A stretch of DNA of 64,000 nt from assembly GCA_943787175.1 (NCBI GenBank), contig CALSLK010000006.1:1-64000 (forward strand), read 5' to 3'. Origin of the DNA: an uncultured Alphaproteobacteria bacterium (GTDB taxonomy: Bacteria > Pseudomonadota > Alphaproteobacteria > SP197). Under the pieces are notes generated by a model that was given only the letters and a program-made list of their open reading frames with translations, ran no database searches and was not told the origin of the DNA. This document shows, one piece after another, positions 1-64,000 of this stretch. Position 1 is the stretch's first letter, and every line of letters begins with the position of its first letter. Both the position numbers and the translations under genes were made by a program.

Positions 1-57
1 CAGATTACGATAATTCTGTCGTGGGCTAAATTTTTCGGGGGCGATTCGAAACACGCC

Positions 58-1806
58 ATGCGCGTCGTGACCATCATCCTGATCGTGGTCGCACTGGCTG
101 TTGCCGGTGCGACGGCCTTCTTTCGTCAGCCAGTTTCTGGCGTCGACCGAACAGGCTGCGCAACAAGCCGCCCGAAGTCATCGAGGAACCCAAGGTCGAG
201 GTGCTGGTCAGCGCCGATGATCTGCCCCTGGGCAAGATCATCCAGAGCGAGGACCTGCGCTGGCAACTCTGGCCTGAAGACTCCATCCAAGCCCGACTAC
301 GTCATGCGCAGTGCGCAGGCGGCGACGGATGAGATCGACCAGGGCATCCTGGACGACATCCGCGGCTCTGCCGTGCGCGTCGAGATCATCGCCGGCGAAC
401 CCATCATCTCCTCCAAGCTTTTCCATCGCGGCGATTCCGGCTTCCTCTCGGGCGTCCTGGCACCTGGCATGCGTGCCGTCACCGTGGGCGTCAATCCCGA
501 GACCAGTGGCGGCGGCTTTGTCCTGCCGGGTGACCGCATCGATCTGGTCGTGATCTTCGACGTGCTCGACACCGACGAGGTGACCGGCGAAACCACCAAC
601 CGCGTGGTCAGTGAAACCGTGCTGCAGGATCTGCGTGTTCTGGCGGTTGACCAGGAAGTTGCGACTGAAAGCAGGCGTGACGAAGAAGGCAATTCCAGCG
701 GCGAGACGCTGACGGAAGTTGCCGAAACCGTAACGCTGGAAGTTACGCCCAACGAAGCCCAGATTGTTGCCGTCGCCGATCAGATGGGTCGCCTGCGTCT
801 GGTGTTGCGCAGTGCACTTGAAGGCGAGCTTTCTGAAACTCCTGTGCGTTACAGCCCCGACTATGTTGTCTCACAGTTCCTGGCCCGTCGGGTGCCGGAA
901 TCCGCCCGTGTGCTGGTTGCCCGTCGCGACCTTGATGAGGGCACGATCCTGACCGACCGCGACTGGGTCTGGCAGGACTTCCCTTCCGAAGAAATCGAGA
1001 CCAACTGGCTGCGTGAAGGCAGCATGGACGTCAACAATCTGCGCAGCGCGCTGACCGATGTCACCTTTGATGCCGGCGAGCCACTGATCGTCGAGCGCAT
1101 GATCCTCCCGGGGCAGGACACCTATATTACGTCGATCCTGCAGCCGGGCATGCGGGCGATCACGGTGCGGTTGGACGAGACGCGTGCGGTCTCCGGATTT
1201 ATTGCACCCGGCGACAGGGTCGACGTGCTTTACCAGTTCGAGATTGCCGACACGTCCGAAGAGCCGGTCAAGGATCCGCGCCGCTTTACCGAGAGCCTGA
1301 TCGAGAATGTGCGCGTACTCCACATTGACCGCATTTTCAGCGGTGAGGCCGGCCTGCCGGAAATGGATACCAACCGGCCAACCGCCACCCTTGAAGTCAC
1401 ACCCGAACAGGCTGAGCTACTGACGGTTGCAGTCAGTGAAGGCCAGTTGATCCTGCTGCTGCGCGGTGAGGATCCTGGCGAAGAAACACGCACCGCCGAC
1501 TACACAACCGATTTCGAAACCAGCCGTGCCCTGGTGGACCTTCTTTATGGCCTGACCCTGCCGGACCCGCCTGCAGGGTTTGCCGCGTCCGTTGGTCTGG
1601 AAGCACCCGAAGAGAGTGCCGACACGACCGACGACACCGACTTCCTGGAACTTCAGGACTATCTCAGCGATCTGGGCGACAGCAGCGGTACCGGCAATGT
1701 CGGAACCGGAGACGGCTCTGACGGTGAAAGCGTAACAGGCCGAAGCGAAGGCGAGGTGCGTGTCTATCGCTCCACTGCGCCGCAGGATCTGGACTTTTCA
1801 CAATGA
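58..1806 (+). CDS. cpaB: Flp pilus assembly protein CpaB (RcpC), tandemly duplicated
   Basis: CpaB/RcpC is an envelope protein of the Tad secretion machine that works with the secretin. One N-terminal membrane segment (about residues 5-22) is followed by two head-to-tail copies of the SAF/RcpC unit. LAPGMRAVTVGV (134-145) with FVLPGDRIDLV (154-164) is matched by LQPGMRAITVRL (361-372) with FIAPGDRVDVL (381-391), an offset of 227 residues. CpaB proteins are usually about 260-300 aa, so 582 aa fits a duplication. Residues about 24-77 are out of frame: the neighbouring frame reads VEVLVSADDLPLGKIIQSED, matching VLVARRDLDEGTILTDRD of copy two. Indels are needed near 125-135, 175-180 and 288-296. 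The gene overlaps cpaC by ATGA. Confidence 0.9.
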   Translation: MRVVTIILIVVALAVAGATAFFRQPVSGVDRTGCATSRPKSSRNPRSRCWSAPMICPWARSSRARTCAGNSGLKTPSKPDYVMRSAQAATDEIDQGILDDIRGSAVRVEIIAGEPIISSKLFHRGDSGFLSGVLAPGMRAVTVGVNPETSGGGFVLPGDRIDLVVIFDVLDTDEVTGETTNRVVSETVLQDLRVLAVDQEVATESRRDEEGNSSGETLTEVAETVTLEVTPNEAQIVAVADQMGRLRLVLRSALEGELSETPVRYSPDYVVSQFLARRVPESARVLVARRDLDEGTILTDRDWVWQDFPSEEIETNWLREGSMDVNNLRSALTDVTFDAGEPLIVERMILPGQDTYITSILQPGMRAITVRLDETRAVSGFIAPGDRVDVLYQFEIADTSEEPVKDPRRFTESLIENVRVLHIDRIFSGEAGLPEMDTNRPTATLEVTPEQAELLTVAVSEGQLILLLRGEDPGEETRTADYTTDFETSRALVDLLYGLTLPDPPAGFAASVGLEAPEESADTTDDTDFLELQDYLSDLGDSSGTGNVGTGDGSDGESVTGRSEGEVRVYRSTAPQDLDFSQ

Positions 1807-3221
1807 GTGATTCCAAGACGCACAGGATCCTGAGAGTGGGCCGCAGCCTGCGGTTTGCGCTGGCCGCTGCCGTGACGGTTGTCGTGATGGCCTCATCGAC
1901 ATGGGCGCAGGGCGATCAGGTCGGCGCGCCGTCCACCGACCCGATCTACATCGAAAACCCGACAAGCGAACAGACTTCCGTGGTTCTGCCGCTGAACAAG
2001 GCGCGCGTCGTACATCTGCCCGTCGATGCCCGCGATGTTCTGGCCACCAACAGCAATGTTGCCGATGTCATTCTGAAGACTCCACGTATTGTCTACATCC
2101 TGGGCAACGAAGTGGGATCGACCAACGTGCTGTTCGTCGATGCCGCAGGCGAGCAGATCGCCCGCCTGGATATCCGGGTCGAGACCGATCTTTCCGCGCT
2201 GGATGAGATGCTTGATCTGCTTATGCCCGATGAGAACATCGATGTCATTTCGATCAACGAAAACGTCGCGCTGACGGGCACCGTCTCGACACCCCTGGTG
2301 TCGGCCAATGCATTGACCATTGCCCAGCGGTTTGTCTCGCCAGAGAGCATCGTCAATCTGCTGAGTGTGCGTAACGAACAGCAGGTCCTTCTGAAGGTCC
2401 GGTTCACGGAAATGAACCGGGAGGCGGTCAAGGAATTTGGCATCGACACCTCGTGGTTCCCGGGATTCGATCCGTTTGGCGTCGCCTTCGGGGTCGTCAC
2501 GGGTACGGGTGCCTCGCCCAACGCGTTCGGGTCCATAACCGCCGGGACCGACCGGCTGACCACGGCGACCAATGCACTTGAAGAGCTCAACCTGGTGAAG
2601 ACCCTGGCCGAGCCGTCAGTCACGGCGATTTCAGGCGAGACAGCAAGTGTTCTGGTGGGCGGCGAATTTCCCGTTCCGGTTCCCGGTCAGAACAACTCGG
2701 TCACCATCGAGTTCCGCGAGTTCGGTGTTGTGCTGGAGTTCACGCCAGTCGTTCTGTCGGACCAGCGCATCAGCCTTCACGTCAATACCGAGGTCAGCGA
2801 CACGTCCACGGCAAACGCGGTGACCGTCCAGGGTTTCAACATTCCCAGCCTGACGGTCCGACGCGCCACGACCTCGGTCGACCTGCCGTCGGGCGGCTCT
2901 CTGGTGATCGCGGGTCTGTTGCAGAACGACATCAACACCAGCGTAAGCGGTTTCCCCGGATTGATGGACCTGCCTGTGCTTGGCACGCTTTTCCGGAGCA
3001 CGACATTCCAGCGTCAGGAAACCGAACTGGTCGTCCTGGTAACGCCCTACATTGTCCGTCCGGTTTCGCCCAATGATGTCGCCTACCCGACGGATGGCTT
3101 TGCGCCACCGTCCGATATTGAGCTCTATTTCCTGGGCCGCGTATCCAGCGTGTATGCTGGTCGCGAAGACCTTCCTGACCCTGGCCAGCTTCCGGCCGGT
3201 GTCGGCTTCATCGTGGAGTGA
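1803..3221 (+). CDS. cpaC: Tad pilus outer-membrane secretin CpaC (RcpA)
   Basis: This is the type II/IV-family secretin that forms the outer-membrane channel for the Flp pilus. A Sec signal peptide (about residues 1-36, ending ...STWAQ) is followed by a pilus N-terminal domain (LPLNKARVVHLPVDARDVLA region), a BON-like segment and the secretin domain. Secretin hallmarks include SGGSLVIAGLLQND and the C-terminal ELVVLVTPYIVRP. The length of 472 aa is normal for the family. The start overlaps the cpaB stop by ATGA, and the stop overlaps a possible GTG start of cpaD, so translation is probably coupled. Confidence 0.95.
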   Translation: MSDSKTHRILRVGRSLRFALAAAVTVVVMASSTWAQGDQVGAPSTDPIYIENPTSEQTSVVLPLNKARVVHLPVDARDVLATNSNVADVILKTPRIVYILGNEVGSTNVLFVDAAGEQIARLDIRVETDLSALDEMLDLLMPDENIDVISINENVALTGTVSTPLVSANALTIAQRFVSPESIVNLLSVRNEQQVLLKVRFTEMNREAVKEFGIDTSWFPGFDPFGVAFGVVTGTGASPNAFGSITAGTDRLTTATNALEELNLVKTLAEPSVTAISGETASVLVGGEFPVPVPGQNNSVTIEFREFGVVLEFTPVVLSDQRISLHVNTEVSDTSTANAVTVQGFNIPSLTVRRATTSVDLPSGGSLVIAGLLQNDINTSVSGFPGLMDLPVLGTLFRSTTFQRQETELVVLVTPYIVRPVSPNDVAYPTDGFAPPSDIELYFLGRVSSVYAGREDLPDPGQLPAGVGFIVE

Positions 3222-3892
3222 TTACAGTGATGATTCTGCGAAATCTGATTCTGTCGATGGCTGCGGCCCTTTTGGTCGCCGCGTGCGCCTATCCTGAGTC
3301 GGACATCGAGTTCGAAGACTATGACTACCGTGCACGGTACCCGATCGGTGTCGAAACCGATGTCATTGTCGTGGCGTTCGGTGGCGCGGGCAGTGGTGCG
3401 ATGACCGATGAAGAACGCCATGCCCTGAACCTGATGGTTGCAGACTACAAGGATCGCGGCCAGGCGCCCCTGACGGTCATCCTGGGCGGCAGCGGCCTGA
3501 ATCAGGACGATCTCGCCGAGGACATTCGTGCGTCGGCTGTGGCCAATGGTCTGGCCAAGAGCGAGGTTCTGGTTGGCGTGGACCCCAGTCTGCGACCCGA
3601 AGAGGTCCAGGTGAGCTTTGTGAGCTACACGGCCGTACTTCCCGAATGCGGTTACTGGCACGAAGAATCTTATGTAAACTTCGAAAATGCCAACACCGAC
3701 AACTTTGGTTGCGCGTCGCAACACAATCTGGGCCTGATGCTGGCTGATCCGTCCGACCTGGTCGACCCTTCGCCGTTCGATCCGCGTGATGGTGTGCGCA
3801 CGGCCACGGTGGTCGATCTCTATCGCGCCGGCGAAATCACCGGAGCGGATTACGAGGACTCTTCAGCATCAATTGTCGATGTCGGCGAATGA
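3218..3892 (+). CDS. cpaD: Tad pilus lipoprotein CpaD
   Basis: CpaD is an outer-membrane lipoprotein that assists secretin assembly in alphaproteobacterial Tad systems. A hydrophobic leader ends in a lipobox (LLVAAC, Cys about 23). The family-typical middle and C-terminus are present: a glycine-rich VVAFGGAGSG segment, a C-G-Y-W motif, then NFGCASQHNLGLMLADP. The GTG at 3218 overlaps the cpaC stop (GTGA). An ATG at 3230 is an alternative start that gives a more standard leader. The length of 220-224 aa is normal. It lies between cpaC and cpaE as in Caulobacter-type loci. Confidence 0.9.
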   Translation: MITVMILRNLILSMAAALLVAACAYPESDIEFEDYDYRARYPIGVETDVIVVAFGGAGSGAMTDEERHALNLMVADYKDRGQAPLTVILGGSGLNQDDLAEDIRASAVANGLAKSEVLVGVDPSLRPEEVQVSFVSYTAVLPECGYWHEESYVNFENANTDNFGCASQHNLGLMLADPSDLVDPSPFDPRDGVRTATVVDLYRAGEITGADYEDSSASIVDVGE

Positions 3893-3924
3893 TCAACGCC
3901 TGAACTCTTGAGGAGACAACGGCC

Positions 3925-5115
3925 ATTCTTCGAATTTCGATCAACGTATTCGTGACCTCGCCGGAGACGCGCGAGATCATCGAAAAGGCAGCCGACGACC
4001 GGCGCATGCACCGTTGCAACATCGAGGCACTCGATGGCGACGTGGATCAGGCTGCCCAGTACTTCGGTGATGTCACGACCCCCGATCTGATTGTGGTAGA
4101 GACCGCTCTTTCAGGCGATGAACTGCTTTCTCATCTCGACGCGTTGGCCGAGAACTGCGACGCAGGCACCCATGTACTTCTGGTCGGCTCCGACAACGAC
4201 ATCATTCAGTACCGCAGCCTGATTTCGCGCGGGATTTCCGACTATCTGCTGAAACCCCTTACTGTGGGTTCCCTGGTCGAGGCTGCCGAGCGGATCTTTA
4301 TCGACCCTGATCAGCCGACCATGGCCAAACTGATCGCGTTTTATGGTGCTGAAGGCGGCGTTGGCGCGAGCACGACAGCGCACAATGTTGGTTGGGCCAT
4401 GGGCACCCGGCTGGATGAAGACGTAACGATTGTCGATCTTGACCTGTGTTTTGGCACCGCGGCCTTTGCCTACAACCTGGAAGTCGGCCAGGGCGTCGAA
4501 GACATGCTCGAGACCCCGGACCGGCTCGACCCGCAGCTTTATGCCCGTTATGTGCTGCGCCACAGCGATCGTGTCGGCATCCTGGGCACAAGGGCGAATC
4601 TGGGTAACGACGCCAACATTGATTATGAATCGCTCGAAGAAGTCCTGAATTTCGTGCGCCAGCAGTCAGGGATCGTCCTTCTGGACCTGCCGCACATCTG
4701 GACCGACTGGGTACACCAGCTGTTGGTCGCGGCCGACGAAGCCGTTATCATCGGCACACAGGACCTGGCTGCCTTGCGCGATCTCAAGAGCATTGTTGAG
4801 ACGCTCGACAAGGAACGCGGCGATGAAAACAAGGTCAAGGTGATCCTGAACCACTCTGGAATCTCGAAGAAAACCGAGGTGCCGGTGAAGGAATTTGCAG
4901 AAGCGATCGGTTCTGAACCTGTCGTGGTTGTGCCACACGATCCTGTTGTCTTCGGGCAGGCAGCCAACAACGGCCAGATGATCGGAGACGCTTCAGCCAA
5001 ACACAAGGCAGTTGAGGCCTTTGTCGAGCTGGCGAAAATCCTGACCGGGAAAACCCAGGTCGCCACCAAGGGCAAGAAAAAGGCAGGCTTGAGTCTGTTC
5101 AAGAAGAAGAAATAG
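3925..5115 (+). CDS. cpaE: CpaE (TadZ) MinD-family pilus localisation ATPase
   Basis: CpaE/TadZ places the Tad apparatus. It combines an N-terminal receiver-like domain with a ParA/MinD-type ATPase domain. The P-loop region reads YGAEGGVGASTTAHN, the atypical form in which the usual lysines are replaced, as in other CpaE proteins. The tail is strongly basic (KKKAGLSLFKKKK). A GTG at 3952 is the first conventional start and gives 387 aa. The frame stays open upstream with family-like residues (ISINVFVTSPETREI). An AGGAG (3911-3915) lies 9 nt before an in-frame ATT at 3925, so I place the start there; ATT could also be a misread ATG. The fold and role are secure, the start is not. Confidence 0.88.
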   Translation: MLRISINVFVTSPETREIIEKAADDRRMHRCNIEALDGDVDQAAQYFGDVTTPDLIVVETALSGDELLSHLDALAENCDAGTHVLLVGSDNDIIQYRSLISRGISDYLLKPLTVGSLVEAAERIFIDPDQPTMAKLIAFYGAEGGVGASTTAHNVGWAMGTRLDEDVTIVDLDLCFGTAAFAYNLEVGQGVEDMLETPDRLDPQLYARYVLRHSDRVGILGTRANLGNDANIDYESLEEVLNFVRQQSGIVLLDLPHIWTDWVHQLLVAADEAVIIGTQDLAALRDLKSIVETLDKERGDENKVKVILNHSGISKKTEVPVKEFAEAIGSEPVVVVPHDPVVFGQAANNGQMIGDASAKHKAVEAFVELAKILTGKTQVATKGKKKAGLSLFKKKK

Positions 5116-5245
5116 GCTAGTGGATGTCACATTTGCATCAAATAGCCTTTGAGCCGGTGCAAACGTTTGAAGATGCTCTAGCACTTTGCAGATAGAGTGG
5201 CCTTTCATGATTGTTCCAGCGCCACGATAGAAACGAGAGGGAAAC

Positions 5246-6919
5246 GTGTTCGGCCGACGGCAGGGTCCCCCAGAGAAAAAAGCTCCCCCACCGCCCCCGG
5301 CGCAAGAGCCGCCGGCGGATGATGAGGACGTTGCGGAAGAGGAAAAGCCGCAACTGACGCTGGTGGATTCCCAAGACGCAGAACCCGACAACGACCTGGC
5401 GCCCAAGAGTGACGCAGGATCGTCCCTGGTCGCTGACCCGGAACCAGAAGAAGAATCCGAACTTCCGCCACCGCCAGAACCCAAGCCTGAAGCGGCAGCG
5501 GCGCCAGAACCCGAGCCTGAGCCGGAGATGGAGATTGCTCCGGTTCAGAAGAAAACCCGCGTTGGCCAGAGGCTTGAGCCCAAGAGCGATCGCAAGAAGA
5601 AGGATGACGAGCCGGGCGAAATGACGCCTGAGGAAGAGGCCCGTTACAACGAAACCAAGGTTTCGATCTTCAACACCCTGATCGAGTCCGTGGACCTGAC
5701 CGAGCTCTCCAAGATGCCTTCGGGCGCGGTGCGCGAGGACATCAGCGACGTCGTCTCCGAAATCGTCTCCATGAAGGCGCTGATCCTGTCCGCGACAGAA
5801 CAGCAGCGCCTGATCATGGATATCTGCAACGATATTCTGGGTCTGGGTCCGCTGGAGCCGTTGCTGGAACGCGACGACATTGCCGACATCATGGTGAACG
5901 GCCCAACCAAGGTCTACATCGAGACCGAAGGCAAGATCACCCTGACGAACATCAAGTTCCGCGATAACGCGCAGCTCATGAACATCTGCCAGCGCATCGT
6001 TTCGGCAGTCGGGCGACGGGTCGATGAATCCAGTCCGATCTGCGATGCGCGCCTTCTCGACGGCAGCCGCGTCAACGTGATTGCACCGCCGCTGGCAATT
6101 GATGGTGCGGCACTGACCATTCGAAAGTTCAAGAAGGACAAGCTGACCCTTCAGGACCTGGTGAACTTCAAATCGATTTCCCCAGCTGGTGCCGACGTCA
6201 TCAAGCTGGTCGGCGCCTGCCGCATGAACGTCATGGTTTCGGGCGGTACGGGGTCGGGCAAAACAACGCTGTTGAACTGCCTGACAGCGTTTATCGAAAC
6301 GGGCGAACGCGTCATTACCTGCGAGGATTCCGCCGAACTGCAACTGCATGTTCCCCATGTTGTGCGCCTGGAAACACGCCCGCCCAATCTTGAAGGGATC
6401 GGCGAGGTCTCCATGACCGACCTGGTCAAGAACTGCCTGCGTATGCGTCCTGAACGCATCATCGTGGGCGAGGTGCGCGGCAAGGAGGCATTCGATCTTC
6501 TCCAGGCCATGAACACCGGTCATGACGGCTCGATGGGCACCATCCATGCCAACAATCCGCGCGAATGCATCAGCCGTATCGAGAACATGATCGCCATGGG
6601 CGGTTACAGCCTGCCTGCCAAGACGGTGCGCGAGCAGATCGCCGGCGCGGTCAACGTGATTGTGCAGGCTGCGCGTCTGCGCGACGGTTCGCGCAAGATC
6701 ACCCACGTCACCGAAGTGCTGGGCATGGAGGGTGATGTCATTACCCTGCAGGATATTCTGGTGTTCGACTTCGAGGGGGAAACACCCGAAGGCAAGATCA
6801 TCGGCCGGCACAAATACACAGGCCTGCGCCCCAATTTCTATGATCGCGTGCGTTACTTCGGACGCGAGCAGGAGCTGGTGACTGCCCTGCAGACGCTTGC
6901 CAACGAAGAACCCTCATGA
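5246..6919 (+). CDS. cpaF: CpaF (TadA) type II/IV secretion ATPase
   Basis: CpaF is the hexameric cytoplasmic ATPase that powers Flp pilus assembly. Walker A is SGGTGSGKTTLL (about residues 331-342), Walker B is near RIIVGEVRG (about 404), and the His box is GTIHANN (about 430). The first 110 residues or so form a Pro/Glu/Lys-rich, probably disordered extension (PPPAQEPPADDEDV and similar), which makes the protein 557 aa. The GTG start at 5246 follows a purine-rich GAGAGGG ribosome site. The 130-bp gap from cpaE contains no gene and no clear terminator. The stop overlaps tadB by ATGA. Confidence 0.95.
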   Translation: MFGRRQGPPEKKAPPPPPAQEPPADDEDVAEEEKPQLTLVDSQDAEPDNDLAPKSDAGSSLVADPEPEEESELPPPPEPKPEAAAAPEPEPEPEMEIAPVQKKTRVGQRLEPKSDRKKKDDEPGEMTPEEEARYNETKVSIFNTLIESVDLTELSKMPSGAVREDISDVVSEIVSMKALILSATEQQRLIMDICNDILGLGPLEPLLERDDIADIMVNGPTKVYIETEGKITLTNIKFRDNAQLMNICQRIVSAVGRRVDESSPICDARLLDGSRVNVIAPPLAIDGAALTIRKFKKDKLTLQDLVNFKSISPAGADVIKLVGACRMNVMVSGGTGSGKTTLLNCLTAFIETGERVITCEDSAELQLHVPHVVRLETRPPNLEGIGEVSMTDLVKNCLRMRPERIIVGEVRGKEAFDLLQAMNTGHDGSMGTIHANNPRECISRIENMIAMGGYSLPAKTVREQIAGAVNVIVQAARLRDGSRKITHVTEVLGMEGDVITLQDILVFDFEGETPEGKIIGRHKYTGLRPNFYDRVRYFGREQELVTALQTLANEEPS

Positions 6920-7914
6920 CCGATGTCATGCTGATGGCGGTTGTTTTCGGCCTGCTGCTGATGTTTCTGACCATCGGCGGGGTCGGCATTGCCTTTGTGC
7001 GCGCGGGCAATGCGCGCTACCGCAAACGCCTGTCATCGGTCACCGGCCAGGATGCCAAGAAAGCAGCCACCAAGGGCGGCAGCGCACGCGACGCCTCCGG
7101 TCAGCGGCGGCGCCAGCAGATTCAGGGCAAGCTGAAGGAGATGGAGGAAGAGCGCGAGCAGACCAAGAAGAAGATTGGGCTGCGCGATCTCCTGATTCAG
7201 GCCGACATGAAGACGACGGTGAAGAAATTCTACACCGTCAGCCTGATCATCGGCGTCGTGGCGACCGTGGCCTACCTGATCATGGGGTACCCCGGATGGG
7301 GCGCGATTGCCGTCTTTATCTTCATGACCTTTGGCCTGCCGCGCTGGTGGGTCAAGCGCAAGGGTGCCAAACGGCGCAAGCTGTTTACCAAGAACTTTGC
7401 CAATGCCGTGGATGTCATCGTGCGCGGCATTCAGTCTGGCCTGCCGGTCAATGAGTGCCTCAACATCATCGCGCGCGAATCACCCTATCCCATCAACATC
7501 GAGTTCACGGCGCTGATTGAAGGCGTGAAGATCGGCCAACCGCTAAACGATGTTCTCGAGCGTGGCCTGCAGCGCATTCCAACGACCGAATACAAGTTCT
7601 TTGCAATCGTCCTTGCCATTCAACAGCAGACCGGTGGCAACCTGGCCGAGACCCTGGCCGGCCTTTCCGAAGTCCTGCGTGAGCGCAAGAAGATGCAGGA
7701 CTCGATCAAGACCATGACGTCGGAAGCACGCACGACCGCCATGATCATCGGCTCCCTGCCCTTCTGCATGTCCGCGCTGATGACGATCACCAGTTACGAC
7801 TATATCGCCCTGTTGTGGCAGGACCCGCTGGGCCACATCCTGATCGGCGCAGGCGTTACATCCATCACGCTGGGTACGCTGATCATGAACAAGATGATCA
7901 GCTTCGAGATTTAG
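6916..7914 (+). CDS. tadB: Tad pilus inner-membrane platform protein TadB
   Basis: TadB is one of two GspF-type inner-membrane proteins that form the platform on which CpaF acts. One N-terminal membrane segment, a basic cytoplasmic stretch (residues about 35-95), paired hydrophobic segments near 105-145, a T2SSF domain and two C-terminal membrane segments are visible. Family motifs include FANAVDVIVRGIQSGLPVNE and IQQQTGGNLAETLAGLSEVL. The length of 332 aa is typical. It overlaps cpaF by ATGA and is followed after 11 bp by tadC. Confidence 0.93.
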   Translation: MTDVMLMAVVFGLLLMFLTIGGVGIAFVRAGNARYRKRLSSVTGQDAKKAATKGGSARDASGQRRRQQIQGKLKEMEEEREQTKKKIGLRDLLIQADMKTTVKKFYTVSLIIGVVATVAYLIMGYPGWGAIAVFIFMTFGLPRWWVKRKGAKRRKLFTKNFANAVDVIVRGIQSGLPVNECLNIIARESPYPINIEFTALIEGVKIGQPLNDVLERGLQRIPTTEYKFFAIVLAIQQQTGGNLAETLAGLSEVLRERKKMQDSIKTMTSEARTTAMIIGSLPFCMSALMTITSYDYIALLWQDPLGHILIGAGVTSITLGTLIMNKMISFEI

Positions 7915-7925
7915 AGGGAGTCATC

Positions 7926-8897
7926 ATGGCCGGCATCATGACTCTCCAGAACATCATCATCGTGCTTGCCACGTTGGGTGCGTTCATCACGATCATCGCG
8001 ATTGCGATGCCCTTTCTGCAGACCGACCACTACGGCAGCCGACTGAAGTACCTGGCCAAGCGACGCGAGGAACTTCAGGCGCAACAGCGCCACAAGTTCG
8101 AACAACAACAGCAGCAGGCCAGCCTGAGGCGCCGGGAGACCCGGTCCCAGGGCATGATGACCCGGGTCCTGAACAAGCTGAATATGATGGAAAAGGCGTG
8201 GTCGCCGGAACTGCGCATCAAGATGCAGCAGGCCGGTATGCGCGGCCAGGGGCCGGCGATTGCCTATGTGTTCGCGCGCATGGTGTTGCCGCTGGTTCTG
8301 GCCTGTGTTGCCGCGCTGATCGTGTTTTCGTCCAAGGATATCGAGCCGGCTCTCAAGCTTCTGATCACTGTGGCCGCAGCGGGTCTTGGCTATCTGATCC
8401 CTGATATCATCGTCAAAAACACGGCCAAGAAACGCCAGGAAATGATGATCAAGGGTTTTCCCGATGCTCTGGATCTGGTCGTGATCTGTGTCGAGGCGGG
8501 CATTTCTCTGGAACAGGCATTTGTGCGCGTTGCACAGGAGATGGTCGACATCTCCCCTATCCTGGCTGAAGAGTTCTCCATCACGACGTCAGAGCTTGCC
8601 TATCTGGGTGATCGCCGTGCGGCGTTGGAAAACCTCGCCACCAGAACCGGTGCCGAACCGGTGAAAGCGCTGACGACTTCGCTGATCCAGTCGGAGAAGT
8701 ACGGGACCCCACTGAGCGTTGCCTTGCGCGTTCTCTCACGCGAAAACCGCGACGACCGGATGGCACGCGCCGAGCAGAAAGCCGGCGCCCTGCCTGCAGC
8801 ACTGACCGTGCCGATGATCCTGTTTTTCCTGCCGGTGCTGTTCATCGTGCTGATCGGCCCGGCCATCATCCAGGTGCTGCAGACCTTTCAGGAATAG
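7926..8897 (+). CDS. tadC: Tad pilus inner-membrane platform protein TadC
   Basis: TadC is the second GspF-type platform protein. I place the start at the ATG at 7926, preceded by AGGGAG (7915-7920), rather than at an earlier in-frame codon inside tadB. This gives 323 aa beginning MAGIMTLQNIIIV. An N-terminal membrane segment, a Gln-rich coiled stretch (HKFEQQQQQASLRRRE), the T2SSF domain with GFPDALDLVVICVEAGISLE, and C-terminal hydrophobic segments are visible. It is the last gene of the + strand tad run and converges on the TPR lipoprotein gene 27 bp away. Confidence 0.93.
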   Translation: MAGIMTLQNIIIVLATLGAFITIIAIAMPFLQTDHYGSRLKYLAKRREELQAQQRHKFEQQQQQASLRRRETRSQGMMTRVLNKLNMMEKAWSPELRIKMQQAGMRGQGPAIAYVFARMVLPLVLACVAALIVFSSKDIEPALKLLITVAAAGLGYLIPDIIVKNTAKKRQEMMIKGFPDALDLVVICVEAGISLEQAFVRVAQEMVDISPILAEEFSITTSELAYLGDRRAALENLATRTGAEPVKALTTSLIQSEKYGTPLSVALRVLSRENRDDRMARAEQKAGALPAALTVPMILFFLPVLFIVLIGPAIIQVLQTFQE

Positions 8898-8924
8898 AGG
8901 CGGCCCGGTTTCAGCTGCGTTGCT

Positions 8925-10550
8925 TCAGGGCGCAACGATTTCGTCACGGCGAACATAACAATCCCCGCCGCCTTTCTTGATGGCATCACACAGGGCAGCC
9001 GCGTCGGACTGTTGTGCAAAGGCACCAGCAAAGACACGCCAGGTCGGGCCACCGCTGCTTGATGTTCCGGGCTGCACCACCAGATCGTTTCCATCCAGAA
9101 CATCCGACAATTCGAGGCTGAGTTTGTCGCGCCCGTTCTCGGCGGCGAGTTCACTGCCAAGCGCAGCAAGTTGCACACGGTACAAGCGCTCGCCCGTGGC
9201 GGTTCCTGCCGCAACAACAGCGGGTTCGGCAGGTAATGCTGCTGCAACCTGATCTCCAGGTTCAATTACAAGAGCACTTTCAAGCGGCGGCCTGGGTAGG
9301 GTCTCCGCCGCTGGTTCGGACTCAACATCACCGCCCATCTCGGACACCGATTGCTGAGGCACGATGACAAGCAATTCATCATCGATGCCCGGAATCAGGT
9401 CGATCACTGGTTGCGGCATTTCGTCCTGAACAAGACCATCATCCACCGGCTCGGGTACAGGAGCCACAATCTCGGCCTGCTGCACCATGACCTCGGCTTC
9501 GACAGGCTCACTTTCCACAGCAGTGATGATGATCTCGGGCGCTGGAATATCAGGTTCGTCGGCTTCAACAGCAAGCGCGTCTGGTTCCGTATCGGGCAGC
9601 TCAATCTCGAGGGGTTCCACGACAACCACCTCATCAGGTTCGGCCAGGAAAGCATCGGGATCTTCGGCTTCGATGTTGGTCAGGTTGGCGACGTTGCTGG
9701 TGCCAGCCGTTGCCAGGAGTTCTTCAGATTCGATGACGTCTGTGCCCTGGCCCGTGAAGTTCTCGAGATTGTCGAGGTCTTCACTGCGCATGCTCTCAAA
9801 AAATGCCAATTGCTGGTCTGCAGCCTCTGGTATGAGATCGCTGCGCACGATCGTCTCGGCGGCATCCATATCACCGTTGAGCACCAGAAGAAGCGCGTAG
9901 TTCTGTCGAACCTGCAAGGTGGCATCAAGTGAGGTGTTGGCTTCTTCGAGAAGCAGCAGGCCGGTTCTCATATCTCCGTTGATGGCCTTGTGTAGCCCGT
10001 AGTTGCTGAGCACCGTGGGATTGCCCGGCGAGAGAATCAGTGCCTGACGGTAATGCTGATCGGCGAGACCAAGTTGCCCGCCCATGCCATAGGCCACACC
10101 CAGTGCCGACTGCACACTCCAATCAGAAGGCGCAAGGATGGCAGCCTTCTGCAATTCAACGACGGCATCTGGCTGGTAGCCCGCTGCCAGCAGCGATTTA
10201 CCATAGGCCGCCAACAATTCGGGATCGTCAGGATTGTAAGGCAGAGCGTCACGCAAGACCTGCACGGATTCATCGTACTGGGCAAGACGCCGGAGCGCGT
10301 TGCCCAGTCCAAGTGCATAGACCTGGTTGGTCGGATCCTTGCCGAGCAGATTACCCCAATACTGAGCTGCGCCGCCCCAATCGCCCGTGCGCTCGGAAGC
10401 TTCGGCAGCCAGGATCAGCGAATCAATGATTTGTTCAGAAGTGTCGCTGCTGACTTCGCGTTCAAACACCTCTTCGGTTCCCGGCGGACCAGCGCAACCG
10501 AGCACAGTCACCAATGCGGCCATCGAAACCGATTGGCGCAACACCATCAT
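8925..10550 (-). CDS. TPR lipoprotein with C-terminal SPOR domain (TadD-like)
   Basis: A lipoprotein leader (VTVLGC, Cys about 19) is followed by at least four TPR-type repeats (about residues 45-230), such as ALGLGNALRRLAQYDESVQV and AAYGKSLLAAGYQPDAVVEL. Next comes a long acidic, Val/Pro/Glu-rich linker (about 270-430). The C-terminus (about 460-535) is a SPOR domain (LYRVQLAALGSELAAENGRD ... WRVFAGAFAQQSDAAALC). TadD proteins are TPR lipoproteins of the Tad system, and position supports that role. The SPOR domain, which binds denuded peptidoglycan, is an extra and suggests septal or cell-wall anchoring. It is transcribed opposite to the main tad run and diverges from the gene at 10786. Confidence 0.85.
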   Translation of the reverse strand: MMVLRQSVSMAALVTVLGCAGPPGTEEVFEREVSSDTSEQIIDSLILAAEASERTGDWGGAAQYWGNLLGKDPTNQVYALGLGNALRRLAQYDESVQVLRDALPYNPDDPELLAAYGKSLLAAGYQPDAVVELQKAAILAPSDWSVQSALGVAYGMGGQLGLADQHYRQALILSPGNPTVLSNYGLHKAINGDMRTGLLLLEEANTSLDATLQVRQNYALLLVLNGDMDAAETIVRSDLIPEAADQQLAFFESMRSEDLDNLENFTGQGTDVIESEELLATAGTSNVANLTNIEAEDPDAFLAEPDEVVVVEPLEIELPDTEPDALAVEADEPDIPAPEIIITAVESEPVEAEVMVQQAEIVAPVPEPVDDGLVQDEMPQPVIDLIPGIDDELLVIVPQQSVSEMGGDVESEPAAETLPRPPLESALVIEPGDQVAAALPAEPAVVAAGTATGERLYRVQLAALGSELAAENGRDKLSLELSDVLDGNDLVVQPGTSSSGGPTWRVFAGAFAQQSDAAALCDAIKKGGGDCYVRRDEIVAP

Positions 10551-10785
10551 CCGGCGTGAAGTTGTCGTCTTTGCGTGCGAAATGGGTCTGATCCTGTCAG
10601 CAATTCCTGTGGACCCTGTTTTTGATTATACGCAGTCCGCACTGAAAGTTGCAAAGCGAAACCATGACGTAGGGCGAAGAAAGTTCTATAATTACTTGGA
10701 TTCGTTGGATTCGTTGGATTCGTTGGATTCGTTGGATTCATGGATTCGGTTTGGTCCAGAGCAACATTTCCGGGAGGACAATTGT
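10551..10785. promoter_or_regulatory. Divergent intergenic region with 9-bp repeat
   Basis: This gap separates the minus-strand TPR lipoprotein from the plus-strand secretin-N-domain gene, so promoters for both should lie here. It holds a short AT-rich stretch around 10615-10695, the tandem repeat at 10696-10740, and a strong GGGAGGA ribosome site (10772-10778) before the ATG at 10786. I could not assign -35/-10 boxes with confidence. Confidence 0.5.
10696..10740 (+). repeat. Tandem repeat (TTGGATTCG) x5
   Basis: Five contiguous 9-bp units of TTGGATTCG occur here. The fifth ends in A instead of G, and a partial copy (TGGATTCGG) follows at 10741. The array sits about 45 bp upstream of the ATG at 10786 and just before its ribosome binding site, in the leader or promoter. 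Copy number could change by slippage. Confidence 0.95.
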
Positions 10786-11277
10786 ATGTTCACGAGCTTT
10801 GCCACCACACGGGCCGGCCTGCTGGCTGCCACCCTTTTGGTCTGCTGTTCTGCCCTATTCCCGATGGATGCTGCCGCTGAGGACATTTATGTCGAGGTCG
10901 ATCATGCCACGCTGCTGAAGTTGGATGCCGATGCAGACCTGATCTATGTCGCCAACCCATCGATTGCCGACGTCACCGTGGAATCGCCGCGCATGTTGTT
11001 CGTTGTTGGCCTGATGCCCGGTCAAACCGGCATTCACATTCTTGACCGACAGGGCAACGAGATGATCGTGGGCGACATCCTTGTTACGCCCAGCGAAGGC
11101 CATGAAGTGACCCTGAACCGTAACTCCCAGGAGATTACCTATAGCTGTTCACCACGTTGCAGCGAAGTTGCCGTGACGGGGCAAGCCAATACAGGTACGT
11201 TCGATACGTCAGGTGGTGGCGGTGATGGTGATGGTGGGGATCTCGATCTGAGTGGACTGGGCCTGACCCAAGAATAA
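10786..11277 (+). CDS. Secretin N-terminal-domain-like exported protein of the tad locus
   Basis: A Sec leader (MFTSFATTRAGLLAATLLVC ... AAAED) is followed by a domain of about 80 residues that resembles the N-terminal part of CpaC (T2SS-T3SS pilus N domain). VEVDHATLLKLDADADLIYV and NPSIADVTVESPRMLFVVG parallel the LPVDARDVLATNSNVADVIL region of the secretin at 1803. There is no secretin channel domain. After a Cys pair (YSCSPRC) the protein ends in a Gly/Asp-rich tail, 163 aa in all. The start at 10786 follows GGGAGGA; the frame stays open upstream through the repeat but lacks a ribosome site there. A periplasmic accessory of the Tad secretin is the likeliest role. Confidence 0.75.
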   Translation: MFTSFATTRAGLLAATLLVCCSALFPMDAAAEDIYVEVDHATLLKLDADADLIYVANPSIADVTVESPRMLFVVGLMPGQTGIHILDRQGNEMIVGDILVTPSEGHEVTLNRNSQEITYSCSPRCSEVAVTGQANTGTFDTSGGGGDGDGGDLDLSGLGLTQE

Positions 11278-11311
11278 AGAGCGCTTGCACACCCTGGAGG
11301 GGTGAACATCG

Positions 11312-12397
11312 ATGAATGTCCTGGTCGTCGACAGGGAAGAGCTCTCCGCGCGTATTCTCGCAAAGAAACTCGAGAACTGGGGCTACACGCCCTACACCGC
11401 CCGAAACGCCTATGAGGCCGAGCGGATTCTCGAACGCGAATCCATCCGCCTGGTCATCACCGAACTCGACCTGCCCGACAAGACCGGGACAGATCTGGTG
11501 AACTTTGTGCGCGCCATGGGCAGGCCGCGCTACGTCTATGTCATGATCCTGACCGGCGTTACCGAAACCACACAATTGCTGGAGACACTCGAAGCCGGCG
11601 CTGACGACCTGCTGCGCAAACCGCTGAACGTTTTCGAGATGCGCCTGCGGATCAAGGGTGCAAAGCGCATGCTGAACCTGGAAGACGAGCTACGGGAAGG
11701 CGCCGGCACTGACGGCACCACCGGTCTGGTCAACCTGAACAGCTTCAGCCAGTTTTTCCGCGTCATCATCGCCGAAAACCGCCGCATGAAGACTCAGGGA
11801 GCCCTGATGTTCGTGCATGTCGAAAACTACTGGGCCGTCCGTGAGGAACACGGATTCAAGGCATCAGAACACATGATGCGCGCACTTTCGGCCATGTTCG
11901 ACGAGATCGTTCGCACCGCCGATCTGGTGACACGACTGGAGGACAGTGCCTTTGGCCTGTGCCTGCAGAATACCGAATGGCCCACCTGCCGCATTGTCGG
12001 CGAGAAAATCGAAGCCCGCGCCAAATCAACTGCGCTGGTATACGAAGGTGCCGACCTGCGACCCAGAATCAGGATCGAGACCGCCAATTTCCCAGATGGC
12101 GATATGAGCCATGAAGATATTCTGAACCAGGCACCGCGCTTCCCGTTTGACGGTGGTGACGCGATAACGCCAACTGGTGATCCCATCATCGCACATGCTG
12201 CCGATGCCGAACCAACGGCAGTCCAAGAACCAGCGGCCGCGCCAGGTGAGAACACCAGTGATGCGTCGCTTGATCTATTGCGCCGCGCGGGAATCGATGT
12301 GGAATCTTTTGGACGCTTGTCGGAATTCGAGAAAGGTCAGGTTCTCAAGCTTGCCCGGCAGCTGGCCGGTGCAGAGGACGCACCTCCCGTCAGCTGA
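11312..12397 (+). CDS. Degenerate receiver / GGDEF-like response regulator
   Basis: Residues 1-120 form a CheY-like receiver. The phosphoacceptor position is Glu51 (VITELDLPDKTG) instead of Asp, and one of the two acidic-pocket residues is replaced (VVDREE). Thr81 and Lys103 are kept. Residues about 130-270 look like a GGDEF domain, but the signature is RLEDSAFGL (208-216), so cyclase activity is unlikely. The tail is Ala/Pro-rich and ends in a short helical segment. A Glu in this position may mimic a phosphorylated state; this is inference. Its place between tad genes suggests a phosphorylation-independent regulator or scaffold for the pilus. GGAGGGG precedes the start. Confidence 0.8.
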   Translation: MNVLVVDREELSARILAKKLENWGYTPYTARNAYEAERILERESIRLVITELDLPDKTGTDLVNFVRAMGRPRYVYVMILTGVTETTQLLETLEAGADDLLRKPLNVFEMRLRIKGAKRMLNLEDELREGAGTDGTTGLVNLNSFSQFFRVIIAENRRMKTQGALMFVHVENYWAVREEHGFKASEHMMRALSAMFDEIVRTADLVTRLEDSAFGLCLQNTEWPTCRIVGEKIEARAKSTALVYEGADLRPRIRIETANFPDGDMSHEDILNQAPRFPFDGGDAITPTGDPIIAHAADAEPTAVQEPAAAPGENTSDASLDLLRRAGIDVESFGRLSEFEKGQVLKLARQLAGAEDAPPVS

Positions 12398-12474
12398 CGC
12401 GCCGCAAGCCAGATTCTTCAATGAGATATCATCGCGCCTAAAGCCCAGGCGAATCCATAACATCGTGACCTGAC

Positions 12475-13863
12475 CTAGCCGCCGATACGCAGATTCGAGA
12501 GTTCGCGACCAATAGCACGGAAGGTGGTTTCCAAGGTGCTTGAATCGGGCGAATTGAAGTACTTGCTGGGGTCTGTGGCGCAGTTCTCCATGAGGGACTG
12601 CACGGTGCCCGAGTTCACCTGGAAGGTGATGGTGTAGATGATAATACCCTTGTCCTTGATATTGGTGCACACCGTTGCGGTGCGTGTGTTGAGCTCTGTA
12701 ATCGCAGCCGAAGAACTGGTCGTCCCGAGGTTACCGTCTTCGAGATAGCCATAGGCGCCAAAGGACGATCCGCTGTAGAAGTTCTCACCATCGGTCATCA
12801 GAACGATCGCCTTGTTGAACTCTTCATTGTTGTAGCCCACGCCCTCGGTAAAGGGGGCCTTGGATGAGAGCACCCGCCAACCCCACACGAGACCGATGTT
12901 GATGTGGGTAATGCCGTCGGAGAACATGTCGTCGATACGATCCTCGACGTCAGCCTTGACGCTGGTCAGTGGCAGAACGGGAACCGGACAATCCTCGTTG
13001 GGGCCTTTTTAACTGCGCACAGGTGGCCAATTGTTGTTGTCACGATCAGGGTCGGCGCTGGTACTGGGCCAGAGGTATCCGGCCCAGCGCTTGTTGTTGG
13101 TATTGGGTGTTGCATCGTTACGATCCCGATTACCGCTGCGCGCCATCACGCAACCGCCCCAGTCGGCAGGGTCCCAATCGTTGTTGTCGAAATCGCTATT
13201 GAGAAAATCCGAATCGAAGTCGGACCCGACATTGACCGAGCCTGAGAACGGCACGACGGCAACCTTCAACAGGTCGTTCTCATCATCATCACCAAACAAG
13301 ATGTCGAGAAAAATGCCCGAGGCATCCTTGAGATCGTTCATCTTGGTCGTGCCCATGGAGCCCGTGTTATCGAGCACCAGGGCCACTTCCAGCCCCTTGG
13401 TTTCACGGATGATCAGGGTTTCGGCTGAGACGGTGAGTGAGTGGACACCGACGATGTTCATGAGCGTGGTGTCCACATCGGCCGTGGCGTAAAGCGAAAC
13501 CTCGCTGTCGGTCAGAACCAGAGTCGGGACGACCGGGACGCCAAGTTCAGCAGCAGGGTAATTGGCATCAAAGAAGCTCTGCATGATGACGGCAAGCTCA
13601 TCCTCATCGTTGGTCGTTGCCGCGCCGACAGCAAGACCAGCCGCATCCAGGGCATAACCCAGGCGCGATTTGACGAGATAGGCGCGTCCCAGGTCGATGG
13701 CTGCACCGCCGGCAAGGCAAAGCGGGATCAGACAGAGGGCGAAGATGATGGCGACCGCGCCGCGTCGATCACAACCAAAGCGCTGGAGCAGTCTTGCCAG
13801 ATCCCTGAGCGTAGAGGATGCGGTGGTCATGATTTCTTCGGTCGGACGTTGATTACGTGACAT
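12475..13863 (-). pseudogene. TadG-like pilus protein with von Willebrand A domain, interrupted by in-frame TAA
   Basis: An N-terminal TadE/G segment (RRGAVAIIFALCLIPLCLAGG) precedes a vWA domain with the MIDAS motif DNTGSMG. The open frame stops at TAA (13009-13011, read on -) after about 284 codons and continues in the same frame to 12475. The downstream part carries ITHINIGLVWGWRVLSSKAP and MTDGENF, the expected second half of the domain. The join reads S-stop-KGPNEDCP; other TadG proteins have a similar stretch there and a Tyr is plausible. The full length would be about 462 aa. A start at MTTASS (13830) is also possible. It is the last gene of a three-gene TadE/TadG set. Sequence error and real nonsense mutation cannot be told apart here. 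Confidence 0.8.
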
Positions 13864-13933
13864 GACGTCACTCCTTCATGGGTCATCGCATGCTGGCACC
13901 CGGCATACAGCAGCGCGCGCGTCGTTATGGTCA

Positions 13934-14464
13934 TCACTGGAAATCAACCGCGTCGACCGTGCGTGGACGCAGGTACGAAACATCGGTGATGTTGAAATCA
14001 CTGAACAGAAGGTCACCGAAAACCGGCGTGTACTGATAGGTGATGGTCGCAACAATGACACTTTCATCTTCACCCAGCATGCCGGCGGGAATGGTGATCT
14101 CCTCGACCTCGCCACCGCCGCGGGTCTGCTGCCAGTCGATCGACTGCGTGCCGTCTTCGTCGGCAACGACCGAGATCACGGTGTAGGCGGTGTTGTCTGT
14201 TGCATAGGGCAGGATGATGTTGTCGATTGCCGCCCAGATGTTGGTGATATCCGTACCGGTCACGACCTTCTGCTGAGCAATCAGGTCCGCTGCAGTCTGG
14301 GACGCCATCGTCACCTTCTTGTCCAGCAGCAAGGCGTTGCCGATCTCCACGGTGCCGAACAGCAGCAGGATCAGAATCGGCAGAATGAGCGCAAACTCCG
14401 TTGCGGCCACACCCCGGTCATCGGCACGTAATGCGCATAGACGCTTCGCAAGCTGGCGCATCAT
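13934..14464 (-). CDS. TadE/TadG-family pseudopilin (second)
   Basis: This is a short TadE-like protein: a positively charged N-terminus and the pilin-like DRGVAATEFALILPILILLL, with Glu five residues into the hydrophobic stretch, followed by a periplasmic domain. TadE and TadF are minor pseudopilins processed by the prepilin peptidase. I chose ATG at 14464, seven bases after the stop of the upstream TadE gene and with AGGA in front, over an upstream start that overlaps it. This gives about 176 aa. Confidence 0.82.
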   Translation of the reverse strand: MMRQLAKRLCALRADDRGVAATEFALILPILILLLFGTVEIGNALLLDKKVTMASQTAADLIAQQKVVTGTDITNIWAAIDNIILPYATDNTAYTVISVVADEDGTQSIDWQQTRGGGEVEEITIPAGMLGEDESVIVATITYQYTPVFGDLLFSDFNITDVSYLRPRTVDAVDFQ

Positions 14465-14471
14465 GATTTTC

Positions 14472-15014
14472 CTAGAGAGCATTTTCAAAGGGCTCATTCT
14501 TGAAGGCCGTCCCGGCAAACAGCATCAGGTTGCCGTTGGCGTCTGTCGGCAGGAACTCGTCGAGATACGGCGTGACAATGTTGTATTGATAGGCAACGCG
14601 GACCACGACAATCTCGCCGGCGCTGCCAGGCGAAAACTCGTTGCCGCTGGCGTTGCCGTCCTCATCGACAAAGTCATCAAGGTCGATCTCGCCGAAATCA
14701 TCGAAGGTGCGCACATCGATGATGATGTTGTCGCAGTTGAGAACGTTATCGAGGTTTTCGCACAGCAGATCGCGGAAGGCCGCGATGGAATCATCCTCCT
14801 GCTGCAGCTGACCGGTGCGGATAATGCGCGTTGTAAGAGCGACCTCGCCCTGCATCACCGTGGCCACCACGTACATCAACGACGTCTCGAGAATGGCAAA
14901 CACCAGAAACAGGAAAACCGGCGCGACCAGCGCAAATTCCACGGCAGTCACGCCGTCTTCACGACGGCGTATCCTGCGTGCAACCTTTACAAATGCTCTG
15001 AGCATTCTTGGCAT
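14472..15014 (-). CDS. TadE-family pseudopilin (first)
   Basis: The N-terminus is RREDGVTAVEFALVAPVFLF, the canonical TadE signature with a conserved Glu in the hydrophobic segment. It is followed by a periplasmic domain with a Cys pair (LLCENLDNVLNCD). A start at MPRMLRAF (15014), preceded by TGGGATC, gives about 180 aa; an ATG at 15056 is less likely. It heads the minus-strand set with the genes at 13934 and 12475. The AT-rich stretch 15057-15140 is the probable promoter area, but no boxes are assigned. Confidence 0.82.
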   Translation of the reverse strand: MPRMLRAFVKVARRIRRREDGVTAVEFALVAPVFLFLVFAILETSLMYVVATVMQGEVALTTRIIRTGQLQQEDDSIAAFRDLLCENLDNVLNCDNIIIDVRTFDDFGEIDLDDFVDEDGNASGNEFSPGSAGEIVVVRVAYQYNIVTPYLDEFLPTDANGNLMLFAGTAFKNEPFENAL

Positions 15015-15165
15015 GATGATCCCAATCGACCCTGACGGCCGGTCTCTCAAGTACATGCTGAATATGTTAACAGAACATTACGTTGGCGGTGCTCTTTCGC
15101 ACAGCTTGCCTGTTTCGTAACAAAACGATGCAATAAGTGACCTTAGTCACCGACCAGCGCCGGAA

Positions 15166-16995
15166 TCAGAGTCTTCCAACCCTTCGGTAGACCAGGAATT
15201 CGCCCGCCAGGGGAACTTCGAGCGATTCGGCGGCAAGCCATTCGGGTGGTGTTGCCTTGGCCAGCAAACTGTATAGGCCACCGTCTCCCGCCTGATCGAG
15301 ATACCAGGCGTGCCCGCCCCTGCCGGTGCTGCTTCGCACAGCACAATCAGTTCGATGTCACGCGCCCGTGCAATGGCTTCAGCATCAGACGGGCCAGACA
15401 GGAACAGGGCATGGACATCGAGAATGCCCTGGGTGTTGCGATGATAGGGTGCCGAGACAACCCCAAGACCACTGCGCCAGGCGATCTCTGGTCCCGGGAA
15501 CACCATCGTCGCAACGGTGCCGGTAACAGGCGGTGCAAGCTCACCCAGAATCGTGCCCAGACCAGACCAGTCACAGCTGTCCTGCCACGACGTCACAGTC
15601 TCGCGCCCCGCCTTTCCAAGCAGCAAGGCTCCGGCAACGATGTGTCCGCCAAGCGCGACGATCAGAACAAGTGCCGTGAGCGGCGCCCGCCATGGCTGGT
15701 TGCAGCGGTGCCAGCACCAGGCACCAACGGCGAAAACCGCGCCGGCCCAGGGAAGAACCAGCACCATCTGAAAGTAGGCCAGGACACGGACCTGAACCAT
15801 GCTGGCTGCCAGGTAAACGCCCATGGCAACGATCAGGAGAAGCCAGGCGGCCCGCCTCCTGACGACGGCGGAACACTGCCCAGACGGCAAACGGCAAGGC
15901 AATCAGAACTGGGCCAATGGAAAAGACGGCATCGGCCAGCGTCGTGGTGCCGCGGTCAAACATCGGCTCGGCTTCCTGCACGTTGACCAGAAAGACCTGA
16001 CGCACGGCTTCATCAACCTCGCCATAGGGACCAGCAAAGAAACCTGGGAACAAGGCTGCCATCACCCCGATGGGGATCATGCCAAGGACGCCACAGGCAA
16101 GAAGCCGTGCGCCGACGCCGGCGCTGGGCCGGCGCCTGTCGAACACCAGAACCAGCCATGCCGCAACAGCAAGTGCGGCCCGCCAGGACAATCTGGACAA
16201 GCGAGAGGCGATCGGGCTCGGCAAGAAACCAGTCCTGCGGGGGCCGCTCGATCACCAGGGCAATCAGCATCCCAACAACAAGGCCCAGCGCGAAGGTGTA
16301 CAAGGCACGCGCGGCACCGCGTTCACCCATGATCCACATCAGGCCCAGGGCCCCGCCCACCCACTGCAAGGGTCATCAAGGGCTTCAGAACCGACCCAAA
16401 GCCCCAGGGCCACAGCAAGACCCGCTGAGGCCGCGAGCATGGCACTGGTACGTGGCCCCATCGACCAGCGCACCAGAAGCGCCAGGGCCAGAATCGCCAG
16501 GACCAACAAGAGACTGTGATGGTCTGCGCGGCCGATCTGGAACACGCCATAGAGCGATGCCTGGCAGAGGAAAAGAACCACGGCAAGCAGAGCACCAGCA
16601 CGCCCCAGCAACGGCCCTGCCTGCCCAGGCGATCAGCGCTGCAGCAACCACATGCAGCACAGGGCTGATCAGCGCACCGGCCCAGAACAGGGCGTCCGTC
16701 AAGGTAAGGAACGCCATCAAAGGTAGCGCCCAGAAGGATGATCAGAACGTCAAACGGCCGGGGTCCAGTGCATGTCCAGACCATGGGGGGCGTTGAGCAA
16801 CGGGACATTGCCGTCGTACCAGCCACCACCCGATAGCAGGATTTCGATGCGCATCAGGCGCAGGTAACAGTCCGAATCCACCAACTGACCATCGAGAACA
16901 CCCGGCGATGCGAGCAGAAGGACAAATGCGTGCAGCGCAAGCGTCAGAAGAATGGCAAACGAGCACTTCAGCGCGGAGACGCACGGAATACCCAA
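15166..16995 (-). pseudogene. Polytopic membrane glycosyltransferase-like protein (GT39/STT3-like), multiply frameshifted
   Basis: Hydrophobic coding sequence continues across the whole interval but switches frame at least five times (around 16760, 16650, 16400-16350, 16200 and 15900-15300). Recognisable pieces are VDSDCYLRLMRIEILLSGGG and NAPHGLDMHWTP near the N-terminus, then TM-rich pieces, ending with EWLAAESLEVPLAGEF before TGA at 15166. The D-x-D and HWT-P motifs resemble lipid-linked sugar transferases of the PMT/STT3 type; this is inference from motif shape. The start is uncertain (TTG at 16995 or nearby). It follows a GtrA gene, a common pairing. Confidence 0.6.
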
Positions 16996-17418
16996 GTCTT
17001 GTTGGCCCAGAAGTTCATCACAAACGCCACGGCCGAACCAACCGCGACTGCCGCAACGGGATGGTCACCGAAGAAACCTACATAAAGAACGAGAAGTGCA
17101 TAGATGCCATAGTTGAGGAGCGGCCCCGGCACCGTTGACGACAACAAAGGCGAGCCACTGGCGCACCTTGCGATGCCGGCGTGCGGCAGGAAATGTCAGA
17201 TGACGGTGCAACATCCATGTGGTCGTCGCCGCCCCAAGATAGGACAGAAGACGCGCAACCAGCGGTCCGAGCTCGGTGAAATGGAGAATAAGCCAGAGCA
17301 CCGCAGCATCGACCAGGAAGCCCATGGCCCCGACCGCGCAATAAAAGACGAATTGGCGTTCCAGCATGGCACGACGATACTCTTCGGGATCGTCAGGATC
17401 GACCAGATATTCAGCCAC
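16968..17418 (-). pseudogene. GtrA-family membrane protein, frameshifted
   Basis: GtrA proteins are small four-helix membrane proteins proposed to flip polyprenyl-linked sugars. QFVFYCAVGAMGFLVDAAVL and the following helices are in one frame. After an indel near 17120 the neighbouring frame gives NYGIYALLVLYVGFFGDHPV and ends NFWANKTWVF, a typical GtrA C-terminus, with TGA at 16968-16970. The start may be GTG at 17418, overlapping the GT2 stop, or ATG at 17367. The length of about 135-150 aa is normal for the family. Confidence 0.65.
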
Positions 17419-18347
17419 CAGGGCCTCGCTGGGCGAGATAAGCCAGGCGTTTGGTTTTCGGTACGCCCGTGGGTCACGGTATCGAGGATGAGACCGCTGG
17501 CGTAACTGAGGAAACCAAGGAGCATCAGGCCCGTGGCAAGAATTGCTGTGGGAACACGTGGCACCAGACCGGTCTGCAGCCATTCCGTGACGACGGGGTA
17601 TCCCAATGTCAGCGAAACCAGACAGAAGAGCGTGCCCAACGCGGCAAAAAACGGCAGCGGGCCGTTCTTCCCTTCACCAGCATGAAAATCGCAAACAGAA
17701 TGCGAAAACCGTCACGCCAGGTGTTGAGTTTGCTGGCCGAGCCTTCCGGCCTGCTGCGATAGGGCGTCGACATCTCCGCAAAGGGCATGCGCAGGGCAAG
17801 CGCATGAACCGTGAGTTCGGTCTCGGTCTCAAACCCGCGCGAAAGTGCCGGGAACGACTTCACAAAACGGCGCGAGAAGACACGATAACCAGACAGCATA
17901 TCCTCCGAGTCGGTGGCCGAACAGGCGGGCAGCCAGCGTCGTCAGCAGCCAATTGCCCATGACATGACCGGGCCGATAGGCAAGATCGCCTTCTGCGACT
18001 CTTGAAGCGATCACCATGTCGAGGTTGTTGCCAAGGAGGTGGTCAACCAACGCAGGGGCACTGGCAGCGTCATAGGTGCCGTCGCCATCAACCAGAACAT
18101 AAAGATCAGCTTCTACGTCCGAGAACATGCGACGCACCACATTGCCTTTGCCCTGACGGGCTTCGCTGCGGACCTCCGCACCATGGCTGGCAGCAACGGA
18201 CGCGGTGTTATCGGTTGAATTGTTGTCGAAGACATAGATGCGTGCTTCAGGCAGCGCCGCACGAAAATCATCGATGACACGACCGATCGCGACCGCTTCA
18301 TTGAAGCAGGGAATCAGAACGGCAATCGCGCGTTGGTCGGTCATCAC
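17411..18347 (-). pseudogene. Dolichol-phosphate-mannose-synthase-like GT2, frameshifted
   Basis: The first 155 residues are clear GT2: AVLIPCFNEAVAIGRVIDDF, FDNNSTDNTASVA, and a DGDGTYD catalytic-type motif. The frame changes near 17900, after which SGYRVFSRRFVKSFPALSRG and FETETELTVHAL follow in another frame. It changes again near 17640 and near 17465, and one base removed there gives an ENKRLAYLAQRG ending with TGA at 17411-17413. C-terminal membrane segments are present, as in polyprenyl-phosphate hexose synthases. With GtrA and the GT39-like gene it forms a typical lipid-linked sugar module. Three indels are needed to restore it. Confidence 0.7.
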
Positions 18348-18462
18348 AACGTTTCTTTCAAACGCTCAACATGTAAAAATTTCTTAACATTCCCTAGCCA
18401 TCATGCCGTAATCTGCATCACACACGAGAAGTCCTTAAGATTCCGATAACGGAGCGCGTACG

Positions 18463-19800
18463 ATGCCCATGAAGCTGAGCCGTCGTGGTTTTCTTTCTAC
18501 AGCATCCGCCACGCTGGCGGCACCTGCAGTTGTTCGCGCAGCGACCGGCGATGTCGATGTCGTGGTTGTGGGCGCCAGGTCGGCCGGCCTTGCTGCGGCC
18601 CATACGCTGATCAACGCGGGATACAGCGTAATGATTCTGGAAGCTGCCGCGCGCATCGGCGGGCGGGCGCATACCGATTCGACCACCTTCGGCATGCCCT
18701 TCGACCGTGGCTGCTCCTGGATTCACTCGTCCGACGTAAATCCCTATACCCCTTACGCACGCGAGTACGGTTTCACGCTTGAGAGCCATGACGGCGCCAA
18801 GGAAGCAATGTTTGTCGGCCATCGTGAACCCACCAGTTCGGAGTGGTCGGCCTATGATCGTGGTTGGCGACGGACGCGCGAGGGCCTGTCCGATGCAGGC
18901 GAAGAAGGACTGGATGTTCCGGCATCCGAAGTCGTGCCCAACGGGATTCCCTGGAGCGGGGTAAGCCAGACCTGGACCGGACCGATGAGCATGGGCATGG
19001 ACTTTGCTGATCTCTCCCCGGTTGACTGGTGGTCGCTTTCAACAACAAAACCGAACCTTGAGGTCAAGGAAGGTTTCGGCACCGTCGTGGCGCGGTTCGG
19101 CGCGGACCTGCCCGTCACGCTGAATGCACCGGTCACAGAAATTGACGACACGGGGCCTTCGGTACGCGTTGAGAGTGCGGCCGGCACAGTAAGTACCAAA
19201 GCGGTAATCGTGACGGTTTCAACCGGCGTTCTGGCCGCCGAATCCATCCGTTTCACTCCGGGCCTGCCCGACACGACGCTGGGCGCCATCGAGAACATGC
19301 CCATGGGTCTGCTGGCCAAGGTGCCACTGCTGTTCGACGGCTACCATTTCGGCCTCAAGCCCAACGAGTGGCTGGCCTAAAAGGTGCCGGAGGAAGTGCC
19401 GGCCCAGGCCTGCTACTTTCTGACCTGGCCGTTCAACACCGACATGATGATCGGCCTGGTCGGTGGCAAGTTTGGTTGGGAACTCTCTGCTGCAGGACCT
19501 GATGCCGCTGTTGATTTCGCGCTGGGCGAACTGCGCAAGATCTTTGGTGAGAAAGTCGACCAGCATTTCGTCAAGGGCGACTTCACCAACTGGGCATACG
19601 ACCCCCTGGTCCGCGGCTCCTATGCGTCCGAACGTCCTGGCTTCCACGGCGCCCGCGCCGCACTGGCCGAGCCCCTGGATGGTCGCGTTTATCTGGCCGG
19701 CGAAGCATTGGCAGGCAAGTACTCGGTGACCTGCGGTGGCGCTTACCTGTCTGGAGAAAGGGTCGCCGGCGATGTGATGGCGGCACTTGGCACAGGCTAA
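18463..19800 (+). pseudogene. Flavin monoamine oxidase (Tat-exported) with in-frame TAA
   Basis: The protein begins with a twin-arginine signal (KLSRRGFLSTASATLAAP) and an FAD-dependent amine oxidase domain. The dinucleotide motif reads VVVVGARSAGLAAA, so the second Gly of GxGxxG is Arg. The arginine-containing IGGRAHT motif is intact. TAA at 19378-19380 interrupts the frame after NEWLA; the same frame goes on with KVPEEVPAQACYFLTWPFNT and the C-terminal FAD motif VYLAGEALAGKYSVTCGGAY. The total is about 445 codons. The two lesions together suggest a decayed gene, or two base errors. Its stop overlaps the convergent glycosyltransferase stop. Confidence 0.78.
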
Positions 19801-21041
19801 GCCGCAGCAGCAGCCCGGCTGGCCAGGATCAACTCGAAGGCCTGATCGATGGAACATTCCGCGCGCCAACGTTTTGCCGCCACGCGGGCATCAGCAGTCA
19901 GGGTGTCGGCCTGGTCAAGCGCCGCCAGAATGGCATTGCACAGCGCATCAGGGCGATGGTCTCTGAAGACCGTTCCGGCAACGCGCCCGCCCTCGACCAT
20001 ATCGGCCATCCAGGTATCGGCGGGCACCACGACAGGCCGACCCCAGGCCGCAGCTTCGACCAGCGGACCCGACAGACGTGCGCGATAACGCTGGGGGTCA
20101 TAGGGCAGAACGATAATGCGACAGGCCCCGATCGCCATCAGGAACGCGTCGTGGCTCATTTCCCCGGTAAACAGGTTGACCTTTCCTTGTCCTTGCGTGC
20201 CTGCAAGCTTGCTGTCGAAGGAGCCCTCGGCCTCCTTGTCACTGACATGGAAGGCAATTTGAAGGCCTTGACGGCGCGCCATGAGGGTCTTGATGCCCTC
20301 GATTGCGATGTTGGCCCCTTTCTCCGGACGCATCTGGCCCAGGAGACCCAGATCGAAGCCGCGTCCACGCAATTCGGGCCGGGCTTCTTCTCCCTTCTCA
20401 GCAAACCAGCGCTCCTGAAAGTCATAGCTGTAGAGCGGTGGTGAAACCGAGACGTCCATCTGCAGAGCAGAGCGCAGAATTCCGGCAAGCGGCGCATTGG
20501 TCGCCAACACCAGAAGGCCGCGCGTTGCCAGACCAAGCAGCCGGTTTGCTGCTTCGCGCATGGGTCCCGGGTTTCCCGTGATGCGTTGGCGTGTGGGGTC
20601 GACCTGCCATTCCTCTTCCGGTCGATGCAGAAGGACCACGACAAAGGGCCGCCTGTCGGCCGGAATCTTTTCAAACCAGCGCACCAGGCCACCCAGTTCA
20701 GGCACCCGCGCATAGGGAACAACGACCACGTCTTCAGACGTCGTCTTGTCACCGAACGCACGCATGCAGACATCGGAGAAAACTGTCTCGAGCATCGCCT
20801 GGGGGCGCCCGCGGGTGCCCTTGTCGTCGATATAGAACGATGCGTCCGGCCCCGCAGGGAACGCTGCGACAGCGCCGGTTTCCTTCAACACGTCCTGCGG
20901 CACCTGACGGTGAGCCAGGATGTGGAGGGGAAGATCACGAGCCTTGCACAGGCTTCGCCAGGCGAGCGACTCATTATAGAAATGGGTCGCGCGGGACTTC
21001 AGCCCATTTTGTAGGACAAGGACACGCAAGGCAGGCTCCAC
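19797..21041 (-). CDS. Glycosyltransferase, GT4-like GT-B fold
   Basis: The 414-aa protein has a GT-B layout: an N-terminal acceptor half and a C-terminal nucleotide-sugar half with GLLGQMRPEKGANIAIEGI, FTGEMSHDAFLMAIGACRII and YRARLSGPLVEAAAWGRPVV. These resemble the E-x7-E and donor-binding regions of GT4. No substrate can be read. The start is GTG at 21041, with TTG a few codons later as an alternative. It is isolated from the main glycan locus, sitting between the amine oxidase and the sulfite reductase unit. Confidence 0.7.
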   Translation of the reverse strand: MEPALRVLVLQNGLKSRATHFYNESLAWRSLCKARDLPLHILAHRQVPQDVLKETGAVAAFPAGPDASFYIDDKGTRGRPQAMLETVFSDVCMRAFGDKTTSEDVVVVPYARVPELGGLVRWFEKIPADRRPFVVVLLHRPEEEWQVDPTRQRITGNPGPMREAANRLLGLATRGLLVLATNAPLAGILRSALQMDVSVSPPLYSYDFQERWFAEKGEEARPELRGRGFDLGLLGQMRPEKGANIAIEGIKTLMARRQGLQIAFHVSDKEAEGSFDSKLAGTQGQGKVNLFTGEMSHDAFLMAIGACRIIVLPYDPQRYRARLSGPLVEAAAWGRPVVVPADTWMADMVEGGRVAGTVFRDHRPDALCNAILAALDQADTLTADARVAAKRWRAECSIDQAFELILASRAAAAA

Positions 21042-21097
21042 GCCGGGGTAGCAGCGTGTTGGAGCCTTGCGCTGATGATGTCAACCAGAGCTGCGTT

Positions 21098-21598
21098 TCA
21101 CGATGCGGTGCAGGAATCCTGTCGTTGCGCCATGGCCGTTGCCCGGCGGTCGGCGGCCGACTGATAGGCAACGCTGATCTCGGTCGTGGCGCGCAACCAA
21201 TCCTCGAGTGCAGTACCGTCGGCGACCTCAAAGGCGTCAAAGCCGCAACGTTGCATGAAGAGGAACTGATCGCGCAGAACGTTGCCGACAGCGCGCAGTT
21301 CTCCTGTGTAACCAAAGCGCTCGCGCAGTTTGCGCGCATGGGAATAGGCGCGACCATCGGTGAACCTGGGAAACTCCAGGCAGATCAGGGAAAAGCGGCC
21401 GAGATCATCCGATATCTGTTCCGGCGTTTCATGGCTGGTGAGGACGATGCCCAGAGGGCCGTTGCGGCTGGACAGAACATCGCGCTCGTTAAGCCAGCGT
21501 TCCAGCGAAATGACCACCGGTCCGTCGATCATCGCAGCGTCATCATCCAGACGGGTCCAGGTGTCTGCGACCAGGGCGTCATCCTTAACGAGCGGCAT
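21098..21598 (-). CDS. DUF934 protein of the sulfite reductase operon
   Basis: This is a DUF934-type protein of 166 aa, starting MPLVKDDALVADTWTRLDDD. The core carries PLGIVLTSHETPEQISDDL and FPRFTDGRAYSHARKLRERF, the hallmark of the family. DUF934 genes regularly sit next to sulfite reductase in alpha- and betaproteobacteria and are implicated in assimilatory sulfate reduction; the biochemical role is not established. The ATG at 21598 lies 14 bp inside the end of cysI. Confidence 0.85.
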   Translation of the reverse strand: MPLVKDDALVADTWTRLDDDAAMIDGPVVISLERWLNERDVLSSRNGPLGIVLTSHETPEQISDDLGRFSLICLEFPRFTDGRAYSHARKLRERFGYTGELRAVGNVLRDQFLFMQRCGFDAFEVADGTALEDWLRATTEISVAYQSAADRRATAMAQRQDSCTAS

Positions 21599-23243
21599 AG
21601 AGCTTCTCCTTGAACGGGGCCAGGCCCACACGGCGATAGGTTTCAAGGAACCGCTCACCGTCCTGACGCTGATCGAGATAGACCGCAACGACGGTGTCAA
21701 CGGCATCCGTAACCTTGTCGCCGGAAAAGGCGGGGCCGACGATATCACCCAGCGCGGCAGTCTCTGTGGCGTCGCCGCCCAGGGTGATCTGGTAGTGTTC
21801 GACGCCCTTCTTGTCGACGCCCAGAATGCCGATATGACCGACGTGATGATGGCCGCAGGCATTGATGCAGCCTGAAATTTTCACCTTGAGCTCGCCAATA
21901 TCATGCTGGCGATCGAGGTCGGCAAACCTCTCGCTGATCTCCTGGGCAATCGGGATTGAGCGCGCATTGGCAAGGTTGCAGTAATCGAGCCCCGGGCAGG
22001 CGATGATGTCGGTCACGAGCCCGACATTGGGCGTGGCCAGTCCCGCCTCTTTCAAACCCTGCCACACGGCATAGAGGTCTTCCTTGGCAACGTCGGGCAG
22101 GACCAGGTTCTGTTCATGGGTGACGCGGATTTCGCTGAAGCTGAAGGTCTCTGCGAGATCGGCTACAGCTTCCATCTCCGCGGCGCTGGCGTCTCCCGGG
22201 ATGCCGCCGATGGGCTTGAGCGAAATGGTGACGATGGCATAGCCCGTCTGCTTGTGCGCCGACACCGATGCGGCATGCCATTGGGCAAAGGCACTGTCGG
22301 TGGCCAGCGCCAGATCGAGCGTGGGTGCGGCCTTACCAAGATCACGATAAGCAGGTGGCTGGAAATAGGCGCGGATGCGGGCTAGTTCACCGCCGGGCAG
22401 GACCTGGGGTGTTTCCCGGGTCATGGCGGCAAACTCTTCCTCGACCAGACGGGTGAATTCATCCACGCCGGTCTCGTGCACCAGAATTTTAATGCGTGCC
22501 TTGTAGAGGTTGTCGCGCCGGCCAAGCTGGTTGTAGACGCGCAGAACCGAGTCCAGATAGGTCAGCAGATCGGGCACGGGAAGGAACCCACGCACGACAT
22601 GGCCGATCATGGGCGTGCGCCCCTGACCTCCGCCAACAATGACTTCGAAACCGGGTTCATCGGCCTCGTTGCGGATCATGCGCAGGCCGATATCGTGCAC
22701 CTTCACGGCGGCACGATCGTTGGGTGCGCCGGTAATGGCGATCTTGAACTTGCGCGGCAGGAACGAGAATTCGGGATGCAGCGTGGACCACTGGCGGATG
22801 ATCTCGGCATAAACGCGGGGATCATCGATCTCGTCAGCGGCAACACCGGCAAACTGATCGGCCGTGACGTTACGGATGCAGTTGCCGCTGGTCTGGATGG
22901 CGTGCATCTCGACCTCAGCCAGCTCTTCGAGCAGGTCGGGCACCTCTTCCAGTTTTGGCCAGTTGTACTGGATGTTCTGGCGCGTGGTGAAATGGCCATA
23001 GCCCTTGTCATAGACCCGTGCGACATGAGCAAGGCGACGCATCTGGTGGGCCGATAACACGCCGTAGGGCACAGCGACCCGCAGCATGTAGGCGTGGAGC
23101 TGCAGGTAGAGGCCGTTCATGAGACGCAGTGGCTTGAACTCGTCTTCGGTCAGTTCACCGGCGACGCGACGGCGCACCTGATCACGGAACTGCGTGACCC
23201 GTTCGGCAACCAGCGTGTGATCGAATTCATCATAGCGGTACAT
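21585..23243 (-). CDS. cysI: Assimilatory sulfite/nitrite reductase hemoprotein
   Basis: This siroheme/4Fe-4S enzyme reduces sulfite to sulfide in cysteine synthesis. The 552-aa protein has the duplicated ferredoxin-like/hemoprotein arrangement: an N-terminal half with TRQNIQYNWPKLEEVPDLLE and TSGNCIRNVTADQFAG, and a C-terminal half with the cluster ligands C-x5-C (CPGLDYC) and C-x3-C (CINAC) plus HHHVGHIG. It overlaps DUF2849 at the 5' end and DUF934 at the 3' end, which implies one translationally coupled operon. A nitrite reductase role cannot be ruled out, but the neighbours favour sulfite. Confidence 0.93.
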   Translation of the reverse strand: MYRYDEFDHTLVAERVTQFRDQVRRRVAGELTEDEFKPLRLMNGLYLQLHAYMLRVAVPYGVLSAHQMRRLAHVARVYDKGYGHFTTRQNIQYNWPKLEEVPDLLEELAEVEMHAIQTSGNCIRNVTADQFAGVAADEIDDPRVYAEIIRQWSTLHPEFSFLPRKFKIAITGAPNDRAAVKVHDIGLRMIRNEADEPGFEVIVGGGQGRTPMIGHVVRGFLPVPDLLTYLDSVLRVYNQLGRRDNLYKARIKILVHETGVDEFTRLVEEEFAAMTRETPQVLPGGELARIRAYFQPPAYRDLGKAAPTLDLALATDSAFAQWHAASVSAHKQTGYAIVTISLKPIGGIPGDASAAEMEAVADLAETFSFSEIRVTHEQNLVLPDVAKEDLYAVWQGLKEAGLATPNVGLVTDIIACPGLDYCNLANARSIPIAQEISERFADLDRQHDIGELKVKISGCINACGHHHVGHIGILGVDKKGVEHYQITLGGDATETAALGDIVGPAFSGDKVTDAVDTVVAVYLDQRQDGERFLETYRRVGLAPFKEKLYAAR

Positions 23244-23556
23244 GGCAGGACTCCGTTACGCCGGTTTGCGCAGCCTGTTTGCCCAGGTCCAGGCGAACCG
23301 TGGGACCCGTGGCGCGGATACGTTCCTTGATGTGGCTAGCCAGGCGGCCATCAGGACCATCTTCAACAGCGATGACATAGGGGGTGACGACCAGGCGATC
23401 GACCAAACCGCGTTCGGCCATGGCCATGAGCGGTTCCGTCGCATCGTCCTGCGCAACCAGCGCGGCGTCCAGGCATCCTGTCCAGCGGCCTTCCGGCGCC
23501 AGATAAACGACCGCGCCGTCGCCCAGACGGTTTGCGGTCACAACCGATGCAGTCAT
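23230..23556 (-). CDS. DUF2849 protein of the sulfite reductase operon
   Basis: The 108-aa protein starts MTASVVTANRLGDGAVVYLA, a DUF2849-like start, and continues with GRWTGCLDAALVAQDD. I chose the ATG at 23556 with GGAGAG just upstream over a longer frame beginning at 23727. Genes of this family precede cysI in alphaproteobacteria, often after cysG, which is absent here. Function is unknown. The C-terminus overlaps the cysI start by 14 bp. Confidence 0.82.
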   Translation of the reverse strand: MTASVVTANRLGDGAVVYLAPEGRWTGCLDAALVAQDDATEPLMAMAERGLVDRLVVTPYVIAVEDGPDGRLASHIKERIRATGPTVRLDLGKQAAQTGVTESCHVPL

Positions 23557-23795
23557 GGTCTCTCCTCCAAACGCACCTGCATAACGCGACTCCCAATGGG
23601 GGATTCGCGATGTCAGGCATTCTCGCTTGGCGGCGGAAACGAGAACTTGGGGCTGTGGAGTGTGGCCTTCAAGGGTTTTCTGCAGGCAAACCACAAAGAT
23701 ACGGCAGCAAAGGCGCATGTAACACAAAGTTTACTCCAGCTTTGTCAGCCCGGACCTAGGTTGAAGACATCGCTGAAGAGGAACTGGCTGTTTTC

Positions 23796-24662
23796 ATGTT
23801 CACGTTGTCGAGTCCACCTGTGCAAAGCGGGCTAATCCCGCTGCTGACAGCCCTGATCCTGGTCGGGTTGATCCGACTGATCGGTGGGCCAGGCCGCGGT
23901 GCAGCCCTGGCCGGACTGGGGCTGGCACTGGCCGTTCTGGCATCCTATTGGGCGACCTTGCGCATCCCCAGTTTCCCGCCCGTGGGCGCGACCAACAAGC
24001 TTTTCTATATCGTTCTGATCGCCACCATCGCGGGCTTTGCAGTCGATCTGATCGCACGCGAAGGCTGGACAGGCCGTGCCGTCGCCATCCTGGCCGGTCC
24101 GCTTGCCGCGTTGTGGATTGGTCTCGAGAAAGGTCTGGATGCTCCATGGCCTGCCGGCATCGCCGTCCTGATCGTGGTCGGGGTGACGGCTGCTGCGGGC
24201 TGGCGCTACCACGCACAGGCCCAGCGCAACAGCGAGATTGGTGCATCCATCCTGGTTCTTTGCCTTGCCATGGCAGCGTGTGCCTTCATGAGCAATGCAG
24301 CATCCAGCGCGCAACTTGCCGGTGGTCTGGCTGCCGCAACCGGCGGCTTTCTGTTGTGGAACTGGCCCAAAGTGCGGTTTCCGTTCAACAACGCGGCCCT
24401 TGCTGCCGCTCTCGCCCTGATCGCAGGACTAGCCGTTCAGCTTGCCCTGTTTGTACCCAAGCTTGAGACCTTTGCGTTGCTGCCTCTGGCGGCGATTCCG
24501 TTTCTGCTTCCGTTGGGTGTGCGTCTGGTTAAAGGCAACGGCCTCATCAAACAGGGCCTGCGCCCTGTCGTCGTGGGCCTGATCTGCGCCCTGCCCGCTG
24601 CGGCTGCCGTTCTCATCGTTTTTCTCACCATGCCCGAAGCAACATCTGCTTCAGGCTACTAA
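23796..24662 (+). CDS. Polytopic membrane protein of unknown function
   Basis: The 288-aa protein is almost entirely hydrophobic, with about eight or nine probable membrane segments and few charged residues. Examples are LIPLLTALILVGLIRLIG and FALLPLAAIPFLLPLGVRLV. I do not recognise a family. It is followed after 25 bp by the YceI gene, so they may be co-transcribed. The 239-bp divergent gap to its left must hold promoters for this gene and the sulfite reductase unit, but no boxes were assigned. Confidence 0.7.
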   Translation: MFTLSSPPVQSGLIPLLTALILVGLIRLIGGPGRGAALAGLGLALAVLASYWATLRIPSFPPVGATNKLFYIVLIATIAGFAVDLIAREGWTGRAVAILAGPLAALWIGLEKGLDAPWPAGIAVLIVVGVTAAAGWRYHAQAQRNSEIGASILVLCLAMAACAFMSNAASSAQLAGGLAAATGGFLLWNWPKVRFPFNNAALAAALALIAGLAVQLALFVPKLETFALLPLAAIPFLLPLGVRLVKGNGLIKQGLRPVVVGLICALPAAAAVLIVFLTMPEATSASGY

Positions 24663-24687
24663 CCATCACCATCCAAGGGAGACTTCC

Positions 24688-25275
24688 ATGACCATCCGCA
24701 CCACACTTCTTGCCACCGGCGCTGCCGCACTGGCGATGGCCGCAACGCCTGCGATTGCCGCCGACTACACCATCGACGACACCCACACGCAGGCCAATTT
24801 TCGGGTCACCCATATGGGCTATTCAACCATGTGGGGCCGATTCAACGAAGAATCGGGCACCGTCAGCTTTGACCCCGCCAATCCTGGCGATGCCTCGGTC
24901 AACATCGTGATCGATGCCGCGAGCATCGACACCAACCATGGCGAACGCGACGATCATCTGCGGTCGCCCGATTTCTTCAACACCGCAGAGTTCCCCGAAA
25001 TCACCTTCAGCAGCACGTCCGTGGAAGTGACCGGCGACAATACCGCCAAGATCACCGGCGATCTGACCATGCTGGGTGTGACCAAATCGGTGACCCTGGA
25101 TGCGGTCTACAACGGCATGGGGAACTATCCCTGGGACGACACCACCGAAGTCGTCGGCTTTGACATCAGTGGTGTCATCGATCGTACCGAGTTCGGCATG
25201 ATATACGGCGTTGGCGGCATCGGCACCGAGATCAAGATCGATTTCGAACTCGAAGCGACCCGCTCGCTGAACTGA
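24688..25275 (+). CDS. YceI-family periplasmic lipid-binding protein
   Basis: A Sec signal (TTLLATGAAALAMAATPAIA) is followed by a YceI lipocalin-like domain. DYTIDDTHTQANFRVTHMGY, SIDTNHGERDDHLRSPDFFN and FPEITFSSTSVEV are hallmark segments. YceI proteins bind polyisoprenoids or related amphiphiles in the periplasm. The length of 195 aa is normal. An AGGGAG ribosome site precedes the ATG. A strong terminator follows at 25301. Confidence 0.92.
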   Translation: MTIRTTLLATGAAALAMAATPAIAADYTIDDTHTQANFRVTHMGYSTMWGRFNEESGTVSFDPANPGDASVNIVIDAASIDTNHGERDDHLRSPDFFNTAEFPEITFSSTSVEVTGDNTAKITGDLTMLGVTKSVTLDAVYNGMGNYPWDDTTEVVGFDISGVIDRTEFGMIYGVGGIGTEIKIDFELEATRSLN

Positions 25276-25300
25276 TCGGCACCAAGCCTGAATACGGAGG

Positions 25301-25336
25301 GGTCGGCGGGCATGAAAACCGCCGGCCTTTTCTTTT
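25301..25336 (+). terminator. Rho-independent terminator after the yceI-like gene
   Basis: A 9-bp GC-rich stem (GGTCGGCGG with CCGCCGGCC, one wobble pair) closes a 9-nt loop and is followed by TTTTCTTTT. It lies 26 bp after the stop at 25275. Confidence 0.85.
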
Positions 25337-25391
25337 GCGCTGCACGCGGGCCCCAGGCCGGTGCATAATCCCCTGAGTTCGGGAGACAGCC

Positions 25392-26288
25392 ATGGCGATA
25401 CCATTCGTTTACGAAGAGACCGTGCGCTACGGCGCGGCGACCGAGGTCTCACCCCTGGTGCGCCGGGTGATGGCCGACAACCCGTCGAACTTCACCTATC
25501 ACGGCACCGGCACCTATATCATCGGACGCGGCGAGGTCGCCGTGATTGATGCGGGGCCTGCCATGCCCCGCCATGTCGACGCAATCCTGGAAGCCACGGC
25601 AGGCGAGACCATCACCCACCAACTGATCACCCACACCCACAGCGACCACAGCCCTGCCGCGCGCCTGCTGAAGGAAGCAACGGGCGCTAAAACCTGGGGC
25701 TTCGGGCCCCACGGGTCAGGTCGTGCGGAGGGTGCCGCCGTGGTCGAGGAAGGCGGTGATCATGACTTCACGCCCGACCACAAGGTGCGCCATGGCGATG
25801 TTGTAAAAGGCGCGGGCTGGACCGCCGAGTGTGTCTTTACGCCGGGCCACACCTCCAACCACATGTGTTATGCGCTGAGGGAAGAAAAGACGCTCTTCAG
25901 CGGCGATCACGTCATGGGCTGGTCAAGCACCGTGGTCTCCCCGCCCGACGGCGACATGGCAGCCTATATGCGCAGTCTGGAACTGCTTCTGGAGCGCGAT
26001 GACGCGCTGTTTCGCCCCACACATGGTCCAGCCATCACCGATCCCAGGACCCACGTTACCGAACTGATCGAGCATCGCAGGAACCGCGAAGCCCAGATCC
26101 TGGCCTGCATCGCCGACGGCGTGGCCACGATCCCTGAAATGGTCGAGGTGATGTACACGACAATCGACCGCGCCCTGCACCCCGCCGCCCGCAGCTCTGT
26201 CTTCGCCCATATCGTCCACATGGTGGAGATGGGGCGGGTTGTGTGTGACGGCGCGCCGGGTGAGCGGAGCCGCTACGCGACTAGTTGA
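25392..26288 (+). CDS. Metallo-beta-lactamase-fold hydrolase (LACTB2-like)
   Basis: The metal-binding motif HTHSDHSPAA is present, along with a second His in FTPGHTSNHMCYAL, the Asp of LFSGDHVMGWSSTV and a C-terminal His in RPTHGPAI. The last 60 residues form a short winged-helix-like tail, as in the LACTB2/RNase Z-like subgroup. The 298-aa enzyme is cytoplasmic (no leader). The substrate is unknown; RNA or thioester hydrolysis are options in the family. Its stop overlaps the convergent glycosyltransferase gene by 8 bp. Confidence 0.88.
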   Translation: MAIPFVYEETVRYGAATEVSPLVRRVMADNPSNFTYHGTGTYIIGRGEVAVIDAGPAMPRHVDAILEATAGETITHQLITHTHSDHSPAARLLKEATGAKTWGFGPHGSGRAEGAAVVEEGGDHDFTPDHKVRHGDVVKGAGWTAECVFTPGHTSNHMCYALREEKTLFSGDHVMGWSSTVVSPPDGDMAAYMRSLELLLERDDALFRPTHGPAITDPRTHVTELIEHRRNREAQILACIADGVATIPEMVEVMYTTIDRALHPAARSSVFAHIVHMVEMGRVVCDGAPGERSRYATS

Positions 26289-27405
26289 GTTTCAGGATCT
26301 CGAGTTGGCGGGCGATGACGCGGGTCTCGTCATAGAGATCGAGCGCGCGTTTGCGGCCGGCGGCACCCATGGCGGTGCGGCGGGCGGGGTCGGCGGCAAG
26401 GGCCGACAGGGCCGATGCCAGAGCATCGGTTTGGTTGACCGGGACCAGTAGGCCGGTTTCTCCATCCACGACTTCTTCACGGCTGCCGCGGATGTTGGTG
26501 GCGACGACGGGCAGGCCCGTCATCATGGCTTCGATGATGGAGCGCGGCATGCCTTCGCGGTGGCTGGGCAGAGTGAAGATATCAGCGGCGCCAAGCAGAT
26601 CCGGGACGTCGTCGCGTTCCCCGAGCCGGTGTACGCGCGCGGATAGGTCGACATCTGCGTCGATGGCCGCAAGCGCAGCATCGACGGAATCGGCGTGGTC
26701 GCTTTCCAGCCTGGCGCCGGCGATCCACAGATGAGCATCGACGTTCTTCATGGTAGCCAAGAGTTCGGGATAACCTTTTTCCGCAACAAGACGCCCGACC
26801 ATCATGATCACGACGGCATTATCGGGGGTCTTGAGATCGTTGCGGATATTGGCACGTTGTTCCGCTGTCGCTGGCCCGAAACGCGTGGCGTCGACGCCAT
26901 TGCCGATGGCTTCGATAACCTCACCGGCAATCAGGCTTTTGCTGCGCGCAAGGTCAGCGTCTTCACGTGACTGGGTCATCAATACGCGGGTGACGCGACC
27001 GGCGAGCCATTCCAGGGCGATGAAGACGTTGCGCCGGAACCAGCCCATGTGTTCGTGGAAGTAGAACCCGTGTGCGGTATAGACGATCAGCGGCACGCCA
27101 GCGCGCCAGGCAGCCAGACGTCCGATCAGGCTGGCGACAGGGGTGTGGACGTGAACGATGTCGAACTGCTCTTCGCGCATCACACGGTTGACAGCACGGG
27201 CAGAGCGAAGCGCGGCAACAGGGTTCATGCTGCGCTCGATCACGACGGGGCGGCAGCGGATGCCGGCGGCGCGCACACGTTCCAGCAGAGGACCTTCCGA
27301 GCAAATCGCCACGACCTCGTGGCCGGCTTCCTGCATGGCGATGCAGAGCGGCAGCAGGAGGCGCGCCATGGTGAAATCGACGGCGCAGAGCTGGCAGATT
27401 TTCAT
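26281..27405 (-). CDS. Glycosyltransferase family 4
   Basis: This is a GT-B enzyme of about 374 aa. The N-terminal half includes FDIVHVHTPVASLIGRLAAW and YTAHGFYFHEHMGW. The donor half includes VGRLVAEKGYPELL and ADIFTLPSHREGMPRSIIEA, the E-x7-E region of GT4. The start MKICQLCAVDF at 27405 overlaps the asnB-like stop by ATGA, making it the last gene of the minus-strand glycan operon. Confidence 0.88.
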   Translation of the reverse strand: MKICQLCAVDFTMARLLLPLCIAMQEAGHEVVAICSEGPLLERVRAAGIRCRPVVIERSMNPVAALRSARAVNRVMREEQFDIVHVHTPVASLIGRLAAWRAGVPLIVYTAHGFYFHEHMGWFRRNVFIALEWLAGRVTRVLMTQSREDADLARSKSLIAGEVIEAIGNGVDATRFGPATAEQRANIRNDLKTPDNAVVIMMVGRLVAEKGYPELLATMKNVDAHLWIAGARLESDHADSVDAALAAIDADVDLSARVHRLGERDDVPDLLGAADIFTLPSHREGMPRSIIEAMMTGLPVVATNIRGSREEVVDGETGLLVPVNQTDALASALSALAADPARRTAMGAAGRKRALDLYDETRVIARQLEILKLN

Positions 27406-29290
27406 GACGCCCGTGCCTCGCGCCGGTCCCACCAGGCCTGAAAGGCAACCAGAGTCCAGAGTTGCCATGAGGTGTCGCGTCTGCCGGAGCTGAGATCATC
27501 CCACCACTGCCCGGGGAGATCAGGGCGGAACAGTCCCTGACGTTCCAGCCTGACAGGATCGACAGCACGGCGTGTGAGGTCGGCCAGGGGTCCTGCAAGC
27601 CAGCGATCGATGGGGAGTTCAAAACCCTTCTTGGCGCGACTGAAGATATCGGCAGGCAGCCGGTCGCCAAACGTTTCCTGAAAGATTGCCTTGCCGCGCC
27701 CGCGTTGCAACTTGAACGGGCCGGGCATGGCATTGGCGCAATCGACCACGGCGGGATCAAGGAAGGGCGAGCGTACCTCCAGCGAATTGGCCATGGCGGT
27801 GCGATCCACCTTGGTCAACATGTCGCCTGGCAGCACCGTTCGCTGATCGCCGATCAGCATGGCCGTGATGGGATCCAGCGCGTCCCTGGGGCGGGCGGCA
27901 GCGAAGATGCTCTCGACGCTGGGGGCGTGGCCGGCTGAGTGTACCAAGAGAGCATCGAGCTGGTTTTCGTCTAGCAGACGCGCCAGCCCGGCACGGCGTG
28001 CCACCGCCTCCTTGCCTGCGTGATCGACAAACCGTCGCAGGCGGCGCGCCTTTTCGGTCAGCCTGCCACCCTTGTCATCGGGCAAGTGGCCAGCCGCTGG
28101 TTCGATCACACCACGGCGCAACCAGGCAGGCAGGCGCTGATAGGCCCCGGCGTAAAGTTCGCCCTGATAGAGACGGTAGCCGCCAAAGACCTCGTCGCCA
28201 CCATCACCGGACAAGGCGACCGTGACGTGGCGTCGTGCTTCGCGCGCCAGAATGAAGGACGGCAGGGCCGAGGAATCCGCAAAGGGTTCATCAAGGCCGT
28301 CGAACAGGTCGTCGATGGCGGCCAGCGCATCGGCCGAAGACACCTCGATCTCGGTATGGCGGGTGCCCAGGTGATCGGCGATGGCACGGGCCTGGGGGCG
28401 TTCCTCGTAATAGGCCGGCACATCGGCAAAGCCGACCGTGAACGTGGCAACCTGATCGGAAGCCCGCACCATGGCAGCGGCTACGGCGGCGGAATCCACG
28501 CCCCCGGAGAGGTACGCGCCAACCGGCACGTCGGCGACCATACGCGCGGCAACTGCGCTGTCGAAACGCTGGCACAGGGCATCAGCGGCAGTGGTCTCAA
28601 CCGAATAGGCCGGCAGAGTTTCCGGTTGGACGAACGAGCGGGTCTCGAAGCCCTGACGATCAAACCGGGCGACATGGCCCGGTGACAGGTGGCGCACGCC
28701 CTTGGCAATCGACCAGGGTTCAGGAAGCCAGCGCAGACCGAACAGAAGGCGCAGGGCATCGGGGTCAACTTCGCGCTGCGTTCCTTCGACTTCTTCCAGT
28801 GCCACAAGATCAGAGGCAAGGGCCAGTTGCGAACCAGACAGGGCATAACTCAGCGGCTTTTTGCCGAAGCGGTCACGCGCCAGCGTCAGGGACCCGTCGC
28901 TGCTGTCCCACAGGGCAAAAGCGAACATGCCGTTGAGCCGAGGCAGCATTTCCGTGCCCCAATGGGCCCAGCCGCGAATCAGGACTTCGGTGTCGGAATG
29001 GCCGTTGAAGGTCTCACCCAGAGATTCAAGTTCGGCGCGCAGTTGGGCGTGGTTATAGATTTCACCATTATAGACCAGTGCCAGTGGCCCTGAACCATGG
29101 GCTGATGGCCTGCTGCGGAGAGATCAACAATGGCAAGCCTGGTGTGGCCCAGTGCCGCGTGGTCATCGTACCAGGTTCCGTTATCATCCGGGCCGCGTGC
29201 CTTCAGGCGAGCCACGGCACGATCAAGACGCGGCGCAACCGTACCGCGATCCAGTCCGGCAAGATCAATCAGTCCGGCAATGCCGCACAT
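27402..29290 (-). CDS. asnB: AsnB-type glutamine amidotransferase (asparagine synthetase family) 1, one frameshift
   Basis: Class B asparagine synthetases join an N-terminal Ntn glutaminase (Cys2 in MCGIAGL) to an ATP-pyrophosphatase synthetase domain (LSGGVDSAAVAA, ALSGDGGDEVFGGY). In glycan loci they often amidate sugar carboxylates. The frame breaks near 29085-29092: one missing G would restore PMGSGPLALVYNGEIYN, the expected glutaminase motif. With that base the protein is about 629 aa. It follows the GT2 gene by 1 bp and overlaps the GT4 gene downstream. Confidence 0.85.
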
Positions 29291-29291
29291 A

Positions 29292-30140
29292 TCAGGCCTG
29301 CGCTGCCTTGCGGCGAAGGTGGCTGCGTTTCAGCACGGCCTGGAAGAGCCTTGAAAACGCAGCATCAGGCAACACGCGATGGGCGGCATAAAAGGCAAGC
29401 AGCTTCCACGTGGCGTTGTTCTTGGGCTTGTCTGACCAGGCGCGCATGTGGCCCAGAAAGCCCGAAACGCCATAGGCGTCGGGATGTTTCTTCTGAATCA
29501 CTTGCCAGAGTTGGCCGTGGCGCTGATGCGCGACAGCCTGCAACATGCCGGTGGCCGCGACCCGGTAATGAAACACGGGTTCGGCAAGACAAAGGCCTTC
29601 GGCGCCCGAAAGGCCGAGGCGAATATTGAAATCCCAGTCTTCGTAACCCAGACGCATGGCTTCATCGTAACCACCAACCTTCTGCCAAAGCGCCCTGGGG
29701 ATCAGCATGCAATAGGGCATCTGGTTGGCGACGAGCTGTTCGAACAGGTTCCAGTGCTTTTCCAGCACTGCTTCGTACTGTTCAAAGGCATCGATCCAGG
29801 GAAAGACAAAGGCGTCTTCGCGCCCCTTGATCAGGGCGTGAGCCTTTTCGATATAATCGGGTTCGATCCAGTCATCACAGTCCAGCGGCAGGACATAACG
29901 CCCGGTCGCTTCCTCGTAACCGCGATTGCGGGCCCCCGCCAAACCACGGTTTTCCTGGTGCACGACACGGACATCCCCGGGCAGAGCAGCCAGCGCTTCA
30001 GCAGTTTCCGGCGCGGTCGAACCATCGTTGATAACGATGATCTCCTTGGACGCAAACGTCTGGGCACGCGCGCTTTCCACCGCCTGATCGAGATAGGCAT
30101 GGGCGTTGTAGCAGGGCAGAATGATGGAAACGTCAGGCAT
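29292..30140 (-). CDS. Glycosyltransferase family 2
   Basis: This GT-A enzyme has 282 aa. Motifs are SIILPCYNAHAYLDQAVESA, INDGSTAPET and the DXD-like LDCDDW, with GYEDWDFNIRLGLSGAEG further on. The donor and acceptor are unknown. It overlaps the methyltransferase at 30133 by 8 bp. Confidence 0.9.
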   Translation of the reverse strand: MPDVSIILPCYNAHAYLDQAVESARAQTFASKEIIVINDGSTAPETAEALAALPGDVRVVHQENRGLAGARNRGYEEATGRYVLPLDCDDWIEPDYIEKAHALIKGREDAFVFPWIDAFEQYEAVLEKHWNLFEQLVANQMPYCMLIPRALWQKVGGYDEAMRLGYEDWDFNIRLGLSGAEGLCLAEPVFHYRVAATGMLQAVAHQRHGQLWQVIQKKHPDAYGVSGFLGHMRAWSDKPKNNATWKLLAFYAAHRVLPDAAFSRLFQAVLKRSHLRRKAAQA

Positions 30141-30900
30141 CAGCTGACCGGCAGGCCGCCCAGATTTCGCCCCAGACCGTCTTCATTTCCACGATCTCAA
30201 GGCCGGAAGCAGCAATCTCGGAAGCAAATTCATCAGCCGTGTGCTCGATGAAATGGGTCCGGTCGGAAAAGAAGCCGATACCCAACTCCCGACGCATGGG
30301 GATATGCCAGTGACGTTCGAAAGCCGGGACGCGGATGAGGATCTGATCGGGCTGTTGTGCGGCAATCAGGGAACGCAGAAATCCGACCCGATCCTCGAGA
30401 TGTTCGAGGATGTTGGAGAGCACAACGGTATCCCATGGTCCGTCAGGCAGGCTCTGCGTGGCATCACCTTCAACAAAAGTCAGATTGGGCGGATTGTCAG
30501 CACCGAGCGCCTGGCGGATCAACGGGGCTTCAATGTCGATGCCCTGAACAACGGCCTGCGGCCTGGCCCGTGCGATGGCGCGCGCGACCTCGCCGTAACC
30601 ACAGCCGATGTCGAGAACGCGGGATGTCTCGCCGATCCGCTCGACAAAAAACTCGTGATACCGGGTCAGGCGGTGTTTGGGATGAATGCCATCACCATAG
30701 GCCGTCGCGCGTTCGGCCAGGATCATCTCGAGATCATCCTGAACCCGATAAAGGTTGCGCAAGGCATTGTCTGGGCCGCCGATCCGTGATTCCAGAACCA
30801 GAGACGCAAAGATCAGCTTGTGGCGCAGCCCGGCCGGCACCAGGCCAACCAGAAGCGCCACGGCCTTTGCTCCCGTCAGGGCAACCAATTTGAAACTCAT
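30133..30900 (-). CDS. SAM-dependent methyltransferase (class I)
   Basis: The 255-aa protein carries motif I VLDIGCGYGEVARAIA and a post-motif IDIEAPLIRQALG. A later VVLSNILEHLEDRVGFLRSL segment fits UbiG/Methyltransf_11-type enzymes. The likely role is O- or N-methylation of a glycan sugar, inferred from its location between glycosyltransferases. The start overlaps the next gene upstream by ATGA. Confidence 0.87.
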   Translation of the reverse strand: MSFKLVALTGAKAVALLVGLVPAGLRHKLIFASLVLESRIGGPDNALRNLYRVQDDLEMILAERATAYGDGIHPKHRLTRYHEFFVERIGETSRVLDIGCGYGEVARAIARARPQAVVQGIDIEAPLIRQALGADNPPNLTFVEGDATQSLPDGPWDTVVLSNILEHLEDRVGFLRSLIAAQQPDQILIRVPAFERHWHIPMRRELGIGFFSDRTHFIEHTADEFASEIAASGLEIVEMKTVWGEIWAACRSADA

Positions 30901-32009
30901 GCGCGTTGCTCCAGCAATTGGGTGAACACCGTGCGGTGACGGTCAATCCAGAGGGTGAGATCGTACCGTTCTACAGCACGCTTCCTGGCCGCATGCGCCT
31001 GAACTTCCCAGCTCTGCGCCGCTACGCGCATAGCCGCCGTCAGATCGGACACTTCCGGCCATACCATGGTGTCGAAGTTCTCTTCGCAGTCCAGCGGCCA
31101 GCCCGCCTCATCACCGACCAGCTCGGGCACGCCGCCCGTCGCCGAATAGATCACGGGAAGGCCGCAGGCCAGGGCCTCCAGCACCGTGTTGGGACAGGGA
31201 TCGTTCGGTTTGGTCATGACGATAGATGTCGGCGGAGCGAAAGACGCTCCGGCGCCTGGTCCTGATCATAAGGCCCCGGTGAACGTGACCGCATCGGCCA
31301 GTCCCAGCCGGGTGATCACGTCATCGGCGCTGTGCTGCCGGCTCGCCGTCGTCGAGCGGCCCCGCAACAACCAGGCGCGCATCGGCCCCTTCCGCCCGTC
31401 AGCCGGGCAAGCCCTTCGAGGGCATCTCCGATCCGCCGGTAGAGATGGTGATGCTCGATCTTTCCCGCAACCAGAAAGGTGACCGGGCGCTCCGGGCGGT
31501 CGTCACCCAGCGGCGCGAAGCGCCCGGTATCGACCGCGTTGTTGAGCACCTCGCCGGGCCCCTCACGCTCGCCCAGAAACCGGTCGGCGCAGCGCCGGCA
31601 GAAGTCGCTTTGCCAGAAGACGTGGTCGGCCATGTGGTAGGCCGCCGCCATCTCGGCGTTCTTGGCGCGCCAGTCCCCGTCGAACCAGGCCTGGTAGAAG
31701 ACGCCGTTCTGGTTGAGCACCATGGGTACCTTGCGGCGCTTCAGACGCCCCAGGGTGGTGCGGGTCAGATAGGGCGTGTTGCTCAGCAGGTAAACCAGGT
31801 TGTAGCCCCGGCGATCCTGGGGGAAATGCTCCTGGAGCCGGGCAACCTTGACCAGCGGCCCGCCCCCCGATCCTGCCACGCGCGCCACCGTAGAAGACGC
31901 GCGGCAACCCGGCCCGGCGGCGCGCCGTGAAGCTGGTCTCCACCGCCAGAGCCGCACGGTAGCCCCGGCGCGCAAGGCGCTTCCGCAGGGGATCGCGTTT
32001 CCCCGCCAT
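30897..32009 (-). CDS. Glycosyltransferase family 4, frameshifted
   Basis: From ATG at 32009 (MAGKRDPLRKRLARRGYRAA) the coding sequence shifts frame near 31870, 31400 and 31225. The pieces are GYNLVYLLSNTPYLTRTTLG and VLNQNGVFYQAWFDGDWRAK, then VTFLVAGKIEHHHLYRRIGD, then MTKPNDPCPNTVLEALACGL with PVIYSATGGVPELVGD. Together they give a GT4 enzyme of about 370 aa. Single-base changes restore it, so the breaks may be sequence error. It begins 8 bp after the upstream GT4 gene. Confidence 0.7.
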
Positions 32010-32017
32010 GGCCTGGT

Positions 32018-33140
32018 TCAGAGCTCCGCCATCAGCGGCTGATAGACCTGCGACCAGTGTGCGTCGGCCACCACCTGCCAGTCGCAGGACAGACACCCGT
32101 TCGCGCGCTGCCTTCAGGACCACGCTCGGGCGCGGGCCGGTCCAGTGCGGCAAGTGCTGCCGTTGCGATGGCGTCGGGCTCCACCGGCGCGAGCCAGCCG
32201 GTCACACCTTCTTCGATCAGATCGGGCCCCATGCCCACCGGCGTCGAGACCACCGGGACGTGGCTCGCCATGCTTTCCATCAGCCCCATGGGCCCGCCCT
32301 CCTCTCTGGAGGTCACGAGATAGATGTCGAGGGCATGATAGGCCGACTTCAGTTCGGCATAGTCCTTCAGATAATCGTGGCTGAACGGAATGCCCCGTCT
32401 TCTCCAGCTCGGCCTTGACGTAGCCCCTGCGCCGGGCCGGTCAGCAGGACATGGACCGGTTTGTGACGGGCAATTTCAGCAACAGAGGCAACCAGGATAT
32501 CGGGGCCCTTGACCGGTTTGGGTTCCATACCGTCACCCCAACCCACACCGTCTTTCTGGAAACTGCCGATGGCGATGGCGCCGTCTGGGATACCGAACCG
32601 CTCACGGGCAAGGCGACGCTCGTCACCAGCCGGAGGACGAAAGAGGGTCGTGTCGGTCCCGATCGGAATCTGGACCAGTTTGTCGGCAGGCACACCCCAG
32701 CCGGCCAGCCGGTCCATCAGGATGCCGTTCGACGCCACGATCCGTCCGAGGTTCGGTACGCTTTTGAGAAACTGGTCGATATGGCGGGCAATGTCGGGGC
32801 CGTCCTCTGGTTTGCCGTGGAAAAACGACGTGACATAACGGTTTGAGCCCGACATGAACGGTGTCCACGCACACCACATATATTGCGAGCCAAAGTGCAC
32901 CACCCGCTTTGACGCACCTGATGCGTTGAGTGTGAGGCAAACCTTGCCTGGGTGGTTGCGCTCGATTCCTTCCTGAATACCGGTGCCAACACGCCGTATG
33001 GCCCAATCCTGTTCCTCGATAACAAAGTGCACCGGGGCCGGGTCAACCGGGCGCAAACCGGTTTTGGCACCAGCACGGGCCAGAAAAGCCGTACCGCCGC
33101 GCGCGACGGGTCGGATAATCTGTTTGAGTTGTTCGATCAC
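32018..33140 (-). CDS. Glycosyltransferase family 4, frameshifted
   Basis: The first 240 residues are in one frame, including VHFGSQYMWCAWTPFMSGSN, GRIVASNGILMDRLAGWGVP and IGSFQKDGVGWGDG. After an indel near 32420 the next frame gives KSAYHALDIYLVTSREEGGP and SHVPVVSTPVGMGPDLIEEG. After another near 32100 the third gives WSQVYQPLMAEL and a stop at 32018. The reconstructed protein is about 370 aa with a normal GT4 donor half. It overlaps gmd by ATGA. Confidence 0.72.
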
Positions 33141-34105
33141 GATGCGGGCAACGCATCGCGTTCAGCAGCGACCATGGCTTCGACCACATCCGGCATGGTC
33201 CTGGCTGCACGCCAGCCCAGCACATCGGCCGCCTTGGAGGGATCACCAGACGAGACCGAAAGATCGGAAGGACGCATCAGGGCCGGGTCGCTGTCGACGT
33301 GATCGCGCCAATCAAGATCAACGCTGGAAAAGGCATGGGCGACAAAGTCCTGCAGCGTGTGAGTCTTGCCGGTCGCAACAACGTAATCGGTTGCCGCGTC
33401 CTGCTGGAGCATGCGCCACATGGCATCAACATATTCAGGCGCCCAGCCCCAGTCGCGCGCAATGGCGATGTTGCCCAGCTTCAGACGTTCGCCAGAACCC
33501 GCAGCAATACGGCAGGCCGACCCGACAATCTTGCGCGTCACGAAACGTGCCGGCCGCAGGGGGGATTCATGGTTGAAGAGAATGCCCGAGCACGCAAAGA
33601 GACCGTAGCTTTCCCGATAGTTCGCGACCGCCCAGAAGGCAGCTGATTTCGCCACGCCATAGGGGCTGCGTGGCCGGAATGCGGTGGTTTCATCGGCCGG
33701 AACACCATCGGTATTGCCAAAGCAATCCGATGAGCAGGCGTTGTAGAAGCGCATGTCGCCGCCAACCACGCGCATGGTCTCGAGCATGTTGAAGGTGCCA
33801 AGCGTGATGCTCTGGAGCGTTTCAGCAGGTTCATCAAAGGAAAGGCCCACCGAGGACTGGCCCGAGAGATTGAAGATTTCATCGGGCTGAACCCGTTCAA
33901 CAACCTGGAACACACTGCGGAAATCGGTGGGTGTGGCCGAATGCAACGTGACCTGGTCGCGCAGACCCAACCGGTCCAGGTTTTCGAACCGGTTGCTCTC
34001 GGCATCGCGCGAGGCGCCGTGCACCTCATAGCCACGGGCCTGCAGAAACTGGGCCAGATAGGCTCCGTCCTGGCCGCTGACGCCAAAGATCAAGGCTCGT
34101 GTCAT
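33137..34105 (-). CDS. gmd: GDP-mannose 4,6-dehydratase-like SDR enzyme
   Basis: This is an extended short-chain dehydrogenase of 322 aa. The NAD(P) motif is IFGVSGQDGAYLAQFLQARG, close to Gmd, and the active-site S..YxxxK is SPYGVAKSAA. FNHESPLRPARFVTRKIVGS and RDWGWAPEYVDAMW are Gmd-like signatures. Gmd converts GDP-mannose to GDP-4-keto-6-deoxymannose for deoxyhexose synthesis. I chose ATG at 34105, which overlaps the upstream methyltransferase stop by ATGA, over a longer frame to 34699. A related substrate is possible. Confidence 0.87.
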   Translation of the reverse strand: MTRALIFGVSGQDGAYLAQFLQARGYEVHGASRDAESNRFENLDRLGLRDQVTLHSATPTDFRSVFQVVERVQPDEIFNLSGQSSVGLSFDEPAETLQSITLGTFNMLETMRVVGGDMRFYNACSSDCFGNTDGVPADETTAFRPRSPYGVAKSAAFWAVANYRESYGLFACSGILFNHESPLRPARFVTRKIVGSACRIAAGSGERLKLGNIAIARDWGWAPEYVDAMWRMLQQDAATDYVVATGKTHTLQDFVAHAFSSVDLDWRDHVDSDPALMRPSDLSVSSGDPSKAADVLGWRAARTMPDVVEAMVAAERDALPAS

Positions 34106-34891
34106 GTGCTGTTGCCTGCCCTTTCGATCACGACATAGCTGGTCGGCATGATCGGCAGAAGCCGGTCGACAGCCAACGCGAAGACGGTAAGCCTGCCGAA
34201 AAGATCCGGCCACCGCTTGCGCAGATTGATATGCAGCAGGATCTCCGGCACGGCAATCACAAGCGTGTGGAGCATCAGGCTTCCGGGTCCGCCCACGGCA
34301 ATGACGCGCGTCTGTTTCATGGGGAACCGCACCTTGAGCGCGCTGCGATGATAATGCCGGTAACCATGCCAGAGATAGGCAAGCAGCGCCCAGCCACCGG
34401 GAACCACGTGCACCTGCATGCCACCAGGCTTCAGTGCACCACGCAACGCGCGAGAAGCGCGGTATCATTGGGGATGTGCTCGAGTGCGGAGAACGAAAAC
34501 ACGAGATCAGGCGCCCCCAGATCAACTGTGTGAGCGTCCCCCATCTCGAACGACTGGAGAGGTCTGGAAAATCCGCCTCGCGATCGAACCTGTCATCGAT
34601 GTCGACCCCGAGATAGGTGCCTGAAAGGCCGGCGGCAATGAAGTGCCTGCGGGCAAGGCCGCTGCCACAACCAACATCCAGCACGGCAATAGGATGCACG
34701 GAAAGGGCGCCAAGTTCCTGCTCGATGACCTGATCGGAGACCAGACGCGAGGGTGATCCATGCCAGGTCCGCGCGCGCGCGCGGGTCTGCGCATTGGCCG
34801 CAACCCGTTCGACCGTGAGCCCGGTGAAACATCCCAGCGACGTTGCGCGCTGTGTTCACACCAGCCAGCGCAGACGGTTGCCCACGCTCAT
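34102..34891 (-). CDS. SAM-dependent methyltransferase, frameshifted
   Basis: Motif I VLDVGCGSGLARRHFI and the acidic YLGVDIDDRFDREADFPDL are in one frame. The frame shifts near 34560 and again near 34440, after which LKPGGMQVHVVPGGWALLAY leads to the stop. The start may be ATG at 34891 (MSVGNRLRWLV), but a TGA follows 11 codons on, so one more error or a later start is required. It is a class I methyltransferase of about 260 aa by reconstruction. Confidence 0.6.
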
Positions 34892-34989
34892 GGCACCGTC
34901 CCCGACAGCTCAGTCATGTGGAGACTGGCCTTTGGTGAGCGGGTACTGTATCGCCACAATGTCTGAACCACACCTGATCGGGATTGCCC

Positions 34990-35738
34990 ATGCTTCTCTA
35001 CCGTGCCCTTGATCTTCCCGTCGCGTGATCCGTAAACTGACCAACGACCGACGTGACTACCGGCTCTATATGTTCGAGCATCTCCAGACGCTATCTGGGC
35101 GGCAAGACGCCCTCCTCGATCCTGGAAATCGGCCCCCGTGACGGTGTCGACAGCGAACGACTCCTGACACTTGGGCCCGATCGCATGGTCAGGCCGAACT
35201 GCCCCACGCCAAGGAGCTTCTGGAGGCCGATCTGGCCGGTCGTGGCATTCTCGACAAGATCGACATCCGTTACGGCAACATCATGTATGACGATGTTCTG
35301 GCCGATGCCGTCCCGTTCGATCTGATCTGGTGCGCGGGTGTCCTCTACCACAACCCCGAACAGCTGCGCATGATCGCGCGCCTCTACGACTGGCTGGCGC
35401 CGGGCGGCACGCTGGTGCTGGAAACCGCGACGGCGCGACGGTTCCTCGACGCGCGGCCAGAAGTGCGTCGAGATCTGGCACAACGTGCCCAAGGCGGTCC
35501 AGAACCGGCACCATCTCAGCCACCACATCACCCACCTGCCCTCGATCAGCGCGGTCGATGCCTGGCTGTCGCCATGGTGGGGTTCAGCAAGATCGAGCAC
35601 TCGCCCTGTCACGCGCGCCAGTCCTTTGCGCTGTCGCGCGTGCGCGGCGCCTTTGTCTGCCAGCGCAGTCACGATGCGGTCGAAGGGGCCTATTACTCGC
35701 ATACCGACGAAAACTATCCGATTGGCCGGGCATCTTGA
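34990..35738 (+). CDS. SAM-dependent methyltransferase on the opposite strand, frameshifted
   Basis: It is the only + strand gene in the glycan locus and diverges from the gene at 34891 across about 98 bp. The ATG at 34990 gives MLLYRALDLPV; a one-base shift continues as VIRKLTNDRRDYRLYMFEHL, and another gives SSILEIGPRDGVDSERLL (motif I). Further pieces are FDLIWCAGVLYHNPEQLRMI and LAPGGTLVLETATARRFLD. At least three indels are needed. Its 3' end runs into the convergent methyltransferase at 35714. Confidence 0.6.
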
Positions 35739-36572
35739 GCGTCTGATTCCAGCGGCCGCCGCGCCGTGGCCATCAGCATGTGGGCAAAGACGCCGCCGGG
35801 CACGACAGGGGCGATGACAGCCGAGAGTGCCTTGGTGAGGAACCATTCATAAGACATACCGAATTCGTGGTGCAGGCTGCGCAGGACGCCCTGGCGTTTG
35901 TGCAACGGTTTGACCTGCAGCACTTCAAAACCTTCGCGTGAGAGTTCTGCTGCCAGCTCGGCACGGGTCAGACGCCACTGGTAGAAGCGGCGCTCGAGAT
36001 CGGGTTCAGAGACCCTGCCAACACGGCTCAACGCCGCCTTGGTCGCCATGCGCAGATTATCGAACGGCACCGTGATGTAGAGATGGCCACCGGGCTTGAG
36101 CACCCGGAATGCCTCACGGATGCAGGGGCCCAGTCCTTCTTCAAAGTGCTCGAAAACACCCCAGGAGAAATAGACATCGGCACTGGCGTCTTCGGCATCC
36201 ATGGCGCGGATGTCGCCCCACGGCAAAGGAAGCATCCGGGAACCGTTCGTTCAGGATGGCGATTGTCTCGCGGCTGATGTCGAGACCCAGGGCATCAAAA
36301 CCACGTTCCTGGAAATGCACGATCCAGTCGCCAAGACCGCAACCGCCGTCCACGATGCGTGCACCCTGCGGCAGGCTGTCGAGCACCGGAGCCATCATCT
36401 TGTATTCCGGTTTGGTCGGAATTTTGGCGAGCAGATCCTTGCGTGCACCCTGTTGGCGCCACACGTCGGTCCAGTACTTCTCGACGAAGTCTGGTTCGGC
36501 GAGGCCATGAAACTGCCGACCGTCGATGAAATCCTTACGCATCGCTACATTCTGCCTTTCAGGTAAAGCCAT
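35714..36572 (-). CDS. SAM-dependent methyltransferase, one frameshift
   Basis: Motif I is IVDGGCGLGDWIVHF and motif II ALGLDISRETIAIL. After an indel near 36230 the other frame continues with SADVYFSWGVFEHFEEG and LKPGGHLYITVPFDNLRMAT. With one base corrected the protein is about 285 aa. The start is ATG at 36572, overlapping the asnB2 stop by 14 bp, or ATG at 36542. The fold is clear; the acceptor sugar is unknown. Confidence 0.75.
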
Positions 36573-38448
36573 GGCGGTCGCGCCACGCTTCGAACATCAC
36601 CACGGTCCACAAAGCATTGGCCCAGCGGTTGCTGCCGGCCTGGTGACGGTCCCAGATCTTGCGGAGTTCTTTGGCGTCGAAGAAACCAGCCTCTTCGATC
36701 CGTTGTGATTCGATCAGGTTTGCCGCCCAGTCCTTCAGCGGACCACGCAGCCAATATCCGACCGGAACGGAAAACCCGCGTTTGGGTCGATCAAAGTGAT
36801 GGGACGGCACATGACGGTCCAGAATCTGGCGCAACGGCCATTTGCCGCGTCCGTCCCGTTGCATGATCGAACGCGGCAGGCGAAAGGCCAGTTCGACTAC
36901 GCGGTGGTCAAGAATGGGGGACCGCGCCTCCAGACTGACTGCCATGGAGGCGCGATCGACTTTGGTCAGGATGTCGTCATGCAGGAAACCTGCAACATCG
37001 ATCACCTGCATACGTGTCATCAGGTCGGGCACGTCGTGCTTCAGACTGGTATCCCAGATGAGCCCTGCGGGCTCGCGGCCATCACAAGCCAGTCTGGTTG
37101 GTTGCTGCCATGCACTGAGCGTGTGGCGGTAGATGCCCTCTGGCGTGGCTTCACCAATCACCGCGCCGTAATGACCCAGGCTGTCACCCCGGCCGCCCGA
37201 CCAGGAGAGGCCGCGCATCAACGCGGCAACCGGACGGCGCAACAGACGCGGCCAGGTAGCGATGCGATCCCAGGTCTGCTGGGTCCAGGCGTAACGCGAA
37301 TAACCGGCAAATATCTCATCACCGCCGTCTCCACTGAGCGCCACGGTGACGTGCTCGCGCGCCAGTTTACTGACGAGGTAGGTCGCAATCGACGATGCAT
37401 CAGCGAACGGTTCATCAGCATGGCCTACAACTGTATCCAGGCTGTCGATTGCGCGGGTGGGGTCCAGCCGCAGTTCGTGATGACTTGTTCCCAGATGCTG
37501 CGAAACCTTCTTTGCGTAATCACCTTCGTTCCAACCCTCTTCATCAAAAGAGATGCAGAACGTGTTGACGGGCTGTTCGCTCTCTTCCTGCATCAGCGCA
37601 ACAATCAGGGATGAATCGATCCCGCCTGAGAGGAAGGCACCCAGGGGAACATCAGAGATCATGCGCTCCCGCACAGCCACACCCAGGGCATCAGCGACCG
37701 CATCAACGGCATCATCGTCATTGGCAGCCATGGGAGTGTTCAGCCCGTTCATGGCGATGGTGCGGACATCCCAGTAGCGCATTTCCTGGGCCTGGTCGGA
37801 AGCCGTGAAGGTCAGCATAGTGCCGGGTTCAAGCTTGTGCACTCCCTGGAGAATGGAGCGCGGCGCGGGAACACAGGCGTGACGCAGATAGAGACAGAGC
37901 GCATCCCGGTCGATCGCACGCGGCGTGGTTTCAAGCTTGAGCAAGGCCGTCATTTCCGAAGCAAAGGCAAGCCGTCCGCCCGCGCTGGTCCAGTAGAGGG
38001 GCTTCTTGCCCAGGCGGTCACGCGCCAGAAGCATGGTGGCCTCGCGCGTATCCCACAGAGCAAAGGCGAACATGCCTGCCGCCTGCTCCAAGACACGCTC
38101 GACTCCCCAAAGGGCGATGGCTTCGAGAAGAATTTCGGTATCGCTATGGCCGCGGAAGGTGACGCCATCGGCGCGCAGGTCCTCGGCCATGCTGCGATGG
38201 TTGTAGATCTCGCCGTTGTAACTCAGCACATAACGCCCGCATGCACTGACCATGGGCTGATGACCGGCGGGGCTGAGGTCGATGATCGCCAGGCGACGCT
38301 GTCCCAGGGTCGCGCGATCATCCGACCAGATGCCGGAGTCATCGGGGCCGCGATGAATCAGCGCATCGCTCATGGCCTGGACCGCACGTTCACGCGCATC
38401 CGGTGCCATCGAGGCGGACCAGTCGACCATGCCGGCGAGACCACACAT
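36559..38448 (-). CDS. asnB: AsnB-type glutamine amidotransferase (asparagine synthetase family) 2
   Basis: This is an intact 629-aa paralogue of the protein at 27402. It starts MCGLAGMVDW with Cys2 as the glutaminase nucleophile. Further motifs are HRGPDDSGIW, LSYNGEIYNHRSMAEDL, the PP-loop LSGGIDSSLIVAL and ALSGDGGDEIFAGY. I chose the ATG at 38448 because Cys2 must follow the initiator Met. In this setting amidation of a uronic acid or a related glycan carboxylate is more likely than free asparagine synthesis; that is inference. Confidence 0.92.
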   Translation of the reverse strand: MCGLAGMVDWSASMAPDARERAVQAMSDALIHRGPDDSGIWSDDRATLGQRRLAIIDLSPAGHQPMVSACGRYVLSYNGEIYNHRSMAEDLRADGVTFRGHSDTEILLEAIALWGVERVLEQAAGMFAFALWDTREATMLLARDRLGKKPLYWTSAGGRLAFASEMTALLKLETTPRAIDRDALCLYLRHACVPAPRSILQGVHKLEPGTMLTFTASDQAQEMRYWDVRTIAMNGLNTPMAANDDDAVDAVADALGVAVRERMISDVPLGAFLSGGIDSSLIVALMQEESEQPVNTFCISFDEEGWNEGDYAKKVSQHLGTSHHELRLDPTRAIDSLDTVVGHADEPFADASSIATYLVSKLAREHVTVALSGDGGDEIFAGYSRYAWTQQTWDRIATWPRLLRRPVAALMRGLSWSGGRGDSLGHYGAVIGEATPEGIYRHTLSAWQQPTRLACDGREPAGLIWDTSLKHDVPDLMTRMQVIDVAGFLHDDILTKVDRASMAVSLEARSPILDHRVVELAFRLPRSIMQRDGRGKWPLRQILDRHVPSHHFDRPKRGFSVPVGYWLRGPLKDWAANLIESQRIEEAGFFDAKELRKIWDRHQAGSNRWANALWTVVMFEAWRDRHGFT

Positions 38449-38458
38449 CAGATGTTGC

Positions 38459-39475
38459 TCACCAGGGCACCTTGTTTGCCAGCATCGTGGCAGGGCTGCG
38501 CCAGAGACGCCGTGCAGCAGCAATTTCGGCGCGCTGATCATAGAGATCGTCGATCACGTCGAGATATCCCGCAGCCATGCGATCAGCCGTGTGGCGGTAG
38601 CCAGCCATCGCCGACTTGTGCCGTTCGTAATGCTGCATCATGCGCCCCAGGGCGGGATGGAAGCTCTGCAGATCGTCAAAGATCTCACCGAACCCGTTGC
38701 AGTACTCCGGCAGCGCCCCGGAATCGCGATAGATCAGCGGCAGGCCACAAAGCGCACCTTCGATGTGATGCATGCCCGCAGGTTCGTTGCGCGAACCCGT
38801 GACATAGACATGATGGCTGGCGAGCTCCCCAGCCAGCGCATCGCCATCAAGCGGCGCGACATGCCGTGCGTTCTCGAAGGCAAATCCCCTGGGCAGGTTG
38901 CCGACATAGGTAAAGGCCAACTTGTCCTTCCAGCTCGGCGTGCCGATCAGGCGGTCGAGTTCCTGATAGACATCGAATCCCTTCATCAGACTTGCACCCC
39001 AGTGGTGCGTGACAAGCCTGAGTGGTCCGCGCCCGTCCCAGGGCTGGTTACGGTCTGCTCGGAAGACACTGGTTTCACCACCGTTCAGCACGACCGACCA
39101 GGGGCCGTGTCGCCAGAGGTCGAGGTCACGCAGCCAGGAAGCGATGAAGACCGTGTGATCGGCAGCGTAGTTGGCGATGCGCAACCGCCGGTTCATGGAT
39201 TTCGTGCCCTTGCGTTCATCACATTCGTTGATGCGATGGATCACCACAGCTTGCGGGTGACGCTTGAGATAGTTCAGGCAGGCGCCGGCGGCAAAGGAGA
39301 TGTTGGAACTGCGCGAGCGCGGATCGGTCATGATCAGGATATCGATGTCATCGTCGCTGAGGTCATAGACGACGGCATCACCCCGGGCTTCCAGCGCGGC
39401 TGCCAATGACTTTGCAAAGCGGTTGCCGCCACCCCAGGCACCGGGCTGCACGTGATAACCAATGGCAACCTTCAC
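38459..39475 (-). CDS. Glycosyltransferase, GT-B fold
   Basis: The 338-aa protein has an N-terminal motif VQPGAWGGGNRFAKSLAAAL and a donor half with YVTGSRNEPAGMHHIEGALC followed by GLPLIYRDSGALPEYC. These match the GT4 donor site with an E-x-x-G-x-x-x-x-E arrangement. It starts with GTG at 39475, overlapping the upstream stop (GTGA). Substrate unknown. Confidence 0.82.
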   Translation of the reverse strand: MKVAIGYHVQPGAWGGGNRFAKSLAAALEARGDAVVYDLSDDDIDILIMTDPRSRSSNISFAAGACLNYLKRHPQAVVIHRINECDERKGTKSMNRRLRIANYAADHTVFIASWLRDLDLWRHGPWSVVLNGGETSVFRADRNQPWDGRGPLRLVTHHWGASLMKGFDVYQELDRLIGTPSWKDKLAFTYVGNLPRGFAFENARHVAPLDGDALAGELASHHVYVTGSRNEPAGMHHIEGALCGLPLIYRDSGALPEYCNGFGEIFDDLQSFHPALGRMMQHYERHKSAMAGYRHTADRMAAGYLDVIDDLYDQRAEIAAARRLWRSPATMLANKVPW

Positions 39476-40626
39476 GACAGACCCATCCGGACCAGGGCTT
39501 CGAGACCGTCATCCATGCGCTTGAGCGGATGATGTTCACAGGTCACCGCACGCGCGGCTTCGCCAAGGTCCTGCGCAAGAACTTGATCACCCAGAATGCG
39601 TTGTACAGATGATGCAATCGCGCGGGGATCACGTGGCGGCACCAGAAGGCAGTGCTCTCCGTCCCGGTAGAGTCCGGGCGACCACAGCCCCTTGATATCG
39701 GTCAGCACGACCGGGCGGCCACATGCCATGGCCTGCAGACAGACGCTGTAACCCGTGGGCTGGAAGACATCCTGCAGGGAAACGACGACAACCGAGGCCT
39801 GGCGATAGAGACGGCGCAGGCCGACATCATCCAACGGGCTCTTGAAGTAGTGTCCCGCCAGCACCGCGACGTTGGGGCGATCAGAGGGCACGTCGACGGG
39901 CAAGCGCGTCACAATACGGACCGGTGCTTCGATGGGAGCAGCAATCAGCGTGGCGTAGTCGCGGCTAGGATCCGAGCCCACGGAGAGGACATAGGGTTCT
40001 TCGGGTACCTCTGTGTCATCGGGGCACCAGAAGTCCGTATCGATCCCGAAGGCATAGACGCTGGTGCGGTCTGGATCGAGGCCATAACGACGGATTGCTT
40101 CTTCCCGGTCGCCGGGCCCGAAGAAACCGATGTGATCGAGGCCCGAGAGCGCATTGCGGACAAACCCACGGCTGAACAGACGCCCGAAGGTCGGCATGCG
40201 ATTCTCGATGTCGGAGAGACCGTGGAACAGGCCAATGGCGAAAGGATGCTCCAGACGATTGCGCATGACATCGCCCAGACTGAGACTGAAATGGTCCGTG
40301 AAACTCACCAGAACCTCGGAATCACGCCAATCCGAATTCAGTTCCGAAAGCACATGCTGACGCCGGGAAAGCCCGGTGAATCGGCTCAGCACACGCTCAT
40401 GAAGATGGGCAACCTGGCCGATCACGCCCTGATAGGGCGCATCGGTCTGCTGGAACCTGGCGTCGTAACCCCGTTCGACCAGCCCGAGGAAACCATAGAA
40501 AAAGTCACGCGGCGACAGCCCTTCGGCCATATCAGCAAGGCGTGCGTCAAACCGACCCTTGGTCAAGCACTGGATCCGGGCCTTGCCGCGGCCCAACCGC
40601 GATGCGGCCTGTGGTGGAACCCTCAC
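39472..40626 (-). CDS. Glycosyltransferase family 4
   Basis: The 384-aa GT-B enzyme has a donor half with VLSVGSDPSRDYATLI, PTGYSVCLQAMACGRPVVLT and a LVPPRDPRAIASSVQRIL helix typical of GT4. The N-terminal half is family-divergent. A GTG start at 40626 overlaps the epimerase stop. Substrate unknown. Confidence 0.86.
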   Translation of the reverse strand: MRVPPQAASRLGRGKARIQCLTKGRFDARLADMAEGLSPRDFFYGFLGLVERGYDARFQQTDAPYQGVIGQVAHLHERVLSRFTGLSRRQHVLSELNSDWRDSEVLVSFTDHFSLSLGDVMRNRLEHPFAIGLFHGLSDIENRMPTFGRLFSRGFVRNALSGLDHIGFFGPGDREEAIRRYGLDPDRTSVYAFGIDTDFWCPDDTEVPEEPYVLSVGSDPSRDYATLIAAPIEAPVRIVTRLPVDVPSDRPNVAVLAGHYFKSPLDDVGLRRLYRQASVVVVSLQDVFQPTGYSVCLQAMACGRPVVLTDIKGLWSPGLYRDGEHCLLVPPRDPRAIASSVQRILGDQVLAQDLGEAARAVTCEHHPLKRMDDGLEALVRMGLS

Positions 40627-41600
40627 GCGAACTCCTGTCTGTACCAGTCGGTCATGCGGCGGATGCCCTCTTCAAAGCTGAGCGATGGTTTGAAGCCCGG
40701 AACGGCCTGCATGAGACGCGTGGGATCGCTGCTCTTCACAAACCGGCCTTCTGGCTTGCTGGTATCGGCAATCAGCTCCGGTGAACGTCCGGCGACACGA
40801 CAGATCGTTTCGACCAGTTCGCGAACGGTGACGGTTTCCGCCAGACCGATGTTCACCGGCCCATCGGTCCAGCCCGCTTCAACCAGACTGCGCATGATCG
40901 CCGCGCAATCGCTGGCATGGAGGTAGGTGCGGCGTTGTTCGCCCGAACCCCACATGATGACGGGGTCTTCGCCGTCCATGACCTTCTTCACCAGCATGGG
41001 AATGGCCTGACTGCTGTTGCCTGCCCAGGCATAACGTTCACCAAAGATGTTGAACGGCCGCACGAGGGTCATGGGAATGCCGGTCTCGCGCGCGACCACA
41101 AGGGCTTTCTGTTCGAGGAACCGTTTGGCCCAGCCATAACCCCAGTTCGCCATTTCCGGTTCACCGTCAAACAGCGGCAACTCGCCCACGGTGTCGGGTC
41201 CATCATCGCGATGCACACAGGAAGACGAGGTGATCAGCACATGGTCGGGACGCTGTCGCGCGACGGCAACAAGCACGTTGTTGGTGATGGCTTCGTTATG
41301 CGCCAGGATTTCCCAGTGACGTCCCGCACCATGACCGACCCCAAAGGCACGGCTGGCGAGGTGAAACACGATCTCACAGCCTTCCAGCGCATCAAGGGCG
41401 CTTCCCGCCTGTTCCAGATCGACCTCTCGGATCTCGATGGCCTCAGCCTGATGGGCAAGGTTGGCGCGCCGGCCCTTGGAGAAGTCGTCCACGACAACAA
41501 CGCTCGCACCTCGTGCGACCAGGTCATCGACCAGAAACGAACCGATCAGGCCCCCGCCGCCCGTGATGGCGCAGGTCCTTCCCTGGAGGGAACCACTCAT
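40623..41600 (-). CDS. NAD-dependent sugar epimerase/dehydratase (extended SDR)
   Basis: The 325-aa SDR protein has the nucleotide-binding motif ITGGGGLIGSFLVDDLVARG and active-site elements SSSCVHRD and YGWAKRFLEQK (YxxxK). The segment VRPFNIFGERYAWAGNSSQA is typical of nucleotide-sugar epimerases. The exact reaction (4-epimerase, 4,6-dehydratase or reductase) cannot be read. It overlaps both neighbours by four bases. Confidence 0.88.
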   Translation of the reverse strand: MSGSLQGRTCAITGGGGLIGSFLVDDLVARGASVVVVDDFSKGRRANLAHQAEAIEIREVDLEQAGSALDALEGCEIVFHLASRAFGVGHGAGRHWEILAHNEAITNNVLVAVARQRPDHVLITSSSCVHRDDGPDTVGELPLFDGEPEMANWGYGWAKRFLEQKALVVARETGIPMTLVRPFNIFGERYAWAGNSSQAIPMLVKKVMDGEDPVIMWGSGEQRRTYLHASDCAAIMRSLVEAGWTDGPVNIGLAETVTVRELVETICRVAGRSPELIADTSKPEGRFVKSSDPTRLMQAVPGFKPSLSFEEGIRRMTDWYRQEFA

Positions 41601-42967
41601 GCCGCTACAAGCTCCTCGGCCAGATTAGTGAAACGCCGGCCCCAGGGCTCATCAAAGGGCTCCACGATGACATCGGTTGCCCTGCGCAACCTCTCGCAGG
41701 CAGCGTCATCGCCGGACAGGGCAACAAGGGATGGCAGAGCATCGAGCATGGCCTGGCGGCTGCGCGCCACCATCACGCCCGGCATGTCATACAGCGCATC
41801 AAAGTGCACGCTGGGCATGGCGATGCGCAGGTGCTCGGCCTCCTGGAGCTCATCTTCGGGCAGGAAGCACAGAACCGGATGTCCGAGACGGGCGGCTTCC
41901 ACAATGATCGTCGAAAGCGGAGAAACCAGCGCGTCGATATGGCAGAGCAGGTCACGGGTTTCACGGTAGTCCGGCAGGGACTTCTCGAGATTGCCCGCCT
42001 TGACCTGTTCGAGATAACCCCGCATCGAACGTTCCAGGCGAACATGCCTCCAGGGTTCATCGATGATCCGGTGCCCGTCCTGACCACCATTGCCCCACGG
42101 ATGCGGTCGATAGAGCAGAACCGTATCGGGCAGAGTGCCGGATTCGATCATGGCCTCGATTGCCTTGAGGTGACTGAACTCATCGGTTTCCTTGCTGGAT
42201 CCCGCATACAGCAGGATGCGTTTTGCAGGGTCGATATCGTAGGCAGCACAGAACGCCGCACGGTCGAGACGTGGCGGCTCGCGGTAGACTTCAAACTGCG
42301 CGGCACCGAACCGGCGGATACGATCAATCGGCATGTTCATGTAACGCAACGTGTGTTCCTCGGTCTGCTCGCCCCAGACGAGCAAAAGATCGGGATGGCC
42401 GACAACCGCCTGTTTGCTCGAGGGGTTGTCCCAGGAGTTCATGACCAGCACATGGGGCAACCCGCGGCGGCGGCATGTCTGCACGACATCGTTGATGAAG
42501 AGTCCGTTCAGAACCGTGGGATGCACGACGAGATCTGGCTGATGGCGATCCAGTAGTGTTTCCAGGGCACGGTTGGGATGCGCGTCAAGACGGTGGTACT
42601 GGAACCAGGTGAAGAGCTGGCGCAGACCGGGCAGGGCCAGGGTCTGATAGAGCAGACGCCCTTTCCAGGACTGGGCGTTGCGATAGATGTGGCGTACGGC
42701 ACGGAACTGCCGGCCCGGCCGCAGACGCAGGCGGTCCACGGTGAAGAGTTCGCTCCAGAGACGCGCCCGCTTGGGTTCGACATCCAGCAGTTCGTAATCG
42801 GCACCATGCAGGTCCAGCGTCTCCGGCTCCACCGGACCCATGCGCTGGTTCGAAGGATCCAAAAAGACGAACTCGACATCATGCCTGGCGGCCAGATCGG
42901 CAAACGCAGCACTCATCACGAAGTGACGCACGACCAGATCAGCATCGATGAACACCAGAACCTTCAC
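41597..42967 (-). CDS. GT-B surface-carbohydrate protein (CDP-glycerol transferase-like)
   Basis: The 456-aa protein begins VKVLVFIDADLVVRHFVMSA. The C-terminal half includes TVLLYRPHPWGNGGQD and DALVSPLSTIIVEAARLGHP, reminiscent of capsule/teichoic-type GT-B polymerases. GTG at 42967 overlaps the stop of the CMP-sugar synthetase gene (GTGA), which I prefer over a start at 42988. No substrate can be assigned, but the position suggests use of the CMP-nonulosonate made next door. Confidence 0.65.
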   Translation of the reverse strand: MKVLVFIDADLVVRHFVMSAAFADLAARHDVEFVFLDPSNQRMGPVEPETLDLHGADYELLDVEPKRARLWSELFTVDRLRLRPGRQFRAVRHIYRNAQSWKGRLLYQTLALPGLRQLFTWFQYHRLDAHPNRALETLLDRHQPDLVVHPTVLNGLFINDVVQTCRRRGLPHVLVMNSWDNPSSKQAVVGHPDLLLVWGEQTEEHTLRYMNMPIDRIRRFGAAQFEVYREPPRLDRAAFCAAYDIDPAKRILLYAGSSKETDEFSHLKAIEAMIESGTLPDTVLLYRPHPWGNGGQDGHRIIDEPWRHVRLERSMRGYLEQVKAGNLEKSLPDYRETRDLLCHIDALVSPLSTIIVEAARLGHPVLCFLPEDELQEAEHLRIAMPSVHFDALYDMPGVMVARSRQAMLDALPSLVALSGDDAACERLRRATDVIVEPFDEPWGRRFTNLAEELVAA

Positions 42968-43683
42968 GCGGTGTCCCTGCGCTCCCAATCCATGAGGAAT
43001 TCGACCAGTGCGATGTCGAACTCGGTATCAATGCTGATGAAATGGCCAGGTGTCACCAGACCGCGCGTACGCGCTCCCATGATCGTTTTCTGGTCCACCA
43101 GACAGGAGCGGGTGATGGCATAGGCAAGTCCGTTGCGATGGTAGACCGGCTTGAGCTGCTGGCGTGCGATGATGGCCGCGCCACCGGGATCGTTGAAGTC
43201 CAGCCGGTCCTCATCAATGGCAAGCTGCTTGAGCGGATGCGCCTTGCTGTCGGTTTCCGAAACCGTCCAGCAGGCATCCCAGTCGCCATCAACCAGAGCG
43301 GCGACCGTGTCGGCTACATGTTCGGCCCGGCGCAAGGGTGAGGTCGGCTGGAGCATCACGACGACATCGTAGGTGACGCCGTCATGGGCTTCGCTGGCGT
43401 GCAGGGCATGGTGCAACACGTCCCAGTCACCGATACGGTCGCCGGAGATGTCTTCAGGCCGGCGGAACGGTGCGGCAAGACCACTTTCTTCGGCCATGGC
43501 GGCGATCTCGTCGTGATCGGTCGACACCACGGCACGGTCGAGCCAGTCGAGTTCAGCACAGAGATGGCCGACCCGGGCGACCATGGGAACACCACCCACC
43601 GGTCGCAGGTTCTTGAGACGGATACCTTTGCTGCCTCCCCGCGCCGGGCACACAGCCAGAATGCGGCGACCGTCCCAGGTCAT
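42964..43683 (-). CDS. neuA: CMP-nonulosonate (acylneuraminate) cytidylyltransferase
   Basis: This enzyme activates a nonulosonic acid with CTP. The 239-aa protein has the signature CPARGGSKGIRLKNLRPVGG, then AVVSTDHDEIAAMAEESG and VVMLQPTSPLRRAEHV, all typical of NeuA/PseF/LegF enzymes. Which sugar is used (neuraminate, legionaminate, pseudaminate or Kdn) cannot be settled from the sequence. It is coupled by overlaps to both neighbours and partners with the NeuB fusion at 45178. Confidence 0.9.
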   Translation of the reverse strand: MTWDGRRILAVCPARGGSKGIRLKNLRPVGGVPMVARVGHLCAELDWLDRAVVSTDHDEIAAMAEESGLAAPFRRPEDISGDRIGDWDVLHHALHASEAHDGVTYDVVVMLQPTSPLRRAEHVADTVAALVDGDWDACWTVSETDSKAHPLKQLAIDEDRLDFNDPGGAAIIARQQLKPVYHRNGLAYAITRSCLVDQKTIMGARTRGLVTPGHFISIDTEFDIALVEFLMDWERRDTA

Positions 43684-44549
43684 GCCGCGACAGCCTCGAT
43701 GATGATGGTGTCGGTCGTGCCCTGAGCCTCAAGCGCAGCGCGGTAGGCAAGATCAGTGGTGCCGAACAGCTCGCGGAAACGCGCATTGCCGCCTGGTTTT
43801 CCCGCAGACAACCACTGGAGATGATTCTCGATGCCATATCGCTGATGCGGAATCGAAGTGCGTACAACAAAGCCACTGTGCTTGAGCACGCGTTCCAGGG
43901 ATGGCGCGGAGTAAACGAAGGGATGCTGCCGCTGGAAGTAGAATGCCTGATAGTCGGCGTTCTCGTAGAGCGTCAGCAGTGGGTCATGGAGGCACGGCAC
44001 CTCGATCAGGAGCGACCCGCCCTCGGCGAGCAGACTGCGGGCTTCAGCCAGGAACACATCGGGCTCGGGAATGTGCTCGAAAACATGGAACAGCATGACG
44101 AGGTCAAACCGCTCTCCGCCCGCACGTGCTTCCTCGATTCCGTCATACTGCGTCAGCCACGACAGGCGGTCCCGGTCCGGCCGGGTATTCTGGTCCGGTT
44201 CAATGGCGGCATACCGGCTTGCCGGAACCGCATTCTGAGCAAGTTCGAGAAACGCAGCATTGGCCGCACCGATTTCCAGCACTCCCCCACCGTCCGGGAT
44301 CAGGTGCTGCACCTTCTGCAGGCGCGCCTCGAGACCTCCGGAGTTCTTCGCATAGGCCTGAAGGCCCAGCTTTTCCGACCGGCGCTCATAGGCGGCATAG
44401 TCCATGACCGGCATAGGGTCGAGAACGGCGAAGTCGCCCTGCTCGTTGATGTAGACGTTGATTTGGGGGTCATCCTGAACACCCGAGCGCAACAGGGTGT
44501 AGGTATCCTGATCGAGCGGCCGGGTCAGGCGTGCAGGATCAAGAGTCAT
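43680..44549 (-). CDS. SAM-dependent methyltransferase (class I)
   Basis: The 289-aa protein has motif I VLEIGAANAAFLELAQNA and then DLVMLFHVFEHIPEPDVFLA and LLAEGGSLLIEVPCLHDP. The layout resembles sugar C-/O-methyltransferases (Methyltransf_23 type). It sits between the HAD phosphatase and the CMP-sugar synthetase and might methylate the nonulosonate or, more speculatively, the phosphoramidate group. Confidence 0.87.
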   Translation of the reverse strand: MTLDPARLTRPLDQDTYTLLRSGVQDDPQINVYINEQGDFAVLDPMPVMDYAAYERRSEKLGLQAYAKNSGGLEARLQKVQHLIPDGGGVLEIGAANAAFLELAQNAVPASRYAAIEPDQNTRPDRDRLSWLTQYDGIEEARAGGERFDLVMLFHVFEHIPEPDVFLAEARSLLAEGGSLLIEVPCLHDPLLTLYENADYQAFYFQRQHPFVYSAPSLERVLKHSGFVVRTSIPHQRYGIENHLQWLSAGKPGGNARFRELFGTTDLAYRAALEAQGTTDTIIIEAVAA

Positions 44550-45181
44550 GCCGCTTCCCTGGATGCCAGATCGAGGTGCCTACCCAGAAACGCGCAACCC
44601 GCGTCGGCCGGTTGTCCATAAAGCTCGCTCGCATCATCCGCCACGCGCAGGAAGGCACAATCGACCGCTGTGGCGGCCTCTGCGTCGCTGTCGCCATCTC
44701 CGATGACGGCAAGCTGGGAGGCCTCAAGGCCATGCTTCTGCATGATGGAACGCAGGGTGTCGGCCTTGGCGGACGGCGATCCGTTGATATCGGCGAAGTG
44801 CCGGTCAAAACCGGTTTCGCGCATCATCGCCAGGAGCGCGTCACGCGGCGTCCCAGAGCTCAGGTGCAAGGTCAGTCCCTGACCGCGTAACAGATCAAGC
44901 AACGCATCGGTCACGCCTTCCTTGAGAAGTGCGACAATCCGTTCGTGGCACAGTGTGCTGTAGCGCGCGATCAGCACATCGGCATCGCCGCTGGCGGGCA
45001 GGCGCGCGACAAGTTCGCCGAACACGCGGTAGCGGTCGCGCGTGGGGTCGGCGTCCAGCATGGAGGCAATGATCTCACCTGCGCCGTCGATGCCCTCGAC
45101 ACAGGCAAAGAAAGCGTCACGCTTGACGTCGTTTGAAGGCACCAGCGTGCCGTCCAGGTCAAAGACCAGGTGGCTGATCAT
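44546..45181 (-). CDS. HAD-family phosphatase
   Basis: The 211-aa HAD hydrolase has motif I FDLDGTLVPSNDVKRDAFF, motif II LSSGTPRDAL and motif III/IV GDGDSDAEAATAVDC. In a nonulosonate cluster such an enzyme may remove the 9-phosphate made when NeuB-type enzymes use a phosphorylated hexose (as in Kdn synthesis); this is inference. It overlaps the NeuB fusion gene and the methyltransferase by ATGA on both sides. Confidence 0.87.
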   Translation of the reverse strand: MISHLVFDLDGTLVPSNDVKRDAFFACVEGIDGAGEIIASMLDADPTRDRYRVFGELVARLPASGDADVLIARYSTLCHERIVALLKEGVTDALLDLLRGQGLTLHLSSGTPRDALLAMMRETGFDRHFADINGSPSAKADTLRSIMQKHGLEASQLAVIGDGDSDAEAATAVDCAFLRVADDASELYGQPADAGCAFLGRHLDLASREAA

Positions 45182-46737
45182 TCTGCCGCCTGGGCTCCAT
45201 CGGCAAGCTGGAAACGGCCCCAGTGATCGACCACGGTCTTGCGCTCCGAGCGTTCCATCGCCTGGATCTTCGGATCGCGATAGACCGAATCGTTGTTGTA
45301 ATGGGTCGTCGAGATCTCCTCGAAAACACAGCCGGTCTCGGTCCAGAAGCGGTGCCAGACGCCGGGCAGAACCAGCAGCGTGTCGCCGGGCTGGAGCAGG
45401 CGATGGCGACCGTCCAGTTCACTGTGAAGCTCGCCGCACAGAACATGGAAGGTCTCTTCCTTGCGCTTGTGGTAGTGCGAGGGATGACCCTGACCGGCAA
45501 GCTGGATCAGCACCTTCTTGCAGTATTCACGGTTGATGCAGTTGACGATGACCACGCCGGTCTCGCGGAATGCCCCGGGTCCGTAATGGTGCGAGTACTC
45601 CACCTCGAACTCGCTGCCCAGTTCGACCCGCGCCTTGTTGAGCAGACCCTTGACCTCGTGCACCGCCTGCTTGAGCACATGCACATCGGAACGTTCGGGC
45701 ATGGAGATGGCATCAAGCGCCAGGGTGGCATCGGCCTTGATCGCCTTGGTCGTGACGATCTCGTTGCTCCACTGTCCACTTTCCAGGCCACCTTCAGCAT
45801 AGGGGAAGGCAAAGTAGACATCATCGCGAGAAACCGCGTGGCCTGCTTCAAGATCATGCCGGGCAAACACACCGCGGCTCAATCCGGCAATCGCGACGGC
45901 TTCATCCTCACTGGGTGCCTGGCGTTCATCCAGGCCCAGCAGGGTCTGTGCCTTCTTCCAGGCCGTGATCCAGGCGTCGACCTCATCGGGATTGGAGGAA
46001 TAGGCGTTGAGCGTGATGGTGTCAGTCGGCACACCGACATGGCGCTCGAACATGCGCGCACCCTTGGCGAGTGCGAGACCCACCGGCATCGTGTCTGCCG
46101 GGTTCTCATGGGTCGACCAGCCGACCGTGCGACCGCCGAAGCGTTCGATCATCATGGCGATGTTGTTGAGATGGCACATGGAATCGGGTGTGGGATAGAC
46201 CGAGACGCAATGCATGAGCGCAAAGTCCGCACCACGATGACCCAGAAAGCTGACCAACGCGTCCATATCCGACTGCAAGAGGCCACCGGTCGAGGCAATC
46301 ACCGGACGGGCGGAGGCGGCAATCCGTTCCAGAAGCGGCCAGTCCTTGGCTGAGCAGCTCGCCACCTTGATGATGTCGAAACCCATCTCCTCGATCACGC
46401 CAACCGAGGCCTCGTCGAACGGAGTACAGGCCGCCATCATGCCCTGGGCACGCACCTCATCGAGCAATGCCTGGAACCCGTCTCGGTCCAGCCGGGTCGA
46501 AAGAAACCGCGGCACATGTTTGTTGTCGCTGGATTGCAGATGGCTGGGATGAATGAAGGTGTCGAGATCGCGGAACTGGAACTTGATGACCCCCCGAACA
46601 CCATGGCGGGCCACGACCGCACCATGCTCACGGATCACGCGTTTGCCGTGCTCGATGTCGCCCTGATGGTTATTGGCGAGGTCGAGAACAAACAGGTCCT
46701 TGAAATCAAAGGGTTTTTCGTCATGCGGAGGAGTCAT
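45178..46737 (-). CDS. neuB: Nonulosonate synthase (NeuB family) fused to a cupin domain
   Basis: Residues about 12-260 are a NeuB TIM barrel (FVLDLANNHQGDIEHGKRVI, KVASCSAKDWPLLERIAASA, GRTVGWSTHENPADTMPVGL), which condenses PEP with a hexose or hexosamine. Residues about 280-345 resemble the SAF antifreeze-like domain (SRGVFARHDLEAGHAVSRDD). Residues about 395-505 are a cupin (GHPSHYHKRKEETFHVLCGE, LPGVWHRFWTETGCVFEEIS) that resembles D-lyxose-isomerase-type cupins. Plain NeuB is about 340-350 aa; this one is 519. The cupin may isomerise the precursor sugar or act as a lectin-like lid. It starts the nonulosonate sub-operon. Confidence 0.88.
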   Translation of the reverse strand: MTPPHDEKPFDFKDLFVLDLANNHQGDIEHGKRVIREHGAVVARHGVRGVIKFQFRDLDTFIHPSHLQSSDNKHVPRFLSTRLDRDGFQALLDEVRAQGMMAACTPFDEASVGVIEEMGFDIIKVASCSAKDWPLLERIAASARPVIASTGGLLQSDMDALVSFLGHRGADFALMHCVSVYPTPDSMCHLNNIAMMIERFGGRTVGWSTHENPADTMPVGLALAKGARMFERHVGVPTDTITLNAYSSNPDEVDAWITAWKKAQTLLGLDERQAPSEDEAVAIAGLSRGVFARHDLEAGHAVSRDDVYFAFPYAEGGLESGQWSNEIVTTKAIKADATLALDAISMPERSDVHVLKQAVHEVKGLLNKARVELGSEFEVEYSHHYGPGAFRETGVVIVNCINREYCKKVLIQLAGQGHPSHYHKRKEETFHVLCGELHSELDGRHRLLQPGDTLLVLPGVWHRFWTETGCVFEEISTTHYNNDSVYRDPKIQAMERSERKTVVDHWGRFQLADGAQAAE

Positions 46738-46772
46738 GGGTTTTCCAGATTCTAAGCGTAAACGGCGTTGGA

Positions 46773-47852
46773 TCAGTCAAGAGCAGCCATACTGTAACCG
46801 GCTGAGCGGTCAATGCGTACGGTCCGGCCTTGCGCCTGGGAACGATGCGCGGCAGCAACCACCAGCATGGTGTCGAGACCACGTTCCAGCGATATGGGGC
46901 TGGCAGAGCCGGTTTTCGATGCCAGGGCATCTTCAATGTGACGCAGTTCGCGGATGAAGTCGTCCGGACGGGTCTTCGTGACCACCGTTGCCTCGCCACC
47001 ATCGGGGGCATAGGCATCCTTGCCGGGCTCGAAACCGCAACGCCATTCCCCACCGCTGTCGCTGCCCTGGGCACGCGCCCATTTGCGCGGCGGCTTGGTC
47101 ACAACGTCCTGTACGACCCGCCCGCAGAAGCCGGTCTGCGTTGTCAGGTTGAGCAGGCAGAGCCGGTCATAATCGGCGCCACCATCGGTGACGTAGTCCA
47201 GCCTGGCCTGGACTTCGACAACGCCACCATGACCGGCAGCATGCGCGAAGTGTTGCCACAGATTGGCGGCGTGGGAATGCTCGCCGCTGGCGCCGCCACC
47301 GCGCTTCCAGAAGCCCAGATAGGTATCGGTCGGGCCATCAAGCCAGGGGTGTGCTGCAAAGATGCCGCCCCAGTGCTCGCGGAACTCGACATCGAGTGTT
47401 TCGAGCGTGCCGAAGGCGCCGGCAGCCAGGGCATCGGTCATCAGGCTGCTGGCCTCGCCCACGACATGGTCATAGCCGGTAAAGGCAACCACGCCGGCAG
47501 CCTCTGCCTCGGCGTGAAGCTCGGCCAGACCTTCCAGATCGGGCGTCGAAAGCGGCTTTTCGATCAGCAGCGCGGCAGGATTCTCCGCGATGGCTTCACG
47601 CGCCAGGCCGACATGGTGGTCGGGCGGCGTGCCGATCATGATCAGGTCATAACCACCCACGGGCGCATCACCGGCAACGTGCTGGCCGATGGCTTCGTCC
47701 CATGCGCCATAACGTGCGGGATAAATCTCCTCGCGCATGCGCTTGAGCGCCGCCGGGTCGATATCGACGACATCGACCTGCCAGTCGAGACGCCGCGAGG
47801 CATTCGCCAGATGGTTGCCGATCGAACCGGCACCGAAAATCTTCACCTTCAC
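46773..47852 (-). CDS. Gfo/Idh/MocA-family oxidoreductase
   Basis: The Rossmann motif is IFGAGSIGNHLANASRRL, the family motif EKPL is at LLIEKPLSTPDL, and a GGxxxxHSHAANLWQHF-like segment follows, where the expected H is present. The 359-aa enzyme probably oxidises or reduces a sugar hydroxyl. It starts with GTG at 47852 and lies between the CysC-like kinase and the NeuB fusion, so it could supply either branch. Confidence 0.85.
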   Translation of the reverse strand: MKVKIFGAGSIGNHLANASRRLDWQVDVVDIDPAALKRMREEIYPARYGAWDEAIGQHVAGDAPVGGYDLIMIGTPPDHHVGLAREAIAENPAALLIEKPLSTPDLEGLAELHAEAEAAGVVAFTGYDHVVGEASSLMTDALAAGAFGTLETLDVEFREHWGGIFAAHPWLDGPTDTYLGFWKRGGGASGEHSHAANLWQHFAHAAGHGGVVEVQARLDYVTDGGADYDRLCLLNLTTQTGFCGRVVQDVVTKPPRKWARAQGSDSGGEWRCGFEPGKDAYAPDGGEATVVTKTRPDDFIRELRHIEDALASKTGSASPISLERGLDTMLVVAAAHRSQAQGRTVRIDRSAGYSMAALD

Positions 47853-47855
47853 GCG

Positions 47856-48383
47856 TCAAACTCCTTCTTGATCATGGAGCACACCCGAATCACCGAGAAT
47901 ACGGCGGGCAAGATCGCCCGGGCTGCTTTTCATGGCGTCTTCGCCCAGCACCAGATCCGGCGCGGGCGGTGTGGGAAACGGCAGGTCACACCCTACCACC
48001 AGTGGCATTTCGCCACTGTCATGGGCGGCATAGATCCCCTTGGGATCGCGTTGTTTCAGAACCTCCATGGGAAGATCCAGAAAGACCTCGTAGTAAGACG
48101 AAAATGTCTCGCGGTTCCAGGCCTGCCATTCGGGAAAGATCGACAGAACCGCCGCGACGGCATTGATGCCCTGCTCGTCCAGAACCCGGCACAGATGGGA
48201 GATGCGATGGGCGTTGCGCGCCCTGCCCTCGACATCGTGCCCCAGGCGGTCGCCCCAGACGTCCCGCAGAATGTCGCCGTCAAGGAACACCGTGGCGGGG
48301 TCCTGCTCGCACCATTGCTGCCAGACCTCGCGCCCGATGGTCGTCTTGCCGGCACCCGACAGGCCGATGAGCCAGATGATCAC
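47856..48383 (-). CDS. CysC-like kinase, probable cytidine diphosphoramidate kinase (Cj1415-like)
   Basis: The 175-aa P-loop kinase starts MIIWLIGLSGAGKTTIGREV. It has DGDILRDVWGDRLGHDVEGR, where APS kinases have DGDNxR and a D-R-x-x-N helix. On its own it would be annotated as adenylylsulfate kinase. However, no sulfurylase or PAPS reductase is nearby, and glutamine kinase, cytidylyltransferase and amidohydrolase homologues are upstream. In Campylobacter jejuni the CysC-like Cj1415 3'-phosphorylates cytidine diphosphoramidate. I infer that function from motif and order. Confidence 0.78.
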   Translation of the reverse strand: MIIWLIGLSGAGKTTIGREVWQQWCEQDPATVFLDGDILRDVWGDRLGHDVEGRARNAHRISHLCRVLDEQGINAVAAVLSIFPEWQAWNRETFSSYYEVFLDLPMEVLKQRDPKGIYAAHDSGEMPLVVGCDLPFPTPPAPDLVLGEDAMKSSPGDLARRILGDSGVLHDQEGV

Positions 48384-48408
48384 CGCTGTTCTCCCGGTCC
48401 ATACACCG

Positions 48409-50208
48409 TCATTTGGGATAGTCCCGCGTCATGGCGATGATGTTGTCGTTGGAGAAATGGCGTTCCATGCCGTCGTAGTGATCGCGCACCATCTTGCGGA
48501 ACCGCGCCGTGGTTTCCGGTTCGGAATCGAGCAGATTCTCGCTCATGTCCTCTTCCTTGGTCGCTGGATCCCGGCGGAACAGCCATTCACCGACCGGCGC
48601 GTCAAAATCCCCCTCACCGGCAAGGTCATCGAGCGGGAAGCGCAGGGCGTACATGCGGTCATCCTCGCGCAGAACGATTTCACCGGTCTCCCGGAAGAGG
48701 GATTCCGATCGCCCGACCGTGCGATAGCCGCCTTCGGGTTCAATCGCGTTGCGTCCGGAAAGATGCGGCGGCGGCTCCAATCCGGCCATCCCTGCAATGG
48801 TTGGATAAAGATCGATGGGCGGCTCAACGAAACCGTCACAGGTGCCCGACTTCACACCGGGGCCGGTGAGCAGGAATGGAATACGGGTCAGGCTGCGGGT
48901 CAGCAGCGGCGAGCCCTTCATGTATTCCCGTCCATGATCAGCCAGCACCATGACATCGGTTGTCTTGTCGAGGCCTTCGCGTTCCAGATAGCCAAAGAGC
49001 TTGCCCAGGATGAAGTCGAGATTGCGCACCATGACGCGCTCCATCTCGCGCAGGTCGGCGACACGCTCGCGGCTGTCACGATGCAGCTTGAAGGCGCCAT
49101 AAAGGCTTCGGCTGTCCCCCCAGCGTGACTCACCCGAATTGAGTTCGGAAAAATAGGTCGGCAGGGCAAAGGGGGGGTGCGGATCGATGATGTGCAGGAA
49201 ACAGAAGGTCGGTGAATCCTTGTGCGTCTCGATGAACTCCATCGCCCGGTTGACCACCGTGTCGGTCGTGTCTGCCAGGCTCTGGTTGTGAAAATGAAAG
49301 CGCTCGAACCCGCGGTAATGACCATAGGGCGGCACGTACCGACGCCCCGTCGAATAGGCAAACGTTCGGTAACCTGCTTCCTGCAGAAACTCCGCCAGAG
49401 TCGGAATCTGGGGCGGGATGGTGCGCTGACACCGGTCATGGGTGAAGACACCGTGCTGGATGGGATAAAGCCCCGTCATCATCGTGGCGAGCGAGGGCAT
49501 CGTGTATTCGCTCTGGCTGTAGGCGTTGGTGCACAGCTGGCCGTTTGCGAAGTAGCGGTCGATCTGGGGCGTGAACGATTCCTCTGGTGACGCGCCCGAA
49601 AGGCACCCCACGGTTTCGGGCACCATGGAATCAAGTACCAGAACAATCACGTTGGAGCGTTTTTCCCGGTCGGCCAGAACCCGTTCCGGCACCGGCTGGG
49701 ACAGATACAACCGCTCGCCCAACCAGCTCAGACGCAGGGTCGAAACCTTTGCGGGGTCCCCGATGGGCACTCGAACGTTGTTCCAGTTCTCGGCAATCAG
49801 CGGCCCCTTGATCTGGGTGACGGGCTTGCCATCCAGCGTCACCGTGAGATCGGCATAGGGAAGATTGATGCGCGCCTGGGCAAATGCAGTCGTGAAGGCA
49901 ACGGTATCAGGCGGAAACGGACCGACGCTGATATCGACATCCCTCTGCACCTCGATGGCAGCACGGGTATCGCGCGCACGGGTGATGCCCATGGCACCGG
50001 TCGCATCGGGGACCGCAACATAACGCAGGTCGTGGGCAAGTTCGAAGTCGTCACCATCCCAGATATAGGGATACTGGCTCTTGTTCTTGTCGGCCTTGCG
50101 CTTGTCGGCATGCATGGCACGTGAAGCATTGGAAAGCGCCTTCCACAGGGCAGGCGGAATCACCGCGTCACGGCAGAATTCCTTGAATCGTGAAGCCCAG
50201 AGAGACAT
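48409..50208 (-). CDS. Sulfatase-fold protein with Thr at the nucleophile position; candidate phosphoramidate or phospho-transferase
   Basis: Residues about 185-500 are an alkaline-phosphatase/sulfatase fold: VIVLVLDSMVPETVGCLSG (metal Asp193), SEYTMPSLATMMTGLYP, FLHIIDPHPPF and VLADHGREYMKGS. Formylglycine sulfatases have C/S-x-P-x-R; here the site reads T236-M-P-S-L, as in Thr-nucleophile phosphoethanolamine or phosphoglycerol transferases. The first 180 residues are a separate, probably beta-rich domain. No signal peptide or membrane segment is seen, so it may be cytoplasmic. The size of 599 aa and the position among phosphoramidate genes make it a candidate transferase; this is inference. 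Confidence 0.72.
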   Translation of the reverse strand: MSLWASRFKEFCRDAVIPPALWKALSNASRAMHADKRKADKNKSQYPYIWDGDDFELAHDLRYVAVPDATGAMGITRARDTRAAIEVQRDVDISVGPFPPDTVAFTTAFAQARINLPYADLTVTLDGKPVTQIKGPLIAENWNNVRVPIGDPAKVSTLRLSWLGERLYLSQPVPERVLADREKRSNVIVLVLDSMVPETVGCLSGASPEESFTPQIDRYFANGQLCTNAYSQSEYTMPSLATMMTGLYPIQHGVFTHDRCQRTIPPQIPTLAEFLQEAGYRTFAYSTGRRYVPPYGHYRGFERFHFHNQSLADTTDTVVNRAMEFIETHKDSPTFCFLHIIDPHPPFALPTYFSELNSGESRWGDSRSLYGAFKLHRDSRERVADLREMERVMVRNLDFILGKLFGYLEREGLDKTTDVMVLADHGREYMKGSPLLTRSLTRIPFLLTGPGVKSGTCDGFVEPPIDLYPTIAGMAGLEPPPHLSGRNAIEPEGGYRTVGRSESLFRETGEIVLREDDRMYALRFPLDDLAGEGDFDAPVGEWLFRRDPATKEEDMSENLLDSEPETTARFRKMVRDHYDGMERHFSNDNIIAMTRDYPK

Positions 50209-50212
50209 GGCG

Positions 50213-51451
50213 TTAGTTGCTTTCCTTCACCCCGGCCAGCCCGTCGGCAGCCAGCCATTGATGTACGGTTTCGGCGATCAGACGGTTCGCATTGGGACTG
50301 GTATGCGGCCCCAATGCGCCCTCCTTATAGACCTCCATGGCATCGTGCTGTTGCAGCAGGACATCACCAAGGTCGAGAACAGGCACAACCTCGCCCAGTT
50401 TGTGGACAACCTCCCGGCTGACATCCCTGCCTGATGCCCGGTCCGCGAGGTCACGGGGCTGAGGAAGGATGACAAGGCGCGGCGTTGCGCCGTGACGTCT
50501 GGCCGTCGCCTCGAAACGGACCACCAGCCGGCGCAGCAGTTCCCCTGCTTCCGGCTCGGCAAAGAGACGCCGCTGATGCAGGTGGTTTTCATCGAGCACA
50601 ACCGAAAACGCCCTGCGGCGCGCAGCTTCGGGTTCCCCGGTCATCGCGCCGCAAAGCAGTTCGGAAAGAATGCGTCCATGACGCCGCCACCGGCGCAGGA
50701 TGCTGAGGCTCGCGGGAAACCGGATCAGGTCTGCCAGGAACTTCTCGCGGTAGAACCGGTCGTTCTGGCGCACAGCGTCACGCCAGCGCGAGGTCTCGGC
50801 GATTTCGTGTGCCTCCTGGACCGCACACGGGACCAGCTTGAGGTCATCCCCTTCAATCTGGAACATCGGCTTGAACGCCAGCGTGTTGCCGTACTCATAG
50901 AAGTGCTTCCAGAACGAGTGAACCCTGGCAATGGTTTCGGGCACCACAGCCATGATCACGACAGAGCCTTCGTGGTCAGGGGCCTGACGTTCATAACGCA
51001 GGAGCGCCTGGTCCAGACCGTAATTGCCGACACCGAAGTTGCGCACGTTGGTCCCGCACAGACCGGAGAGCGCGTGTGGCCAGGTCTCTCCGTCACCGAC
51101 CAGACGGCAGAAGGCGTAGGAATCACCAAAGACCGCAACACTGCTGGGCTTGCCCTCGAAACCCGGGTTGGTACGCGCACCATCGTCCGCGATGGAAAAG
51201 GCTGCATCGCCCTCAGGCGAGACATCGAGGCCCGACGTACCGGGCTTGCGTGCCCAGCCCAGCTCCGCATCGAAGCTCACGCGGGCGTATTTCTCGATCA
51301 CGTCCGTGGCGATCTCCGGCCTGGCGTCACGGGGCACGATGAGCCAGGGAAAGTTGCGTCGGAAGATCATGACCACCGTCCACGCAGCCGCTTCAACGGC
51401 CGCCAGCACGGCACCGGCGGTCACGAGAACAGGGATCAATCCAAATGACAT
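50213..51451 (-). CDS. Membrane-anchored SGNH/GDSL-like hydrolase
   Basis: An N-terminal membrane segment (LIPVLVTAGAVLAAVEAAAW) is followed by an SGNH-type domain with VFGDSYAFCRLVGDGETW (block I Ser) and FGVGNYGLDQALLRY. A late block with DLGDVLLQQHD and GPHTSPNANRLIAETV carries the expected C-terminal Asp/His region. SGNH proteins of this type often add or remove acyl groups on envelope glycans. I chose ATG at 51451, after the upstream stop, over GTG at 51502. The length is about 412 aa. Confidence 0.7.
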   Translation of the reverse strand: MSFGLIPVLVTAGAVLAAVEAAAWTVVMIFRRNFPWLIVPRDARPEIATDVIEKYARVSFDAELGWARKPGTSGLDVSPEGDAAFSIADDGARTNPGFEGKPSSVAVFGDSYAFCRLVGDGETWPHALSGLCGTNVRNFGVGNYGLDQALLRYERQAPDHEGSVVIMAVVPETIARVHSFWKHFYEYGNTLAFKPMFQIEGDDLKLVPCAVQEAHEIAETSRWRDAVRQNDRFYREKFLADLIRFPASLSILRRWRRHGRILSELLCGAMTGEPEAARRRAFSVVLDENHLHQRRLFAEPEAGELLRRLVVRFEATARRHGATPRLVILPQPRDLADRASGRDVSREVVHKLGEVVPVLDLGDVLLQQHDAMEVYKEGALGPHTSPNANRLIAETVHQWLAADGLAGVKESN

Positions 51452-51471
51452 GGTTTGCGCCAAGTCTCGAT

Positions 51472-52269
51472 CTATCGCCCGGCCAATGCCTTGATACCGC
51501 ACAGATCGCCAAACGTTCCGGCCTCGACCAGGGCGGTGTAACGCGCAAGGTCCTCATCAGTATCGACTTCGATCCAGCCGCCATCGATGGGGACGGCATG
51601 GAGCTTGCCACCATGATCGATGTGGGCCTGCAGCAGGTCTGTCATGTAACAGTTGGCGACCGGCTTGCCCTGCACATCGCCGCCGGGTTGGGCTGCACGA
51701 TCGAGGAGGTCGAGCAGTTCGCCGCACGCCTTGGCTGAGAACCGCATGAGGCCGATGTACTGCGCCTCGATCTCGTCCAGGCTCGGCACCTTGCGTCCGA
51801 TATCGATGATGTTGCCGCCACCATCAAGGCGCAGGCTCTCTGCATCCGAAAGCGGATCGTCGCTGCGCAGAATCCAGAGCTTCAGCCATTCACGGTCCAC
51901 GATCACACCGGCCTCACTGTCATCGGCCAGCAGTGCCTCGAGGATCTTCTCTTCATAGATGATGTCGCCATAGGCCAGGATGACATCTTCTCACCGGATT
52001 CCAGAACCGGCCGCGCGCACAGCATGGAAGCGACCATGTTGGTCCGCCGCCCAGTCGGGATTGTCCCAGAGCGTGAGGCCCAGGCCGTCGAGCTGCTCGC
52101 CGAGATAACCGCGCACCAGGTGGATATCATCAAGGCCCGCCCCGCGGAGGACCGATAGCTGGAGGTCCAGCAACCGGGATCCCGCAAAGGGCGTCAGGCA
52201 TTTGGGCGTCTGGTCGCTGTGAACGCCAAGGCGCGAACCCCGGCCGGCAGCAACAATCAGAACCTTCAT
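51472..52269 (-). CDS. Nucleotidyltransferase, probable CTP:phosphoglutamine cytidylyltransferase (Cj1416-like), two compensating frameshifts
   Basis: The N-terminus has the sugar-nucleotidyltransferase signature VLIVAAGRGSRLG with PKCLTPFAG. The middle (about 51985-52060) is out of frame; the neighbouring frame gives MVASMLCARPVLESGE, after which the original frame resumes with VDREWLKLWILRSDDPLSDA and GGWIEVDTDEDLARY. By reconstruction it is about 265 aa. It overlaps the amidohydrolase gene upstream by ATGA. The Cj1416 enzyme joins CMP from CTP to L-glutamine phosphate; I assign that role from synteny and fold. Confidence 0.75.
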
Positions 52270-52977
52270 TCGCTCGTTTCCTTCCAGAATGCGCCCTCGG
52301 CCAGAAGCCGTCGGAACAGAGTGTCTTCAGAACCCCTTGCGTTCCCGGCGCGCGCCGTTCGGGGTGCCAGTGGAGTGCAACGATGGGCGCATCGCGATGC
52401 ACCAGCGCCTCCACCAGACCATCCCCGGTGGCCGAAACCGCGCAAACCTGGAGGCCGTCGCCAACCGCGTCCGGCGCCACACCCAGATTGTGGAACGAGT
52501 TGACCGTCGCCGTATCCGCTTCCGGCCAGTTCGCATGAGCGGCGGCGACAGGGTGACGGCATGGTCGCGCCCGACATGGCTGCCCTTGTCGGCAATCTCG
52601 TGCACCCCACCGCCGAAATGGAGGTTGACCACCTGCAGTCCCACGGCATGTGGCAAAGACCGGCACGCCGCGCTCGCCGGCCCAGGTGATCATGGCGTGT
52701 TCGGTGGCATCGCGTTCAGGCGAAACGGTCATCATCGGCAGCATCGGTGCGCGGGGAATGACATCGTTCCCGCCCGTCAGGATCACGACCGCAGGGGCCA
52801 AGCGACATCGAGCCAGGCGCCGATGTCCCTGCACCAAGATTGGGGACGGGCAGCGGCATGCCGCCCCAGTGCATGCGATCTGTGACCCACCAGTCATGCG
52901 CCAGGGCATCGCGCGGCTCGTGGTATCCCACGGCCTGCTGGACCCGCATGGAGACCGCGAAACAGCGGCTTGCTCAT
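52266..52977 (-). CDS. Class I glutamine amidotransferase-like hydrolase, probable gamma-glutamyl-CDP-amidate hydrolase (Cj1417-like), frameshifted
   Basis: Segments in different frames assemble one protein of about 235 aa: [39 protein letters not shown], a nucleophile elbow CRG-MQ (one extra base near 52645), [39 protein letters not shown] and the catalytic HWHPE motif. It ends KETSE at 52266. This is the peptidase C26/PuuD fold. Cj1417 of C. jejuni cleaves CDP-L-glutamine to glutamate and cytidine diphosphoramidate. The start MSKPLF at 52977 overlaps the kinase stop by ATGA. Confidence 0.75.
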
Positions 52978-55289
52978 GCGATCGACCGCAGGGTGCGGGC
53001 GGCACAGTCGAGTTCGATCACCGAGCCACGGCCCAGTTCCGCGAACAGGCGCTCGCCACACCCGATCGCGGCGGGCAGATCCGAACTCCGCGCATCGGAT
53101 CGCGATGTGCGAGTTCGCGCCGCCGAACTTGGTCACCAGGCCCGCGATGCCGTGCGACAGGATCCAGTCGTAGCCGGGGTCGGCCGCCTCGATCAGGACG
53201 ATGGCGCCATCCAGCGCATCGGCACCGTCACGTTCCAGGTCGACGACTGCGGGCCGTGACCGCCTCCTGCGTCGTGAAGGTCGGCTTCCCCAGGGGCATG
53301 CGCACAACGCCGATGTCGGCCACGCCGGTCACGACCTCCGGCAGGCGCAGCGTCAGGGTCACCGCGTGCTGTTCGCGCTGCTGCGCCACGATCTCGCGCA
53401 GCTGCTTCGGGGGCCTGGTCTCGATCCGTTCAGAACCGTTCCGATGTCGAGATACGAGAGGTCGTCCCTGACTGAGTCCTACGCCCTCGCCCCAGCCCGC
53501 CAGCGCTTCGAGCGCATCGGAGATGTTGCGGGTGAAGTCGAACTTGATCTGCTCGCGTCCCTGCGACGCTCTGGCCGATGTAATCCATCAGTCCGGCCGG
53601 ATCGGTTTCCAGGCCATGTTCGTCCAACAGGGTTTGCAGCGCCGAGGCTTCATCGTCCGTCCAGGCAAAGGGTTCGACCGGCGCAGGTTCAGCCATGCTG
53701 CCCTTGAGGTAAAGATCGGGCGCGGCGTCGTATCGCGCAGAGAGAATGTCATAGGTGCCGGGGCGAAGATGACCACAGAAGCCCAGGAAGGCATCCATGG
53801 TCGTGGTGCCCTTCGAGACGCCATGCATGCCGTCCACAACATCGGCAGCAACCGTGTGCACGCTGGTCATCAGGCGACCGGCCGTAGAGGGATCGACGGC
53901 ACCACGGGCGACCAGCGACTTGACGAACGCCATGGCGATAAAGGCGTGGCGCGCGACAATCGAAAAGGGATGGGTGCCAAATTTCCTGCAATTTTCCAGA
54001 AGCAGGTCAGCCCGCTTCAGATCGGAACCGGCTTGCGCAAGGCCCGCATCCAACTGGTTTGCCTGATCCGAAAGGTGCTGGAGTTCACCATGCCGGGTCG
54101 CGAGACAGACGTTGGTATGGCCACGCAGGCGAGCTTCAAGATCGCCCATGTCTGCAACCCCAAGCCGTTTTGCCTTTTCGGCAAACCCAAAGTCCATGCT
54201 GGAGAGCGCAATCTCGAATTCGAACTTGTCGTGGAGATCACGTTGGTCACGCAGCATGGCCAGCTGCTGGGTGACAATCGCGTCGGCAACACTGTCCGCC
54301 AAGCCATCAGGCAACAGCGAGTTGAGACTGAGGCGCACATCGATGTAGGGCCTGCCGCCAAGATCAATCAGAAGCGGTTCGGGCGCGAACCGGCGATAAC
54401 CCATATCGAAACGAGCCTCGCACCAGGTCCGGTCCGTGATGAGGCGTCGGTAGAGCGACAGGGCAAGTGGGCGCGGAGTCTGGCCGATCATCTCAGCCGG
54501 ATTCCAGTCCGCCATATCGCTGAGCACCGGTGCATCGCCGACAATTTCGTCGTGAGGGGCGGCGCGTTCGGTCAATCCGTTGCGGATATGATTCAGACTG
54601 GTCGCGACATCAGCATCAGGCGCAGCCTGCCAACGACCATGCATGGTGAGCGGGCGCACCTGGAGGATCGTGATGTCATCACCAGCAATGCAGAACTCGA
54701 TATCAAGCAGCGTGTTGCCACAGGTCGTCTGGAGCGTCTGAACAATCGCGATCAGGCGCAGGAACCTTGGTGAATGGAGACCTTCAACAGAGTCATGATG
54801 GACCAGCAGGGCCTTGCTTTCAGCTCCGCTGGTCACCGTGTCCGTGCGGCCCGAGAAGTCATCGTAGTTGATAACAAAGTAGGGCCCGCCAACAGTGAGT
54901 TCCCGGGTCACCACCACGCCGGAGATTTCGACATTGCTGATCATGGGCTGGACCAGGATCTGGTTGCTGTCGGGTCCGTTGCCGTAGCTTGCCATCACGG
55001 TTTCAACCGCGCGGGTGATGGCGTCTGCCGTCAGCTCGACCGAGATCACGCTATCGAACACACCGGCCATCGACGAGGCATGCGTGTCCTCAGACTGACC
55101 GCTGGAGCGAACCACCAGAAGCCCATCGCCAAACTTATCCATGATCTGGCGCACCAACCCATCGGCATCCCGTTTCCAGTCAGCCACCGAGAACAGGATC
55201 TGGGCACAGAAGCTGGCATCGGCCACCAGCGGGGCAAGGCGCGCCAGGGTCTCGCCCTTGGTGCCAAATTCAATGGTCGCCGCGTTCAT
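52974..55289 (-). CDS. PEP-synthase-like protein, probable L-glutamine kinase (Cj1418-like), frameshifted in the C-terminal third
   Basis: Residues 1-220 hold a PPDK/PEP-synthase ATP-binding domain ([40 protein letters not shown]). A long helical middle continues in frame to about residue 585. The frame then changes around 53520, 53440 and 53280-53250, after which [20 protein letters not shown] and [19 protein letters not shown] give the mobile phosphohistidine domain. The His codon is 53107-53109, about residue 728. A further shift gives [20 protein letters not shown] and TGA at 52974. The length of about 772 aa is close to that of the C. jejuni enzyme, which transfers the beta-phosphate of ATP to the glutamine amide. 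Assignment rests on order and architecture. Confidence 0.78.
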
Positions 55290-57203
55290 GCGCTTTCCAC
55301 GCGTGCATCCGAAAGCAGACGGAAGGAGTGGTTGTCACGCGACAGCGCCTCGTGGCTACCCGAAGCCGTGATGGCCCCATCTTCCAGTACGAAGATCTTG
55401 TCACAGTCGGCCAGCGAGCCCATCCGATGGGTGATGGTCACGATGGTGCGTTCACCACCCAGCCGGCTGATGGTGCCGCGAATGTCACGTTCCGTCGGGA
55501 CATCGAGCGCACTGGTCGCTTCATCGAAAACCAACACCTGTGGATCACCGTAGAGTGCCCGCGCGATGGCAGCCCGCTGGCGCTGTCCGCCCGAAAGCCT
55601 ACCGCCGGCATCACCCAGAGAGGTTTCCAAACCGGCAGGCCAAGTCTTTACGACATCGGCCAGTTCCGCGAGTTCCAGACATTGCCAGATCCTGTCGTTG
55701 TCGATGGCGTCATCATCGAGCCCAAAGGCAACATTGCGGCGGAGGGAGTCATCAATGATGAAGGGTTCCTGGGGCACGTAACCAATGACCGAGAGCCACG
55801 CATTGCGCATGCCACCGGTCAGAGGCTTTTCGTCCAGACGAACAACGCCGCCAGTTGGGATAAGCAATCCAAGCAGAATATCGAGAAGCGTACTCTTGCC
55901 CGCGCCCGAAGCACCGACAAAGGCGTAACTCCTACCGCGCTCAAGCGTGAGGTTGATGTTCTTAAGTTGCACCCTGTCGGCGTCGGCGTAACGGAATTCG
56001 ACGCCTTCAAAGGTAAGCGCATGCCAGGCCAGGTTTCCGCCATGCGGCGTCTCGGTGGCGGCATGAGTCGTGGCCCAACTCTTGATCCAGCTAAGCAGCT
56101 CACTGTAACCGACATAAAACGGCTCCAGCTTCACCAACCGGTTGATCGTGCCACTTATCTGGGAAACGGCAGGCAAGACACGGACCAGCACGAGAAGAAT
56201 GAAGGTGAGTTGCGCCACGATGATCTCGGCCGAAAGCTGGGTCGTGACCAGGGTCATGGCGAGCGAAAGCATAGCGATCTGGCCAATCAGCATGGTGATG
56301 GCAGGGATCGTCTTGTTCACCACATTGAGCTTCATGCGGGCAAAATTGGCACGCCGCCAGCTGGTTGCGAACCGGTCCAGAAAGTAACGCTCGCGTCTGG
56401 AGGCCTTCAAAACCTTGGCGCCGCTGAGGGATTCCACGGCCTGCTGAACGCTCTTGATGCTCTGGTGACGCTGATCGGCCGAGTATCGCGCCGAGAGCGG
56501 ATTGAGGGTCAGCAAGGATCAGCGCGGCCAGGACGCCAAACCCGATCAGGACGCCGATGGTCAGCCAGGATGAGGCCGCGATCACGGCTGTCAGGCCGAT
56601 GAGCAGAATGAAGACGCCATAACTGAGGTCAAGCACGCTGGCGAAGAGGGCCTGACCGACAGAGGCGGCATCGACTGAAATGCGTTGCGCCAGATGTGCG
56701 CCGTTCTGCGTGCGTAGCCAGGCATAGGGGCCGAACAGACACCCATGAATCAGCTCGTCCACCAGCCGGTTGGCGAAGTGTGCGCTGAACCGCTCCACGG
56801 CAATGAAGATGATGGTCCGGAACAGGAAAGCCACGGCAAGACTGGCAATCACCAGTCCTCCCATCAGGAAGATCGTGTCGCCTTCCGGCTTCAGGCCCAT
56901 CCAACGCCAGGGCCTCGTTGACGATGGGGTAGCGATCGGGCGCGTCCGGTTCCAGCAGGAGGCCAACAAACGGCACCGCGGTCGAAAGTGCTGCCAGCTC
57001 CACGGCAGGCTGACAGGAACGAGGCAAGGAAGATGATGACTCGTCTCCATCTTCTCGCGCGGCAGCAACAGGCGCCAGCCCGAGACGGTCATGGCCGCGG
57101 CAGCTCGCACGCTGCCGGTCACACCCGATAGCGCAGCGCGGCTGTCGCCACCGTGAGGCGGCGTGGTGCCTGCGCCTTGCCGTTCTGCGGGTCGTCGCTC
57201 ACA
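55286..57203 (-). CDS. ABC transporter, fused membrane and ATPase domains, frameshifted
   Basis: The ATPase domain is intact: Walker A VGASGAGKSTLLDILLG, signature LSGGQRQRAAIARALYG, Walker B VLVFDEATSALDVP, His switch ITHRMGSLADCD. The membrane domain is split: SLAVAFLFRTIIFIAVERFS and LLIGLTAVIAASSWLTIGVL in one frame, QIAMLSLAMTLVTTQL in another, with indels near 57120, 57010, 56900 and 56515. The start is probably GTG at 57203. The reconstructed half-transporter (about 638 aa) resembles lipid-linked glycan/lipid exporters. It overlaps the glutamine kinase start by ATGA, suggesting a shared function. Confidence 0.78.
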
Positions 57204-57210
57204 GGTGTTC

Positions 57211-58623
57211 CTAGATTCCCAGCTTGCGGCGCAAGGCACCAAGGTGCGGCCGCAAGGGACCGGACAATTGTCGGGCGCGGCCCATCATTGTGGCTGATAC
57301 AGGGGCCACCGCATCCTTGTGGCCGCTGTAGGAAAGCTTCGTGCGCTCTTCCATGAACATATGCTGGAACAACGCCATCACCCTGCCGACAGCTTGGGAA
57401 GAAACGTGGCGGTGGTCGGATTCCCAAGGGTTCGCGCTGCCATAAATCACGATCTCATAGGACGGGAAATAGAACACGTCTTCGGGGTGTCGGCTGGCAA
57501 ATTCATCGGCGGCCAGGCGCAGTTTGGCTTTGGACAACGCATTGGCTTCGACGACGTGCAAGCGATCCGAATAGGTCTTGTCGAGCGGTACCGGTGAGAC
57601 CGAGAGGATGATCTTGATCCCTGGGCGGTGCCGTTTGTAGCAAGTCAGCAGGCGTTCCAGCTCCTCGACATGTTCTTCGACGGTCAGGTTATGCGCGCGC
57701 ACCAGGGTCGGCTCCACCTTCCAGGGCCCGACACTGGTGAAGTCTCCGCTATGGGCAAACTTCCAGGCCTCGGTTGGCCCCAGGGTCAGGACAAAGGCCT
57801 CGCAGGCGAGCAAGGCACGCCGCAGGGCGTTGGAATGGCGCTGGTAGTCCTCAAGGTAGCCATCAAGGTCCTTGTAGGAAGCACGCACGCGCCGGAACGG
57901 GTCGAGCCAGAAGCCCTTGTCGATGGAAAGGATGTGTTCAGGCTCCCATTCACCAAAGGCGCGCTCCACCATCTGACGCATGGACACCACATTGAAGAGC
58001 GTTCCAGTGCGCGCCGGAGCCATGCGGTAGTTGGTACCCTGGATCTGATCAAGCGGCATATCGGGTGGCAAGTCGTCTTCCTCGATCACGTAGTTGTAAC
58101 CCCACAACTGCAACTGATGGGCAATGCGCAGAGCAAAACACGAGCCCGCACTACCGATGGCTGTATCACGCGTTATGAAGCGATGAGTCTGACGGCAGGG
58201 AAAGTCCTCAAGGATATCGAAGTAGTGACCGGGGTCGTCTGCCTTGAGCTTGGAATTGTTGGGCCACTGGATGACACGGGTCTTTTCAGGCTTGTCGCGC
58301 AGGTAACAGGTCGCATTGAACTGGGCGACCTTATGCAGGTGTCCGACAAGATCCTTCAGTGCCTGCCCTTGGGCGCCATCATCTGATTTGGCAACCAGCG
58401 CGACCAAGCTATCAAGGTCGCCCACGTTGTTCGCAGCAAGGATGTCACCCAGTGCTGTCAACGTTTCTTCTGCAAAACCTTCCTTGCGCAGACCCTCGAG
58501 CAGGCGTGTGTGGAACCGCAGATCTGACCAGATGAGCGGATCCGAAAGGATCAGGACATCATCCGGCCCGACGGCATTTGTGTCCGGCATGGCACGTTCC
58601 TTCTGTTCGGCGGACTTACTCAT
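57211..58623 (-). CDS. GSCFA-domain protein
   Basis: The 470-aa protein carries the name motif IGSAGSCFALRIAHQLQLWG at about residues 155-175 and then NYRMAPARTGTLFNVVSMRQ and ALLACEAFVLTLGPTEAW. GSCFA proteins are SGNH-related and occur in polysaccharide loci; their reaction is not well established. The start overlaps the upstream capsule-type gene by ATGA, and the stop is 7 bp before the ABC transporter start. Confidence 0.85.
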   Translation of the reverse strand: MSKSAEQKERAMPDTNAVGPDDVLILSDPLIWSDLRFHTRLLEGLRKEGFAEETLTALGDILAANNVGDLDSLVALVAKSDDGAQGQALKDLVGHLHKVAQFNATCYLRDKPEKTRVIQWPNNSKLKADDPGHYFDILEDFPCRQTHRFITRDTAIGSAGSCFALRIAHQLQLWGYNYVIEEDDLPPDMPLDQIQGTNYRMAPARTGTLFNVVSMRQMVERAFGEWEPEHILSIDKGFWLDPFRRVRASYKDLDGYLEDYQRHSNALRRALLACEAFVLTLGPTEAWKFAHSGDFTSVGPWKVEPTLVRAHNLTVEEHVEELERLLTCYKRHRPGIKIILSVSPVPLDKTYSDRLHVVEANALSKAKLRLAADEFASRHPEDVFYFPSYEIVIYGSANPWESDHRHVSSQAVGRVMALFQHMFMEERTKLSYSGHKDAVAPVSATMMGRARQLSGPLRPHLGALRRKLGI

Positions 58624-60378
58624 GTGTTGACGGCCGTTGTATTCACGGTTGGTGGGCTCAAGTCCTTCGAGCTGTCGATCGGCGCGGAGATGGCGGCCGA
58701 TTCAGTGCCTACGTGGTGTAAGGTCGCATGATCGGTGGTGACGTTGGACATGCAGTAACTGTCGGCGCACATCATTTTGAAAGTGTGAAAGAAACGTTCA
58801 CCTGAGGTGAACCACGCACTCAGAAGCTCACACTCTTGGTCAACCATATCGGGGTATTCCGACAGCCGGCTCTCCATGGTCAACCAGAGCGCATCCTGCT
58901 CACTGTCGTCTCCAAAGACCAATCCACATTGCCAACCAGGCATGCAGAAGGACAATCCAGATACGATCAGGGAACGCCTGCGAATTTCTGCAGAGTTCGC
59001 ATCACGCCACCAGGGTGTTGACAGGATGTCGAGATATTCCTGCCGGGTCTTGGGCCAGATGGCAAAGCCATAATCATGATACCAACCCTTGCCACTGAGC
59101 AGGACCGGCTTGCCATCAGTGGCATACTCTAGCCCCGCCGTGCCATGACACGTCACCACGGCATCGCAGGCCGCCCTTGACCGCAGCACCGTTCCATTCC
59201 TTCGGGCAGATACCAATGTGAGCGGGGAGTTCAGGCGGCAGGAGATCAACCATGGACTGACCCCCATACCAGACATCACAAGGGTGAGCCCGCAGCAACC
59301 AATTGGCTTTCCGGTTTGCTGCCATGACAGGCAGCGAAACCTCAAGCCAATCAGCAAAATCCCGGTACTGGTCAAGACCAAAGCAATGGGGATAATCAAA
59401 GAGGTTGGAAACATAAACCCCGATGATTGGGGTTTCAGCATCCCATTTCATAGCGGAAGTCACGGACGTTCTTTCCAGAGAAATTGTATCATTCTGGAAG
59501 GCGTGAATTGCACCGATGTCGGTGCTCTTTCCTGAAACTCTGCCTGTAACATGTTCTCCACCGGCCTCTGCCAGAGCGTTGGCACGAGACGGCTCCAAGG
59601 CCTCAAAGTCTTCGCGTTCCAACCTGTCACACCAATCAAACACATCCTCTGGACGGGTCAGGCGCCAAAACCGTTGTGTCCCGAAATTGCCGAACAGAAC
59701 GACCGTCGCAATGCCACGCTTGGCGGCAATCCACGATAGTGCGCTGAGTTCGTAGTTGAGGGCGTGGCTGAGCAGAAGCAGACTCGGCTGATGCATGTCG
59801 AGAGTCTGGACCGCAACATCCAACGCCGTCAGCGCCTTGGCCACACGGCCTTCCAATTGGGGATCGTCAAGATCAAGACTCGCTTTGCGTTGTTCCTTGA
59901 GGATGCTGTCATAGAGCTGGGCAGGCGGGAAATCGTGCGGCAATTTCCAGTTCAACACATCGTCGGGCGTCTGCGTGTCTTTGAGCAATCTCCGGGCCTC
60001 GGCGGTCGCCGCAGCATCACGACGGTCGATGTCGAGGATATGCTCTCGCACGATATTGAACGCCGCCGCGCAATTCCGCGACTCCCGGCGCGAATAGGGG
60101 CCCAGAAGTAGCACCATGGACTCAGGCTTGAGTCCCAGAGCACGCAACATCAGACCAAAGCGAAGCCAGTAGTGAGCATTGTACCAACTGCCGTCGACCA
60201 GGATTGTGCCATCGACTGCTGGAGAATCTGCCCGGCTTCCATCAACCAGCAATGCCAGGGCCCTGGCACGGTCGGCCACCAGGCGTTGGCGTTCCCGCCT
60301 GGCCGATGGGGAAAGCGCACGCTTGGCCATCACTACCCGCTCAGCAAATGGCTGCAAGACTTTGCGTAACGTCTTCAC
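58620..60378 (-). CDS. Capsule-type GT-B glycan protein, one frameshift
   Basis: The first 400 residues are in one frame (ILVDGSWYNAHYWLRFGLML, LLLGPYSRRESRNCAAAFNI, GVYVSNLFDYPHCFGLDQYR, WLLRAHPCDVWYGGQSMVDL). After an indel near 59180 the next frame gives DAVVTCHGTAGLEYATDGKP with VLLSGKGWYHDYGF, resembling the donor site of KpsS/LipB-like capsule transferases. The full length is about 585 aa. GTG at 60378 is the start. The C-terminal half after 59050 is less conserved-looking but stays open to 58620. Confidence 0.7.
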
Positions 60379-60425
60379 GACTGAGAAACCTTTCGCAGGG
60401 TCGCCGGGATGGCAATGGAAGCCAT

Positions 60426-61365
60426 TCAGAAGTCTTCTCCAGGGTCTTTGGGATAGGAGCCACGCTTGGCCAGTCCCAGCTCACGATAGCGCTCATAGGG
60501 CGTTGCATAGCGTGCGGGATAACAGTGAAACAACCAGAGCCGTTCGGGTATGGCCTGGCTGTGGAAACCCGCCACGATGGAGGGTGTTGTTGAGGAACGG
60601 TACGACCAGTCCGGCGGGGCCGTGCGGCTGGACAACCTCGTTGCGGTGCCGTTCGGAAATGACCCGCTCATAATGGTCATAGAGCGCGCCGTTGCGGTCA
60701 CCTGCTGCATCTTCCTGTTCGAGCCGGCCACGCAAGGCTGAGCGCTCCGTGCGGAATATCGACAATGCCTCTTTCCATGGCAATGCTTCGAGCGGTCCAT
60801 CTTCAGGCGTGGTTTCATCGAGATAGAACATCACATTGACGCAGCTGCCGGGCCCGGAATCGCTGTGCCAACGCTGCGACCCCATACGGATCTCACGCTT
60901 GGGGCTGTTGCGGTAGAGCAGAGCAAACCAGATGCGGAAATAGCAGCCGAAGTAATGTTGCAGGAAAACACCAAGATCAGCCCGGAACAGGCCTTCAAGC
61001 TCAGGGAAGTCGCGCCAAACCTCACCGGCATAGCGGTTGCCGCCCAGGGTTTCGGGGTCGCCCTGCCAGATCGTTTCCCCGGCCGCCTCACGCTTCGCCA
61101 ACGTTACGGCCATGCTGCGCGCGATCGTCTGCGTCACGGAGGAATGGAACGAGGTCACGCCGTCACGCTTGAAATCGTCGATGTTGGTGGCGAGTTCGCC
61201 AGGATCTGGCAAGGGGGCAGCCATTGCCTTCCTGCAGGCTTCCCAATCGGTGCTGTAGCGCGGTGCATCACGCCAGCCCAGTCGGCTGCGATGGCGTGTG
61301 ATCGAATGACGAAACAGCTGATCGGATACGGCCTGACGTAACACGTTCACCGCTCTTCTCCCCAT
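60426..61365 (-). CDS. Phytanoyl-CoA dioxygenase-like Fe(II)/2OG oxygenase, one frameshift
   Basis: A double-stranded beta-helix oxygenase is suggested by QRWHSDSGPGSCVNVMFYLD (HxD iron site) and NNTLHRGGF (distal His with a following Gly). After the His the frame breaks near 60575; the neighbouring frame reads SQAIPERLWLFHCYPARYAT and ends SYPKDPGEDF at 60426, which I take as the true end. The length is about 313 aa. Similar enzymes hydroxylate small molecules or sugars. It overlaps the small gene upstream by 19 bp. Confidence 0.75.
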
Positions 61366-61635
61366 ATCAAGATGATGCCAACGGTGCTGGCGCCCTCGCC
61401 TAGACTCCAGCGTACGCGGTCACCAAGGGTGATCCCGACCAAGGCCCGCTGACGCGGCTGATCGATACGGCCAAACCTGATCTGGCCGCTGTGATTACCC
61501 TGATCGGACACGATCAAACCCAGCAAGATATGGTCCTTACCGGCATGATCCCAACCGCGGTTTGTGATGGCGGATGGCGTGCATGAACAGGGCGTTCGAG
61601 GCCATCCAGTGAGGGAGGCCAACCAGGCTCGTCAT
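61347..61635 (-). CDS. Small protein, possible truncated GNAT acetyltransferase, frameshifted
   Basis: ATG at 61635 overlaps the formyltransferase stop (ATGA) and begins MTSLVGLPHWMASNALFMHA. After an indel near 61575 the frame continues with KDHILLGLIVSDQGNHSGQI, RFGRIDQPRQRALVGITLGD and ends IILIWGEER at 61347. The middle resembles the beta4-beta5 region of GNAT acetyltransferases acting on amino sugars (PseH-like), but the protein, about 95 aa, is too short for a full domain. Low certainty. Confidence 0.4.
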
Positions 61636-62359
61636 GCTCGCACCGCCTCGATCAGCGGCGTGTAACGCCCTGTACTCAGCCGCCGCTCAATCTCTTCGAT
61701 CACATCATCGCCCAGAGGCGTTCCCCAGCCACCATCACCCTGTGCCGTGAAGTCCGCCTCACCGAGCCTACCCTGCTGGAGCTCGAGAACGGCACTGGCC
61801 AGAAGGTCAAAGCCATGCCGGTACACCGCACAGCGCAAATCGTGGTAGCAGGTCACCTCATTGAGCGGAACATCCTCGATCATCAGAACCGGCCCTTCGT
61901 CCACGCCCTCAGTCATGCGATGGAGGGTATTGGCGACCGGCTCATCATTCATAACAGCGTGCTCAACCGCACAAGCCCCCACGATAGTCGGGTAGACGGC
62001 CAGGGTGGCAGTTTAGAACGCCCATCGGAGCAGCATGCAGCAACACCGTGTCGACAATGCGCGGCGTACCGGCATTGACCAGCAAATCAAGCTCCAGCGA
62101 CCTCACCAATTCCAGGCAGTCCGGCACCGTTGTGATCTGAGACGTAAAACCTGGGAGGTCTCTCAGGCAGAGGAAGAACTGGCAGCCTTCCTCCGGTGCG
62201 TTGTTCATGAACACGCAAATCGCGAGCTTTGATAGTAGCGGGATCAACCAGTACCGCGTCGATCGCCACACCCCGTTCCAGCATAGCCTGCACAATGCGC
62301 CCAGAAAGGATGCCATCGACTGTCGCCAACGCCCCGATCTTGAGCATGTTCCCGTTCAT
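61632..62359 (-). CDS. Formyltransferase-family protein, frameshifted
   Basis: The N-terminus has IGALATVDGILSGRIVQAML. A second frame (about 62240-61985) gives LDLLVNAGTPRIVDTVLLHA and the motif LNCHPGRLPDYRG, which matches the catalytic region of formyltransferases (H-x-x-x-x-P-x-Y-R-G). The third piece is VEHAVMNDEPVANTLHRMTE with VDEGPVLMIEDVPL. The total is about 242 aa. In a glycan locus an N-formyltransferase for an amino sugar is likely. It is coupled by ATGA overlaps at both ends. Confidence 0.75.
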
Positions 62360-63474
62360 GCCGTGGCTGCCTCAGGTCGGAGCAAGTGTGCAACCAGCCC
62401 CAGATAACGTTGTGTCGCGCCCGACGGCAACAGTTCGTCACAGCGCTCAACGGTCTTTCCCGCGGATCCAAGAAAGGACAGCAGCATCCTCTTCAAGTCT
62501 TCTCCTGTGGTGGCTACCGGAGTTGCGCCACCAGCGGTCGTCGGCAGCCAGGCCGCCTCCTTGATGTCCGGCAGCACTGAAAGTGTCGGCTTTTCCAACA
62601 GGCAGGCCTCGACCAGGAGAAAGGTTGTCATGCCGATGACAAGATCGGCACAGGTAATCAGGTCCAGGGGGTCTCCGCCATGGCTGACGGCATCTATCCT
62701 GTCGCGCAGCGCACCATAGTCCCCCGCCTGGTTCTTGGGATGGAGACGGAGCACGAAATGAGGCCGTGCCTCCATGCCTTCGAGAGTATCAAGCACCGCT
62801 TCGAGAATGACGGTTGTGCGGTCATCGCTTGTGCCACTACCGACAAAGTCCGAACCGGGAGCGATCCGGCTCGCCAACGGATTCAGCCGACTAACTGCCT
62901 CGGCCAGGAACACAACAAGCGGCTGGCCGGGTTTCAACCCTGGCGCCAGCCGAGCGCGAAACAAAGCGGTCGTCTCATCATCCATGGCCCGCCGACGGGC
63001 ACGCACGATGTCGTAATGGGGGTGGCCGCAGATCGTGATCCGGTCTGGACGGAAACCCAATCTTTCGTAGACCTTGGCGGTCGGGGAATCGGGCACAGCC
63101 AGCCAATCGGGAGCGTGATGAAGTGGATCGTCGCTCAAGCCGCGGAAACGGCGATCCGCATTGGCAAGCATGTCGATCGCCGCGACTGAGGGAATTGCGC
63201 GCGCACGGGCCGCCTCGATCATGGCCAGACTCGACCCCTCGCTATTCTCTGACGTTCCGGCCAGCACCAGGTCCGGCACCACAGAATCCAACGCATGCGC
63301 TGGTTCATCGCCGGGCCCATCATGCTGGTAACCCCGTGCGGTCAGAAATTCTGCCACACTGGAATCCGCAAGGAAGGTGACGTGATGGCCGGCCTCGCGC
63401 AGAGGAACCACGAGTGGGGCCACAACATTGGCTGCTCCGGGATCTTCGACATGCAGCAGGATACGGCTACTCAT
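62356..63474 (-). CDS. GT-B-fold glycan protein
   Basis: The 372-aa protein starts MSSRILLHVEDPGAANVVAP. Later segments are RITICGHPHYDIVRARRRAM, FVLRLHPKNQAGDYGALRDR and DLITCADLVIGMTTFLLVEA, which follow the architecture of 2-epimerase-like or glycosyltransferase GT-B folds. I chose ATG at 63474, overlapping the upstream stop by ATGA. Substrate unknown. Confidence 0.7.
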   Translation of the reverse strand: MSSRILLHVEDPGAANVVAPLVVPLREAGHHVTFLADSSVAEFLTARGYQHDGPGDEPAHALDSVVPDLVLAGTSENSEGSSLAMIEAARARAIPSVAAIDMLANADRRFRGLSDDPLHHAPDWLAVPDSPTAKVYERLGFRPDRITICGHPHYDIVRARRRAMDDETTALFRARLAPGLKPGQPLVVFLAEAVSRLNPLASRIAPGSDFVGSGTSDDRTTVILEAVLDTLEGMEARPHFVLRLHPKNQAGDYGALRDRIDAVSHGGDPLDLITCADLVIGMTTFLLVEACLLEKPTLSVLPDIKEAAWLPTTAGGATPVATTGEDLKRMLLSFLGSAGKTVERCDELLPSGATQRYLGLVAHLLRPEAATA

Positions 63475-64000
63475 GATGCGACCAGCCGGGATGCCGCAGC
63501 AGGCCCGTCTTCGAGGCACTTAAGAATTCTGCCGCTGAATTTCTGGCGTCGTAGCTCCAGGACAAAGTGTGCCCGTGCGCGGTTGGTATCGCGTGCAACC
63601 ACAAGCACAAATTCCATGAGACGCTGCAGCAGCGGTTCGTCCTGCATCCCAAAGCTCAGATGAGGTGTGAGACCCTGGAAATCTGGATAAAGCAGTTGCG
63701 TTACAGGAACGTTGACCTCCAGCACTTCTGGCTTACGAGTCAGTGCGATCTGGCCGCCTTGACACAGGATGCTCATGTCCCAGAGAAAATATGGATCACC
63801 CGGGAGCCGTGCGATGGTGAGCGGCAGGTTGATACTGCCGTCCCGCAGGGCCAGAAGATTCGTGTCACCCGAGCAGCCTGCATGCTCGACTTGCCAGTTG
63901 CGATCCCACCATTGATGAAACAGGTCGAACATGTGGACCCCGGAATGAACGGCAGACCCCGAATGGGCAAAGGATGCCGATAGAGGATTGCCTAGTTCAC
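63471..64000 (-). CDS. Gfo/Idh/MocA-like oxidoreductase, C-terminal part (runs off the window)
   Basis: The frame is open to the window edge, giving ELGNPLSASFAHSGSAVHSG and then VHMFDLFHQWWDRNWQVEHA. The combination of a Gly-rich strand with S-G-x-H-M-x-D-L-F is typical of the C-terminal domain of Gfo/Idh/MocA dehydrogenases. About 176 residues are visible; the NAD-binding half lies beyond base 64000. ATG at 63932 is internal, not the start. Confidence 0.7.
   Translation of the reverse strand, partial: ELGNPLSASFAHSGSAVHSGVHMFDLFHQWWDRNWQVEHAGCSGDTNLLALRDGSINLPLTIARLPGDPYFLWDMSILCQGGQIALTRKPEVLEVNVPVTQLLYPDFQGLTPHLSFGMQDEPLLQRLMEFVLVVARDTNRARAHFVLELRRQKFSGRILKCLEDGPAAASRLVAS

Follow-up and report, generated by a model that had tools for sequence, protein, structure and literature searches.

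A putative four-enzyme phosphoramidate donor cassette in a glycan locus of a marine alphaproteobacterium

The window, by which we mean the whole 64,000-nucleotide stretch of DNA that was analysed, carries on its minus strand a run of genes (Table 1) in which a glutamine-kinase-like gene is followed by those for a hydrolase and a cytidylyltransferase, two further genes, and a CysC-like kinase. The four enzyme genes occupy the positions and follow the order given in the original prediction, and the two genes said to separate the cytidylyltransferase from the kinase are those of the SGNH-fold and alkaline-phosphatase-superfamily proteins. It had also been claimed that the first three genes are coupled through ATGA. 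This is true of the hydrolase and cytidylyltransferase (52266-52269), but the junction between the first enzyme and the hydrolase is too damaged to be read in the window. In L064, a locus from the same genus, these two ORFs overlap when the longest start is taken. A further ATGA overlap (55286-55289) joins the ABC transporter gene to the first enzyme, and this neighbour is kept in L064 and in L063, a second locus of the genus. Searching the window for Rfam families and tRNAs gave no matches.

Table 1. Genes of the cassette and its surroundings in the window
Feature	Position	Strand	Remarks
Nonulosonate-type block	42964..46737	-	NeuB-cupin, HAD-like, methyltransferase-like and CMP-sugar-synthetase-like genes
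CMP-sugar-synthetase-like gene	42964-43683	-	CTP_transf_3, 56.6 bits
Methyltransferase-like gene	43680-44549	-	label from inspecting the translation
HAD-like gene of the nonulosonate-type block	within 42964..46737	-	label from inspecting the translation
NeuB-cupin protein	45178-46737	-	NeuB, 128.4 bits; Cupin_2, 44.1 bits
Gfo/Idh/MocA oxidoreductase	46773..47852	-	GFO_IDH_MocA, 38.7 bits; same gene run, same place in L064
CysC-like kinase, putative cytidine diphosphoramidate kinase (Cj1415 role)	47856..48383	-	open frame
Alkaline-phosphatase/sulfatase-superfamily protein with Thr at the nucleophile position	48409..50208	-	Pfam Sulfatase, 121.4 bits; candidate phosphoramidate transferase
Membrane-anchored SGNH-fold protein, 429 aa	50213..51502	-	candidate tailoring or transfer enzyme
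Phosphoglutamine-type cytidylyltransferase gene (Cj1416 role)	51472..52269	-	stop at 51991-51993; open in L064
Gamma-glutamyl-CDP-amidate hydrolase-like gene (Cj1417 role)	52266..53017	-	broken into shifted frames
Glutamine-kinase-like gene (Cj1418 role)	52983..55289	-	four pieces, broken in this assembly
ABC transporter protein	55286..56515	-	ABC_tran, 110.5 bits; directly upstream, 4-base overlap with the start of the first enzyme

Frameshifts and stops break the first three cassette genes at about 51.9-53.6 kb. The first enzyme, predicted as a PEP-synthase-like protein of about 770 aa, lies where expected but is fragmented here; its sole single-frame match covers some 577 N-terminal residues (53430-55289), the remaining pieces being at 53246-53572, 53080-53472 and 52983-53090. 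L064 has the same order with four open enzyme genes (774, 239, 264 and 175 aa), as does L063, where the SGNH gene is split. Real frameshifts in a decayed locus would mean that this cell makes no donor, which is compatible with the other readings considered below. Several breaks are clustered within about 1.7 kb, and gap columns against L063 are highest at 52.5-53.0 kb. However, identity to a relative (G004) drops from about 100% to 81-87% just where the frames are broken, a pattern that a chimera of strains or an error in the consensus would produce. In this assembly a PPDK and the CysC domain are likewise fragmented, and relatives have open copies. We regard decay as being on the unlikely side.

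The N-terminal piece of the first enzyme (53430-55289) was matched over residues 3-577 by NF004508/PRK05849 at 547.8 bits, exceeding the cut-off of 501, and the runner-up, the best PEP synthase model, scored 37.7 bits. These scores set the protein apart from true PEP synthases. NF004508 is titled 'hypothetical protein' and presumably includes Cj1418 of Campylobacter jejuni. The intact L064 enzyme scored 796.5 bits versus 52.4 for the next model. In the window protein the ATP-binding domain is recognised by Pfam PPDK_N (49.4 bits), and the phosphohistidine domain that had been noted is present, though on a separate piece at 52897-53328 (PEP-utilizers, 29.9 bits, [10 protein letters not shown]). 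The catalytic His731 is invariant in 14/14 aligned homologues. A phmmer search of the PDB with the window's first-enzyme piece gave no match, and no Campylobacter sequence occurred among the 80 kept loci, the plasmid and phage matches, the viral scan and the solved structures found.

For the longest hydrolase piece (52133-53017) the top NCBIfam model was NF045546, at 45.6 bits, and Pfam Peptidase_C26 gave 64.9 bits; the intact L064 hydrolase reached 76.3 bits with NF045546. Both lie under the curated cut-off of 250, so that the NCBI rule would not assign the name gamma-glutamyl-CDP-amidate hydrolase. The same model nevertheless matched 73 of 74 cassette hydrolases (E <= 1e-15), versus six for the next model and two for the PuuD model. 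The CRG and HWHPE motifs of the predicted amidohydrolase are kept in the window, spread over shifted frames, and across the 74 hydrolases the catalytic Cys is invariant, with His and Glu nearly so. In a tree from which two of 30 C26 loci were dropped and the window copy, being too broken, was excluded, a 100/100 branch separated 28 C26 paralogues from the 74 cassette hydrolases.

The first piece of the window cytidylyltransferase contains an NTP_transf_3 domain (39.7 bits), and the second is without a Pfam match. The top solved structure for the family profile was CTP:phosphocholine cytidylyltransferase (1jyk, 95.2 bits). R13, K23 and D101 are invariant in all 30 sequences aligned, out of 71 listed, and resemble the Arg, Lys and Asp named as critical for the family in a portion of PMC12275187. 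The cassette enzyme shows a CTP-type fold with the catalytic Arg, Lys and Asp, phosphoglutamine being its putative substrate.

The window kinase scored 149.9 bits with NF004041, above the cut-off of 127, and 107.3 bits with the apsK model TIGR00455, below the cut-off of 138.7. At E <= 1e-30 these models matched 60/61 and 41/61 cassette kinases, respectively. In the kinase tree, 27 alphaproteobacterial CysC domains (from 30 loci, three near contig ends being dropped) group in a single clade (100/99) that excludes the 67 cassette kinases. When the tree is rooted at its midpoint, however, two of these kinases (L099 and L103) are placed on the CysC side, and one of the two has a very long branch. 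Grouping of the proteins with PEP synthase, PuuD and CysC of central metabolism, named at the outset as the outcome that would refute a phosphoramidate donor pathway, was found for neither the first enzyme, the hydrolase nor the kinase.

The cassette is widespread among microbes: at least 570 relatives were confirmed, and the carriers span many bacterial phyla and include a nanoarchaeal MAG. Linkage was counted from profile matches in six-frame ORFs, since a simple gene caller sets gene positions wrongly where the GC content of a locus is high. The 99 loci include four near-duplicates (L072, L077, L089 and L102), which were left out of one other comparison and none of which is among the 59 that, among the matches listed, are well flanked (6 kb or more on either side). 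Anywhere in these 59 loci, the hydrolase was found in 57, the cytidylyltransferase in 57 and the kinase in 48, and all four families occurred together in 47; when only the same strand and a distance of up to 3 kb were allowed, the counts were 57, 51 and 41. L105 and L091 are among the loci that have a first enzyme and in which neither hydrolase nor cytidylyltransferase was found. With the same profiles, none of the four families was detected in 20 control stretches, each 20 kb long, from parts of 12 carrier genomes that lie away from the cassette and were not picked as glycan loci, or in positions 1-36000 of the window, which argues that the clustering is not due to chance. Phage matches consisted of one unannotated 9.5 kb faecal record, and among 17 pattern stretches from the viral-contig scan there were no confirmed relatives.

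Public annotation speaks for housekeeping paralogues brought together in a glycan island by chance, since it names a PEP-utilizing enzyme, a gamma-glutamyl-gamma-aminobutyrate hydrolase family protein, a phosphocholine cytidylyltransferase family protein and an adenylyl-sulfate kinase, and the first three names are similar in two further records. This paralogy was rejected on the profile scores, the kinase and hydrolase trees and the NF045546 matches, which set the cassette proteins apart; in addition, a C26 protein and a CysC domain are encoded separately in this genome, and the linkage recurs across phyla. We consider it extremely improbable.

Judged by family models, the four families are those of Cj1418-Cj1417-Cj1416-Cj1415, and this is also the transcriptional order in C. 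jejuni, the same as in the window. That cj1415 lies downstream of cj1416 is stated in part of PMC3907429. The window cassette would add a member to the known Campylobacter-type phosphoramidate donor pathway: the marine bacterium seems to possess the four enzymes with which Campylobacter produces the unusual phosphorus-nitrogen group of its sugar coat. Compared with the O-methyl phosphoramidate pathway of C. jejuni, it has in addition the SGNH and alkaline-phosphatase-superfamily genes before the last kinase.

When the reactions of the Campylobacter enzymes are read onto the families, order and co-occurrence observed here, the PRK05849-type dikinase would use ATP, through a phosphohistidine, to phosphorylate the amide nitrogen of glutamine. 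The cytidylyltransferase would then use CTP to join CMP to N-phosphoglutamine, and the class-I amidotransferase-like hydrolase would release glutamate to leave CDP-phosphoramidate. The CysC-like kinase would finally phosphorylate the 3' hydroxyl of this compound, giving a PAPS-like donor from which the phosphoramidate group may be moved to a sugar. The last kinase is related to APS kinase and would yield a 3'-phospho donor, as in the PAPS pathway with its CysC and sulfotransferases. Unlike in that pathway, it falls outside the CysC clade and the donor would, by analogy, be a cytidine phosphoramidate. Predicted from homology and the conserved four-family cassette, the donor pathway is well supported.

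A diverged enzyme set might instead act on another amide or acid and produce a CDP-activated headgroup other than P-NH2. The cytidylyltransferase family accepts several substrates, including phosphocholine, phosphosugars and phosphoglycerate (as given in a section of PMC12275187), the L064 hydrolase scores far under its cut-off, and the first enzyme is 29-44% identical to 12 homologues from outside the genus. We nonetheless judge this quite unlikely, as the four families required for exactly the Campylobacter reactions co-occur in those 47 loci, the hydrolase keeps its catalytic residues, and a gamma-glutamyl hydrolase step would be sensible if a glutamine-derived group were carried.

Since glycosyltransferases, NeuB, an epimerase and a CMP-transferase surround the cassette, the acceptor is probably a glycan. 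Sugar aminotransferases and glycosyltransferases are also frequent among the neighbours of cassettes elsewhere. Transfer to a small molecule or other non-glycan acceptor, compatible with the donor pathway itself, would fit a Cupriavidus taiwanensis plasmid, where genes for a ThDP enzyme and a histidinol-phosphate transaminase are close to a first-enzyme homologue and an incomplete gene table lists no glycan gene. Against the neighbourhoods just described, such an acceptor is unlikely here. Taken as a whole, the operon probably makes an activated phosphoramidate (P-NH2) donor that is used on a surface glycan.

Which protein would perform the transfer is a separate matter. A true sulfatase at 48409-50208 was rejected: the sulfatase formylglycine motif is C/S-x-P-x-R, and a Thr stands where Cys or Ser is needed in 6/6 aligned members. 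In these six, out of eight found, T236, D193, D424, H425 and G426 are invariant in a loose alignment (17-26% identity, two of the six from one genus). In L068 and L107 a homologue sits directly beside the cytidylyltransferase, and in L050 one small ORF lies between the two. This Thr-type protein is the most likely transferase, an assignment that we hold with less than even confidence. The SGNH protein is a candidate cap or acyl tailoring enzyme, or transfer enzyme. Sulfotransferase-like genes, also considered as transferases, lie near some cassettes elsewhere; none was present among the window proteins scanned by Pfam (20 stretches).

One putative tailoring module near the cassette is a methyltransferase next to the first enzyme; another pairs a helical protein with a formyltransferase-fold protein; and another has an SGNH protein, to which the Thr-type protein may be added. 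These alternatives hardly mix in a comparison that ignores ancestry. The SGNH and formyltransferase folds were recognised by structure search, a likeness that shows no function; the helical part of the L127 model spans about residues 1-200. Perhaps microbes in general, and not Campylobacter alone, decorate their surfaces with phosphoramidate, using one phyla-crossing cassette plus alternative modules, with transfer in the window through a Thr-phosphoramidate intermediate, though this broader proposal is tentative.

Phosphorus-nitrogen groups on surface glycans outside Campylobacter are known as structures, not genes: part of PMC3907429 describes phosphoramidate without O-methyl in the LPS of Xanthomonas campestris and Shewanella. 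O-Methyl phosphoramidate-related genes, including a CTP:phosphoglutamine cytidylyltransferase, are mentioned in a portion of a 2025 paper on Borg extrachromosomal elements of methane-oxidizing archaea (PMC12660748), where the labels are structure-based and the host is different. A passage in a 2019 review has the modification so far identified only in Campylobacter (PMC6429109), and in one of a 2022 review glutamine kinase is described as C. jejuni-specific (PMC9561416). Should the cassette serve this purpose in other organisms too, cell-surface P-N bonds would be common in free-living microbes, and many genes now labelled PEP-utilizing enzyme, gamma-glutamyl-gamma-aminobutyrate hydrolase family or adenylyl-sulfate kinase would have another function. 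Full cassettes occur in several named, non-pathogenic isolates, namely Thalassobaculum fulvum (L090), Rubricella aquisinus (L115), Methyloversatilis universalis (L096) and Methylotenera oryzisoli (L129), which makes the idea directly testable and the transferase searchable by gene context.

The six genes of an operon-like run in the window code, in order, for a PEP-synthase-like protein, a C26-type hydrolase, a nucleotidyltransferase, an SGNH-fold protein, a member of the alkaline-phosphatase/sulfatase superfamily and a CysC-like kinase. This confirms the original prediction that four enzyme families lie in one run, with the CysC-like kinase following after two genes.

Coordinates of the features discussed
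Feature	Sequence	Coordinates	Strand
Operon-like run, six genes	window	47856-55289	-
4-base gene overlaps	window	55286-55289; 52266-52269	
Frameshift cluster	window	51500-53600	
Formyltransferase-like gene, split over two frames	window	61632-62316	
Its homologue, open	locus L063	1360-2097	
Cupin domain fused to NeuB	window	45178-46737	
Tad-pilus-type genes	window	1803-8897	
Separate C26 protein, window's own genome	contig C6	108965-109558	
Helical/formyltransferase-fold pair	locus L127	8637-9986	
Helical/formyltransferase-fold pair	locus L098	8699-10011	
Acidobacterial first-enzyme homologue with CysC-like kinase	locus L105	9986-12911	
CDP-alcohol phosphatidyltransferase-like gene near cassette	locus L130	16366-17142	
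CDP-glycerol glycerophosphotransferase-like gene near cassette	locus L176	10945-12027	

In the window assembly the PEP-synthase-like gene is in four pieces, the hydrolase gene is split into overlapping frames, and the nucleotidyltransferase gene is cut by one stop. All four enzyme frames are open, in identical gene order, in two genomes of the same genus, G004 (locus L063) and G005 (locus L064). Window and G004 share 99.5-100% identity between 43.5 and 52 kb, falling to about 81-87% beyond 53.5 kb; the frameshift cluster coincides with this drop, which suggests recombination or chimeric assembly. A CysC domain and a PPDK of the same assembly are also fragmented. Since the breaks fall in the identity change-over, these two are fragmented too and the relatives' frames are open, an assembly or strain-mixing artefact is more likely than true decay. 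A formyltransferase-like gene is likewise broken in the window and open in L063.

Where its frame is open, the first gene scored 547.8 bits against NF004508 (NCBIfam cut-off 501), the second-best model being PEP synthase at 37.7 bits; for the intact L064 relative the values were 796.5 and, for the next model, 52.4. The first enzyme thus did not prove to be a PEP synthase. Among solved structures its family profile matches PEP synthases best, with 79 bits, so that its fold is a dikinase fold while its family is separate. Gamma-glutamyl-CDP-amidate hydrolase was the top NCBIfam model for the second enzyme, at 45.6 bits (window piece) and 76.3 bits (intact relative), both far below its curated cut-off of 250. 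Of 74 cassette hydrolases, 73 matched this model at E <= 1e-15, as against two for PuuD; Cys116 is invariant among the 74, and His208 and Glu210 nearly so. In a tree, a 100/100 branch set all 28 C26 paralogues from related genomes apart from the 74 cassette hydrolases, so that grouping with PuuD did not occur. A 30-sequence nucleotidyltransferase profile found CTP:phosphocholine cytidylyltransferase as its top PDB match. The last kinase scored above the NF004041 cut-off and below that of apsK; 27 CysC domains formed one clade (100/99) that excludes the 67 cassette kinases, although two of the latter (L099 and L103) sit nearer CysC on the midpoint-rooted tree. The window's genome carries a separate CysC domain (contig C2) and a separate C26 protein.

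A first-enzyme profile (14 sequences) was scanned across named genomes, giving at least 590 pattern stretches, of which at least 570 were confirmed as relatives by tblastn. The best 80 of these cover about 18 phylum-level groups by record names, mostly MAGs, including Omnitrophota, Acidobacteriota, Bacteroidota, Thermodesulfobacteriota, Bacillota, one Nomurabacteria MAG and two archaeal MAGs. Adding 20 further loci and the window, and removing the repeats L065 and L074, gave 99 loci for examination, 59 of them with at least 6 kb of sequence on either side. In these 59, the hydrolase was found in 57, the cytidylyltransferase in 57, the kinase in 48 and all three in 47; restricting hits to the same strand and a distance of at most 3 kb gave 57, 51 and 41. 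None of 20 control stretches (20 kb each) contained any of the four families. Together, family scores, trees and this linkage give good support to the original reading of the four genes as a phosphoramidate donor pathway.

Counting the window's own genome, 17 of 385 genomes in the class sample and 10 of 299 in the phylum sample exceeded the first-enzyme cut-off, as did two of nine other same-genus genomes (one more has a contig-edge piece) and none of six other family members. Fifteen plasmid records hold a homologue of the first enzyme, in 14 cases matched along 80% or more of its length. This patchy spread and the plasmid copies are consistent with a horizontally mobile surface-variation module. 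In the acidobacterial locus L105, which has a near-copy in L102, hydrolase and cytidylyltransferase were not found. On Cupriavidus taiwanensis plasmid NZ_LT984809.1 (L178) the homologue's neighbours include a ThDP-dependent enzyme and a histidinol-phosphate transaminase, possibly a small-molecule pathway; cassette partners are absent among the genes of its incomplete table. An unannotated 9.5 kb faecal "Bacteriophage sp." record from a phage collection (MT837632.1), perhaps a misfiled bacterial contig, also carries a first-enzyme homologue (97% of query, 34% identity).

The pathway as such is already known from C. jejuni. According to passages of PMC3907429, 13 of 30 Campylobacter strains have cj1416-1418 orthologues, and Xanthomonas campestris and Shewanella LPS bear phosphoramidate lacking the methyl group; the glutamine kinase is termed C. 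jejuni-specific in a passage of PMC9561416, and one of PMC12660748 labels Borg genes as O-methyl-phosphoramidate-related. Among the matches listed in searches of the open literature we found no other publication on cassette breadth, which may nevertheless have been published elsewhere. The interest lies in breadth across phyla, carriage by named isolates, uninformative public annotation names and a few candidates for the transfer step. The L130 and L176 genes are further transferase candidates, since both families use CDP donors.

Of 62 full cassettes, 26 have in their vicinity a recurrent pair made up of a helical protein (about 190 aa) and a formyltransferase-fold protein (about 240 aa), which in some loci are fused; N-formylation of a phosphoramidate-linked moiety is conceivable. 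The NeuB-cupin fusion, with a CMP-sugar-synthetase-like gene nearby, perhaps marks an unusual nonulosonic acid route within the same gene run. Elsewhere in the window, Tad-pilus-type genes (secretin, ATPase, inner-membrane proteins) were recognized by eye from translations.
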